Of a stretch of DNA of 35,088 nucleotides, positions 1-35,088 are shown piece by piece; within the stretch, counting starts at the first letter, position 1, and every line of letters starts with the position of its first letter. The translations under genes and the position numbers were made by a program. The DNA comes from a virus. The stretch covers positions 1 to 35,088 of IMG/VR virus record IMGVR_UViG_3300027797_000072; one strand, written 5' to 3'. The notes under the pieces were generated by a model. That model did not search any database. It was not told the DNA's origin and saw only the letters and a list, made by a program, of their open reading frames with translations.

Positions 1-1601
1 GTAACAGTTTGTATACGGCATGTTCTGTCAATGTGAATAATTGCCGGAATCTTTGCCTCTACACCTGGCTGACAGTTTACAGCATACATCATATGTGGGC
101 TATCATCCATGCCTCGTAGATCAAACCATTCGTGTACATGCTCTTGAAGAATTGTTCCAGCAAACGGACGGAAATATTCACGATGTTTTACTTCATTAAC
201 AAAGTCTTTACCGTCTTCATATGTAGGATTAAACAAAATTGATCTATTTCCTAGCGCACGTGGACCATTTTCACTGCGACCTTGATAGATAGTAACAATA
301 TTTTTATTCATTAACAGCTCAACAACGTCGTCGTTTGACGCATCTGTTACTTCAACATCATATTTTACTGCAATACGATTAACATCATCTACAGAATAAT
401 CATATTTAAATCCAAGATACAGTCCGTCTTTAGAATAGTCAACAGTAACATGATCTTCCATACCTTTGTAAAACATCAAGGCAGCACCAATAGCAGTACC
501 GGCATCATTGCTGATAGGTTCAATATACAGTTCAATGCCTTCGTCACGTAATTGTTCTAAGTAATAATAATTTGCCACACAGTTTAATCCGTAGCCACCA
601 CTAATTACTACTTTTTTCTGTCCAGTCATCGCTACTGATTTACGAATTAATCGTAGCACTTGTTCTTGGGTTTCTATTTGACACGCATAGGCAAGATCTC
701 TTCGATTATCTAAATAGGTCATGTCCTTTTGATAAATGTCGCTACTATTAAGATAGTCAAATAGCATTCCATTAATAACAGCGCCGTTAGGGTATGTAGG
801 AATAACAATATTTCTGTTAGCCAATGGAGCCAGAGTAGATGTATCAAATAATGGCGGAATAGCATCATTTGCTTTTCCGTATGGAAATAACCCCATAGTT
901 TTTCCAGCCTCAATCCCGCTCCAACCGCAGTACTGTGTAACTGCCTCGTACACTTTAGTAATACCAGCACGGTCAGTAATTAATGCTTCATGACTACAAA
1001 ATGGTTCATCGTACATACTACTGTCAAACTCTTTAATCAATGCGCCGGCGTTGGGTCCTCTAACGCCAAGGTGTTTATACATTGTTTTAAACGTAGCAGG
1101 ATATGAACAGTTATAAATGCTTTCGGTTTCCCACCCAGTTACATTCTCATTATTGATAGACAACGGAATAAATGTACCAGCACCGTCGACAATTAGTGCG
1201 ACCGCTTCTTCAAATCCAGATCGATAAAACGCACAGGCGGCATGTAACTTATGGTGGATATGACTAAAATCAACAACTTGAGGATGGTCAGTTGGATTTT
1301 CGTTTCGACGGATTAGTCCAAGTTTCCTTGCCAGACCAGTGTATACGTCATCTCCAGAAAAGTCAATCCTTCCTGCTGTCTCGCGTAAATTTTGAGTATG
1401 CGCAATAACCAAATAATCTAATCGATCTGTATAGTCTAATATCTTTAGCATAGCGGCAAATGGACCGCCATCGTATTTGTGTCTGCTTAATCTTTCTTCT
1501 TCTATGCTGAATACTATCTCACCATTCTTTAGTAAACATACACTGCTATTATGGCCACGTGCTAGTGCAGCAATCCATACATCTTTTTTAATTTCATTCA
1601 T
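1..1601 (-). CDS. Carbamoyltransferase, NodU/CmcH/TobZ family (C-terminus cut by window edge)
   Basis: The reading frame is open from ATG at 1601 to the left edge (about 533 codons), so the C-terminus is missing. Members transfer a carbamoyl group from carbamoyl phosphate to a hydroxyl of a sugar or antibiotic. Seen here: an N-terminal Kae1-like half with GHNSS (17-20), SIEEERLSRHK (about 32-42), HHKLHAA (116-122) and VDGAGT (138-143), and the C-terminal YrdC-like signature GPRALGNRSIL near residue 446. Family members are about 570 residues, so only a short tail should be missing. The start is supported by AAGGAT a few bases upstream; the gene begins 8 bases after the stop of the SGNH-like gene, in one minus-strand operon. 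Family assignment is firm; the substrate is unknown. Neighbouring glycosyltransferase and oxygenases suggest modification of a glycan or surface structure. Confidence 0.93.
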   Translation of the reverse strand, partial: MNEIKKDVWIAALARGHNSSVCLLKNGEIVFSIEEERLSRHKYDGGPFAAMLKILDYTDRLDYLVIAHTQNLRETAGRIDFSGDDVYTGLARKLGLIRRNENPTDHPQVVDFSHIHHKLHAACAFYRSGFEEAVALIVDGAGTFIPLSINNENVTGWETESIYNCSYPATFKTMYKHLGVRGPNAGALIKEFDSSMYDEPFCSHEALITDRAGITKVYEAVTQYCGWSGIEAGKTMGLFPYGKANDAIPPLFDTSTLAPLANRNIVIPTYPNGAVINGMLFDYLNSSDIYQKDMTYLDNRRDLAYACQIETQEQVLRLIRKSVAMTGQKKVVISGGYGLNCVANYYYLEQLRDEGIELYIEPISNDAGTAIGAALMFYKGMEDHVTVDYSKDGLYLGFKYDYSVDDVNRIAVKYDVEVTDASNDDVVELLMNKNIVTIYQGRSENGPRALGNRSILFNPTYEDGKDFVNEVKHREYFRPFAGTILQEHVHEWFDLRGMDDSPHMMYAVNCQPGVEAKIPAIIHIDRTCRIQTV

Positions 1602-1609
1602 ATATATCC

Positions 1610-2530
1610 TTAAAAGCCTTCCATCGGAAACGGCCAATTTAATTTATTTGCTGATACTGGAAAATTAGTGCGTTTTGCTAGCATAAGTTCAAACGATTGT
1701 TTATTAAAATTAAACTTAGCATGAACATGCTGTATTGCTTCAGCTAGCTCTTCACAATTTGCGACAGTTTCATCTGATAACTGTAACTTATCAGTTAGTT
1801 CTTGTTTAACCCATATTAAATGTTGAGACACGCTTGGATGTGTGTCTAAGAATCTTTTATTTTTAAGTACAGTATCAACAAAATCGTAAGTTAATTCTGG
1901 AGTTTGTTTAGCTACTAGTTCCATAGGCGCCAACCAATGCGCGGCATGATCTTGCCAAATTGGTTTATCGTATACTTCAAGTTCTGGAATTTTAGTCCAC
2001 GCTACTTTGTCAATACCTAATTCGTAGGGCCTTACTAAATCAGTATGTTCACCAATACCGGAATTAGTTCTTAAGTCGGTGCCCATGTTTCTAATATCGC
2101 CAATACTGGTCATGTACCATTTACACCCTGTGGATTTTAATAATCCCTGTGTAAGTGTTATATGATTCAGTGTATGCATGAAATACGCAGGTTCAAAGAA
2201 AAATGTTTCAATCCATTTTTTACCGTATAACTTTTCGTTAATGTAATTAAACACACTGCCGCTAGTTTTCCAGTGACTAATGCGTTCTGGCAAACTGTGC
2301 ATATGAAAAAAATCATGACGTAAGTGACTGCTCCATTGTACTATAACAGTGTCTTCTTCAGTAAACTTATACCGAATATTTGCCTCAGCAACTCGTTCTG
2401 CTATTGCTCGATTGCCAATGCCCGATAATCCCCAGTTCTTACTAAAGTCAAAGTGTACACTAATTAAATCAGCCCATGTAGGCCACGAGTAACTGGTATA
2501 ACTACATCCAAAGGTAAAAAGTCTTTTCAT
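1610..2530 (-). CDS. SGNH/GDSL-like hydrolase
   Basis: This 306-residue protein has the layout of an SGNH-fold esterase or acyl-hydrolase. Block I is FTFGCSYT with the likely nucleophile Ser10; the Gly block is SGIGN (36-40); VIVQWSSHLR (63-71) resembles the third block; and DTHPS with Asp229 and His231 resembles the catalytic Asp-His block, although only one residue lies between Asp and His where the classic motif has two. No signal peptide or membrane segment is seen, so it probably acts in the infected cell or on the virion. It starts 3 bases after the glycosyltransferase stop and has no clear ribosome site of its own, which suggests translational coupling. Such enzymes add or remove acyl groups on glycans; the substrate is unknown. 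Confidence 0.68.
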   Translation of the reverse strand: MKRLFTFGCSYTSYSWPTWADLISVHFDFSKNWGLSGIGNRAIAERVAEANIRYKFTEEDTVIVQWSSHLRHDFFHMHSLPERISHWKTSGSVFNYINEKLYGKKWIETFFFEPAYFMHTLNHITLTQGLLKSTGCKWYMTSIGDIRNMGTDLRTNSGIGEHTDLVRPYELGIDKVAWTKIPELEVYDKPIWQDHAAHWLAPMELVAKQTPELTYDFVDTVLKNKRFLDTHPSVSQHLIWVKQELTDKLQLSDETVANCEELAEAIQHVHAKFNFNKQSFELMLAKRTNFPVSANKLNWPFPMEGF

Positions 2531-2533
2531 AAA

Positions 2534-3544
2534 TTATGTTGCCGAACAAGATGTTGGTGCGTTAGCAGTGGTAATCATCAGAGGTTCAGTTGTCTGCCCG
2601 GCTCTTTTAAATTTAGCAACACCTTTGTTTACAGATGAAATAATAGCGTCTTCAATTTTATCATTCATTGCCATAATTCCATCATTGCCTCGATCTGCCA
2701 CTTCGTCCATGGTAATTCTAATAGGGCTATATTTGCGAACAGTACCGCCCATGTCTAGTACATCAAACTTTTCAACATTTGGATACGATACATTAATGCT
2801 GAATGTTGAACCTACAACTACAGTAGCAGGAATATCCAAAGAATACGCCATATGTTGACCCACTGAATCACAACCTAAGAAATAATCTGCGCCAGCAATA
2901 ATGCCAGCCCATTGACGTAAGCTAACATTTTGTGGATGGGCCACCAGATCTTTACAACCGTGTTGTTGGAAATCAATGCCAACTTCACTCATTAGAATAA
3001 CACCAAAATTCTTTTGAAGTTTTCTAATGATATTAATAGTATGAACTCCCTCAAAGCTACGACCAGACGGGTCAAAGATTGAGTTATTTTCAGCTCTAAC
3101 GCCACGGCCGAACGGTTGAACTACCACAATCTTATCTTTTTTAGTTTTTTCTTTGACTTCTTTAATAACGTTGTAGCCGCCAAACAGCTCTTCATTTGAC
3201 AATCTAATAGTAGGTTTAGGTAAATCTCTAACACCTTTATCGTTAATAAGAATATCAAACGCCTGTGCCAATGAGCACTTTTGATTAAAATATTCCCACA
3301 CTCGATATGGCTCAGGGGTTACTAAATCCATATTAATTAGTTTGTCTTCAAACAAGTTTTTGTGCCAGTGGTCATATGCCCTGGCATGTAATAGTGGATG
3401 ACCTTTATAAAAATCAGTGCCGCCCTCACATACAATGATAAAATCATTGCCATTTTCTTCAGCGTATTTTTCCAATGCAGGGATTGAACAGACCACTCTG
3501 CCAGCACCACCGTTGATAAAAAATGCTTTATGTCTTTGAGTCAT
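2534..3544 (-). CDS. GT9-like (heptosyltransferase-type) glycosyltransferase
   Basis: The 336-residue protein looks like a GT-B fold glycosyltransferase related to family 9 (ADP-heptose:LPS heptosyltransferases). The N-terminal half opens with FFINGGAGRVVCSIPALEKY (8-27), equivalent to the family's G-x-GD/A-x-P-A-L start. The second half begins with VVQPFGRG (141-148) and has the donor-site pattern ADYFLGCDSVGQHMAYSLDI (219-238), matching the GT9 D-S-G-x-x-H-x-A-x-A element, followed by PATVVVGST. The classical Gly-Asp of the first loop is replaced by Gly-Ala-Gly, so the family is distant. AGGA lies 7 bases before the ATG. It is the first gene of the three-gene minus-strand operon, and the donor and acceptor are not predictable. 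Confidence 0.72.
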   Translation of the reverse strand: MTQRHKAFFINGGAGRVVCSIPALEKYAEENGNDFIIVCEGGTDFYKGHPLLHARAYDHWHKNLFEDKLINMDLVTPEPYRVWEYFNQKCSLAQAFDILINDKGVRDLPKPTIRLSNEELFGGYNVIKEVKEKTKKDKIVVVQPFGRGVRAENNSIFDPSGRSFEGVHTINIIRKLQKNFGVILMSEVGIDFQQHGCKDLVAHPQNVSLRQWAGIIAGADYFLGCDSVGQHMAYSLDIPATVVVGSTFSINVSYPNVEKFDVLDMGGTVRKYSPIRITMDEVADRGNDGIMAMNDKIEDAIISSVNKGVAKFKRAGQTTEPLMITTANAPTSCSAT

Positions 3545-3561
3545 AAATTGTCCTATAATTA

Positions 3562-3600
3562 TAATACACTATAATTTAGCATATTTTATACAAGGAAGCA
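3562..3600 (-). promoter_or_regulatory. AT-rich region upstream of the minus-strand glycan operon
   Basis: On the minus strand this stretch contains TATAAAATATGC, CTAAATTATAG and TATTATAAT before the AGGA ribosome site of the glycosyltransferase gene. It is the only place a promoter for the three-gene minus operon would be expected. No clean late octamer is present and the -35 assignment is ambiguous (TTGCTT lies 17 bases before TAAATT). It is therefore a weak candidate for a sigma70-type promoter. Confidence 0.3.
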
Positions 3601-3615
3601 AGAGTTTTGAGTCTC

Positions 3616-4224
3616 TTAGTACGCACCTTCAACACTAAAGTTAGCACTAACTGTAATCCTGCGCGACTTACTTTTATTAGGTAAAACATAGTGTGACGCC
3701 CAACTTGGAAAAATTACCAATGTGCCTTCTTGTACCGTTGGTATAAACTTTCCTTGACTGAATGAATTAAAAATTCTGTTTATACCAGTAGCTTGTACTA
3801 TTGAAAAATTTGAATTTTCAAAAATTAGTTGTCCTCCACCATTAGTATCTTGTGGTAGCTCTAACATGTACGCACACGAAAACGATCTGTTAGGAAACGC
3901 ATGATCGTGTATTTCTTGGTATTCACCCTGGTCGTATAAATTCATCCATACTTCGTTACTATGGACTTTATATTCACATAACGGTTCTAGACTATCAAGA
4001 TACTCCTGAATGTTTGGTTGTATTGCTTGATAAAACACATCCCATGGTATTAGCGCATTAGAGTCTTGTTGGCATGTAGACTTACAATTTGAGTAGATCC
4101 AAGGGTTCCCAAAATTAGTAGCATCGTTTAAAAATGGTGTTAAACTGGTTACTATTTGATCATGCGCAGTGACTTGACCAACATAAAAATGTGTAGCCCA
4201 TTCACTCTTTGTGTGATTTTTCAT
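3616..4224 (-). CDS. 2OG-Fe(II) oxygenase-like protein (TIGR02466-like)
   Basis: This 202-residue protein resembles small phage and bacterial 2-oxoglutarate/Fe(II) dioxygenases. It has a first metal-ligand region EIHDHAF (His106, His108) followed by the strand SFSCAYMLELP, and a distal block FPSWASHYVLPNKSKSRR with His178 and Arg188/189 in the usual positions for the last iron ligand and the 2OG-binding arginine. The first site reads HxH rather than the classical HxD, as in the two neighbouring oxygenases. It likely hydroxylates a protein, sugar or nucleotide; the substrate is unknown. It lies divergent from the other two oxygenases. A TTTAAATA octamer ends 4 bases before the ATG and no Shine-Dalgarno is visible. 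Confidence 0.78.
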   Translation of the reverse strand: MKNHTKSEWATHFYVGQVTAHDQIVTSLTPFLNDATNFGNPWIYSNCKSTCQQDSNALIPWDVFYQAIQPNIQEYLDSLEPLCEYKVHSNEVWMNLYDQGEYQEIHDHAFPNRSFSCAYMLELPQDTNGGGQLIFENSNFSIVQATGINRIFNSFSQGKFIPTVQEGTLVIFPSWASHYVLPNKSKSRRITVSANFSVEGAY

Positions 4225-4228
4225 TCTA

Positions 4229-4236
4229 TATTTAAA
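4229..4236 (-). promoter_or_regulatory. Late-promoter-like octamer TTTAAATA, 4 bases before ATG
   Basis: The minus strand reads TTTAAATA-TAGA-ATG for the gene starting at 4224. The octamer matches the T4 late consensus TATAAATA except at its second position. The spacing to ATG (4) is the same as at 8397, 21184 and 30528. By T4 geometry the transcript would begin at or beside the start codon. Confidence 0.5.
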
Positions 4237-4303
4237 TTTTTATATTTTAAAATTAGACAAATGTGACTACAATCCATAATGTGTGACCCCTAGAGTAGTC
4301 CTA

Positions 4304-4311
4304 CATAAGTA
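4304..4311 (+). promoter_or_regulatory. Late-promoter-like octamer CATAAGTA, 5 bases before ATG
   Basis: The sequence CATAAGTA-GTTTA-ATG precedes the first plus-strand oxygenase gene. It differs from NATAAATA at one position (G for A) and has the 5-base spacing seen at three other genes. The 92-base gap between the divergent genes holds no other obvious signal. Confidence 0.4.
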
Positions 4312-4316
4312 GTTTA

Positions 4317-4892
4317 ATGCAACCAATAGTAACAGAGATTAATATTGAATTAAAAGTGCCAGTTCGAATATGGGAGTTTTCTCTTGAGCACCTCGGTGCT
4401 GATGTTCAAACTAATATTCATAATTCAATTCTAGATATTGTTAAACAAGGGCATTGCCATAGAGAGCCTGAAAAAACTCGTGCTGATCGAACCACTACTA
4501 TGAGTCAGTGGTGTATGCACAAAGAATATCCAATCTTTAAAAAAATATCTGATCGAGCTGAATCAGTAATACAAGAATGGTTTATGATGAACGCTCGAAT
4601 GACTTTGCTTACAAATCTTACAGCATGTTGGTATGCTAGTTACGAAGTTGGCCAGCAAACAATTCCACACGAACACAGTCCGGATTTATTTGCGTTTTCC
4701 TACTATGTACAAGTTGACGAAAACACTACTCCGTTATTATTTCCGGGTTATCCTGGATACTCTTATCAACCTCGACAGGGATATGGGGTTATTTTTCCTG
4801 GCTGGTTAACACACCAAGTGCTGCCGCATAACTCTACAACCCCAAGAATTGTTGTTGCCGGCAACATCGAAGGCACTGCCTTACAAGAATGA
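4317..4892 (+). CDS. 2OG-Fe(II) oxygenase-like protein, tandem copy 1
   Basis: The 191-residue protein has the same C-terminal signature as the minus-strand oxygenase: PHEHSPDLFAFSYYV (His118, His120), then QGYGVIFPGWLTHQVLP with His166 and Arg177 for iron and 2-oxoglutarate. The N-terminal half includes WCMHKE and RAESVIQEW, shared with the next gene. The downstream gene has the same length and places all these residues at identical numbers, so the two are tandem duplicates. Reading frames overlap by the ATGA at 4889-4892, implying translational coupling. The substrate is unknown; context suggests modification of virion proteins or glycans. The upstream octamer lies 5 bases from the ATG and no ribosome-binding site is visible. 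Confidence 0.75.
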   Translation: MQPIVTEINIELKVPVRIWEFSLEHLGADVQTNIHNSILDIVKQGHCHREPEKTRADRTTTMSQWCMHKEYPIFKKISDRAESVIQEWFMMNARMTLLTNLTACWYASYEVGQQTIPHEHSPDLFAFSYYVQVDENTTPLLFPGYPGYSYQPRQGYGVIFPGWLTHQVLPHNSTTPRIVVAGNIEGTALQE

Positions 4893-5464
4893 CTATGATC
4901 CCTCCTATCGTAAATGAAATTTTAGTAGACTTAACGGTGCCAATAAAGCTGTGGGAATTTTCCTTAGACAATCTACCAGCACACCGCCGCAAGGTCATAC
5001 ATCAAGATGTTTTAAATATTGCTCAAGATCAAGGTGATAAGCAAGGTGGCACCTTACGAGTACAGGCACAAATGACTGACTGGTGTATGCATCGAGATCA
5101 CGCATCTTTCCGAGAAATTGCCAACCGAGCAGAATCTATTGTACAACAGTGGTATTTAGACAACGCTCGAATGACGTTAAACACTAAAATAACTGCCTGT
5201 TGGGCAGTAAGTTATGCTCGGGGGCAACACTCAATTACTCATTCACACCAACCAGATCTGTTTAGTTTTGTATATTATGTAGCAGCCGATGAAGCTTCGG
5301 CTCCGCTAGTATTCCCAGACCCGCCGTGTTACTGTTATCAGCCCCGAACTGGATACGGTATTATATTCCCTGCTTGGTTAAATCACATGGTTCCTACACA
5401 AGAATCAACAGGTACTAGGGTAGTAGTGGCAGGTAATATTCAAGGCATTGCCTACCGAGAATAG
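4889..5464 (+). CDS. 2OG-Fe(II) oxygenase-like protein, tandem copy 2
   Basis: This 191-residue protein aligns almost without gaps to the preceding gene product. The metal region is THSHQPDLFSFVYYV (His118, His120) and the distal block is TGYGIIFPAWLNHMVP with His166 and Arg177. Conserved upstream blocks are WCMHRD, NRAESIVQQW, NARMTL and TACW. ATG at 4889 overlaps the previous stop (ATGA); an alternative start at 4895 would remove two residues. All predicted catalytic residues are kept in both copies, so neither looks decayed, and divergence between them suggests different substrates. The reaction is inferred from the fold signature only. Confidence 0.75.
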   Translation: MTMIPPIVNEILVDLTVPIKLWEFSLDNLPAHRRKVIHQDVLNIAQDQGDKQGGTLRVQAQMTDWCMHRDHASFREIANRAESIVQQWYLDNARMTLNTKITACWAVSYARGQHSITHSHQPDLFSFVYYVAADEASAPLVFPDPPCYCYQPRTGYGIIFPAWLNHMVPTQESTGTRVVVAGNIQGIAYRE

Positions 5465-5482
5465 CATTGCGCTGATAACTCA

Positions 5483-5490
5483 GCTAAATA
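5483..5490 (+). promoter_or_regulatory. Late-promoter-like octamer GCTAAATA upstream of fibre gene
   Basis: GCTAAATA ends 15 bases before the ATG at 5506, with AAAGGG between as a ribosome-binding site. It matches the TAAATA core and is of the leadered type, unlike the promoters 4-5 bases from an ATG. Confidence 0.5.
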
Positions 5491-5505
5491 TGTAAAGGGC
5501 ATACA

Positions 5506-7983
5506 ATGAATATTGCGAATTTTTTCTTAAAAGGGTTAAACAAGACCCTAAAATTAATAAACGGAACTAACCTTTCCTACGCAGGACCATGGGTAAAAGT
5601 ATATCCAAATACAATAATTGACAGCTGGTATGTTGGCGACTTTTCAACAGCTACATATTTGCTTACTATAGAGCACGACTCTAACAAAAAAGAAGTAATG
5701 CATGTAAACGTAGTAGCCAGGCCGGATCAAGCAAGTTATACTATCTACGGACGAACAAGTATTGATGATGAACTAATAATATTAGACGCTTCAGTAAACA
5801 ACAGTATATTCACCTTAAAAGCATCCCCAACTGACGCAATGTTTACGGGTGTAAAAGTTACAAAATTAGTGTTTTACGGGGAAACAATTAATCCATTAAC
5901 GCAGGCAACAATAGCGTCAACTGGGCCCGGTGATACCGGTGGCGCCGGCGGCAACACTGAAGGCGGTGGTACAGGAGGTGGCACTTATACTTTACCAATA
6001 GCAGGAACTGGTCCTCTCGGCACGTTAGGCGGTGTTAAGGTTGACGGAACTAGTATTACTATCAACAGTGGAGTAATATCATCTAGTGTTGCGCCTGTTA
6101 GCAGATCAACAATATCAACTACTGTAAATTTAGCCGCTGGAGTAGACACTACTGCTACAGTAGTTATGGCAAAAAGTTATACACTGTATAGTATTCAAAC
6201 GTCAGCGGCGGCATGGGTAACAGTATATGTAAATCCTGCGTCACGAACTGCAGATGCTAGTAGAGAAATTAATACTGATCCACTACCGGGAGCAGGTGTA
6301 GTAGCTGAAGTCATCACTGCTGGCAATGAAACAGTACTAATGAGCCCAGCAGTATCCGGATATAATTTTGACACTCCGACTACTAACAATGCTTACTTAA
6401 AAATTTATAACACAAGTGGCTCAAGCTCTGCTATAACAGTTACGTTAACTTTCTTAACAGAGTCAGGAAACAGTAGTAGTATTATTAGTAGTGGTAGTGG
6501 CGTTGTAAACTCGGGCACATCAGGCAGATTAGCATATTATCCGGCCACTGGTACTACTGTTGACGATCTAGCACTAGTTTCATGGGGCTCTAGTACACTC
6601 AGCGTTACCGGGGCAATAAATGTATCTGCGCAAAAAAACTTTGTAAGATTTCATTGGGACACCCTTGCTGATCTTAACAGCGAAGTAAGTCCAGTAACTT
6701 GGCATGGTATGCTTGCTCATGTACACGAAACTGGCCGTGTATATGTAGCACATGCGGCAGCTTGGGTTCCGTTGGCTCTTCAATCAGATATTGTCTCTGG
6801 TGGCGGAACATACACACTACCAACAGCCACTACTAGTACGCTTGGTGGAGTTAAGGTAGATGGATCAACAATCACAATTAATGGCAGTGGAGCAATTACT
6901 GCTAACTACTCTACCTATTTGTTACCAACAGCCACTACTAGTGTATTAGGCGGCGTTAAGGTAGATGGATCAACTATTACTATTAGTGGCAGCGGGGTAA
7001 TAAGCTCTGCTTCATCTTACACACTACCAACAGCCACTACCATTGTGCTAGGCGGAGTTAAGGTAGATGGCTCAACAATCACAATCAATGGCAGTGGAGT
7101 AATTTCAGCCTCTGTTACTGGTGCGTTTGTATACAAGGGCACGTGGAATGCTAGCACTAACACTCCTACTTTAACTAACGGAATTGGCGTAACAGGTAAT
7201 CAATATGTTGTCAACGTGGCGGGCACACAGAATTTTGGTGCTGGCAATATAACATTTACTGTGGGTGACTATGTACTGTACAGCGGTACAGTTTGGCAAC
7301 AGATTGCTGCAGGCGGGATAGCTGCCGCAGGTTCATTAACTGGACCAACATTAGCATCGAATGTAGTTTCTAGTAGTCTAACCAGCGTAGGTACATTAAC
7401 TAACCTTACGGTGACTAATACCATTACTGGCAGTGTTTCAGGAAGTGCTGCCACTGTAACTAGCATCAGTGGAAATACTATTACCAGTGGTCAGGTAACT
7501 ACCGGGTTAGGGTTTACCCCCTACAACGCAACTAACCCAAGTGGTTATATTAGTGGCATTGATTCAACTGCTGTTGTTAACGCATTAGGATTTACTCCTG
7601 TTCAGGCTAGTACTATAATTCCAGCCATTACACGACTCGATGTAACTGCTCCTACATCGTTAGCATACTTATTCAACAATCAGTATTCGGGCGATAACCC
7701 TACAATATATGCTATCAGTGGTACCACTATTGCTTTTAGTTTAAATGTAGCAGGCCACCCGTTCTTAGTACGAACAAGTGGCGGATCAAATTACAATACT
7801 GGATTAATTCATGTGAGTACAACCGGTGTAGTTAGTACAGGGTCAAATGCGCAGGGCAAAGTGTCAGGCACGCTCTACTGGCAAATTCCACAAGGAACCA
7901 GTGGCGCCTATCAATATATATGTTCCAATCACGGCGGCATGGTCGGGGTCATTACTGTTAAACAGATTAGCAGTTTACCCTAA
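5506..7983 (+). CDS. Tail-fibre-like structural protein with LGGVKVDG repeats and cupredoxin-like C-terminus
   Basis: This 825-residue protein is probably a fibre or baseplate-associated virion component that contacts the host. An N-terminal domain (1-135) is like those of cyanophage structural proteins. A Gly-rich linker (about 140-165) follows. Four copies of a roughly 32-residue repeat with core LGGVKVDG(S/T)xITI occur, one near 160-193 and three near 435-535. Between them lies a segment with WHGMLAHVHETGRVYVAHA (about 402-420), common in phage fibres. A KGTWNASTNTPTL domain (about 545-605) follows. The last 110 residues contain GHPFLV and YICSNHGGMVGVITV, giving the His, Cys, His and Met ligands of a type-1 copper site. 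GCTAAATA and AAAGGG precede the start. Confidence 0.85.
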   Translation: MNIANFFLKGLNKTLKLINGTNLSYAGPWVKVYPNTIIDSWYVGDFSTATYLLTIEHDSNKKEVMHVNVVARPDQASYTIYGRTSIDDELIILDASVNNSIFTLKASPTDAMFTGVKVTKLVFYGETINPLTQATIASTGPGDTGGAGGNTEGGGTGGGTYTLPIAGTGPLGTLGGVKVDGTSITINSGVISSSVAPVSRSTISTTVNLAAGVDTTATVVMAKSYTLYSIQTSAAAWVTVYVNPASRTADASREINTDPLPGAGVVAEVITAGNETVLMSPAVSGYNFDTPTTNNAYLKIYNTSGSSSAITVTLTFLTESGNSSSIISSGSGVVNSGTSGRLAYYPATGTTVDDLALVSWGSSTLSVTGAINVSAQKNFVRFHWDTLADLNSEVSPVTWHGMLAHVHETGRVYVAHAAAWVPLALQSDIVSGGGTYTLPTATTSTLGGVKVDGSTITINGSGAITANYSTYLLPTATTSVLGGVKVDGSTITISGSGVISSASSYTLPTATTIVLGGVKVDGSTITINGSGVISASVTGAFVYKGTWNASTNTPTLTNGIGVTGNQYVVNVAGTQNFGAGNITFTVGDYVLYSGTVWQQIAAGGIAAAGSLTGPTLASNVVSSSLTSVGTLTNLTVTNTITGSVSGSAATVTSISGNTITSGQVTTGLGFTPYNATNPSGYISGIDSTAVVNALGFTPVQASTIIPAITRLDVTAPTSLAYLFNNQYSGDNPTIYAISGTTIAFSLNVAGHPFLVRTSGGSNYNTGLIHVSTTGVVSTGSNAQGKVSGTLYWQIPQGTSGAYQYICSNHGGMVGVITVKQISSLP
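6808..7110 (+). repeat. Three tandem copies of a ~100-base coding repeat (LPTATTSxLGGVKVDGS)
   Basis: Three near-identical segments of about 100 bases each encode Y-T-L-P-T-A-T-T-x-x-L-G-G-V-K-V-D-G-S-T-I-T-I followed by a short Gly/Ser spacer. A more diverged fourth copy lies upstream at about 5980-6084. They form the shaft-like part of the fibre protein. The high DNA similarity makes this a site where copy number could change by recombination. Confidence 0.85.
7620..7980 (+). other. Region encoding a cupredoxin-like C-terminal domain
   Basis: This marks a domain within the fibre gene. The encoded segment has a strand with GHPF, then a GTLYWQIP strand, then Y-I-C-S-N-H-G-G-M-V-G-V-I. This follows the plastocyanin/azurin order of copper ligands: one upstream His, then Cys-x2-His-x2-Met. 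Similar C-terminal domains occur in cyanophage structural proteins, as far as I recall. Copper binding is not shown. Confidence 0.6.
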
Positions 7984-7996
7984 CTCCTGAACAATA

Positions 7997-8218
7997 ATGG
8001 AATGGGAGACAGTTGAGCCCTACAGATGGCGTCAAGAACCTCAGGACAATCTGTGGCGGGTGTACATTGAAGGCGTCAAAGGTACCATACAAGTGGATGA
8101 AATTGTGTGGATAACCGGACGTTTTGATATGTTAGATCAGCTGTACTGGGATGCCCAGGGCGTGTTAGATGGACACTATCACTGCTGTTTATGGGGCAAG
8201 TGTTGGATTTTGCGGTAG
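7997..8218 (+). CDS. Small Trp-rich protein of unknown function
   Basis: A 73-residue reading frame starts 13 bases after the fibre gene stop on the same strand. I do not recognise it. It is acidic and aromatic, with six Trp and a C-terminal cluster HYHCCLWGKCW containing three Cys and two His that could bind a metal. The amino-acid make-up looks like a real small protein. No clear Shine-Dalgarno site or late octamer precedes it, so expression probably depends on readthrough from the fibre gene. Its last 40 bases overlap the convergent small membrane-protein gene, so the extent of one of the two may be wrong. Confidence 0.5.
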   Translation: MEWETVEPYRWRQEPQDNLWRVYIEGVKGTIQVDEIVWITGRFDMLDQLYWDAQGVLDGHYHCCLWGKCWILR

Positions 8219-8397
8219 CGGCGCTGTTCCCAATACATGACCCAGGGCGAAATATGCGCCACAGCCATTATTACCCACATTAACAACATTTCGTTAACCG
8301 CTCCACAAATGCTGGGATAAACATAAGAATACACTGCTCCTGCTGTAAACATGGGCATTGGTGCTAGACTTATAACAATATTAACCATACGATTCAT
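8179..8397 (-). CDS. Small membrane protein with two predicted helices
   Basis: A 72-residue minus-strand reading frame. Residues about 4-27 (rich in Val, Ile, Ala, Met, Phe) and about 36-56 (EMLLMWVIMAVAHISPWVMYW) look like membrane helices, followed by a basic tail RRYRKIQHLPHKQQ. The main evidence that it is real is a perfect GATAAATA late octamer ending 4 bases before the ATG, the same arrangement as at known structural genes. The size and topology would suit a small holin-like or envelope protein, but nothing confirms that. It lies alone on the minus strand among plus-strand fibre genes and overlaps the neighbouring convergent gene by 40 bases. Confidence 0.5.
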   Translation of the reverse strand: MNRMVNIVISLAPMPMFTAGAVYSYVYPSICGAVNEMLLMWVIMAVAHISPWVMYWEQRRYRKIQHLPHKQQ

Positions 8398-8401
8398 ACA
8401 A

Positions 8402-8409
8402 TATTTATC
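8402..8409 (-). promoter_or_regulatory. Late promoter octamer GATAAATA, 4 bases before ATG
   Basis: The minus strand reads GATAAATA-TTGT-ATG for the small membrane protein gene. It lies 13 bases from a second, plus-strand GATAAATA, forming a divergent pair like the one at 19381-19400. Confidence 0.6.
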
Positions 8410-8422
8410 AGGCGTAGGTACT

Positions 8423-8430
8423 GATAAATA
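8423..8430 (+). promoter_or_regulatory. Late promoter octamer GATAAATA upstream of short fibre gene
   Basis: A perfect NATAAATA match lies 60 bases before the ATG at 8491 and 80 bases before the ATG at 8511. It would drive the short fibre gene with a longer leader than most genes in the window. Confidence 0.6.
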
Positions 8431-8490
8431 ACATTAATAGATTCCTAGCATACCGGCTAAGAAACCGCACATATACTAAAGAGATCAAAA

Positions 8491-8514
8491 ATGGCCGCAA
8501 GAGTAATGTCATGA
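8491..8514 (+). other. Seven-codon reading frame MAARVMS overlapping the next start (ATGA)
   Basis: ATG at 8491 is preceded by GAGATCAAAA, the same ribosome-site spacing as at the sheath gene (GGAGATCACAAAATG) and the giant gene (GGAGATATAAATG). The frame stops after seven codons, at a TGA overlapping the ATG at 8511. Removing five bases (one copy of ATGTC) would fuse it in frame to the next gene as MAARVMSVVQKQL. It is either a short leader frame or the original start of the fibre gene disrupted by a 5-base insertion or a sequence error. Confidence 0.45.
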
Positions 8515-8948
8515 GTGTAGTACAAAAACAATTAACATCAACCGCGGGGTTTAGAAGTCCCGGATTTAGTGTAAACTCAACCGGTGCGTTAATCGCCAAC
8601 GGCATTGATACAATTAACGGGCTAGCGTTTAACGGATTACAAGTATTAACACCAACAACTCTTGGAAGTACAGTTGTTGACAGCAGTTTACAAACTCTAG
8701 GAACATTAACTGGACTAACAGTTAATAGTACTGGAACCGTGTCAATCTCTGCTGCCGCTATCACAGTAGCAACAACCGGTACAATTGCAATTACCTCAGG
8801 AGCAGTTGGCGCAATTAACAACGTAAATATTGGGGGTACAACTCCCGGTAACGGAACATTCAACACATTAACAGCCAGTACTAATATATACATCGGCAAT
8901 ATTAACGTTAAATCGTACGCCGCGGCTTTAGCAGTAGCACTTTCATAA
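8511..8948 (+). CDS. Short fibre-like structural protein
   Basis: The 145-residue protein is low-complexity and beta-rich, with Thr/Ser/Gly/Asn content and short alternations such as TLGTLTGLTVNSTGTVSIS and TTGTIAITSGAVGAINNVNIG typical of phage fibre shafts. N-terminal KQLTSTAGFRSPGFSVNSTG resembles the start of other marine phage structural proteins. The segment TPTTLGSTVVDSSLQTLGTLTGLTV echoes SLTSVGTLTNLTV in the 825-residue fibre. No enzymatic motif is present. ATG at 8511 is in ATGA overlap with a seven-codon frame that has the better-placed ribosome site, so the true start may be upstream or the gene may be translated by reinitiation. A CATAAATA promoter for the next gene overlaps its stop codon region. 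Confidence 0.7.
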   Translation: MSVVQKQLTSTAGFRSPGFSVNSTGALIANGIDTINGLAFNGLQVLTPTTLGSTVVDSSLQTLGTLTGLTVNSTGTVSISAAAITVATTGTIAITSGAVGAINNVNIGGTTPGNGTFNTLTASTNIYIGNINVKSYAAALAVALS

Positions 8949-8951
8949 ATA
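8944..8951 (+). promoter_or_regulatory. Late promoter octamer CATAAATA with GGAGAT ribosome site
   Basis: CATAAATA ends 17 bases before the ATG at 8969. The leader holds CTGGAGATAT, a strong Shine-Dalgarno site. The octamer overlaps the stop codon of the preceding gene. Confidence 0.65.
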
Positions 8952-8968
8952 TAAGACTGGAGATATAA

Positions 8969-11900
8969 ATGTCAAAGAAAAGAATAGCAAATTACGTGTT
9001 TCAACCGGGTGTGTCGGGCACAAGCAATGCCTACCCCAATGCGTATTCTTTATTAGAAAGCAACAAAACTTTTATCAAGAAAGAAGCTAATGCTTATATT
9101 GCTCAACAAATTATTTTAGACACAGCAAACAATATATATCCAAACGCAGTTTCCTTATTAACTTTAAATAGAACATTTGTAATTGATGAAATATCAGCAT
9201 GGACCAGTTATCAAGTTGCTAATAGTATTGGTATTTTTAGCGGATACACTTACACAGCTACTGAAATTGCAAAATGTAAAAGAGACGTTGGTTATTTAAT
9301 TGACGCATTAATTTATGATGTTCGATACGGTGGTAACGAACGTGTTAATTTTGTAGCAAGTCAGTATTATCTAAGCGGTGTAGTTCAAGTTATCAATATA
9401 CCAGTTGAGGTTCAAATACAAACTCAACTATGGAATATAATTAGAAATTATATACTTACAAAAGTATTGTACGCATCTCAACAAAGCCCAAGTCTTAGTT
9501 CACAAAACATATCCGGCGGCGCAGCCGAGGCCGGCGCAGTTACTCAAGTAGCAACTTTATCAACAACAGTTAGTAATGTGATCTCTGGCGGATTATCAAC
9601 TATTCCAGCTACTATATATTCAGCATATAATTTTCCTGGATATACATACGACGCGGCCAAGTGTGAACGTGATATAAATTATATACTTGACGGGTATCTT
9701 AACGATTTGCGCTACGGTGGTAACGTACAAACTAGACTACTTGCTAGCAGATACTGGGACGGCGAAGTTCCTCAAGTAGACGGTGATAGATCACCTGAAA
9801 TTGCCACGCATACATTTATTCGTAATTTAATTAATACTTATATTTTTACACAGGCAGCATATACACCCTTACAAGTTTCTTTTCCAAGACAAATTGTAGG
9901 TGGTATTATTGGCGAAGCTGGAGCAACTGATCGTGTTGTGACTCTTGCTGAAATAGTAATTTCAGTAATTCAGTCAGGACTATCAGCAGTCCCTGTTATA
10001 GCATACGGTGTTACTACAATTAAACTTCAAGGCCAATATACACTTGATAAATTGCTATTAATTACTAACGCAACTAATAATCAAATCATTTATAACTTTA
10101 GTGATCCGTTACTGGGCGCAACCGCAAGTCTTGAAGCGTCACATAATAGTAACGGTAACGATAGTGATACTGATTACCCAGCATTCTTACAAGTAACAGA
10201 CAGTATTACAACATTACAGTTAGTTGCTGATACTAGTACATGTTTGCCAACTGACGATATACAGATATTTGTAGAGGGCGAAGCACAAATAACAAGACCG
10301 TACGATTTTGGTACTGATGCCATCGAACGTTTACGTGTTGCGCAACCACAGTCCATGCTTGACGCTGACTTTGAATACGGACTACAACCTACTAAGTGGC
10401 AGGCAATTGGAGTTGCTCGCGGATATCCGTCAGTGTACGAAATTCCCGGATCTGACACTGCTGTACTTACTGTAGTAACAGACGCATCTGCTGGCACCGG
10501 CGGTGTTGGCCAATCGCTGATAACAGTAACAACGCAAGGGTCGCACGGATTTGTTGCAGGTGGACCAATTACTATTCGAGCATTAGCAAACACAATTTCT
10601 GGTTTCAGCCGCGCAGAAGGTACGTTTATTATTGTTGCAGTCCCTACTGCAACTACATTTAATTATTATGCTACAGCTAAAGTGGGAACATTTAACGGGC
10701 AAGTATTGGCCACATCGTATAGTCAGTTACGTAAAGGCGCATTCTATACCGGAGCTGCAATTGGCACTCCGTCGTTCTCTGTAGTAAGTAACGGCATTGC
10801 TAGTTCGTTTGCTACAAAATTTATTACTGCTATAAATACTGACCAAATTGCAATTGCTGGAATATTGCCGGCATTAGGTGCTCCTCTTACTGGCACTGGA
10901 ATTAACCCAGGCACACAAGTATCAGGAACTGTCGGCGCAGGCGGCCTAGCAGTTACAGCTAACTTGGGGCTTCCAGTCGGTATTGGCGACACGGTGATAA
11001 ACGTAATAGATCCAACCGGAATTTTAGAAGGTATGGCCATTGATAATGGGACCGGTACTGCGGTATTTGTAAGTAGCATTTCAGGGTCAGATATTAATTT
11101 AACGCAGCCAGTAACTACTGCTCGGTCAGGAAGTACACAAACTTACACAAATATTTCAGGTACTAACATTACACCTAGCGGCACTGGGGCAACTTTTAGT
11201 GTTGATAGAGTTGACAGCCTTTATGCTAATTTACAAATTGTTAATGGCGGAAATAGTTATACCGTTAACAATAAAATTAAAATTCTAGGGTCAAACTTAG
11301 ACGGTGCCGATGGTACTAATGATATAATTTTAAAAGTAGCATCAGTTATTGATGTTAGTTCATACACAAATGTACCATTTAGCACTACTACTGGATTGGG
11401 GATTACCGCAAGTTTTGATATTACTATAAACGGAACTAATGACTATGTGGTTTTATTAAATAATCCTGGTTCGTTGTTTGTAGCAGGGGATGGTATAACA
11501 ATTAACGGATCTTTGTTAGGCGGTAGCGATACAGTAAATGATGTAACTTTTAATGTTGCTACAGTAACTGCAACATATATTGCTGTACCATTTAGTACAA
11601 CAGACAGTGCGTTAGGGGCCGGCGCAACGTTTGATGTAGTGCGGACCGGAGCAACATACTCAGTAACTGTTAACAACGGTGGTACTGATTTCCAACCAGG
11701 TGATTCTATTACAATCCTTGGAAGTGCGTTAGGCGGTGTTGATGCTGTAAACGATTTAACGTTTTCAGTACTAACTGAAATTGGACTTGTTATTGATACT
11801 ATAACTGGAGTCACCGGCACAGCAACCGGCCCAGGTAGTATTGTTACAATTGACACCATTGTGGGCACTGGTGTTATTATTGTTGGTCGAATTGCCACCG

Positions 11901-14900
11901 CAACTATCTTATCCGGTAATAGTGTTATTGGCGAGCGTTCATATTCTGGATTATCACAAGATGCTACAAACGGCATTGGAGCCGGAGCAACCTTTAATGT
12001 GGCCACAAGCGCAGGCAGTTATGTAGTAACAATTGTAGCATCTGGTAATGATTATTTGTTTGGAGATACACTAACAATTTTAGGTAGTGTGCTAGGCGGT
12101 GTTGATGTAGTAAATGATTTGACTATCACCGTTACCTCTGCGACCAGCGCCGGCGGTAACATTTTAACATTTGATTCAGCCGGTGCTCCTGGCACTAATG
12201 ATACTACATTCACGCCATTGAGTGGGGTAAACATAACAACAGGTACTGGAGCGTCGTTTGACATTACCCGCACTGGCGGATTGTATACTATAGTTGTTCC
12301 TAATTTAGCTGGTAGTATTTACAGTGTTAACGATACAATTTTAATTACGGGAACAACTCTTGGAGGCACTGACCCTGCTAACAATTTAACTGTTACAGTT
12401 ACTAGTGCCGGACTAACCGGAGACATTCTTGGAGTTTCAAGTAGCGGCACTGCTGTATCGGGATCAACGATTGAGTTTTGGTCTGCAGCGGCCTTAAGTG
12501 ACGTTACCTCTGCTTCAATTCCAGACGGCACATCAATTAGCACCGCAGCCATTGCTGTTTTACAAATATCATTTACAAATCCGCATGGACTAGTACCAGG
12601 AGCGAGCCTGGTAATTGATATTACTAGTGCCGGCACTAATCATGCGTTAGCCAAAGGCCCATTCTATGTAGAATCAGTACCATCGTTAACCACGGTTCGT
12701 TATACTGCTAGAGCCACAGGCAATATTGATACTGGCACTACTTTACAAGGAATTGTTTACGCTCGTCCGGACAGTTATTTTATTCATAGACCTTATGACG
12801 GCGGTGTACAATTAGGAACCGGCGGACCACAACACGGTGTGCAAGCAATTCGTATGAGTAAGAAATATATTCGTTACCAATCTGGTAAGGGTATTATGTA
12901 TACTACTGGAGCACTATTTGCGCCAAGTTATAACTTACAATCAATTGAGGCAAACGGAACAGCCGTTGGATCGTTTATTACAGTAACAACTGATGACGTG
13001 GATCACGGATGCCAAATTGGTGGCCGAGTGAGAATTATTGGAGTTGATACTGCAGGGTATAACGGCGAATATACAATTGTCGACGTGTTAACTGAACGTA
13101 TTTTTAAAATTCAGGCTTATACTACTCTGGCAAACGTTTACGGATCTATCACTACAGCGGCCCAAATGTCAATTTTAAGTTGGCATGGCGCATCAGTCCG
13201 CGCTGGAACATTTGACGACCAAAATGGTATGTACTGGGAGTACGACGGCAGAGAATTAGCAGTAGGTCGTAGATCAAGTACTCTTCAACTGTCAGGTGTA
13301 GCAAGTATTCCGCGAGACGGAAATACATTAACTGGGGTTAACACTCGGTTCCGTGACCAAGTTAAGGCCGGTGACAGGATTGTTATTAAAGGGATGACTC
13401 ACGTAGTGTCATCAGTATCTAGTCAAACACTTCTAGCAGTGACCCCAGACTATCGCGGCGCGAACAACGCAACTGCCGCTAAAATATGTTTGGTTCAAGA
13501 TTTAATTATTAAACAAAGTGAATTTAACTTAGATCGTTTAGATGGCACTGGCCCAAGTGGTTATAATTTAGATATTACTAAGATGCAGATGATCGGTATG
13601 CAATGGTCATGGTATGGTGCTGGATTTATTGATTTCATGTTAAGGGGTTCAGACGGTAACTATGTATTTGCTCATCGTATACGTAACAGTAACACAAATA
13701 CCGAAGCTTACATGAGAACTGGTAACATGCCAGTTCGTTATGAAGTTATTAATGAAGGCGCAATTGGAAAACTACGTCAATCTATTACTGCTACTCAAAC
13801 AACAATTCCGTTACAAGACGCATCAGCATTTCCAGATGAAGCTGGCATTGTATACGTTGATAACGAATTAATTGCGTTTAGTGGAAAGACTAATAATACA
13901 CTAACTGGATGTACACGGTCTGCTCCAATGGTAAACTTTGTTGGAGGTGCCCAACGTACATTTAGGGCCGGGTCAGCAACGGTCCATGAAGTAAACACTG
14001 GCGTAATTTTAATTAGTAATACAATTAGTCCTATTATTAGTCACTGGGGTTCTGCGATGTTAACAGACGGACGCTTTGACGAAGATCGTGGATATTTGTT
14101 TAACTACGCATCTACTGGTATTCAAGCGTCTACTACAAAACAAACTGCGTTCTTAATTCGCCTGGCACCAAGTGTATCTAATGCTATTATTGGAGACCTA
14201 GGCGAACGAGAACTTATTAACCGTGCGCAATTATTGTTAAAATCAATTGCTGTGACATCAGATACGGGTACAGGTGGTCTAGTTATTGAAGGTGTATTGA
14301 ACCCACAAAACTATCCAATTGACCCAAGCGCAATTTCGTGGGCAGGACTAGCAGGTAGTTCTGCAGGTGGCCAACCATCTTTTGCTCAAGTAGCACCGGG
14401 TGGTTCGGTATCATGGGCCGGTGGCGCAACTGTAACTACATCAACAGCTACTACTACTGCGGCGTTAACAGGCACTGCAACCGTTCCTAACAATGCGTTG
14501 TTTGCTCAAGGTATTGGGTCAAGCATACTGTACGTAACCAAAGCAAGTTGGGACACCCTAGGGGCATCAGCTGGTTTTAGTGTTGCTGCCTCTGAGACAA
14601 AGTATCCGGCAGGTACTACAGTGTCATCAGTGACAGCAAATCCTGCTCCAGTTGCTACTACTTTAGGGTTAATTACTGGCACTGCGACTATACCGCCAAG
14701 CCCTTTCTTTAAAACTGGAAATGCATCAAACATTTTATACTTTACTCAAGCTTCATGGGTTGCGTTAAACGGCGCAGTAGGTACTAGTATTTTTAGTAAT
14801 GATTACCCTGCTGGTACTACAGTATCTAACGTTGCTGGCCCTGCGTTTGCAGCTGGTCAAAGTTATTATACAATTACAACCAGCGCAGTTTCGAATAGAA

Positions 14901-15988
14901 CACATAACCCTGTTACTACAACTTTACAAACGTATTATCTCCAGGCATTTAATAGTACTACGGTTACAATATATTTTAACGTTGTACAAACGTATGCTCC
15001 ATACATTATTGGAGATGGTATTACAGTATCAGGTCACTCATCAACCCCGGCGGTTGCGGGCTCATGGACAGTTACTGAATGTTCGACAAGTTTTGTAAGG
15101 TTCGTAATATCTACCCCACTTAACTTTAATTCTAGTTCAAACGGTAGTGTTGTAAACAATAACGCATTAGCAACAGTGACATTCTCATTAACTGGTGGAG
15201 CGTCAACCGGTGCTCTCTCACTAAACTTTACACAGGCGTCATGGGCTGCATTACCGATTGGTTCAGCAGTTGTTACCAACACTGTAAATGATACTGGTAA
15301 ATTTACTGTTGGAACGCAGATACAAACAATTAGCACATTGCGAACATTTGCCGGAACTAACTATTATACAATTACGTTTAATACTAGCTTGTTAGCAACG
15401 ATTTCGCCGGCTACATCCGTAACGTTTACTAATATTAATTATTACACAATTTTATTAAGTAGGTCAGCTGTAAGTGCAATCTCTGCGGCAGCAACGGTAG
15501 CATTTACTCCTGCTGTTATTGGTACTAACACTTCGTTCTTATACTTTACACAAGCATCATGGGCGGCACTATCTTCAACTTATGGAGCAACTACAGGTAC
15601 TGAAGTTGTTGACCCTACTAAGTTTCCGTCAGGAACTAAAGTAGCAAGCATTGGCGTATTAAGTACGTTTGGTGGTACTGCGTATTATCGTGTTAACTTT
15701 ACACAAAGTTCGATTGCTGCCATACCGACGGCCGCAACGATTACATTCCAATTTGGTTTACCGCCTTACGCACAACCAGGTGAAACTGTATTTTCGTTTA
15801 TTGCGGCACCGGGAAGTGCGCAAACATTAGAATTGGGCGAGTTGAAAGAATTGACTAACACAACATTAGGTGGTAGAGGAACTTATCCAAACGGTCCAGA
15901 CGTGTTAGCCATTAACGTTTACCGTGCGTCAGGTGCTGGTAGTATTCCTACTAACATTGTTATTCGTTGGGGTGAAGCGCAGGCTTAA
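8969..15988 (+). CDS. Giant repeat-containing virion structural protein (tail/baseplate-associated)
   Basis: At 2339 residues this is the largest gene in the window. The N-terminal part carries two copies of a helical module with KC(K/E)RD(V/I)xYxxD followed by (V/L)RYGGN, near residues 102-125 and 231-253. The middle has five beta modules of about 55-75 residues (roughly 738-1148), each with G-A-x-F-x-(V/I) and a L-G-G-x-D-x-x-N-D/N-(L/V)-T core. Further on come IRYQSGKGIMYTTGA (about 1298) and HWGSAMLTDGRFDEDRGYLF (about 1692), both familiar from cyanophage structural proteins. A Thr/Ser-rich part has four copies of LYFTQASWxAL. The end, TNIVIRWGEAQA, is also typical. The protein probably forms a fibre or baseplate appendage; no enzymatic motif is seen. 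Its stop overlaps the convergent Nudix gene by 4 bases. Confidence 0.85.
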   Translation: MSKKRIANYVFQPGVSGTSNAYPNAYSLLESNKTFIKKEANAYIAQQIILDTANNIYPNAVSLLTLNRTFVIDEISAWTSYQVANSIGIFSGYTYTATEIAKCKRDVGYLIDALIYDVRYGGNERVNFVASQYYLSGVVQVINIPVEVQIQTQLWNIIRNYILTKVLYASQQSPSLSSQNISGGAAEAGAVTQVATLSTTVSNVISGGLSTIPATIYSAYNFPGYTYDAAKCERDINYILDGYLNDLRYGGNVQTRLLASRYWDGEVPQVDGDRSPEIATHTFIRNLINTYIFTQAAYTPLQVSFPRQIVGGIIGEAGATDRVVTLAEIVISVIQSGLSAVPVIAYGVTTIKLQGQYTLDKLLLITNATNNQIIYNFSDPLLGATASLEASHNSNGNDSDTDYPAFLQVTDSITTLQLVADTSTCLPTDDIQIFVEGEAQITRPYDFGTDAIERLRVAQPQSMLDADFEYGLQPTKWQAIGVARGYPSVYEIPGSDTAVLTVVTDASAGTGGVGQSLITVTTQGSHGFVAGGPITIRALANTISGFSRAEGTFIIVAVPTATTFNYYATAKVGTFNGQVLATSYSQLRKGAFYTGAAIGTPSFSVVSNGIASSFATKFITAINTDQIAIAGILPALGAPLTGTGINPGTQVSGTVGAGGLAVTANLGLPVGIGDTVINVIDPTGILEGMAIDNGTGTAVFVSSISGSDINLTQPVTTARSGSTQTYTNISGTNITPSGTGATFSVDRVDSLYANLQIVNGGNSYTVNNKIKILGSNLDGADGTNDIILKVASVIDVSSYTNVPFSTTTGLGITASFDITINGTNDYVVLLNNPGSLFVAGDGITINGSLLGGSDTVNDVTFNVATVTATYIAVPFSTTDSALGAGATFDVVRTGATYSVTVNNGGTDFQPGDSITILGSALGGVDAVNDLTFSVLTEIGLVIDTITGVTGTATGPGSIVTIDTIVGTGVIIVGRIATATILSGNSVIGERSYSGLSQDATNGIGAGATFNVATSAGSYVVTIVASGNDYLFGDTLTILGSVLGGVDVVNDLTITVTSATSAGGNILTFDSAGAPGTNDTTFTPLSGVNITTGTGASFDITRTGGLYTIVVPNLAGSIYSVNDTILITGTTLGGTDPANNLTVTVTSAGLTGDILGVSSSGTAVSGSTIEFWSAAALSDVTSASIPDGTSISTAAIAVLQISFTNPHGLVPGASLVIDITSAGTNHALAKGPFYVESVPSLTTVRYTARATGNIDTGTTLQGIVYARPDSYFIHRPYDGGVQLGTGGPQHGVQAIRMSKKYIRYQSGKGIMYTTGALFAPSYNLQSIEANGTAVGSFITVTTDDVDHGCQIGGRVRIIGVDTAGYNGEYTIVDVLTERIFKIQAYTTLANVYGSITTAAQMSILSWHGASVRAGTFDDQNGMYWEYDGRELAVGRRSSTLQLSGVASIPRDGNTLTGVNTRFRDQVKAGDRIVIKGMTHVVSSVSSQTLLAVTPDYRGANNATAAKICLVQDLIIKQSEFNLDRLDGTGPSGYNLDITKMQMIGMQWSWYGAGFIDFMLRGSDGNYVFAHRIRNSNTNTEAYMRTGNMPVRYEVINEGAIGKLRQSITATQTTIPLQDASAFPDEAGIVYVDNELIAFSGKTNNTLTGCTRSAPMVNFVGGAQRTFRAGSATVHEVNTGVILISNTISPIISHWGSAMLTDGRFDEDRGYLFNYASTGIQASTTKQTAFLIRLAPSVSNAIIGDLGERELINRAQLLLKSIAVTSDTGTGGLVIEGVLNPQNYPIDPSAISWAGLAGSSAGGQPSFAQVAPGGSVSWAGGATVTTSTATTTAALTGTATVPNNALFAQGIGSSILYVTKASWDTLGASAGFSVAASETKYPAGTTVSSVTANPAPVATTLGLITGTATIPPSPFFKTGNASNILYFTQASWVALNGAVGTSIFSNDYPAGTTVSNVAGPAFAAGQSYYTITTSAVSNRTHNPVTTTLQTYYLQAFNSTTVTIYFNVVQTYAPYIIGDGITVSGHSSTPAVAGSWTVTECSTSFVRFVISTPLNFNSSSNGSVVNNNALATVTFSLTGGASTGALSLNFTQASWAALPIGSAVVTNTVNDTGKFTVGTQIQTISTLRTFAGTNYYTITFNTSLLATISPATSVTFTNINYYTILLSRSAVSAISAAATVAFTPAVIGTNTSFLYFTQASWAALSSTYGATTGTEVVDPTKFPSGTKVASIGVLSTFGGTAYYRVNFTQSSIAAIPTAATITFQFGLPPYAQPGETVFSFIAAPGSAQTLELGELKELTNTTLGGRGTYPNGPDVLAINVYRASGAGSIPTNIVIRWGEAQA
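11180..12412 (+). repeat. Five diverged beta-module repeats within the giant structural gene
   Basis: Five coding segments encode the pattern G-A-T/S-F-D/N/S-(V/I), a variable strand, a G-D/N-x-(I/L)-x-I-x-G-S/T-x-L strand, then G-G-x-D-x-x-N-(D/N)-(L/V)-T-(F/V)-x-V. The DNA copies are diverged, so the repeats are old or kept by selection at the protein level. Similar modules recur in tail proteins of marine T4-like phages, as far as I recall. Confidence 0.8.
14500..15580 (+). repeat. Four dispersed (L/I)xxxTQASWxAL coding repeats
   Basis: Blocks near 14521, 14728, 15219 and 15534 encode ILYVTKASWDTL, ILYFTQASWVAL, LSLNFTQASWAAL and FLYFTQASWAAL. Each sits before a segment with a Y/K-(F/Y)-P/T-x-G-T motif. 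They define a second repeat family in the C-terminal third of the giant protein. Confidence 0.75.
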
Positions 15989-16440
15989 TGCGTTATTATA
16001 TCAACTAGGTCAAAGACAGTTTGTAATTTATTACGGATTGTCTTACTGTTGAAACTATTGCGCAACCCTTGATGTATAGGTTTTGGTGGATGATCAATTG
16101 TAGACCACCCCCACGCAATATGTTCGTCGCTTAAAATAGGAATAAATTCATTTTCTATTACACACAAGTATGTGTGAAAATTAAACACTTTGTCGTTTGA
16201 TACAAATGTTTCTAAAGGAATTGTTTTTAGAATTTTAGGCAGAGTGCCAATTTCTTCTTTGATTTCACGTTGAAGGCCTTGCCATGGATTTTCGTCTATT
16301 AGATTAGTACCGCCTACTAATCCCCATGTTCCAGCATGTTTGCCTTGAGCTTTTTGTAATAATAGAACTCGTCGTGTTGATTTAGCGTAGAACAATGCTC
16401 CGCTACAAACAATACGATCTTTTAAAGTTCTATTCTCCAT
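15985..16440 (-). CDS. Nudix hydrolase
   Basis: The 151-residue protein has a near-complete Nudix box at residues 44-66: G44, E50, R58-E59, E62-E63 and G65 fit G-x5-E-x7-R-E-U-x-E-E-x-G-U, with Thr66 in place of the last hydrophobic residue. Upstream, GALFYAKSTRRVLLLQK and WGLVGG are the usual first strands. Nudix enzymes cleave nucleoside diphosphates linked to another group (dNTPs, NADH, ADP-ribose, capped RNA); the substrate cannot be told here. It starts inside the end of the gp15-like gene (19-base overlap), so it is the last gene of the gp14-gp15 late operon. Its stop overlaps the giant structural gene by 4 bases. Confidence 0.9.
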   Translation of the reverse strand: MENRTLKDRIVCSGALFYAKSTRRVLLLQKAQGKHAGTWGLVGGTNLIDENPWQGLQREIKEEIGTLPKILKTIPLETFVSNDKVFNFHTYLCVIENEFIPILSDEHIAWGWSTIDHPPKPIHQGLRNSFNSKTIRNKLQTVFDLVDIITH

Positions 16441-17900
16441 TGGCCAACTCTGTAATCACCTTCAAATGACTTTGCCCACTGTACATTATTCCACACGTAC
16501 TGTATGCCAGTATATATATTTGTTTGAAGAAGATGCTGGCCTGTTTCTTGAGCATTAAACATAATATTCCAAGCGGCTCCGTCCCACTCTATAATATCAT
16601 TAGCATATGCTACAAAATCTGTACCATCATTGTTTTTCCAAGCATCTGGACCATCAACATTAACAGTTTCTCCAATGTCTTCTACTAGCATATATCTAGT
16701 ACCGGCACCTAACTCTAATGCGCCGGTGGTTGGATCAACTAACCCAGAACCTCTTGGACCTTTAGTAGTTGGGTCAATAATAGCATCAAAGGTTCCCGGA
16801 CTTCCGGTCCTAACACTTTGATAACCACTGAAAATATTTTCGATTAATAAATCATCTTTAGGATAAGTGTCTGAGTCCCAATTGATTTGTAAGATTGCCG
16901 GATCAATTGCGCTTATAGCAATAGTCCCAATAACAGTTGACCCGTCAGGTTGATTTAAAAATATTCTACTTGACCCTGCTTTGTACAAACCCGGATGTTG
17001 ACTAAACAATTCGTCCCATATTAAGATAGCGCCTTGCCTTAATGGGATGTCTAATGTAGGTTCTCTTGGCACTGAATTTTCGTTTTTACCCATTAATAAT
17101 GCTTGACTATTGTACACTTGTATATGATAGTTGCTAATAGTTGCGGTGTCTTTAGTAAGGCCGCTATTTACAGTAACAGTATCTCCACCTAAATCAGCAC
17201 CAAGGCCGTCAATGTACCCACCAAAGTCGGTGTTACTGTTTTGATAAAGCCCAGTAACAATACTAGTAATAACACCAAGATGTTTGACTTTAGCTGGAGG
17301 ACTAATCCATATTGGTGTATCTAATGTAAGAGTGGCAATATCTATAGGAGCATCTTGCGTACCAATAGGAACTGATCTGCTACTCCATGACATACTAGCA
17401 AGTTCTAAAACAGTTAAACTAGTCCAGTCAATATAATTATCAGTGGTCTGTAACTCTAAACTTGGATTGAACAACACAAGAAGTTGTTCAAGTATTTGTA
17501 ATTTTTGATCTGCGTTAGCTGACCATATATCACATTTCATTGTTAATTTAAACGGAGTTGGCATCATACGTTCAACAGTATAATTTTTACCCTGCCCTAC
17601 CGTGTATGCTTGTTGGTCAATATCACGTTCTCTAAAATGCAATTTACCAACATATGTACTATCACTTAATCTTGCCCTGTCAATATCCAACGCAGAAATA
17701 TACACGCTAATACGCGGAGTAGAGTTGACTACGTTTTCTGAATTTTGTCGCATGATATTAGCTACTTGTTTATCAGCATCACCGTACATCACCGGAATAC
17801 GTACTAGAGAACCGTCTCCGTATTTTACAGAAAAATTACTTAGCACACGAATTGTCTGCGTTAAGTATCTACGTATTTGTCCATCATAAAAATGAAGCAT
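16422..17900 (-). CDS. 15: T4 gp15-like tail completion and sheath stabiliser (tail terminator)
   Basis: T4 gp15 forms the hexameric ring that caps the contractile tail and joins it to the head. The N-terminal 200 residues follow the T4 protein: FYDGQIRRYLTQTIRVLSNF (4-23), RIPVMYGDADKQVANIM, TPRISVYISALDID, then PTPFKLTMKCDIWSANADQKLQILEQLLVLFNP and a final IDIATLTLDTPIWISPP strand. The product is 492 residues against 272 in T4; the extra C-terminal part (from about 215) ends with a segment rich in Trp and Asn resembling other phage structural decorations. The start codon overlaps the gp14 stop as TAATG, and AAGGCGGA is the ribosome site. Pairing with gp14 supports the call. Confidence 0.85.
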   Translation of the reverse strand: MLHFYDGQIRRYLTQTIRVLSNFSVKYGDGSLVRIPVMYGDADKQVANIMRQNSENVVNSTPRISVYISALDIDRARLSDSTYVGKLHFRERDIDQQAYTVGQGKNYTVERMMPTPFKLTMKCDIWSANADQKLQILEQLLVLFNPSLELQTTDNYIDWTSLTVLELASMSWSSRSVPIGTQDAPIDIATLTLDTPIWISPPAKVKHLGVITSIVTGLYQNSNTDFGGYIDGLGADLGGDTVTVNSGLTKDTATISNYHIQVYNSQALLMGKNENSVPREPTLDIPLRQGAILIWDELFSQHPGLYKAGSSRIFLNQPDGSTVIGTIAISAIDPAILQINWDSDTYPKDDLLIENIFSGYQSVRTGSPGTFDAIIDPTTKGPRGSGLVDPTTGALELGAGTRYMLVEDIGETVNVDGPDAWKNNDGTDFVAYANDIIEWDGAAWNIMFNAQETGQHLLQTNIYTGIQYVWNNVQWAKSFEGDYRVGQWRIEL

Positions 17901-19375
17901 TATAAATCCGCCTTAGGTCGAAGAGCTTTTGACAAACTTTGTCTTACTTCTTCTTTATTATTATACAGTCCGACTTGCCATACTTCAGTGTATGGGATTG
18001 TTTGTTGAGTATCCGGATCTAATAAATTAGTCAATGGTAATGTGATTCTAACCTTAGCAACAGTGTCTACCAGGTAGCTAGAAATTAACACTTGATCAGG
18101 ATAGTCTGCGATTGTAAAACCAATTTCTGTAATAGATTGTTTAAGCATTATATACGGAGCTTCGATATAATTTATAGTAGTGTTAATTACATAGGCACCG
18201 GCTGTTAAATTAACAGCGTCGACAGCAATTTGTTGATTGTAAATTGCGTCAGTGTTATTAATAAAGCTAGTTTTCAATGTTTGACGGGTGCTATTGTTAG
18301 TCAAGGTCATACGTACAGCATCCTCAACTTTAATCCAACGATTTTCTTGGTATCTAAATAATCTGTTAGGTAAGAAGTCAGTACGCAAGAAGAAATCGTC
18401 TTGGATTGCGCTTTCTGGAAATTGAATACCGTGACCAAAATCATACCCGTTAACCGGAAAACCATCACCTACTAAGTATCCAGTATATCCAGTCCTAACT
18501 GGCCTAGCATTACTTTCTTGCGTTGTAATAGTAGCGTTACTAGCATCTAGACCTACACCTAATAGAGGAACAGAGTCAGCAGTATTTAAAATAGGTTTAC
18601 CTTCCGCATCAACAGCCAGAGTATAAAACTGTCTAGTTTCATATCCACTCTTAGGAGTATCTGCTTCTGCTTGCGCAACTACAATGTCGTTAACTGCTAA
18701 TTCTTTGTTATGAGTGCTTAACAAATCACGTAGTGTTTGTCCTGTTAGATTGCCGCTTGAATCTAACAACGGATCCCCATTAGCATCAAGCATAGGCTTG
18801 TTAAAGATATCGGCAAATTGTTGGCTGTCTGTAACTTTTCTAAGTTTTAATCGATACAAGTGTGGATACCAAGTACTACTAAATCCTTCGCTAGCACGGC
18901 CTACGTCTTCAATAACATAGTAGCGTGGTAGACCTACTTCAAAATCATTTAACGCAAACTGATCACGTAGGTGCGGCATTTCCATCACGTCGCCACTAAT
19001 AGGTTTGCGACCAATGTATTTGATAAAATCGTTAATATGTACAGTCATAAACAATGTGTCGTTGTCTATAAATAATCCAAATTGACTTAAATTAAAGTCA
19101 ATATTTTGTACATTGTATAGTCCGCGAATTCTGTAAATTTCCGAATCATACTTGCGATCTCTGTTTTCTAAAAACAATAAATCTTGTATGTTAGTTACAG
19201 CCGTTGTAGCATAATGCGGCTGATCAGCCGTAGCATTAGCTTCGCTAGTATTAGAACCGATATATTTGTGTAGGTAAACATCAGTTGCTCCTACCTGAAA
19301 CATCTCAGAAATCTGGCGATCTATAAACTTGTAGTCTTGCCCTCGTTCGGGCTTGTAGAGTGATAATCGTGGCAT
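17900..19375 (-). CDS. 14: T4 gp14-like neck protein
   Basis: T4 gp14 assembles with gp13 on the portal to close the filled head and make the neck to which tails attach. The 491-residue product (256 in T4) keeps the family order: an N-terminal RQISEMFQVGATDVYLHKYI, then QDLLFLENRDRKYDSEIYRIRGLY, DFNLSQFGLFIDNDTLFMTVHINDFIKYIGRKPISGDVMEMP and a YVIEDVGRASEGF...YPHLYRLKLRK block. An inserted middle region and extra C-terminal domain account for the length. GATAAATA ends exactly 5 bases before the ATG and no Shine-Dalgarno is visible, suggesting a leaderless late mRNA. gp13 is divergent from it and gp15 follows with overlap. Confidence 0.85.
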   Translation of the reverse strand: MPRLSLYKPERGQDYKFIDRQISEMFQVGATDVYLHKYIGSNTSEANATADQPHYATTAVTNIQDLLFLENRDRKYDSEIYRIRGLYNVQNIDFNLSQFGLFIDNDTLFMTVHINDFIKYIGRKPISGDVMEMPHLRDQFALNDFEVGLPRYYVIEDVGRASEGFSSTWYPHLYRLKLRKVTDSQQFADIFNKPMLDANGDPLLDSSGNLTGQTLRDLLSTHNKELAVNDIVVAQAEADTPKSGYETRQFYTLAVDAEGKPILNTADSVPLLGVGLDASNATITTQESNARPVRTGYTGYLVGDGFPVNGYDFGHGIQFPESAIQDDFFLRTDFLPNRLFRYQENRWIKVEDAVRMTLTNNSTRQTLKTSFINNTDAIYNQQIAVDAVNLTAGAYVINTTINYIEAPYIMLKQSITEIGFTIADYPDQVLISSYLVDTVAKVRITLPLTNLLDPDTQQTIPYTEVWQVGLYNNKEEVRQSLSKALRPKADL

Positions 19376-19380
19376 AATGA

Positions 19381-19400
19381 TATTTATCGTTAGATAAATA
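19381..19400. promoter_or_regulatory. Head-to-head late promoters (TATTTATC-GTTA-GATAAATA)
   Basis: The 20 bases TATTTATCGTTAGATAAATA contain two perfect GATAAATA octamers pointing outward, separated by 4 bases, with 8-base arms forming a perfect inverted repeat. The left one ends 5 bases before the gp14 ATG (19375). The right one ends 16 bases before the gp13 ATG (19417), leaving room for the TGGAGA ribosome site. Two polymerases could hardly occupy both at once, so the neck genes may be mutually limiting. Confidence 0.75.
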
Positions 19401-19416
19401 TGAGTGGAGAACTAAT

Positions 19417-20187
19417 ATGTCTGATTCTACATCTTTAATTGAACGAAATAAGGTATTTGACTACGTGCGCGATATGCTAGGTGACGGCATGGTTGAAGTA
19501 GAGCTAGATCCTAAGCATTACGAAACCGCTTTAAATCGTGCTATTACTAGGTTTAGACAACGCAGTAGTAATAGTGTAGAAGAAAGTTATAGTTTTCTTG
19601 AACTAATTCAGGATCAAAACGAATATCGATTGCCTGATGAAATTATCAGTGTACAAAGTGTATTCCGTAGAGCCATTGGATCACGTAGCGGATTAGGGGC
19701 AGGTGGAACATTGTTTGAACCATTCAACTTAGCCTACACTAATACCTACTTAATGTCAGGTAGTATGATGGGCGGACTCGCAACTTACGAGATGTTTGCG
19801 GGCTATCAAAAGTTAGTAGGTAAGATGTTTGGCAGCTATATCGAATTCAGCTGGAAACCTACAAGTCATATTTTAACGATACTTCAACGCCCATTTGCCC
19901 AAGGTGAACAGATTCTATTGCGCACACACAACTATCGACCTGATTATGTGCTATTACAAGACATATATGCTAAACAATGGTTATATGATTATACATTAGC
20001 CGTTTGTAAATTAATGTTAGGTGAAGCACGCTCTAAGTTTGGATCAATCGCCGGTCCGGGATCAGGCGGCATTACCCTAAACGGTGCGGCGCTACTATCA
20101 GCTGGCAAAGAAGAGCTAACTAATTTAGACAAAGAGTTAGCCGAACTAGTATCAGGCGGAAGCCCAATGACCTTTATTATTGGCTAA
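19417..20187 (+). CDS. 13: T4 gp13-like neck protein
   Basis: This is the partner of gp14 in the head-closing neck complex. The 256-residue product (309 in T4) reads as the cyanophage version: SLIERNKVFDYVRDMLGDGM, LDPKHYETALNRAITRFRQR (the usual helical start), VEESYSFLEL, NEYRLPDEIISVQSVFRR, GGLATYEMFAGYQ, MFGSYIEFSW, then YRPDYVLLQDIYAKQWLYDY and LGEARSKFGSIAGPGSGGIT. The ribosome site is TGGAGA before ATG at 19417, with GATAAATA 16 bases upstream. It is divergent from gp14, unlike T4 where 13, 14 and 15 are on one strand. The next gene has its own early-type promoter. Confidence 0.9.
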   Translation: MSDSTSLIERNKVFDYVRDMLGDGMVEVELDPKHYETALNRAITRFRQRSSNSVEESYSFLELIQDQNEYRLPDEIISVQSVFRRAIGSRSGLGAGGTLFEPFNLAYTNTYLMSGSMMGGLATYEMFAGYQKLVGKMFGSYIEFSWKPTSHILTILQRPFAQGEQILLRTHNYRPDYVLLQDIYAKQWLYDYTLAVCKLMLGEARSKFGSIAGPGSGGITLNGAALLSAGKEELTNLDKELAELVSGGSPMTFIIG

Positions 20188-20195
20188 CAAATAAT

Positions 20196-20224
20196 TTGAC
20201 CTTGTAATAAATCTGTTATATACT
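20196..20224 (+). promoter_or_regulatory. Sigma70-like (early) promoter TTGACC-17-TATACT
   Basis: TTGACC (20196-20201), a 17-base spacer and TATACT (20219-20224) form a near-consensus host-type promoter in the 60-base gap before the dNMP kinase gene. It is the only strong -35/-10 pair I found. Its position suggests that the kinase is made early although it lies within late genes. Confidence 0.65.
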
Positions 20225-20247
20225 AGCAGTACTTTACGAGGCTTCTT

Positions 20248-20895
20248 ATGATTATAGGTGTGTGCGGTTTTATCGGTTCCGGCAAAGATACTATTGCCGA
20301 TTATCTTACTAATTTTCACGGTTTTCGACGAGAGTCGTTTGCCAACAGTTTGAAAGATGCTGTAGCTCATGTATTTGGATGGGACAGGACCATGCTAGAA
20401 GGCCGTACTAAACAAGCCCGTGAATGGCGTGAACAAGTTGATCCATGGTGGTCAGAACGTTTGAATATGCCCAATCTAACACCACGTTGGGTATTACAAT
20501 ACTGGGGTACTGAAGTTTGTCGCAAAGCATTCCACGACGACATTTGGATTGCCAGCTTAGAAAATAAACTACGAAACAGCACAGACGACATTGTCATTAG
20601 CGATTGTCGATTCCCTAACGAAATCAAATCAATTAAAGCCGCAGGCGGCATTGTAGTCCGTGTAAAACGCGGTGATGATCCTGAGTGGTACAATGATGCT
20701 TGTGATATGAACGCCGGTGATCGCTGTATGAATTGGTCAATAGCAAGTAGTCGTATGAAAAAATTAGGAATCCACGCAAGTGAAACAGCATGGTGTGGAA
20801 CTAAGTTTGATGCTACTATTCCTAATGATACTACTATTGATGACCTATTTGAACAGGTTAAAGATCTGGTATCAAATCACCTTGTTTCCACTTGA
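20248..20895 (+). CDS. 1: Deoxynucleoside monophosphate kinase (T4 gene 1-like)
   Basis: The 215-residue product has an N-terminal P-loop GFIGSGKDT (7-15), followed by FHGFRRESFANSLKDAVAHVFGWDR, typical of phage dNMP kinases. WREQVDPWW (about 52-60), LQYWGTEVCRKAF, DDIWIASLENKL and VISDCRFPNEIKSIKAAGG follow the T4-like family order. It phosphorylates dNMPs to dNDPs with ATP, feeding phage DNA synthesis in the cytoplasm. The ribosome site is ACGAGG. A strong sigma70-like promoter lies immediately upstream, which fits early expression and separates it from the surrounding late genes. The last 38 bases overlap the convergent HNH-like gene. Confidence 0.88.
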   Translation: MIIGVCGFIGSGKDTIADYLTNFHGFRRESFANSLKDAVAHVFGWDRTMLEGRTKQAREWREQVDPWWSERLNMPNLTPRWVLQYWGTEVCRKAFHDDIWIASLENKLRNSTDDIVISDCRFPNEIKSIKAAGGIVVRVKRGDDPEWYNDACDMNAGDRCMNWSIASSRMKKLGIHASETAWCGTKFDATIPNDTTIDDLFEQVKDLVSNHLVST

Positions 20896-21184
20896 TACCT
20901 TCTTTATGTAATACCCGCTGACAGTTAGCGCATACAGTTTTTAAGTTAGCAGGTCTACAGTTATTTAAATCGCCGTCTACATGGAACACCGCAAACACTT
21001 CTCTATGCGGACTTTTAAATCCACACTTATCGCAAGACAGTTTAGGTCGGTACCCGCTAGTGTACCATCTTGGTAATTTTACTCCCCTGCTGCACGAACC
21101 GCATTGACTTCTATAGTAAGGTTTACCTAGTTTATAGTAATTTACAGCAACGGGCCGTAATCCGCAGTCACATAATGGTCTCAT
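20858..21184 (-). CDS. HNH-like zinc-ribbon protein
   Basis: This 108-residue basic protein has Cys pairs CDCG (5-8), CGSC (about 28-31) and CDKCG (about 51-55) plus CANCQ (about 88-92). The C-terminal half reads FHVDGDLNNCRPANLKTVCANC, which follows the HNH endonuclease pattern of His/Asp-Gly, Asn and Asn-Leu, then Cys-x2-Cys. The final His is not in the usual place (Gln instead, with His at about residue 97), so activity is uncertain; it may be a homing-type nuclease or only a DNA-binding protein. It lies between gp13/dNMP kinase and gp18, a typical insertion place for such genes. CTTAAATA ends 4 bases before its ATG. It overlaps the kinase gene tail-to-tail by 38 bases. Confidence 0.65.
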   Translation of the reverse strand: MRPLCDCGLRPVAVNYYKLGKPYYRSQCGSCSRGVKLPRWYTSGYRPKLSCDKCGFKSPHREVFAVFHVDGDLNNCRPANLKTVCANCQRVLHKEGIKWKQGDLIPDL

Positions 21185-21188
21185 ATTT

Positions 21189-21196
21189 TATTTAAG
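21189..21196 (-). promoter_or_regulatory. Late-promoter-like octamer CTTAAATA, 4 bases before ATG
   Basis: The minus strand reads CTTAAATA-AAAT-ATG before the HNH-like gene. It differs from NATAAATA at the second position, as does the octamer at 4229-4236. A possible AAGG ribosome site (AAAAAGGCTT) lies just upstream of the octamer, so a longer transcript could also be translated. Confidence 0.4.
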
Positions 21197-21248
21197 CCTT
21201 TTTAGAACCTTTTCTAGACTGTATATCATATACAAAAAGCCAAAATCC

Positions 21249-21256
21249 ACTAAATA
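21249..21256 (+). promoter_or_regulatory. Late-promoter-like octamer ACTAAATA upstream of sheath gene
   Basis: ACTAAATA ends 33 bases before the gp18 ATG at 21290. The leader contains TTGGAGATC, a strong ribosome site, as expected for an abundant structural protein. Confidence 0.5.
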
Positions 21257-21289
21257 CAATTAGAAATAGTATTCATTGGAGATCACAAA

Positions 21290-24200
21290 ATGGCTCAACT
21301 TAGTTCACCAGGCGTAGCAGTTACAGTAATAGACGAATCGTTCTATACACCTGCCGCACCAGGTACAACACCTTTAATTATCGTTGCCTCTGCCGAAAGC
21401 AAGCAAAACGGATCAGCAACCGGAATTGCTGGAGGTACACTTGCCGCCAACGCTGGCCAAGTTTATCTTCTAACAAGTCAGAAAGATTTAGCAGATACAT
21501 TTGGTACACCTGTATTTAAAACTGATGCTAATAATAATCCTATCCATGCTGGTGAACAGAATGAATACGGATTGCAAGCCGCATACAGTTATTTAGGTGT
21601 AAGCAATCGTGCGTATGTAGTACGTGCTAATATTGACCTAAATCAATTGGATGCGCTAGCTGATGCTCCGTTAGGCGATCCAGAAGATAACACATACTGG
21701 TTTGATACAGCATCAACACAATATGGTATTTTTGAATGGAACAGTGCTGGCGCAAGAACTACAGGCGGCCAAACATTTACAATTAAATATCCAACAATTA
21801 TTACAGCAGTAAGCAAGTTATCAGCTGGCGCAGGCAGTGCTCCTCGTGCTAGTATCGGGTATGTAGGCGACTATGTAATTGACGCAACTACTACTGTAAA
21901 CACTGTTTACTTTAAAAATGCTTCAGGAATGTGGGTGGAAGTTGGTAGCACAAGCTGGGCATCAAGCTGGCCAGCAGTAACTGGTACACAAGCTCTTCCA
22001 ACACTTGGAGTTGGTAAGTCTATTAAAATTAACACCAATATTTTTACTGAGCCAGTAAACTTAGCGGCATTAGTTGTAGCTATTAACGCAAGTGCTCCGT
22101 TACAAGGATTTGGCATCAGTGCTGCCGTGGTAAATGGTAAGCTAGCATTATACACCGACAGCACGTCAATTGTTGTAGAAGCCGAAGGTACTAATGCTGG
22201 ACTAACCGCATTAGGATTAACAGCAGGTACTTATGCTCCTCCAGCATTAACAATTGCTCCACACACAAGCGTTCCGCAATACAAAACATTTGATGCTACT
22301 CCTCGTCCAACTGGTTCATTATGGATTAAAACAACTGAACCAAACAACGGCGCACGTTGGAGAGTTAAGAATTATAATGCAGCATCCGGAGCATGGGTTG
22401 AAAAGGCAGCACCGTTGTACGCAACTAATCAAGCTGCACTGGCAAGTTTAGATTCAGCAGGCGGTGGTATCAATTTAGCATTGAAAACAATCTATGTTCA
22501 ATATAACACAGATGAAGGTGGATCAAATCATACTGGACCACAACTAGCAAACTTTAAATTATTTTATCGTTCTAGCGTTGGCGCAACAACTATTCAGTCT
22601 GTTGACATGTCACCAAGTGTGTTTACTGCAGCCAAGGCTGTTTCATTCACTATTCAAGAAAGTATAACTGGATCGGCAACTTTAGCTAATCCAGTTACTA
22701 TTGCGTTTACTACCGCAGGAGCGGCAGGCGGTTCTCTTGACGCTGAAACACTAGTAGCAGAAATTGGTAGTTCAGGGTTAGTTAACATTAGCGCAGAATA
22801 TGACGCAGCCACAGGTAAAGTAACAATTAGCCATAGACAGGGCGGCGACTTTAGAATGGTCGATACTAGTGCCGCTGGCGCTGAATTATCACGTTTGTTT
22901 ACATCTTATTATACATCACCTGATAATGCTGGCCTAGCAACACGTAACCTTTGGAGAGATCCTAGCGATCCTGCTGATAACACTAAGTATCTAGCAAGTT
23001 TATGGTCATCAACTGTTATTAGTACTGCCGGTTCACGTATTGGCTTTGCTAACGCAAGTGCTGATGCTCCGTCAACTATTCCAGCTAGTGGTAAGTTATG
23101 GTATAATTCAATGATCGACGAAGTTGATATGTTGATTCATAATGGCACAACATGGGTAGGTTATGGTAACTACGATCAAACTGCGCCAGGCGGTGAGGCG
23201 ACTGATCCTAACGGTCCGATTGTTAGCGCAACCCGCCCTGCTGTACAAAGTGATGGCACTGCGTTAGGCAATGGCGATTTATGGATTGATACTAGCGACT
23301 TAGAAAACTTTCCAAAGATTTATAAATTTAACTATGTAACTAAGAAATGGATATTAGTTGATAATTCAGATCAAAGTTCAGAAGACGGTGTTTTATTCCG
23401 TGATGCTCGTTGGGGCGTCGATGGCGGCACTTCAGCTATGCCTACAGACAGCACTATTACTGAGTTGCTAACTAACAATTTCTTAGACTTTGATGCTCCA
23501 GATCCAGCACTATATCCAAAAGGTATGTTGCTATGGAATCTACGTCGTTCAGGATTTAACGTTAAGCGTTTTGTACGTGATTACGTTAATGTTGAAGCTG
23601 ACAACAAGCGTCTTGCTGGTGACCCGTCAATGGCTGAATACTATCCACATCGTTGGATAAGTGAAGCTGGTAACCAAGAAGACGGTTCAGGTACATTTGG
23701 TCGTAAGGCACAACGTAAAGTTGTTATTCAAGCTCTACAGGCGCTGGTTAACGCTAATCAACAAATCCGCGATGAAGAGTCACGTGTGTTTAACCTAATT
23801 GCTTGCCCAGGATACTCTGAGCTTGTAGGTGAAATGGTTTCATTGAACTACGATCGTGGGTTAACAGCGTTTGTTGTCGCTGACACTCCGGCACGTTTAA
23901 CACCGGATGCTACTTCATTAAGCAACTGGGGCAACAACGTTAATGGCGCATTAGAAGATAACGACCTCGGTCTTGTATCAAGTGATGAATACTTAGGATT
24001 CTTCTATCCATGGGGCTTTACAAGTGACAACATTGGTAACAACGTTGCTGTTCCTCCAAGCCACATGATGCTACGTACTATTGCCCTAAGCGATAACGTT
24101 GCTTATCCATGGTTTGCTCCGGCTGGTACACGTCGTGGTGGTATTACTAACGCAACAGCAGTTGGTTATATTACTAGCGAAGGTGAGTTCCAATCAGTAG

Positions 24201-24643
24201 CATTAAATAACGGCCAACGTGATACGTTAGCAAGCATTAAAGTTAATCCGCTAACATTTATTACAGGTACAGGCCTAGTTAACTACGGTCAATATACTCG
24301 CGCTAAAAATGCAAGTAGTTTAGATCGTATTAACGTAGCACGTTTGGTGATTTATCTACGTAGACAGTTTGCTCAGTTAGCTAAACCATACGTATTTGAA
24401 CCAAACGATACCATTACACGTAACGAAATTAAGGGTGCAGCAGAAAGCCTATTGTTAGAATTAGTAGGACAACGTGCGCTATACGACTACCTAGTAGTGT
24501 GTGATACAAGTAATAACACTCCGGCTAGAATTGATCGTAGTGAACTATATCTAGACGTTGCTATTGAACCAGTAAAAGCAGTGGAATTTATTTACATTCC
24601 ATTACGCTTGAAGAATACTGGCGAGATCAAGGGTCTAGGTTAA
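21290..24643 (+). CDS. 18: T4 gp18-like tail sheath protein
   Basis: This forms the contractile sheath around the tail tube. The start SSPGVAVTVIDESFYTPAA (5-23) and the first domain to about residue 130 (YLLTSQKDLADTFGTPVF, NEYGLQAAYSYLGVSNRAYVVRANIDL) are typical. The conserved C-terminal part (about 715-1117) has FDAPDPALYPKGMLLWN, RKVVIQALQALVNANQQIRDEE, FNLIACPGY, YPWFAPAG and the final RLVIYLRRQFAQLAKPYVFEPND and VEFIYIPLRLKNTGEI. Between them about 580 residues of beta-rich surface domains are inserted, making it 1117 residues against 659 in T4. Two stretches with (G)SLWI/DLWIxT and a following Trp strand are repeated there. GGAGATC precedes the ATG, and gp19 follows 20 bases later. 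Confidence 0.95.
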   Translation: MAQLSSPGVAVTVIDESFYTPAAPGTTPLIIVASAESKQNGSATGIAGGTLAANAGQVYLLTSQKDLADTFGTPVFKTDANNNPIHAGEQNEYGLQAAYSYLGVSNRAYVVRANIDLNQLDALADAPLGDPEDNTYWFDTASTQYGIFEWNSAGARTTGGQTFTIKYPTIITAVSKLSAGAGSAPRASIGYVGDYVIDATTTVNTVYFKNASGMWVEVGSTSWASSWPAVTGTQALPTLGVGKSIKINTNIFTEPVNLAALVVAINASAPLQGFGISAAVVNGKLALYTDSTSIVVEAEGTNAGLTALGLTAGTYAPPALTIAPHTSVPQYKTFDATPRPTGSLWIKTTEPNNGARWRVKNYNAASGAWVEKAAPLYATNQAALASLDSAGGGINLALKTIYVQYNTDEGGSNHTGPQLANFKLFYRSSVGATTIQSVDMSPSVFTAAKAVSFTIQESITGSATLANPVTIAFTTAGAAGGSLDAETLVAEIGSSGLVNISAEYDAATGKVTISHRQGGDFRMVDTSAAGAELSRLFTSYYTSPDNAGLATRNLWRDPSDPADNTKYLASLWSSTVISTAGSRIGFANASADAPSTIPASGKLWYNSMIDEVDMLIHNGTTWVGYGNYDQTAPGGEATDPNGPIVSATRPAVQSDGTALGNGDLWIDTSDLENFPKIYKFNYVTKKWILVDNSDQSSEDGVLFRDARWGVDGGTSAMPTDSTITELLTNNFLDFDAPDPALYPKGMLLWNLRRSGFNVKRFVRDYVNVEADNKRLAGDPSMAEYYPHRWISEAGNQEDGSGTFGRKAQRKVVIQALQALVNANQQIRDEESRVFNLIACPGYSELVGEMVSLNYDRGLTAFVVADTPARLTPDATSLSNWGNNVNGALEDNDLGLVSSDEYLGFFYPWGFTSDNIGNNVAVPPSHMMLRTIALSDNVAYPWFAPAGTRRGGITNATAVGYITSEGEFQSVALNNGQRDTLASIKVNPLTFITGTGLVNYGQYTRAKNASSLDRINVARLVIYLRRQFAQLAKPYVFEPNDTITRNEIKGAAESLLLELVGQRALYDYLVVCDTSNNTPARIDRSELYLDVAIEPVKAVEFIYIPLRLKNTGEIKGLG

Positions 24644-24663
24644 TATAAACGGAGCATAAAAAT

Positions 24664-25305
24664 ATGTCAATCGCATCATTATCAAGATTTACAGTTCCAC
24701 TAGCATCAGGACAATCAGCTGCCTCACAAGGCATGCTGATGCCAAAACTGAAATATCGTTTTAGAATTCAGTTTGAGAACTTTGGCGTGTCTGCTGGTAC
24801 TACCGAACTTACAAAACAAGTTGCAACAGCAGTTAGACCAACTGTTACATTTGCTAACCAAACTATCGACGTATACAACTCAAAGATTAACTTTGCTGGT
24901 AAACCGGTATGGTCTACTATAGCAATCAAATTACGTGATGACGTAACTGGTGCTGTTAGCAAGCTAGTCGGCGAGCAATTACAAAAGCAGTTTGATTTCT
25001 TTGAACAAAGCTCAGCTGCATCCGGCGGAGACTACAAGTTTACCATGCGTATTGAGATGCTAGACGGCGGCAATGGCGCCTCTGCTCCAACAGCATTAGA
25101 AACTTGGGAGTGTTATGGTTGCTACATTACAGTTGCTAACTATAACGCATTAGACTATTCAGTTCAAACACAGGCGGAAATTGATATCACAATCCAGCCA
25201 GATAACTGTATTCAAGTAGGTGCCACTGCTGGCGTAGGAACAGCTAACTTTAAACAAACTCGCAGTACAAACATCACCGGCGGTGGTGGTCAGTTAGGCG
25301 GTTAA
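24664..25305 (+). CDS. 19: T4 gp19-like tail tube protein
   Basis: The protein polymerises into the inner tail tube through which DNA passes. The 213-residue product (163 in T4) has the family pattern: PKLKYRFRIQFENFG, a tube-lining VRPTVTFANQTIDVYNSKINFAGKPVWSTIAIKLRDD block, SGGDYKFTMRIEMLDG and TALETWECYGCYITVANYNALDYS followed by AEIDITIQPDNCIQ. CGGAG lies before ATG at 24664, 20 bases after the sheath stop, and ATATAAAC in the gap may act as a weak late promoter. A strong hairpin terminator follows, so gp18 and gp19 form one transcription unit. Confidence 0.92.
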   Translation: MSIASLSRFTVPLASGQSAASQGMLMPKLKYRFRIQFENFGVSAGTTELTKQVATAVRPTVTFANQTIDVYNSKINFAGKPVWSTIAIKLRDDVTGAVSKLVGEQLQKQFDFFEQSSAASGGDYKFTMRIEMLDGGNGASAPTALETWECYGCYITVANYNALDYSVQTQAEIDITIQPDNCIQVGATAGVGTANFKQTRSTNITGGGGQLGG

Positions 25306-25311
25306 TTAAAT

Positions 25312-25337
25312 AAAAAACCCACTCTGGTGGGTTTTTT
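25312..25337 (+). terminator. Rho-independent terminator after tail tube gene
   Basis: The stem CCCAC/GTGGG is extended by six A-T pairs, with a TCTG loop, and ends in TTTTTT. Being A-rich on the left arm, it may work in both directions. It ends the gp18-gp19 transcription unit. Confidence 0.9.
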
Positions 25338-25372
25338 ATTGACAGATAGTTAACTACGCAGTTTATTTTTTA

Positions 25373-25380
25373 AATAAATA
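25373..25380 (+). promoter_or_regulatory. Late promoter octamer AATAAATA, 5 bases before ATG
   Basis: AATAAATA-TTATT-ATG starts the operon after the gp19 terminator. It fits NATAAATA fully. There is no purine-rich ribosome site between the octamer and the ATG. Confidence 0.65.
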
Positions 25381-25385
25381 TTATT

Positions 25386-26381
25386 ATGGCCTTTACACCT
25401 TCTCAATCTTTAAACGGTTCTTTAGATGTTAATCTAAAAGATTATCAGCATGCCGCACGATTGTTTGTTGACGATCAGTTTAGATTACTACCAAAAACAA
25501 AATTTCTTTATCATGTGTCGTTCAGCATCAACGAAGCAGCCCTAAAAAGTATTGATCTAGTTCAACGACATCGAAACGAAATTAATATGTTAGTTAAGAG
25601 TGTAGATCTTCCTAATTTTACTATCAATACAGAAACACTTAATCAGTATAACAGAAAAAAGAACGTAGTAACAGGCCACAAGTACACTGCGGCAAACATT
25701 AAATTTCATGACGACAACATGGGGTTAATTAATCAACTATGGCAAAATTACTACACATACTACTTTGCCGACAGCACATCAGCAAAGACTGCCGGTGCTT
25801 ATAATCGAACAGCGACTAAGAATTTTAATTACGTTAAGACGGCATACGGATTTGACAACGGCAGTACTTTACCGTTTTTTAATTCAATTACAATTTATCA
25901 AATGGCAAGACATGAATATGTAAGCTATACTTTACAAAATCCAATTATAGCTAGTTGGAATCACGGTCCGTTAGATTCTTCCAATCAGGCGTCGCACGAC
26001 AACAGTGCTACAATTATGTTTGAAGCAGTGGCGTACGGTAATGGTATGGTAACCGCTGATGATCCTCCGGGATTTGGTTCAGAACATTATGATCAAACAC
26101 CAAGTCCACTAAGTGGCGGCACATCATTAACCGCAAGTCCAAGTTTTGCATCTAATGCAAGCGTTCAGGGTAACGCTCAATCTTTTGTTAACAATTTAAC
26201 TAGTACAATTAACGGATATCAAAATTCACAAAATTTACCCTCAGCACCTGCCACTAGTTCAGCTAGTAGTTTGTTAAACACAGTTCAACAAGGTGTTAGT
26301 GGAATACAGGGCATTGCGTTTCCAATAGCAAATGCTGTCAGCAATACAGTAACTGCAACAAAAGTTATTCTAGGATTATAA
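25386..26381 (+). CDS. Tail-tube-family protein, possibly baseplate tube initiator (gp54/gp48-like role)
   Basis: The 331-residue protein has tube-fold signs similar to gp19: FLYHVSFSINEAAL, MLVKSVDLPNFTINTETLNQYNRKKNVVTG, AANIKFHDDNMGLINQLWQNYYTYYF, then FNSITIYQMARHEYVSYTLQNPIIASWNHGPLD and a NSATIMFEAVAYGNGMV strand. The last 90 residues are Ser/Asn/Ala-rich with an amphipathic end. In T4, gp48 and gp54 share the gp19 fold and start the tube on the baseplate, so this could be such an initiator; equally it may be a second tube-like component. AATAAATA lies 5 bases before the ATG and no Shine-Dalgarno is seen. The next gene begins 1 base after the stop. Confidence 0.65.
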   Translation: MAFTPSQSLNGSLDVNLKDYQHAARLFVDDQFRLLPKTKFLYHVSFSINEAALKSIDLVQRHRNEINMLVKSVDLPNFTINTETLNQYNRKKNVVTGHKYTAANIKFHDDNMGLINQLWQNYYTYYFADSTSAKTAGAYNRTATKNFNYVKTAYGFDNGSTLPFFNSITIYQMARHEYVSYTLQNPIIASWNHGPLDSSNQASHDNSATIMFEAVAYGNGMVTADDPPGFGSEHYDQTPSPLSGGTSLTASPSFASNASVQGNAQSFVNNLTSTINGYQNSQNLPSAPATSSASSLLNTVQQGVSGIQGIAFPIANAVSNTVTATKVILGL

Positions 26382-26382
26382 C

Positions 26383-26751
26383 ATGGCAATAAATTTACCA
26401 AAATCTACAGCAGGGGACAGTGGTGTCGAAGTTCGTCAATTTTTTGATAAATTTTTTGTTAATCAAATAAGTTTTCCGAGCAATCAAATTGACGCAGTAG
26501 TTGGCTTTTTCTTAAAACATGGGTTTGATCCTGATAGCGCAAGAAGCACTAGTATTGTGTTACTTAATCAAGCAAGAACAGATAACATCAATGTGTTTGA
26601 ATTGGTGGACACATTAAAAAAACTTAGTGAGATACAATTAAGTCAAGTAGTAGCACAGGTGTTAAACACATATAGAGAAAAAATTAGTCTCTTAGGTTAT
26701 AGAATTGCCCCGCTAACCAATAACTACGAATCACGTAACATTTTAGTTTAA
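26383..26751 (+). CDS. Conserved phage protein of unknown function
   Basis: This 122-residue protein is predicted mostly helical. Visible blocks are VRQFFDKFFVNQISFPSNQ, VVGFFLKHGFDPDSARSTSIVLLNQARTDNINVFELVDTLKKLSEIQLSQVV and LNTYREKISLLGYR. I believe similar proteins occur at the same place in cyanophage T4-like genomes, but I cannot name a function. There are no membrane helices and no enzymatic motif. It begins 1 base after the tube-family gene and ends 1 base before gp4, so the three genes are tightly coupled. A role in tail or head assembly is the natural guess. Confidence 0.75.
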   Translation: MAINLPKSTAGDSGVEVRQFFDKFFVNQISFPSNQIDAVVGFFLKHGFDPDSARSTSIVLLNQARTDNINVFELVDTLKKLSEIQLSQVVAQVLNTYREKISLLGYRIAPLTNNYESRNILV

Positions 26752-26752
26752 T

Positions 26753-27190
26753 ATGGCCAGCAAATTCGCACGTGGTAAGTTTACTATGACTAACCCCGGC
26801 AAATATGTCGGGCTTAAAACTCCTGTATACCGCAGTAGTTGGGAATGGAGTTTTATGCGATTTTGCGACACAAACGAAAGTGTACAAAAATGGGCAAGTG
26901 AAGCAATACAAATCCCATACAGAGACCCGCTAACTGGCCGCAATACAGTGTACGTTCCGGATTTTTTTATACAGTATGTAGATAAGAAAAATCGAATGAT
27001 TGTAGAACTTATTGAAATTAAACCCGCGAGCCAGACGCTAATTGAACGAGTGGGCAAAAACAAGTACAATCAAGCACAGTTTGTTAAGAACCAAGCCAAA
27101 TGGGCCGCTGCCACAATGTGGTGTAGACAACAGGGTATAAAGTTTCGTATTGTCAATGAAAATGATTTATTTCATCAAGGCGGAGCATAA
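26753..27190 (+). CDS. 4: T4 gp4-like head completion protein (PD-(D/E)xK nuclease fold)
   Basis: T4 gp4 (150 residues) completes DNA-filled heads and is thought to trim the packaged DNA end. This 145-residue product keeps the pattern KYVGLKTPVYRSSWEWSFMRFCDTN, WASEAIQIPYRDPLTGRN and a nuclease core with PD at 69-70 and E88-I-K90 (P-D-x17-E-x-K). A basic N-terminus and a C-terminal KWAAATMWCRQQGIKFRIVNE helix-strand follow the family. It lies 1 base after the upstream gene, with no clear ribosome site, and 7 bases before the small terminase gene. Neighbours are tail, head-completion and packaging genes, which fits. Confidence 0.88.
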   Translation: MASKFARGKFTMTNPGKYVGLKTPVYRSSWEWSFMRFCDTNESVQKWASEAIQIPYRDPLTGRNTVYVPDFFIQYVDKKNRMIVELIEIKPASQTLIERVGKNKYNQAQFVKNQAKWAAATMWCRQQGIKFRIVNENDLFHQGGA

Positions 27191-27197
27191 GTAAAGT

Positions 27198-27686
27198 ATG
27201 ACTAAAAAACTTGAAGAACTTTTGAATTTGCCTGCTAGTAAAGAACTTATTAAGGCAGAAGAAAAAAAGAAACAAAAAACTGCTGGCGAAAAACCCGATA
27301 CGTTTTTACGCAGTATGGAAGAATTTGACAAAATTTCAGCTAGTTTGCCCGCAGTCAAGGGACTAGGTGATGCTGCAGATTCAGAGTTTGACGCACTTGC
27401 TCAACGTGCTACAGATGCCTATGACGATTTAATGGACTTAGGTATGAATGTAGAAGCACGTTACAGCGGACGTATTTTTGAAGTTGCCGGCGGTATGCTT
27501 AAAAACGCCATTGACGCTAAAGCCGCTAAAATTGATAAAAAACTTAAAATGATCGAACTACAGCTAAAGAAAGCTAAACTTGATCAAGATGCTAATCAAG
27601 AAGACAATAGTGTTAATATACAGGGTGATGGCTTTATTGTAGCAGATCGCAACAGTTTGATCGAAAGATTAAAGAATATGAAATAA
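27198..27686 (+). CDS. 16: T4 gp16-like terminase small subunit
   Basis: The small terminase recognises phage DNA and regulates the large subunit. At 162 residues (164 in T4) the product has the same plan: an acidic, disordered start with LEELLNLPAS, then a central coiled-coil core ALAQRATDAYDDLMDLGMNVEARYSGRIFEVAGGMLKNAIDAKAAKIDKKLKMIELQLKKAK, and a C-terminal NSVNIQGDGFIVADRNSLIERL, matching the MNIQNATVFMGSPTELMD type ending of T4 gp16. It lies 7 bases after gp4 and about 1.2 kb before gp17, with two other genes between. T4 has 16 and 17 adjacent, so the separation is a difference in arrangement. Confidence 0.75.
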   Translation: MTKKLEELLNLPASKELIKAEEKKKQKTAGEKPDTFLRSMEEFDKISASLPAVKGLGDAADSEFDALAQRATDAYDDLMDLGMNVEARYSGRIFEVAGGMLKNAIDAKAAKIDKKLKMIELQLKKAKLDQDANQEDNSVNIQGDGFIVADRNSLIERLKNMK

Positions 27687-27689
27687 ATA
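27682..27689 (+). promoter_or_regulatory. Late promoter octamer AATAAATA at the end of gp16
   Basis: AATAAATA overlaps the stop codon of the small terminase gene and ends 18 bases before the ATG at 27708. The leader has only a moderate CTGGGA ribosome site. Confidence 0.55.
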
Positions 27690-27707
27690 CAATACTGGGA
27701 TTACACA

Positions 27708-28316
27708 ATGAAATCATTTAAACAATACGTTATAGAAGGCAAACAAGTTTACGAATTTAAAGTAAAAATTGCCGGCGACTGTCCAAAAGACTGCGCTACT
27801 AAGATCAAGCAAGCATTATCTCAATTTAAAGTTGAATCATGCTCAGCAGGTAAAAGCACCCCTATTCAAGAAACACAAGTCGACTTCCCAGATCAAAAGA
27901 ATGTTGAAGTTACAGTATATGATATTACTACAGCATATCCAGCAACTAGTTTACAAATTCGTGATTTAGTAGCTGACTACTGTAGTGTTGCTCTTGCTAA
28001 AATTAAAGTACGCAATTTACTAGAACAAGACGAAGAAGCATTAAATCATGCTAACGATAAACCAACTGGCGAATCATTATTAGAAAAACCATTAGAAGAT
28101 GTAGATGGTCAAAAATTAGTTGGCGATAAGCAAGTAATGAGTTTACTTAAAGAATTAGGCTCACATACAAAGAAGCTAACACAATACAAAGGTGTTAACG
28201 AAAAGATTTTAGCAAAGAAAACTCCGAGTGAAAAAACAGTCAAGGCAGATAAAGTAGCACCTGCGAAGAGCCCGCTTGGTAAGGTTTCAAATCCAGATCC
28301 AAGAAAAGGAAAATAA
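27708..28316 (+). CDS. Conserved protein with prohead-targeting-like N-terminus; function unknown
   Basis: This 202-residue protein starts MKSFKQYVIEG. This lines up position by position with the T4 internal-protein capsid-targeting sequence MKTYQEFIAEA, which the prohead protease gp21 cleaves after Glu10. The mature part (11-110) looks like a small alpha-beta domain: VYEFKVKIAGDCPKDCATKIKQALSQFKVESC, with three Cys, then TPIQETQVDFPDQKNVEVTVYDITTAYPATSLQIRDLVADY. The C-terminal half is charged and Lys-rich, so it is likely flexible and could bind DNA. Its place between small and large terminase and its N-terminus suggest an internal head or prohead-core protein, but this is inference. Confidence 0.7.
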   Translation: MKSFKQYVIEGKQVYEFKVKIAGDCPKDCATKIKQALSQFKVESCSAGKSTPIQETQVDFPDQKNVEVTVYDITTAYPATSLQIRDLVADYCSVALAKIKVRNLLEQDEEALNHANDKPTGESLLEKPLEDVDGQKLVGDKQVMSLLKELGSHTKKLTQYKGVNEKILAKKTPSEKTVKADKVAPAKSPLGKVSNPDPRKGK

Positions 28317-28317
28317 T

Positions 28318-28860
28318 ATGAACTTTCAAGATTTATTAGCAAAGATGAAACAGCTTGACGAAAGCGATGTAGTCATGACTGAACCGGTAGACGGCGCAGT
28401 TCCTCCAGAAGCATCTACTGAAGTATCGGTTGAAGAATGTGGAATGGATATGATGCCACCGTCTCGTATGGCTGCTCCAAAACAAAGCGATTCAGTAACA
28501 ATGAACGTTAGTATGAACGGTAGCGGCGCAGGTGGTATCCGTGACTTATTGAATGTATTAAAAGATATTCAAGACGGACCAGAAAGCGAACCGCAACACT
28601 CACACGATAGCGAACACGACATTTTAATTGGAGAACCTGAAGAATCGTATGAAGAAGATGTGGGTGCCGGATTTAACGCATCTACAAACAATCCTGACCA
28701 AATAACATTAGACATTAATGACGTCATTAACGTCGGAACGCCTCCAAACAGCGGCGATCATCGTCCACGCCAAGCTGGATTGCCTATAGGCAATCCGCAC
28801 ATGCACGAAGGGTTAGTTAAACAACTAGCCGCACATTACGCAGATGTTAAAGGCCGTTAA
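28318..28860 (+). CDS. Acidic protein with prohead-protease-like N-terminus; function unknown
   Basis: Start chosen at 28318 because AAAAGGAAAA lies directly before it and it begins 1 base after the previous stop; an upstream ATG at 28276 would overlap the previous gene by 41 bases and lacks a ribosome site. The 180-residue product starts MNFQDLLAKMKQLDES, an amphipathic helix ending in L-D-E-S, which fits a T4 gp21 cleavage site. The rest is acidic and rich in Asp, Glu, Pro and Ser, with a helix GGIRDLLNVLKDIQDG near 75-90. It ends GNPHMHEGLVKQLAAHYADVKGR. No enzyme motif is seen. It may be a scaffold-core or internal head protein. A terminator follows. Confidence 0.7.
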   Translation: MNFQDLLAKMKQLDESDVVMTEPVDGAVPPEASTEVSVEECGMDMMPPSRMAAPKQSDSVTMNVSMNGSGAGGIRDLLNVLKDIQDGPESEPQHSHDSEHDILIGEPEESYEEDVGAGFNASTNNPDQITLDINDVINVGTPPNSGDHRPRQAGLPIGNPHMHEGLVKQLAAHYADVKGR

Positions 28861-28880
28861 TACTCCTTAACAGCATTATC

Positions 28881-28907
28881 AAAAGCACTCTTCGGGGTGC
28901 TTTTTTT
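28881..28907 (+). terminator. Rho-independent terminator with UUCG tetraloop
   Basis: AAAAGCACTC-TTCG-GGGTGCTTTT forms a 10-pair stem with one G-T wobble, closed by the very stable C(UUCG)G tetraloop, followed by a run of T (28901-28907). It ends the operon that starts at 25386 and lies just upstream of the terminase gene. Confidence 0.93.
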
Positions 28908-28908
28908 A

Positions 28909-28916
28909 TGTAAATA
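28909..28916 (+). promoter_or_regulatory. Late-promoter-like octamer TGTAAATA, 5 bases before ATG
   Basis: TGTAAATA-AACAT-ATG lies directly after the UUCG terminator and before the large terminase. It differs from NATAAATA at the second base. Since the terminator should stop upstream transcripts, a promoter is needed here, which supports the reading. Confidence 0.55.
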
Positions 28917-28921
28917 AACAT

Positions 28922-30517
28922 ATGGCAAAATCACTTGACGGCGTCTTAACCAAAAAAGCGCATACTACTGAACGGTTCACAGAAGAGCAGATTAAAGATC
29001 TGCTGGCCTGCGCCGACCCCGAAACCGGTTACTTATATTTTGCTAAACATTTCTTTTATATACAGCATCCTGTTAAAGGCAAGATGTTATTTCAACCTTT
29101 TGAATATCAAGAAGGGTTACTACACAGTTATCACGATTATCGTTTTAATGTAAACATGCTGCCGCGTCAAAGTGGCAAGACTACTTGTGCGTCAGCATAT
29201 CTGCTTTGGTTTGCTATGTTTCACCCAGATCAAACTATTCTAGTTGCCGCACACAAATATACAGGCTCGCAGGAAATTATGCAGCGTATTAGATACGGAT
29301 ATGAATTATGCCCTGATTATATTCGTAGCGGTGTTGTAAACTATAACAAAGGGTCAATGGAGTTTGATAATGGATCAAGAATTGTATCGGCTACTACAAC
29401 TGGCAACACTGGTCGTGGTATGTCAATTTCCCTACTGTATTGCGATGAGTTTGCATTCGTTCAACCAAATATCGCCACTGAGTTTTGGACTTCAATATCC
29501 CCGACACTAGCAACTGGTGGACGTGCAATTATAACAAGTACGCCAAACTCAGACGAAGATACATTTGCTAATATTTGGAAAGAGTCACAAGATAAATTTG
29601 ACGAGTTTGGCAGTGAACGCGAGGACAACTTAGGACGCAACGGGTTCCACGGATTTAGAGCAGAATGGCACGAACATCCGGATCGAGACGACAAATGGAA
29701 GTCTGTTGAAATGGGGCGTATTGGTGAAGAACGTTTCCGTCGAGAGTACGGCTGCGAGTTTTTAGTTTTTGACGAAACACTTATCAACAGTATTAAGCTA
29801 GCAGAGATGATGGGCAAAGAACCACAATTTAAGATGGGGCAAGTGCGTTGGTATAAAAAGCCAACTCCCGGTAATACTTATTTGGTAGGGTTAGATCCTA
29901 GTTTAGGTACGGGCGGCGACTACGCAGGTATACAAGTATTTGAATTGCCTAGTATGATACAGGTAGCAGAGTGGCAACACAACTTAACTATTATACAGGA
30001 TCAAGTTAAAATTTTTAGAGATGTAATTAGATATATCCAGGACGAAATAAGCCAAGATTACTCCAACAGCATCTACTGGAGTGTAGAAAATAACACATTA
30101 GGCGAAGCCGCACTAGTAGTAATTGCAAACTTAGGCGAAGACACATTCCCGGGATTATTCCTTAGCGAACCAGTTAAAAAAGGTCATGTGCGTAAATTCC
30201 GTAAAGGATTTAACACTACACACGGTAGTAAAATATCAGCATGTAGCCGCTTAAAATACTTTATTGAACAAGATCAAATGAAGATTAACAGTAAAGCATT
30301 GCTAAGTGAACTAAAAACATTTATTGCAGCGGGCGTAACATATAAAGCAAAAACTGGACAACACGACGATTTAGTGTCAGCGTTACTACTAATTGTACGC
30401 ATGACTGTAGTACTAGCAGATTGGGATCCTGCGGTATTTGCTAAACTTGCCATAGAATCCTCACTAGACGAAGATTGGCAAGCACCCTTGCCTATATTTG
30501 TTTCCTCAAACATCTGA
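28922..30517 (+). CDS. 17: T4 gp17-like terminase large subunit
   Basis: This is the ATPase-nuclease motor that pumps DNA into the prohead and cuts it. The 531-residue product (610 in T4) has the N-terminal adenine region FQPFEYQEGLL, Walker A LPRQSGKTT (80-88), Walker B SLLYCDE (170-176) with catalytic Glu176, and coupling motif ITSTPN (204-209). The nuclease domain has GLDPSLGTGGDYAG (323-336) with Asp325, YWSVENN (385-391) with Glu389, and GQHDDLVSALLL (479-490) with Asp482. All key residues are present. The start is set by the terminator and octamer immediately upstream; no Shine-Dalgarno is visible. Its TGA stop overlaps the next promoter octamer. Confidence 0.96.
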   Translation: MAKSLDGVLTKKAHTTERFTEEQIKDLLACADPETGYLYFAKHFFYIQHPVKGKMLFQPFEYQEGLLHSYHDYRFNVNMLPRQSGKTTCASAYLLWFAMFHPDQTILVAAHKYTGSQEIMQRIRYGYELCPDYIRSGVVNYNKGSMEFDNGSRIVSATTTGNTGRGMSISLLYCDEFAFVQPNIATEFWTSISPTLATGGRAIITSTPNSDEDTFANIWKESQDKFDEFGSEREDNLGRNGFHGFRAEWHEHPDRDDKWKSVEMGRIGEERFRREYGCEFLVFDETLINSIKLAEMMGKEPQFKMGQVRWYKKPTPGNTYLVGLDPSLGTGGDYAGIQVFELPSMIQVAEWQHNLTIIQDQVKIFRDVIRYIQDEISQDYSNSIYWSVENNTLGEAALVVIANLGEDTFPGLFLSEPVKKGHVRKFRKGFNTTHGSKISACSRLKYFIEQDQMKINSKALLSELKTFIAAGVTYKAKTGQHDDLVSALLLIVRMTVVLADWDPAVFAKLAIESSLDEDWQAPLPIFVSSNI

Positions 30518-30523
30518 TAAATA
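30516..30523 (+). promoter_or_regulatory. Late promoter octamer GATAAATA, 4 bases before ATG
   Basis: GATAAATA-TACT-ATG overlaps the gp17 stop codon and sits immediately before the start chosen for the next gene. It is a full match to the octamer at 8402 and 19381-19400. Confidence 0.65.
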
Positions 30524-30527
30524 TACT

Positions 30528-33050
30528 ATGGAATCTAATTTAGACAAAATTGCGCTCGACCTCTACGGTAAAATACAAACCCGCTTTCCTAACATACAAG
30601 TTGGAAACGAATCCGGGGATGTCATTACCAGAAAAAAAGAAATGAACCAGGGTCGATTCTTTGAATTCGAATACAAAGAAAACGGTGAATCATTAGGAAC
30701 TATTACAATTACGCTCGACGACGATGAAGGAATTGTAGTACAACTTGCCGGTGATTTAGTGGATAAAAAACACCCACGTTGCGGTGAATTTTTAAAAGGT
30801 CTTAGAATATTTGCTAAGAAACGTCTATTAAAATATGATGAACAAAATATAGGTAAGGACAGCTTAGACAAGCGTGACTACCATTACCAATCAAAGCCCA
30901 AGGAAGAACCAGTTATGCCACAAACTCCTATAATGGAAAATAAGATGTATGGTAACGCTCGCATGAGTTATCAAGACCTAGGCGAAGCAAGACTAGTTGT
31001 TAAACACAGTCAACCAGTCAACTTAGATGTTGCCGCTGGCAGAACAATGCACATTGACAGCATTTACATTGAGAACGCACAAGGCGAACGTTTCCGTTAT
31101 CCGTACAAACATTTAAATGGTGCTCGTGCATTAGCAGAACATATCAAACACGGCGGAACTCCATACGATAGTATTGGTAAACACATTAGTAGTTTAAGTG
31201 AAGAACTGGCAAGTCTACGAAAATTTAAAGGTTATGTTAATCGTCAGGCACAAGTTAGCGAAGCAATGGGCAATGTAACTGATCGTGTACTAGATCGTAT
31301 TGACCAAATTAAAGAAACTATCCACAAGTTACAACGTCCAGCATACTACGAATCATTTGTAGAATCATTTGAAGAACAAGAAGATTTAATGATTCCGGAA
31401 GAAGTTAGTAATGACCTAATTAATCGTTTAACAATTCGTACATTCAACGAAGATTTAAAAGCAGTATTTCCATACATTTATAAATTTGTCGACGAATCAG
31501 AACTGCCAGTATTGGGAGTAAGTTTTGATGATTTGTTAGATGAAGCAGGCGGTCCGGCACAACAGGTTGTAAAAAAAGAAAAGAAAGTATCCGAGTCTCC
31601 AGAAGAGCAGTTTGAATCCTTTATGAATTCAATTGTAACTGAAGATGATCAAGACGAATACGGACAAGGTATTTTTGATCATAATCCAGATGTTAAACAA
31701 GCTAACTTAAAAAAAGTAAATCAAATATTTTCCGCTGACAAATTAACTGCCGGAGTTGCTGGCATTAATCTAGAAGAGTTAACCAAGTTAATACCGTTAC
31801 CTGCGTTTATTGCTAAGATTGAAGAACTAAAACAAATTACAAAAGACAGTACTGATAAAGATGTAACAACTACTATTGAAGTTATCTTAACAGAATTAGC
31901 ACAGGACAACGAAGAACTTGCTGAAATTTTACAAAACGGACTAATTGATTTTGGCGGTGATAGTGGAGCAGTAGGCGGAGATGAAGTTCCTGCTGCACCA
32001 CCTGCTCCAGCTGCCGCTCCACCAGCACCAGAAGTGCCACCAGCACCGGAAGTGCCACCAGCACCGGAAGCAATTCCACCAATGGGAGCACCAGCAGAAC
32101 CGTTACCTCCAGAAGTACCGGCAGCGCCAATTGCTGAAGGTGAAGAAGATGACGCACCGTGGCACAAGCATACTCCACACGATGCTCCAAAGGATACATT
32201 TAAAAAGCCAATGAAACCGGGCGGTGAAAAAGACCGTTTGAAAGCATTAATTTATAAAGCAATTAGTAAAGGTGCGACCGGCGACCACACTATGGATTTA
32301 GGGTCAAGAGAAATTAAATTACACGATGCAATTAAAGAGTGTGGCATGGACCCAACCGAGTTTGGATTAGATTCAGATGTAAGTGGCACTGAAGAAATGA
32401 TTAAATTTATTAGCGGATTCTATGATAAAGAATCTGGAGCATTTCCGTTAGGCGCAATGCGTATTAAGATAAAATTGAAAAAAGCGTTTGAAGATGGCAT
32501 GTTCGAAGGCGCAACAGAAGACGATTTAATTAAGGTATTAAAGTTTATTGATATGAAAGATCCGGGCGCAGGCAAGGCCGATCACGAACACCACGCTATT
32601 TTACGACTAGCCGGTGTGTCACATAATGATCGTACAGTGGATGAAGAAGTACCAGATTTTTCTAATATGATGAAAGGCATGGGCGGTGGTGACGTTGATT
32701 CGATGTTCAACCAAATGAAATCAATGCCAGGCGCAAACGTTACTAGTACATCATCTTCTAGCGGTAATACTACTAATAATCCAATGGATGCCGCACAATT
32801 TGATAAACTACAACAATTGATGAAACAATTTCAAAATGCAAAATTAAAAGTTGGTGATCAAGAATTTGGGATAGATGCTATGAATGATCCGGACAAGATG
32901 AGTCAACAAATACAAAAAGGCATTGGGGGTATATTACAAGGGCTACAAGGACAAATGCCAAACCAACCGGTTCAGCTACCGGGCAATAGTGGCCAAATTA
33001 ACCCTCAAGATATGATGAAACACTTTATGTCATTGATGCCAAAGAACTAA
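30528..33050 (+). CDS. Large conserved phage protein of unknown function with Pro/Ala linker
   Basis: Start set at 30528 (MESNLDKIALDLYGK), 4 bases after GATAAATA and 10 after the gp17 stop. The upstream in-frame ATG at 30498 lies inside gp17 and upstream of the promoter, so it would add 10 residues not in the late transcript. The 840-residue product has an N-terminal domain (1-130) ending in LRIFAKKRLLKYDEQN and LDKRDYHYQ. A second domain has SYQDLGEARLVVKHSQPVN and GRTMHIDSIYIENAQGERFRYPYKHLNGARALAEHI (about 165-230). Long helices follow, then an Ala/Pro linker (about 495-535). Last comes a Gln/Met-rich end. The organisation is like conserved hypothetical proteins of marine T4-like phages near the terminase. 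LGE-A near residue 149 resembles a prohead-protease site. Function unknown; possibly virion-associated. Confidence 0.8.
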   Translation: MESNLDKIALDLYGKIQTRFPNIQVGNESGDVITRKKEMNQGRFFEFEYKENGESLGTITITLDDDEGIVVQLAGDLVDKKHPRCGEFLKGLRIFAKKRLLKYDEQNIGKDSLDKRDYHYQSKPKEEPVMPQTPIMENKMYGNARMSYQDLGEARLVVKHSQPVNLDVAAGRTMHIDSIYIENAQGERFRYPYKHLNGARALAEHIKHGGTPYDSIGKHISSLSEELASLRKFKGYVNRQAQVSEAMGNVTDRVLDRIDQIKETIHKLQRPAYYESFVESFEEQEDLMIPEEVSNDLINRLTIRTFNEDLKAVFPYIYKFVDESELPVLGVSFDDLLDEAGGPAQQVVKKEKKVSESPEEQFESFMNSIVTEDDQDEYGQGIFDHNPDVKQANLKKVNQIFSADKLTAGVAGINLEELTKLIPLPAFIAKIEELKQITKDSTDKDVTTTIEVILTELAQDNEELAEILQNGLIDFGGDSGAVGGDEVPAAPPAPAAAPPAPEVPPAPEVPPAPEAIPPMGAPAEPLPPEVPAAPIAEGEEDDAPWHKHTPHDAPKDTFKKPMKPGGEKDRLKALIYKAISKGATGDHTMDLGSREIKLHDAIKECGMDPTEFGLDSDVSGTEEMIKFISGFYDKESGAFPLGAMRIKIKLKKAFEDGMFEGATEDDLIKVLKFIDMKDPGAGKADHEHHAILRLAGVSHNDRTVDEEVPDFSNMMKGMGGGDVDSMFNQMKSMPGANVTSTSSSSGNTTNNPMDAAQFDKLQQLMKQFQNAKLKVGDQEFGIDAMNDPDKMSQQIQKGIGGILQGLQGQMPNQPVQLPGNSGQINPQDMMKHFMSLMPKN
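32019..32072 (+). repeat. Three 18-base tandem repeats encoding PPAPEV
   Basis: Three units of CCACCAGCACCGGAAGTG (with small changes) encode P-P-A-P-E-V/A in the linker of the large unknown protein. It is a small minisatellite that could expand or contract without shifting frame. Confidence 0.85.
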
Positions 33051-33056
33051 TAAATA
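33049..33056 (+). promoter_or_regulatory. Late promoter octamer AATAAATA upstream of Ala/Pro-rich gene
   Basis: AATAAATA ends 19 bases before the ATG at 33076, with AAAAGGAT between as the ribosome site. It overlaps the stop codon of the preceding gene. Confidence 0.6.
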
Positions 33057-33075
33057 AAAAAAAGGATACTGTACC

Positions 33076-34017
33076 ATGAGCAACTTTAACGGACTTTTAA
33101 GAAAATATCTCGACATTGTTAACGAGGCAGAATTACGAACACCAGATCAAATTGCTGCATCAGCAGATTATTTAACAGCAAACGACGCAGGACGTAATCC
33201 AAACGCAGGACTAGAGCCAGGCGATCCACGTTGGCGCGGCGCACCCCCAGCGGCGGCAGCACCAGCGGCGGCAGCACCAGCGGCAGCACCAGCGGCTCCT
33301 GCTAGCCCAATGGCAGATAAGACACGCATGCCAGCATCGGCTGCGCCTAATGCACCGGCGGCGGCTCCTGCGGCTGCGGCTCCAGCGGCTGCGGCTCCAG
33401 CTAAGATGGCAGATGGCGGCCCTCCAGCCACTCCTGAACAATTAAAATGGTTAGGTGGCGCCGACCCAACTGATAAGTTTATTCTTGCTAGAATGAGAAG
33501 TGCTGTACCAAATGCCCCAGCGGCAGCACCAGCGGCAGCACCAGCGGCATCGGCCCCAGCTATTCCTCAAGCAACGGATCAAAAAGTAAGCGCAGATAGT
33601 CAACAAGGACAAATGTTGGCTGCTCAAACTGCCGGAATGGAGGAACCAGCGGCGGCAGCGGCACCTGCGGCAGCGGCACCTGCGGCAGCACCTGCGGCAC
33701 AACAGGCAGCGAAACCTAGAGTTCCTGCTAAATCAGACCCAGCAGTGCAAAAGATACAACAAGATCTAATCGCAAAAGGCGCAAAGATCAAAGCAGACGG
33801 TGTAATGGGCCCAGCTACACAAGCGGCTATGAAACAATATGGACAAGGTGCTAAACCAGCTCCGGCAGTACCAGGAAAGGCGGCACCAGCAGGCGGAGCA
33901 ACAGGTACTATGGGAGCCAGTGATCCAATGACAGGAATGCCGTATAGTCCTATGGCAGAAAGTGTGTATAGAGAAGATCAAGCACTAGCACGTATTATTC
34001 AGTTAGCAAGAGGTTAA
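33076..34017 (+). CDS. Ala/Pro-rich protein with PG_binding_1-like domain and prohead-protease-like N-terminus
   Basis: The 313-residue protein begins FNGLLRKYLDIVNEAEL; I-V-N-E-A at 14-18 fits a T4 gp21-type cleavage site. Long Ala-Pro linkers occur at about 56-75, 94-112, 148-160 and 191-213. Between them is KWLGGADPTDKFILAR (about 125-140). At 221-256 is VQKIQQDLIAKGAKIKADGVMGPATQAAMKQYG, which follows the PG_binding_1 pattern of a helix, then D-G-x-x-G-P-x-T-x-x-A. The end, SVYREDQALARIIQLARG, resembles tails of other marine phage proteins. It shares start, middle block and PG domain with the next gene, so the two are paralogues. Possible role: a head-internal or ejected wall-binding protein; not shown. 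Confidence 0.75.
   Translation: MSNFNGLLRKYLDIVNEAELRTPDQIAASADYLTANDAGRNPNAGLEPGDPRWRGAPPAAAAPAAAAPAAAPAAPASPMADKTRMPASAAPNAPAAAPAAAAPAAAAPAKMADGGPPATPEQLKWLGGADPTDKFILARMRSAVPNAPAAAPAAAPAASAPAIPQATDQKVSADSQQGQMLAAQTAGMEEPAAAAAPAAAAPAAAPAAQQAAKPRVPAKSDPAVQKIQQDLIAKGAKIKADGVMGPATQAAMKQYGQGAKPAPAVPGKAAPAGGATGTMGASDPMTGMPYSPMAESVYREDQALARIIQLARG
33241..33705 (+). repeat. Four GCGGCAGCACCA-type Ala-Pro tandem-repeat tracts
   Basis: Near 33241-33297, 33355-33402, 33517-33560 and 33647-33705 the coding strand is built of short units such as GCGGCAGCACCA encoding A-A-A-P. Units keep the frame, so changes in number alter only linker length. The GC content is well above that of neighbouring genes. 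Confidence 0.85.
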
Positions 34018-34019
34018 TA

Positions 34020-35088
34020 ATGAAAACGTTGCGTGAATATATTAATTTAATTAACGAGGCCGATGGTGTAACAAATCCATGGCCTGCTGGGACTCCACAT
34101 GCGGCAGCATGGGATACAATGAGTCCAGAAGATAAGAAATGGTTAGGCGGTGCTGATCCAACTGACAAATATATTCTTGCTCGAGCACCAAATAAAGGCA
34201 AGCCAGTTGCTCAACCAGTAGCACCTGCGGCACCTGCGGCAGTTGCTACGCCTGTAGCAGAACCTACGCCTGTTGTAGCAACTCCATTACCGGCTGCTCC
34301 GCAACAGGCAGCAAATCCAAATCCACCGGCTACTCCGACTGCCCCAACTGCTCCAGTAGTAAAACCTCCCGCAGGAGCTCCGAACCCAGTTATGACTTTA
34401 CAAAATAAGTTAATTGGTCTAGGCGCAAAAATAACAGCAGATGGAATCATGGGACCGCAGACCAAAGCAGCCATGAAAGAATACGGTCTTGACGCAAATG
34501 GAAATCCTGTTAAAGATGCAAAAACTGGTCAGCCTGTAACTAATGATAAAACTGCTAACGCAATTATCAAACGTGGAGGAGTTGACCCAACAGAAATTAC
34601 AAAAGACATGACTGTGGCACAGCAAATTCGTAGCGATCTCGAAGCACAACGAGCAAACACTATGACACCAACTGGTGCCCCAACAACTAAAAATGCCAAA
34701 GGCCAAGAAGTATATACAACACAGTCTGGAAAAGAAGTTGTTGTTGGAAGTTTGACTGACAAGCGTAATAAAAATCAAGCAGAATACCAAGCACAGAATC
34801 AAGCATTTTTAGCAAAACAAGCTGAAGAAAGAGCTGCCAAAGCGGCAGCTGCATCAGGACAAGGACCAAAGCCAGTAACAGCCCCAGCGGCAGCACCAGC
34901 GGCAGCACCAGCGGCAGCACCAGTAACAGCACCAGTAACAGCACCAGTAACAGCGGCAGCACCAGCGGCAGCACCAGTAACAGCACCAGTAACAGCACCA
35001 GCCGCTTCAGGCGGAATTCGTCCTGTGGAACCGCGCCCTGTTAATCCAAAAGAAAAACTTGCGTGGGCAAGACAATATGCTCAAACAC
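34020..35088 (+). CDS. Ala/Pro-rich protein with PG_binding_1-like domain, paralogue of preceding gene (C-terminus cut by window edge)
   Basis: The frame is open from ATG at 34020 to the right edge (356 codons). AGAGG lies before the start, 2 bases after the previous stop. The N-terminus MKTLREYINLINEAD has I-N-E-A at 11-14, like the T4 internal-protein targeting sequence MKTYQEFIAEA. KWLGGADPTDKYILAR (about 40-55) is almost identical to the block in the preceding gene. A PG_binding_1-like motif LQNKLIGLGAKITADGIMGPQTKAAMKEYG follows at about 125-153. Then comes a longer charged region with TVAQQIRSDLEAQR and GQEVYTTQSGKEVVVGSL. A tract of A-A-P and P-V-T-A repeats follows from 34885. The two genes arose by duplication. 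Confidence 0.75.
   Translation, partial: MKTLREYINLINEADGVTNPWPAGTPHAAAWDTMSPEDKKWLGGADPTDKYILARAPNKGKPVAQPVAPAAPAAVATPVAEPTPVVATPLPAAPQQAANPNPPATPTAPTAPVVKPPAGAPNPVMTLQNKLIGLGAKITADGIMGPQTKAAMKEYGLDANGNPVKDAKTGQPVTNDKTANAIIKRGGVDPTEITKDMTVAQQIRSDLEAQRANTMTPTGAPTTKNAKGQEVYTTQSGKEVVVGSLTDKRNKNQAEYQAQNQAFLAKQAEERAAKAAAASGQGPKPVTAPAAAPAAAPAAAPVTAPVTAPVTAAAPAAAPVTAPVTAPAASGGIRPVEPRPVNPKEKLAWARQYAQT
34885..35002 (+). repeat. Mixed 12-base tandem repeats (GCGGCAGCACCA and GTAACAGCACCA)
   Basis: About ten in-frame 12-base units alternate between one encoding A-A-A-P and one encoding V-T-A-P. The interleaving of the two unit types suggests repeated slippage or unequal recombination. Assembly of this stretch should be treated with care. 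Confidence 0.85.

Follow-up and report, generated by a model that had tools for sequence, protein, structure and literature searches.

Gene content of the window

The window, the whole 35,088-nucleotide stretch from the IMG/VR virus record IMGVR_UViG_3300027797_000072, opens with six accessory open reading frames ahead of a group of fibre genes, arranged as an earlier note on this DNA had described. Three of them form a compact minus-strand trio with gaps of 8 bases (1602-1609) and 3 bases (2531-2533), also as described. The first gene (1..1601) encodes the N-terminal 533 codons of a NodU/CmcH-type O-carbamoyltransferase, assigned by Pfam, PHROG and motifs; its 3' end lies beyond the window edge, and its counterpart in the near-identical locus L010 has 601 codons. 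The ORF (3..1601) opens with an ATG, upstream of which the sequence is rich in purines. The product scores 119 bits against PF16861 (cut-off 27) and 94 bits against PF02543 (cut-off 24), and the HHxxH metal site and the SExGPRALGNR motif are intact.

The second gene (1610..2530, minus strand) encodes a putative sugar O-acyl esterase or acyltransferase. Its AlphaFold model (pLDDT 91.4) matches TesA with a Z-score of 12.4 over 168 residues (rmsd 3.3), indicating an SGNH/GDSL fold. No Pfam match above cut-off was obtained for the window protein, and none of 40 family members matched the SGNH Pfam families. Canonical SGNH/GDSL proteins carry the blocks GDS, GxND and DxxH. In this family Ser10, Gly37 and His231 are present in 40/40 members and Asn40 in 39/40, GCS replaces GDS, and the acidic residue (Asp in 23, Glu in 17) precedes the histidine by two residues, not three.

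The third gene (2534..3544, minus strand) encodes a glycosyltransferase (GT; phrog_8954, T4-GC 302) with the signature GGAGRV. Its AlphaFold model (pLDDT 84.4) aligns with the GT9 structure 3tov at Z 22.1 (277 aligned residues, rmsd 3.8) and with WaaF (20.5), TibC (18.8) and WaaC (18.7), the best non-GT9 GT-B enzyme reaching 12.3; the predicted fold is clearly GT9. By sequence the protein falls below the Pfam GT9 cut-off (10.8 bits vs 22), and 23 of 42 family members match the GT9 profile at E ≤0.1 (best 3.5e-6). All 42 keep GGAGR, and all 42 have an arginine where WaaC and TibC have their catalytic aspartate after the first strand. The alignment with WaaC is ungapped at this site, with 14 of 300 shuffles reaching its score, and WaaF gave no comparable ungapped alignment there. 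Heptosyl transfer is thus not assured, because the aligned aspartate of WaaC and TibC (Asp-110 in TibC, whose role is described in PMC4358343) is absent. The donor-binding half keeps the pattern CDS.G.H...GST and can be aligned, though weakly, to that of WaaC (48 columns, E 0.003, probability 10%). Among 37 members 71 columns are invariant, and Cys225 is the sole invariant cysteine. PDB sequence searches with the GT and SGNH profiles gave no relevant match, and no canonical late-promoter motif was found before the GT, nor any excess of it in the scan. Relatives of the GT also occur in cellular genomes, at seven loci in marine MAGs (50-61% identical).

The remaining accessory genes encode 2OG-Fe(II) oxygenases, two at 3616..4224 (minus strand) and 4317..4892 (plus strand) and a tandem paralogue of the latter at 4889..5464 (plus strand; 96/191 identical residues). 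All three exceed the PF13759 cut-off and carry HxH...H...R. The fibre genes that follow on the plus strand are all Thr/Ser/Gly-rich. The gene at 5506..7983 belongs to the fibA family, matches tail PHROGs and forms one flank of the conserved fibre locus. A small fibre-like protein (8511..8948) has no significant PHROG match and lies in the position of family f6, which an HMM recognises in the near-identical locus L091. The long virion structural protein at 8969..15988 (family FIBL) is covered for the greater part by the PHROG 'virion structural protein', which is classed with head and packaging, and close to its N-terminus it matches 'short tail fiber protein'.

A constant gene pair in a variable fibre locus

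The earlier note had read the six accessory genes as a single pathway that may act on the fibre or on a host surface glycan. We reject the single pathway, since only the GT and the carbamoyltransferase are constant; the co-occurrence on which the proposal turned holds nearly always for this pair and the fibre type, and the six-gene group does not recur. The T4-like samples are the best matches of larger result sets and are related to one another. In 45/45 dereplicated GT lineages, the carbamoyltransferase lies on the same strand as the GT, separated from it by nothing (13), one SGNH gene (23, counting L038, where this gene overlaps its neighbour), two SGNH genes (8) or one oxygenase (1). Among the best 80 of 124 GT loci (L009-L088), four show no carbamoyltransferase (L011, L032, L039 and L053), and each of these stops at most 1.25 kb past the GT. 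Conversely, the GT is present in 78 of 80 loci centred on the carbamoyltransferase (the best 80 of at least 583); the two misses, L254 and L258, begin at a contig end, inside SGNH genes.

The pair sits within a tail-fibre locus, close to genes for Gly/Cys-rich proteins and for tail-assembly-chaperone-like proteins. Phage_tail_APC matches 20 of 26 of the latter at E ≤0.001, and their alignment was too little conserved for use as a search query. The SGNH gene accompanies the GT in 31/45 lineages, and 10 of 49 dereplicated SGNH loci (from the best 80 of 385) have no GT or carbamoyltransferase inside the fetched locus. The window oxygenases are local extras: their families occur in 5/88 (4317..4892) and 4/88 (3616..4224) clustered loci and in 2/45 dereplicated lineages. 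Oxygenases, halogenases, CN hydrolase, methyltransferase and SGNH genes vary from locus to locus, and L010 carries a flavin halogenase-like gene.

A cysteine-rich partner protein

The fibre as target fared better, since the GT, the carbamoyltransferase and the fibre type almost always co-occur from any starting gene, inside the fibre locus, which makes the fibre the likeliest target. The protein that tracks the GT is, however, a Cys-rich one, different from the Thr/Ser/Asn-rich fibre originally suggested. In L010 it is encoded at 15947-18973, and the window's counterpart lies beyond its cut end. The GT is found in 73 of 77 loci centred on the Gly/Cys-rich protein (the distinct ones among the best 80 of 273), which are Cys-rich by selection because the search pattern contains CCC; in each of the four misses, loci of 7.7-8.7 kb, the contig stops just past the Gly/Cys or chaperone gene.

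From the GT side, 42/42 GT-centred loci longer than 20 kb (not dereplicated) contain an ORF that reaches 12 or more Cys per 150 residues. No Gly/Cys ORF was found in 17 of the 80 GT loci, each with one cassette side cut to less than 2 kb. Two apparent exceptions, L292 and L311, have no Gly/Cys profile match, yet carry Gly-rich proteins with 25 and 17 Cys at a greater distance; in L159 and L160 the Gly/Cys genes likewise lie further out; and L158, an 8.3 kb contig, has the GT and no Cys-rich ORF. GT-less comparison loci (16 SGNH and 8 phage) reach at most 8 Cys per 150 residues; 12 of the 16 SGNH loci are fair comparisons, as three others (L108, L111 and L128) start within the cassette and L147 comes from a contig that carries a GT elsewhere, and only L171 and L343-L345 among the phage loci are fibre loci. 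With a similar cut-off, one of seven annotated named loci classed as without a cassette was positive, that of Aeromonas phage HJ05, which bears a distant GT. As a control, P-RSM4, S-CAM8, S-SSM5 and S-MS29 carry a carbamoyltransferase relative (35-40%) and no GT, and their Gly-rich proteins have 0-2 Cys per 150 residues.

Distant GT homologues directly adjoin Cys-rich tail proteins in HJ05 (23 Cys, 559 aa) and in the Vibrio phages D505 and K479 (41 and 39 Cys) and SBP1 (41 Cys, 925 aa). These phages have no carbamoyltransferase, and their Cys-rich tail proteins are of other make-up; cysteine, not glycine, is the feature common to GT-adjacent proteins in T4-like, Aeromonas and Vibrio (Schitoviridae) phages. 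Used as single queries, the GTs of HJ05 and D505 retrieved no relatives.

The domain, the neighbouring genes and the place in the locus suggest that the fibre tip is the Gly/Cys-rich protein; Gly_rich_2 matches 12 of 24 such proteins at E ≤0.001, the other half falling short. The divergent proteins of P-SSM2 and L084 were missed by the first clustering and identified by eye. In the alignment, 447 of 632 Cys stand in columns that are less than 90% Cys, and the Cys count is odd in 66 of 118 proteins. Strictly conserved columns hold 29% of Cys, 26% of Gly and 0% of Ser or Thr, so that some of the cysteines may equally well be structural or bind metal.

Proposed function of the cassette

We propose, with a probability of roughly 60%, that the minus-strand trio is what the window shows of a larger cassette for fibre glycosylation in T4-like (Kyanoviridae-type) phages, a cassette which, judged from its genes, probably adds a carbamoylated heptose-like sugar. 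Late in infection, the GT would take a sugar from a nucleotide donor and attach it to the Cys-rich fibre tip; in relatives with genes for a kinase, a nucleotidyltransferase, a cupin, an HAD protein and an epimerase, the donor would be heptose-like. The carbamoyltransferase would cap a hydroxyl of this sugar with a carbamoyl group, and the SGNH protein may act on acyl groups of that glycan by addition, removal or transfer. The oxygenases and the halogenase-like gene of L010 would be optional tailoring enzymes, and the decorated tip could alter or protect receptor binding. A hypervariable fibre locus and shared ancestry could also hold such genes together without enzyme-substrate pairing.

The heptose-like gene set is found in some marine relatives: in five named cyanophages and in three single-cell virus records it adjoins the pair or lies at most 8 kb away. 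A PfkB kinase was detected in 4 of 14 large contigs tested, and because most of these are without the full set, the donor may come from the host or may carry a different sugar. A psbA/psbD-type match was present in 5/5 named cassette phages, in 0/17 large or window-like contigs and in 1/12 further IMG/VR contigs, mostly fragments. These counts are suggestive of a gene set that follows the cyanobacterial host, a pattern confounded by kinship and by the extent of contigs. A search of the open-licence literature for cyanophage, heptose and carbamoyltransferase together found no paper; such work may exist in print.

Several known systems resemble parts of the cassette. The GT shares its fold and, in weak alignments, the donor-side DS..H with the ADP-heptose:LPS heptosyltransferases WaaC and WaaF, and some phage relatives bear heptose-type activation genes; it differs in its place in a fibre locus, the Arg for the N-terminal Asp and its score below the Pfam cut-off. 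TibC, a bacterial autotransporter heptosyltransferase, has a similar GT9-like fold and, according to PMC4358343, its type acts on an adhesin, much as is proposed here for the phage GT. We nevertheless reject membership of the BAHT/TibC group, as the phage GT has neither the N-terminal beta-barrel (residue 1 of the model aligns at TibC 91) nor the conserved four-Cys iron finger, and is without the aligned Asp. Mycobacteriophage capsid and tail glycosyltransferases exemplify phage-encoded virion glycosylation; the idea of a phage decorating its own virion is common to both, whereas the enzymes differ and the candidate targets here are Cys-rich fibre-locus proteins. The carbamoyltransferase has domains and active-site motifs in common with the NodU/CmcH O-carbamoyltransferases TobZ, GdmN and, by annotation, WapO, but the phage clade is bound to this GT and to fibre genes.

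A more specific form of the fibre-glycosylation reading, which we offer tentatively and consider doubtful, is that the GGxGRV GT9-fold family comprises cysteine GTs placing a heptose-like sugar on thiols of Cys-rich tail proteins; in the T4-like branch the Cys-linked sugar would then be O-carbamoylated. Cysteine-linked transfer is proposed because Arg replaces the catalytic Asp of GT9, and an Asp base is perhaps dispensable because thiols ionise easily. The Cys richness common to GT-adjacent proteins, the many Cys outside strictly conserved columns and the frequent odd Cys counts speak for this form, and the strictly conserved Cys columns speak against it. We found no paper on S-glycosylation of phage tail fibres in the open-licence literature, though work may exist in print.

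It is unlikely that the cassette instead modifies host LPS or capsule, blocking superinfection or freeing progeny, and sits beside the fibre genes through a shared receptor. LPS heptosyltransferases are among the closest solved structures to the GT, the SGNH fold suits glycan O-acyl chemistry, and carbamoylated heptose is known in Pseudomonas LPS, where the putative carbamoyltransferase WapO is thought to act on the core heptose (PMC8005017). Such a role does not predict the association of the GT with Cys-rich structural proteins that is seen in unrelated phages. The host surface glycan, the other target named in the earlier note, is possible and is disfavoured for marine Synechococcus phages, because phages such as Sf-FS3 carry the heptose-like set while the LPS of the Sf-FS3 host WH8102, like that of CC9311, is described as heptose-free in PMC4515613.

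Independent morons, gathered in a hypervariable fibre locus with no common substrate, would account for the accessory genes that differ between loci and for the SGNH genes found apart from the pair; this suits the oxygenases but not the core, in which the GT and carbamoyltransferase stay together in every lineage and the GT and Cys-rich protein are linked in both directions, and for the cassette as a whole we regard it as improbable. It is very improbable that the GT-fold protein is a non-enzymatic chaperone or lectin-like assembly factor for Cys-rich fibres, with the carbamoyltransferase acting elsewhere: the invariant Arg and the weak GT9 profile match would fit, but the donor-binding half is kept, many columns are invariant and nucleotide-sugar genes lie near the GT in several relatives.

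Carbamoylation of 5-hydroxymethylcytosine in DNA, as by the MetaGPA enzyme, a phage protein of the same family (PMC8670742), is rejected as very improbable: relatives in the cyanophages S-RIM44 and S-SCSM1 do adjoin thymidylate synthase, but GT-linked and thymidylate-synthase-linked enzymes are split by a branch with SH-aLRT 99 (in a quick tree, the latter rows being partial pieces), the partners here are the GT and fibre genes, none of five named phages has a thymidylate synthase annotated adjacent to the pair (in P-SSM2 one lies about 7.6 kb downstream), and carbamoyltransferases of unmodified contigs had, according to that paper, unrelated genes on their flanks, group 1 glycosyltransferases for example.

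Phages usually match host receptors by sequence change. If the fibre-glycosylation reading is true, host recognition in aquatic viruses would gain a chemical layer from a portable enzyme pair, and the presence of heptose-type sugar genes in some cyanophages despite the heptose-free LPS of marine Synechococcus would be explained. A Cys-linked glycan, if true, would to our knowledge be a new kind of virion modification. The idea is addressable in the named phages S-CAM1, S-CAM3, S-SSM7, P-SSM2, Aeromonas phage HJ05 and Vibrio phage SBP1.

Gene content and the conserved unit

The window, a 35,088-base virus record, belongs to a T4-like phage and carries, beyond its fibre genes, a NUDIX gene along with genes of neck, sheath, tube and terminase type (assigned by eye, except the terminase, which clusters with a named one). 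The six accessory genes lie where the earlier note had placed them, with the gaps between genes that it gave. The carbamoyltransferase and the three oxygenases were identified from Pfam and PHROGs, and identification of the glycosyltransferase (GT, 2534-3544, minus strand) and the SGNH protein required structure prediction. The GT model (pLDDT 84.4) is a GT9 fold, with Z scores of 22.1 to a GT9, 20.5 to WaaF, and 18.8 to the heptosyltransferase TibC, while the best non-GT9 enzyme reaches only 12.3. The SGNH-like model (pLDDT 91.4) is SGNH/GDSL (Z 12.4 to TesA), and its three Foldseek matches at E ≤0.001 are all acetylesterases of this fold. Elsewhere in the window, the C-terminus of the fibre protein at 5506-7983 gives a sub-threshold plastocyanin/azurin match (PF00127, E 0.024), a possible cupredoxin-like tip, and an adjacent protein pair at 33076-35087 has long Ala/Pro-rich repeats and a common short domain resembling, by eye, a peptidoglycan-binding one.

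All open reading frames were clustered in 88 loci, comprising the best 80 of 124 IMG/VR GT loci, two SGNH loci, five named cyanophage loci, and the window, and dereplication at 95% GT identity left 45 lineages. A carbamoyltransferase is found near the GT on the same strand in all 45, separated from it by nothing (13 lineages), one SGNH gene (23), two SGNH genes (8), or one oxygenase (1). The usual order is a long fibre gene, two small proteins, Gly/Cys-rich proteins and chaperone-like partners, the GT-SGNH-carbamoyltransferase cassette, a fibre gene of the family at 5506-7983, a small fibre-like gene, a long structural protein, NUDIX, and neck-type genes; in 14 of the 45 lineages, including that of the window, the cassette keeps this position but points the other way with respect to the fibre genes. 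At E ≤0.001, 12 of 24 Gly/Cys-rich proteins hit Gly_rich_2, and 20 of 26 of their partners hit the tail-assembly chaperone family Phage_tail_APC. The cluster described earlier is real and sits within a bigger fibre locus that is strongly conserved. The proposed six-gene pathway is not the unit, since GT and carbamoyltransferase are paired in every lineage and the window's oxygenase families occur in 2 of 45 (5 and 4 of the 88 loci).

The window ends within the carbamoyltransferase, and its nearest relative, the near-identical locus L010, runs on with a flavin-dependent halogenase-like gene directly after it (13746-15245, PF04820) and then Gly/Cys-rich genes. A marine viral halogenase is already known. 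In two further loci, L292 and L311, the GT and carbamoyltransferase genes are interspersed with related oxygenase genes and several halogenase-like ones; oxygenases and halogenases are therefore part of the same kind of locus, though not needed. Several flavin-dependent halogenase-like genes are seen in L355 and L356/L357. Other additions include a gene for a sedolisin-like protease (kumamolisin-type, by eye; family 30) amid the fibre genes, at 5622-7193 in L025 and in four more loci, and a radical-SAM-like ORF (CNAACIWC, by eye) at 8974-9990 in L084, immediately before the GT, possibly another modifying enzyme.

Co-occurrence from each side of the cassette

Centring the search on the carbamoyltransferase gave a GT in 78 of 80 loci (the best 80 of at least 583), the other two beginning within the cassette. 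Among 77 distinct loci centred on Gly/Cys-rich genes (from the best 80 of 273), 73 have a GT; the other four contigs stop directly past the Gly/Cys or chaperone gene, and no GT was found anywhere else on them. For 49 dereplicated SGNH-centred loci (from the best 80 of 385), both partners were present in 36, the carbamoyltransferase only in 3, and neither in 10, and SGNH genes therefore also occur outside the cassette. In L148 (6001-6897) and L155 (5986-6918), same-family SGNH proteins stand alone, not near fibre genes, and are followed by a large gene and then one that resembles UDP-glucose dehydrogenase (names by eye). In an annotated collection of 50,697 phage records, the 23 with a carbamoyltransferase at ≥41% identity are the identical 23 with a GT at ≥38%.

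In a quick tree with several long branches and partial rows, a branch with SH-aLRT 99 separates the GT-linked carbamoyltransferases, whose active-site motifs are intact, from relatives linked to thymidylate synthase. One ungrouped row, L147, was placed within the GT-linked clade, and its contig has a GT beyond the fetched locus.

Outside the T4-like phages, GT homologues 25-27% identical to that of the window occur in Aeromonas phage HJ05 and in Vibrio phages, the latter with 31 records by a query with the D505 protein. GGLGRV is kept in the two distant GTs aligned, and no carbamoyltransferase is annotated in HJ05, D505, K479, or SBP1, the four loci inspected. PHROGs assigns the GT neighbour to tail fibre in HJ05 (E 2e-6) and to tail protein in D505. 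Additional GT homologues (50-61%, L334-L340) are in contigs labelled as Neomarinimicrobiota, Euryarchaeota, Actinomycetota, and Flavobacteriales MAGs; these may be phage contigs that ended up in the bins of their hosts.

Cysteine content of the GT neighbours

The Gly-rich partner of the GT is 9.8% Cys, with a median of 25 Cys (120 proteins). A Gly/Cys-rich ORF is present in 45 of 45 GT loci (not dereplicated) with ≥5 kb past the cassette on each side, and an ORF with ≥12 Cys per 150 residues in all 42 GT loci over 20 kb. Two apparent exceptions, the carbamoyltransferase-centred L292 and L311, turn out to encode Gly-rich proteins containing 25 and 17 Cys when more contig is read. In P-RSM4, S-CAM8, S-SSM5, and S-MS29, a 35-40% carbamoyltransferase relative lies beside fibre genes without GT, and the Gly-rich proteins have 0-2 Cys per 150 residues. 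The gene touching the GT has 23 (HJ05), 41 (D505), 39 (K479), or 41 Cys (SBP1), in each case the most Cys-dense of its locus, and in single-cell record AG-345-O18 the neighbours contain 73 and 31 Cys but no more than about 10% Gly; Cys rather than Gly therefore tracks the GT.

In the Gly/Cys alignment, 185 of 632 Cys are in columns ≥90% Cys and 201 more in columns of 50-90%, and the Cys count is odd in 66 of 118 proteins. The sequences indicate a conserved core with many variable Cys, a pattern that by itself would fit acceptor or structural roles. A Cys is also found among the last five residues of 10 of 42 GTs, such as SCSAT (window) and SCCSK (HJ05), at the low-confidence end of the GT model.

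Sugar donor, catalysis and target

A set of sugar genes, comprising those for a PfkB kinase, a nucleotidyltransferase of cytidylyltransferase fold, an NAD epimerase, a cupin, and a HAD-like protein with the annotation phosphoheptose isomerase, lies beside or ≤8 kb from the GT-carbamoyltransferase pair in S-SSM7, Sf-FS3, S-CAM1, S-CAM3, P-SSM2, and three single-cell records. This set reads as nucleotide-heptose synthesis, as its annotation partly says. Among 14 large cassette contigs, PfkB is present in 4, a nucleotidyltransferase in 9, and an epimerase in 7. In S-SSM7, the product of SSSM7_130 (T4-GC 306; L002 3796-4131) is annotated as phosphoheptose isomerase, yet looks by eye like a HAD phosphatase and had no Pfam match; the adjoining cupin might perform the isomerase step. 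The LPS cores of Pseudomonas provide a precedent for carbamoylated heptose (PMC8005017). Heptose is absent from the LPS of marine Synechococcus (PMC4515613), and on that account phage-made heptose would need another destination.

The donor side of the GT is kept, in a weak alignment. All 42 GT members have Arg at the position of the WaaC Asp, and the WaaF N-terminus does not align likewise. The corresponding Asp-110 is required by TibC (PMC4358343), leaving as options a base other than this Asp, an acceptor of another kind (a thiol, for instance), or a protein inactive as a transferase. The sugar identity, the linkage, and the order of reactions are matters of inference. The earlier note had proposed the fibre or a host surface glycan as target; from the genetic linkage across several phage lineages, we infer that the target of the cassette is the virion fibre.
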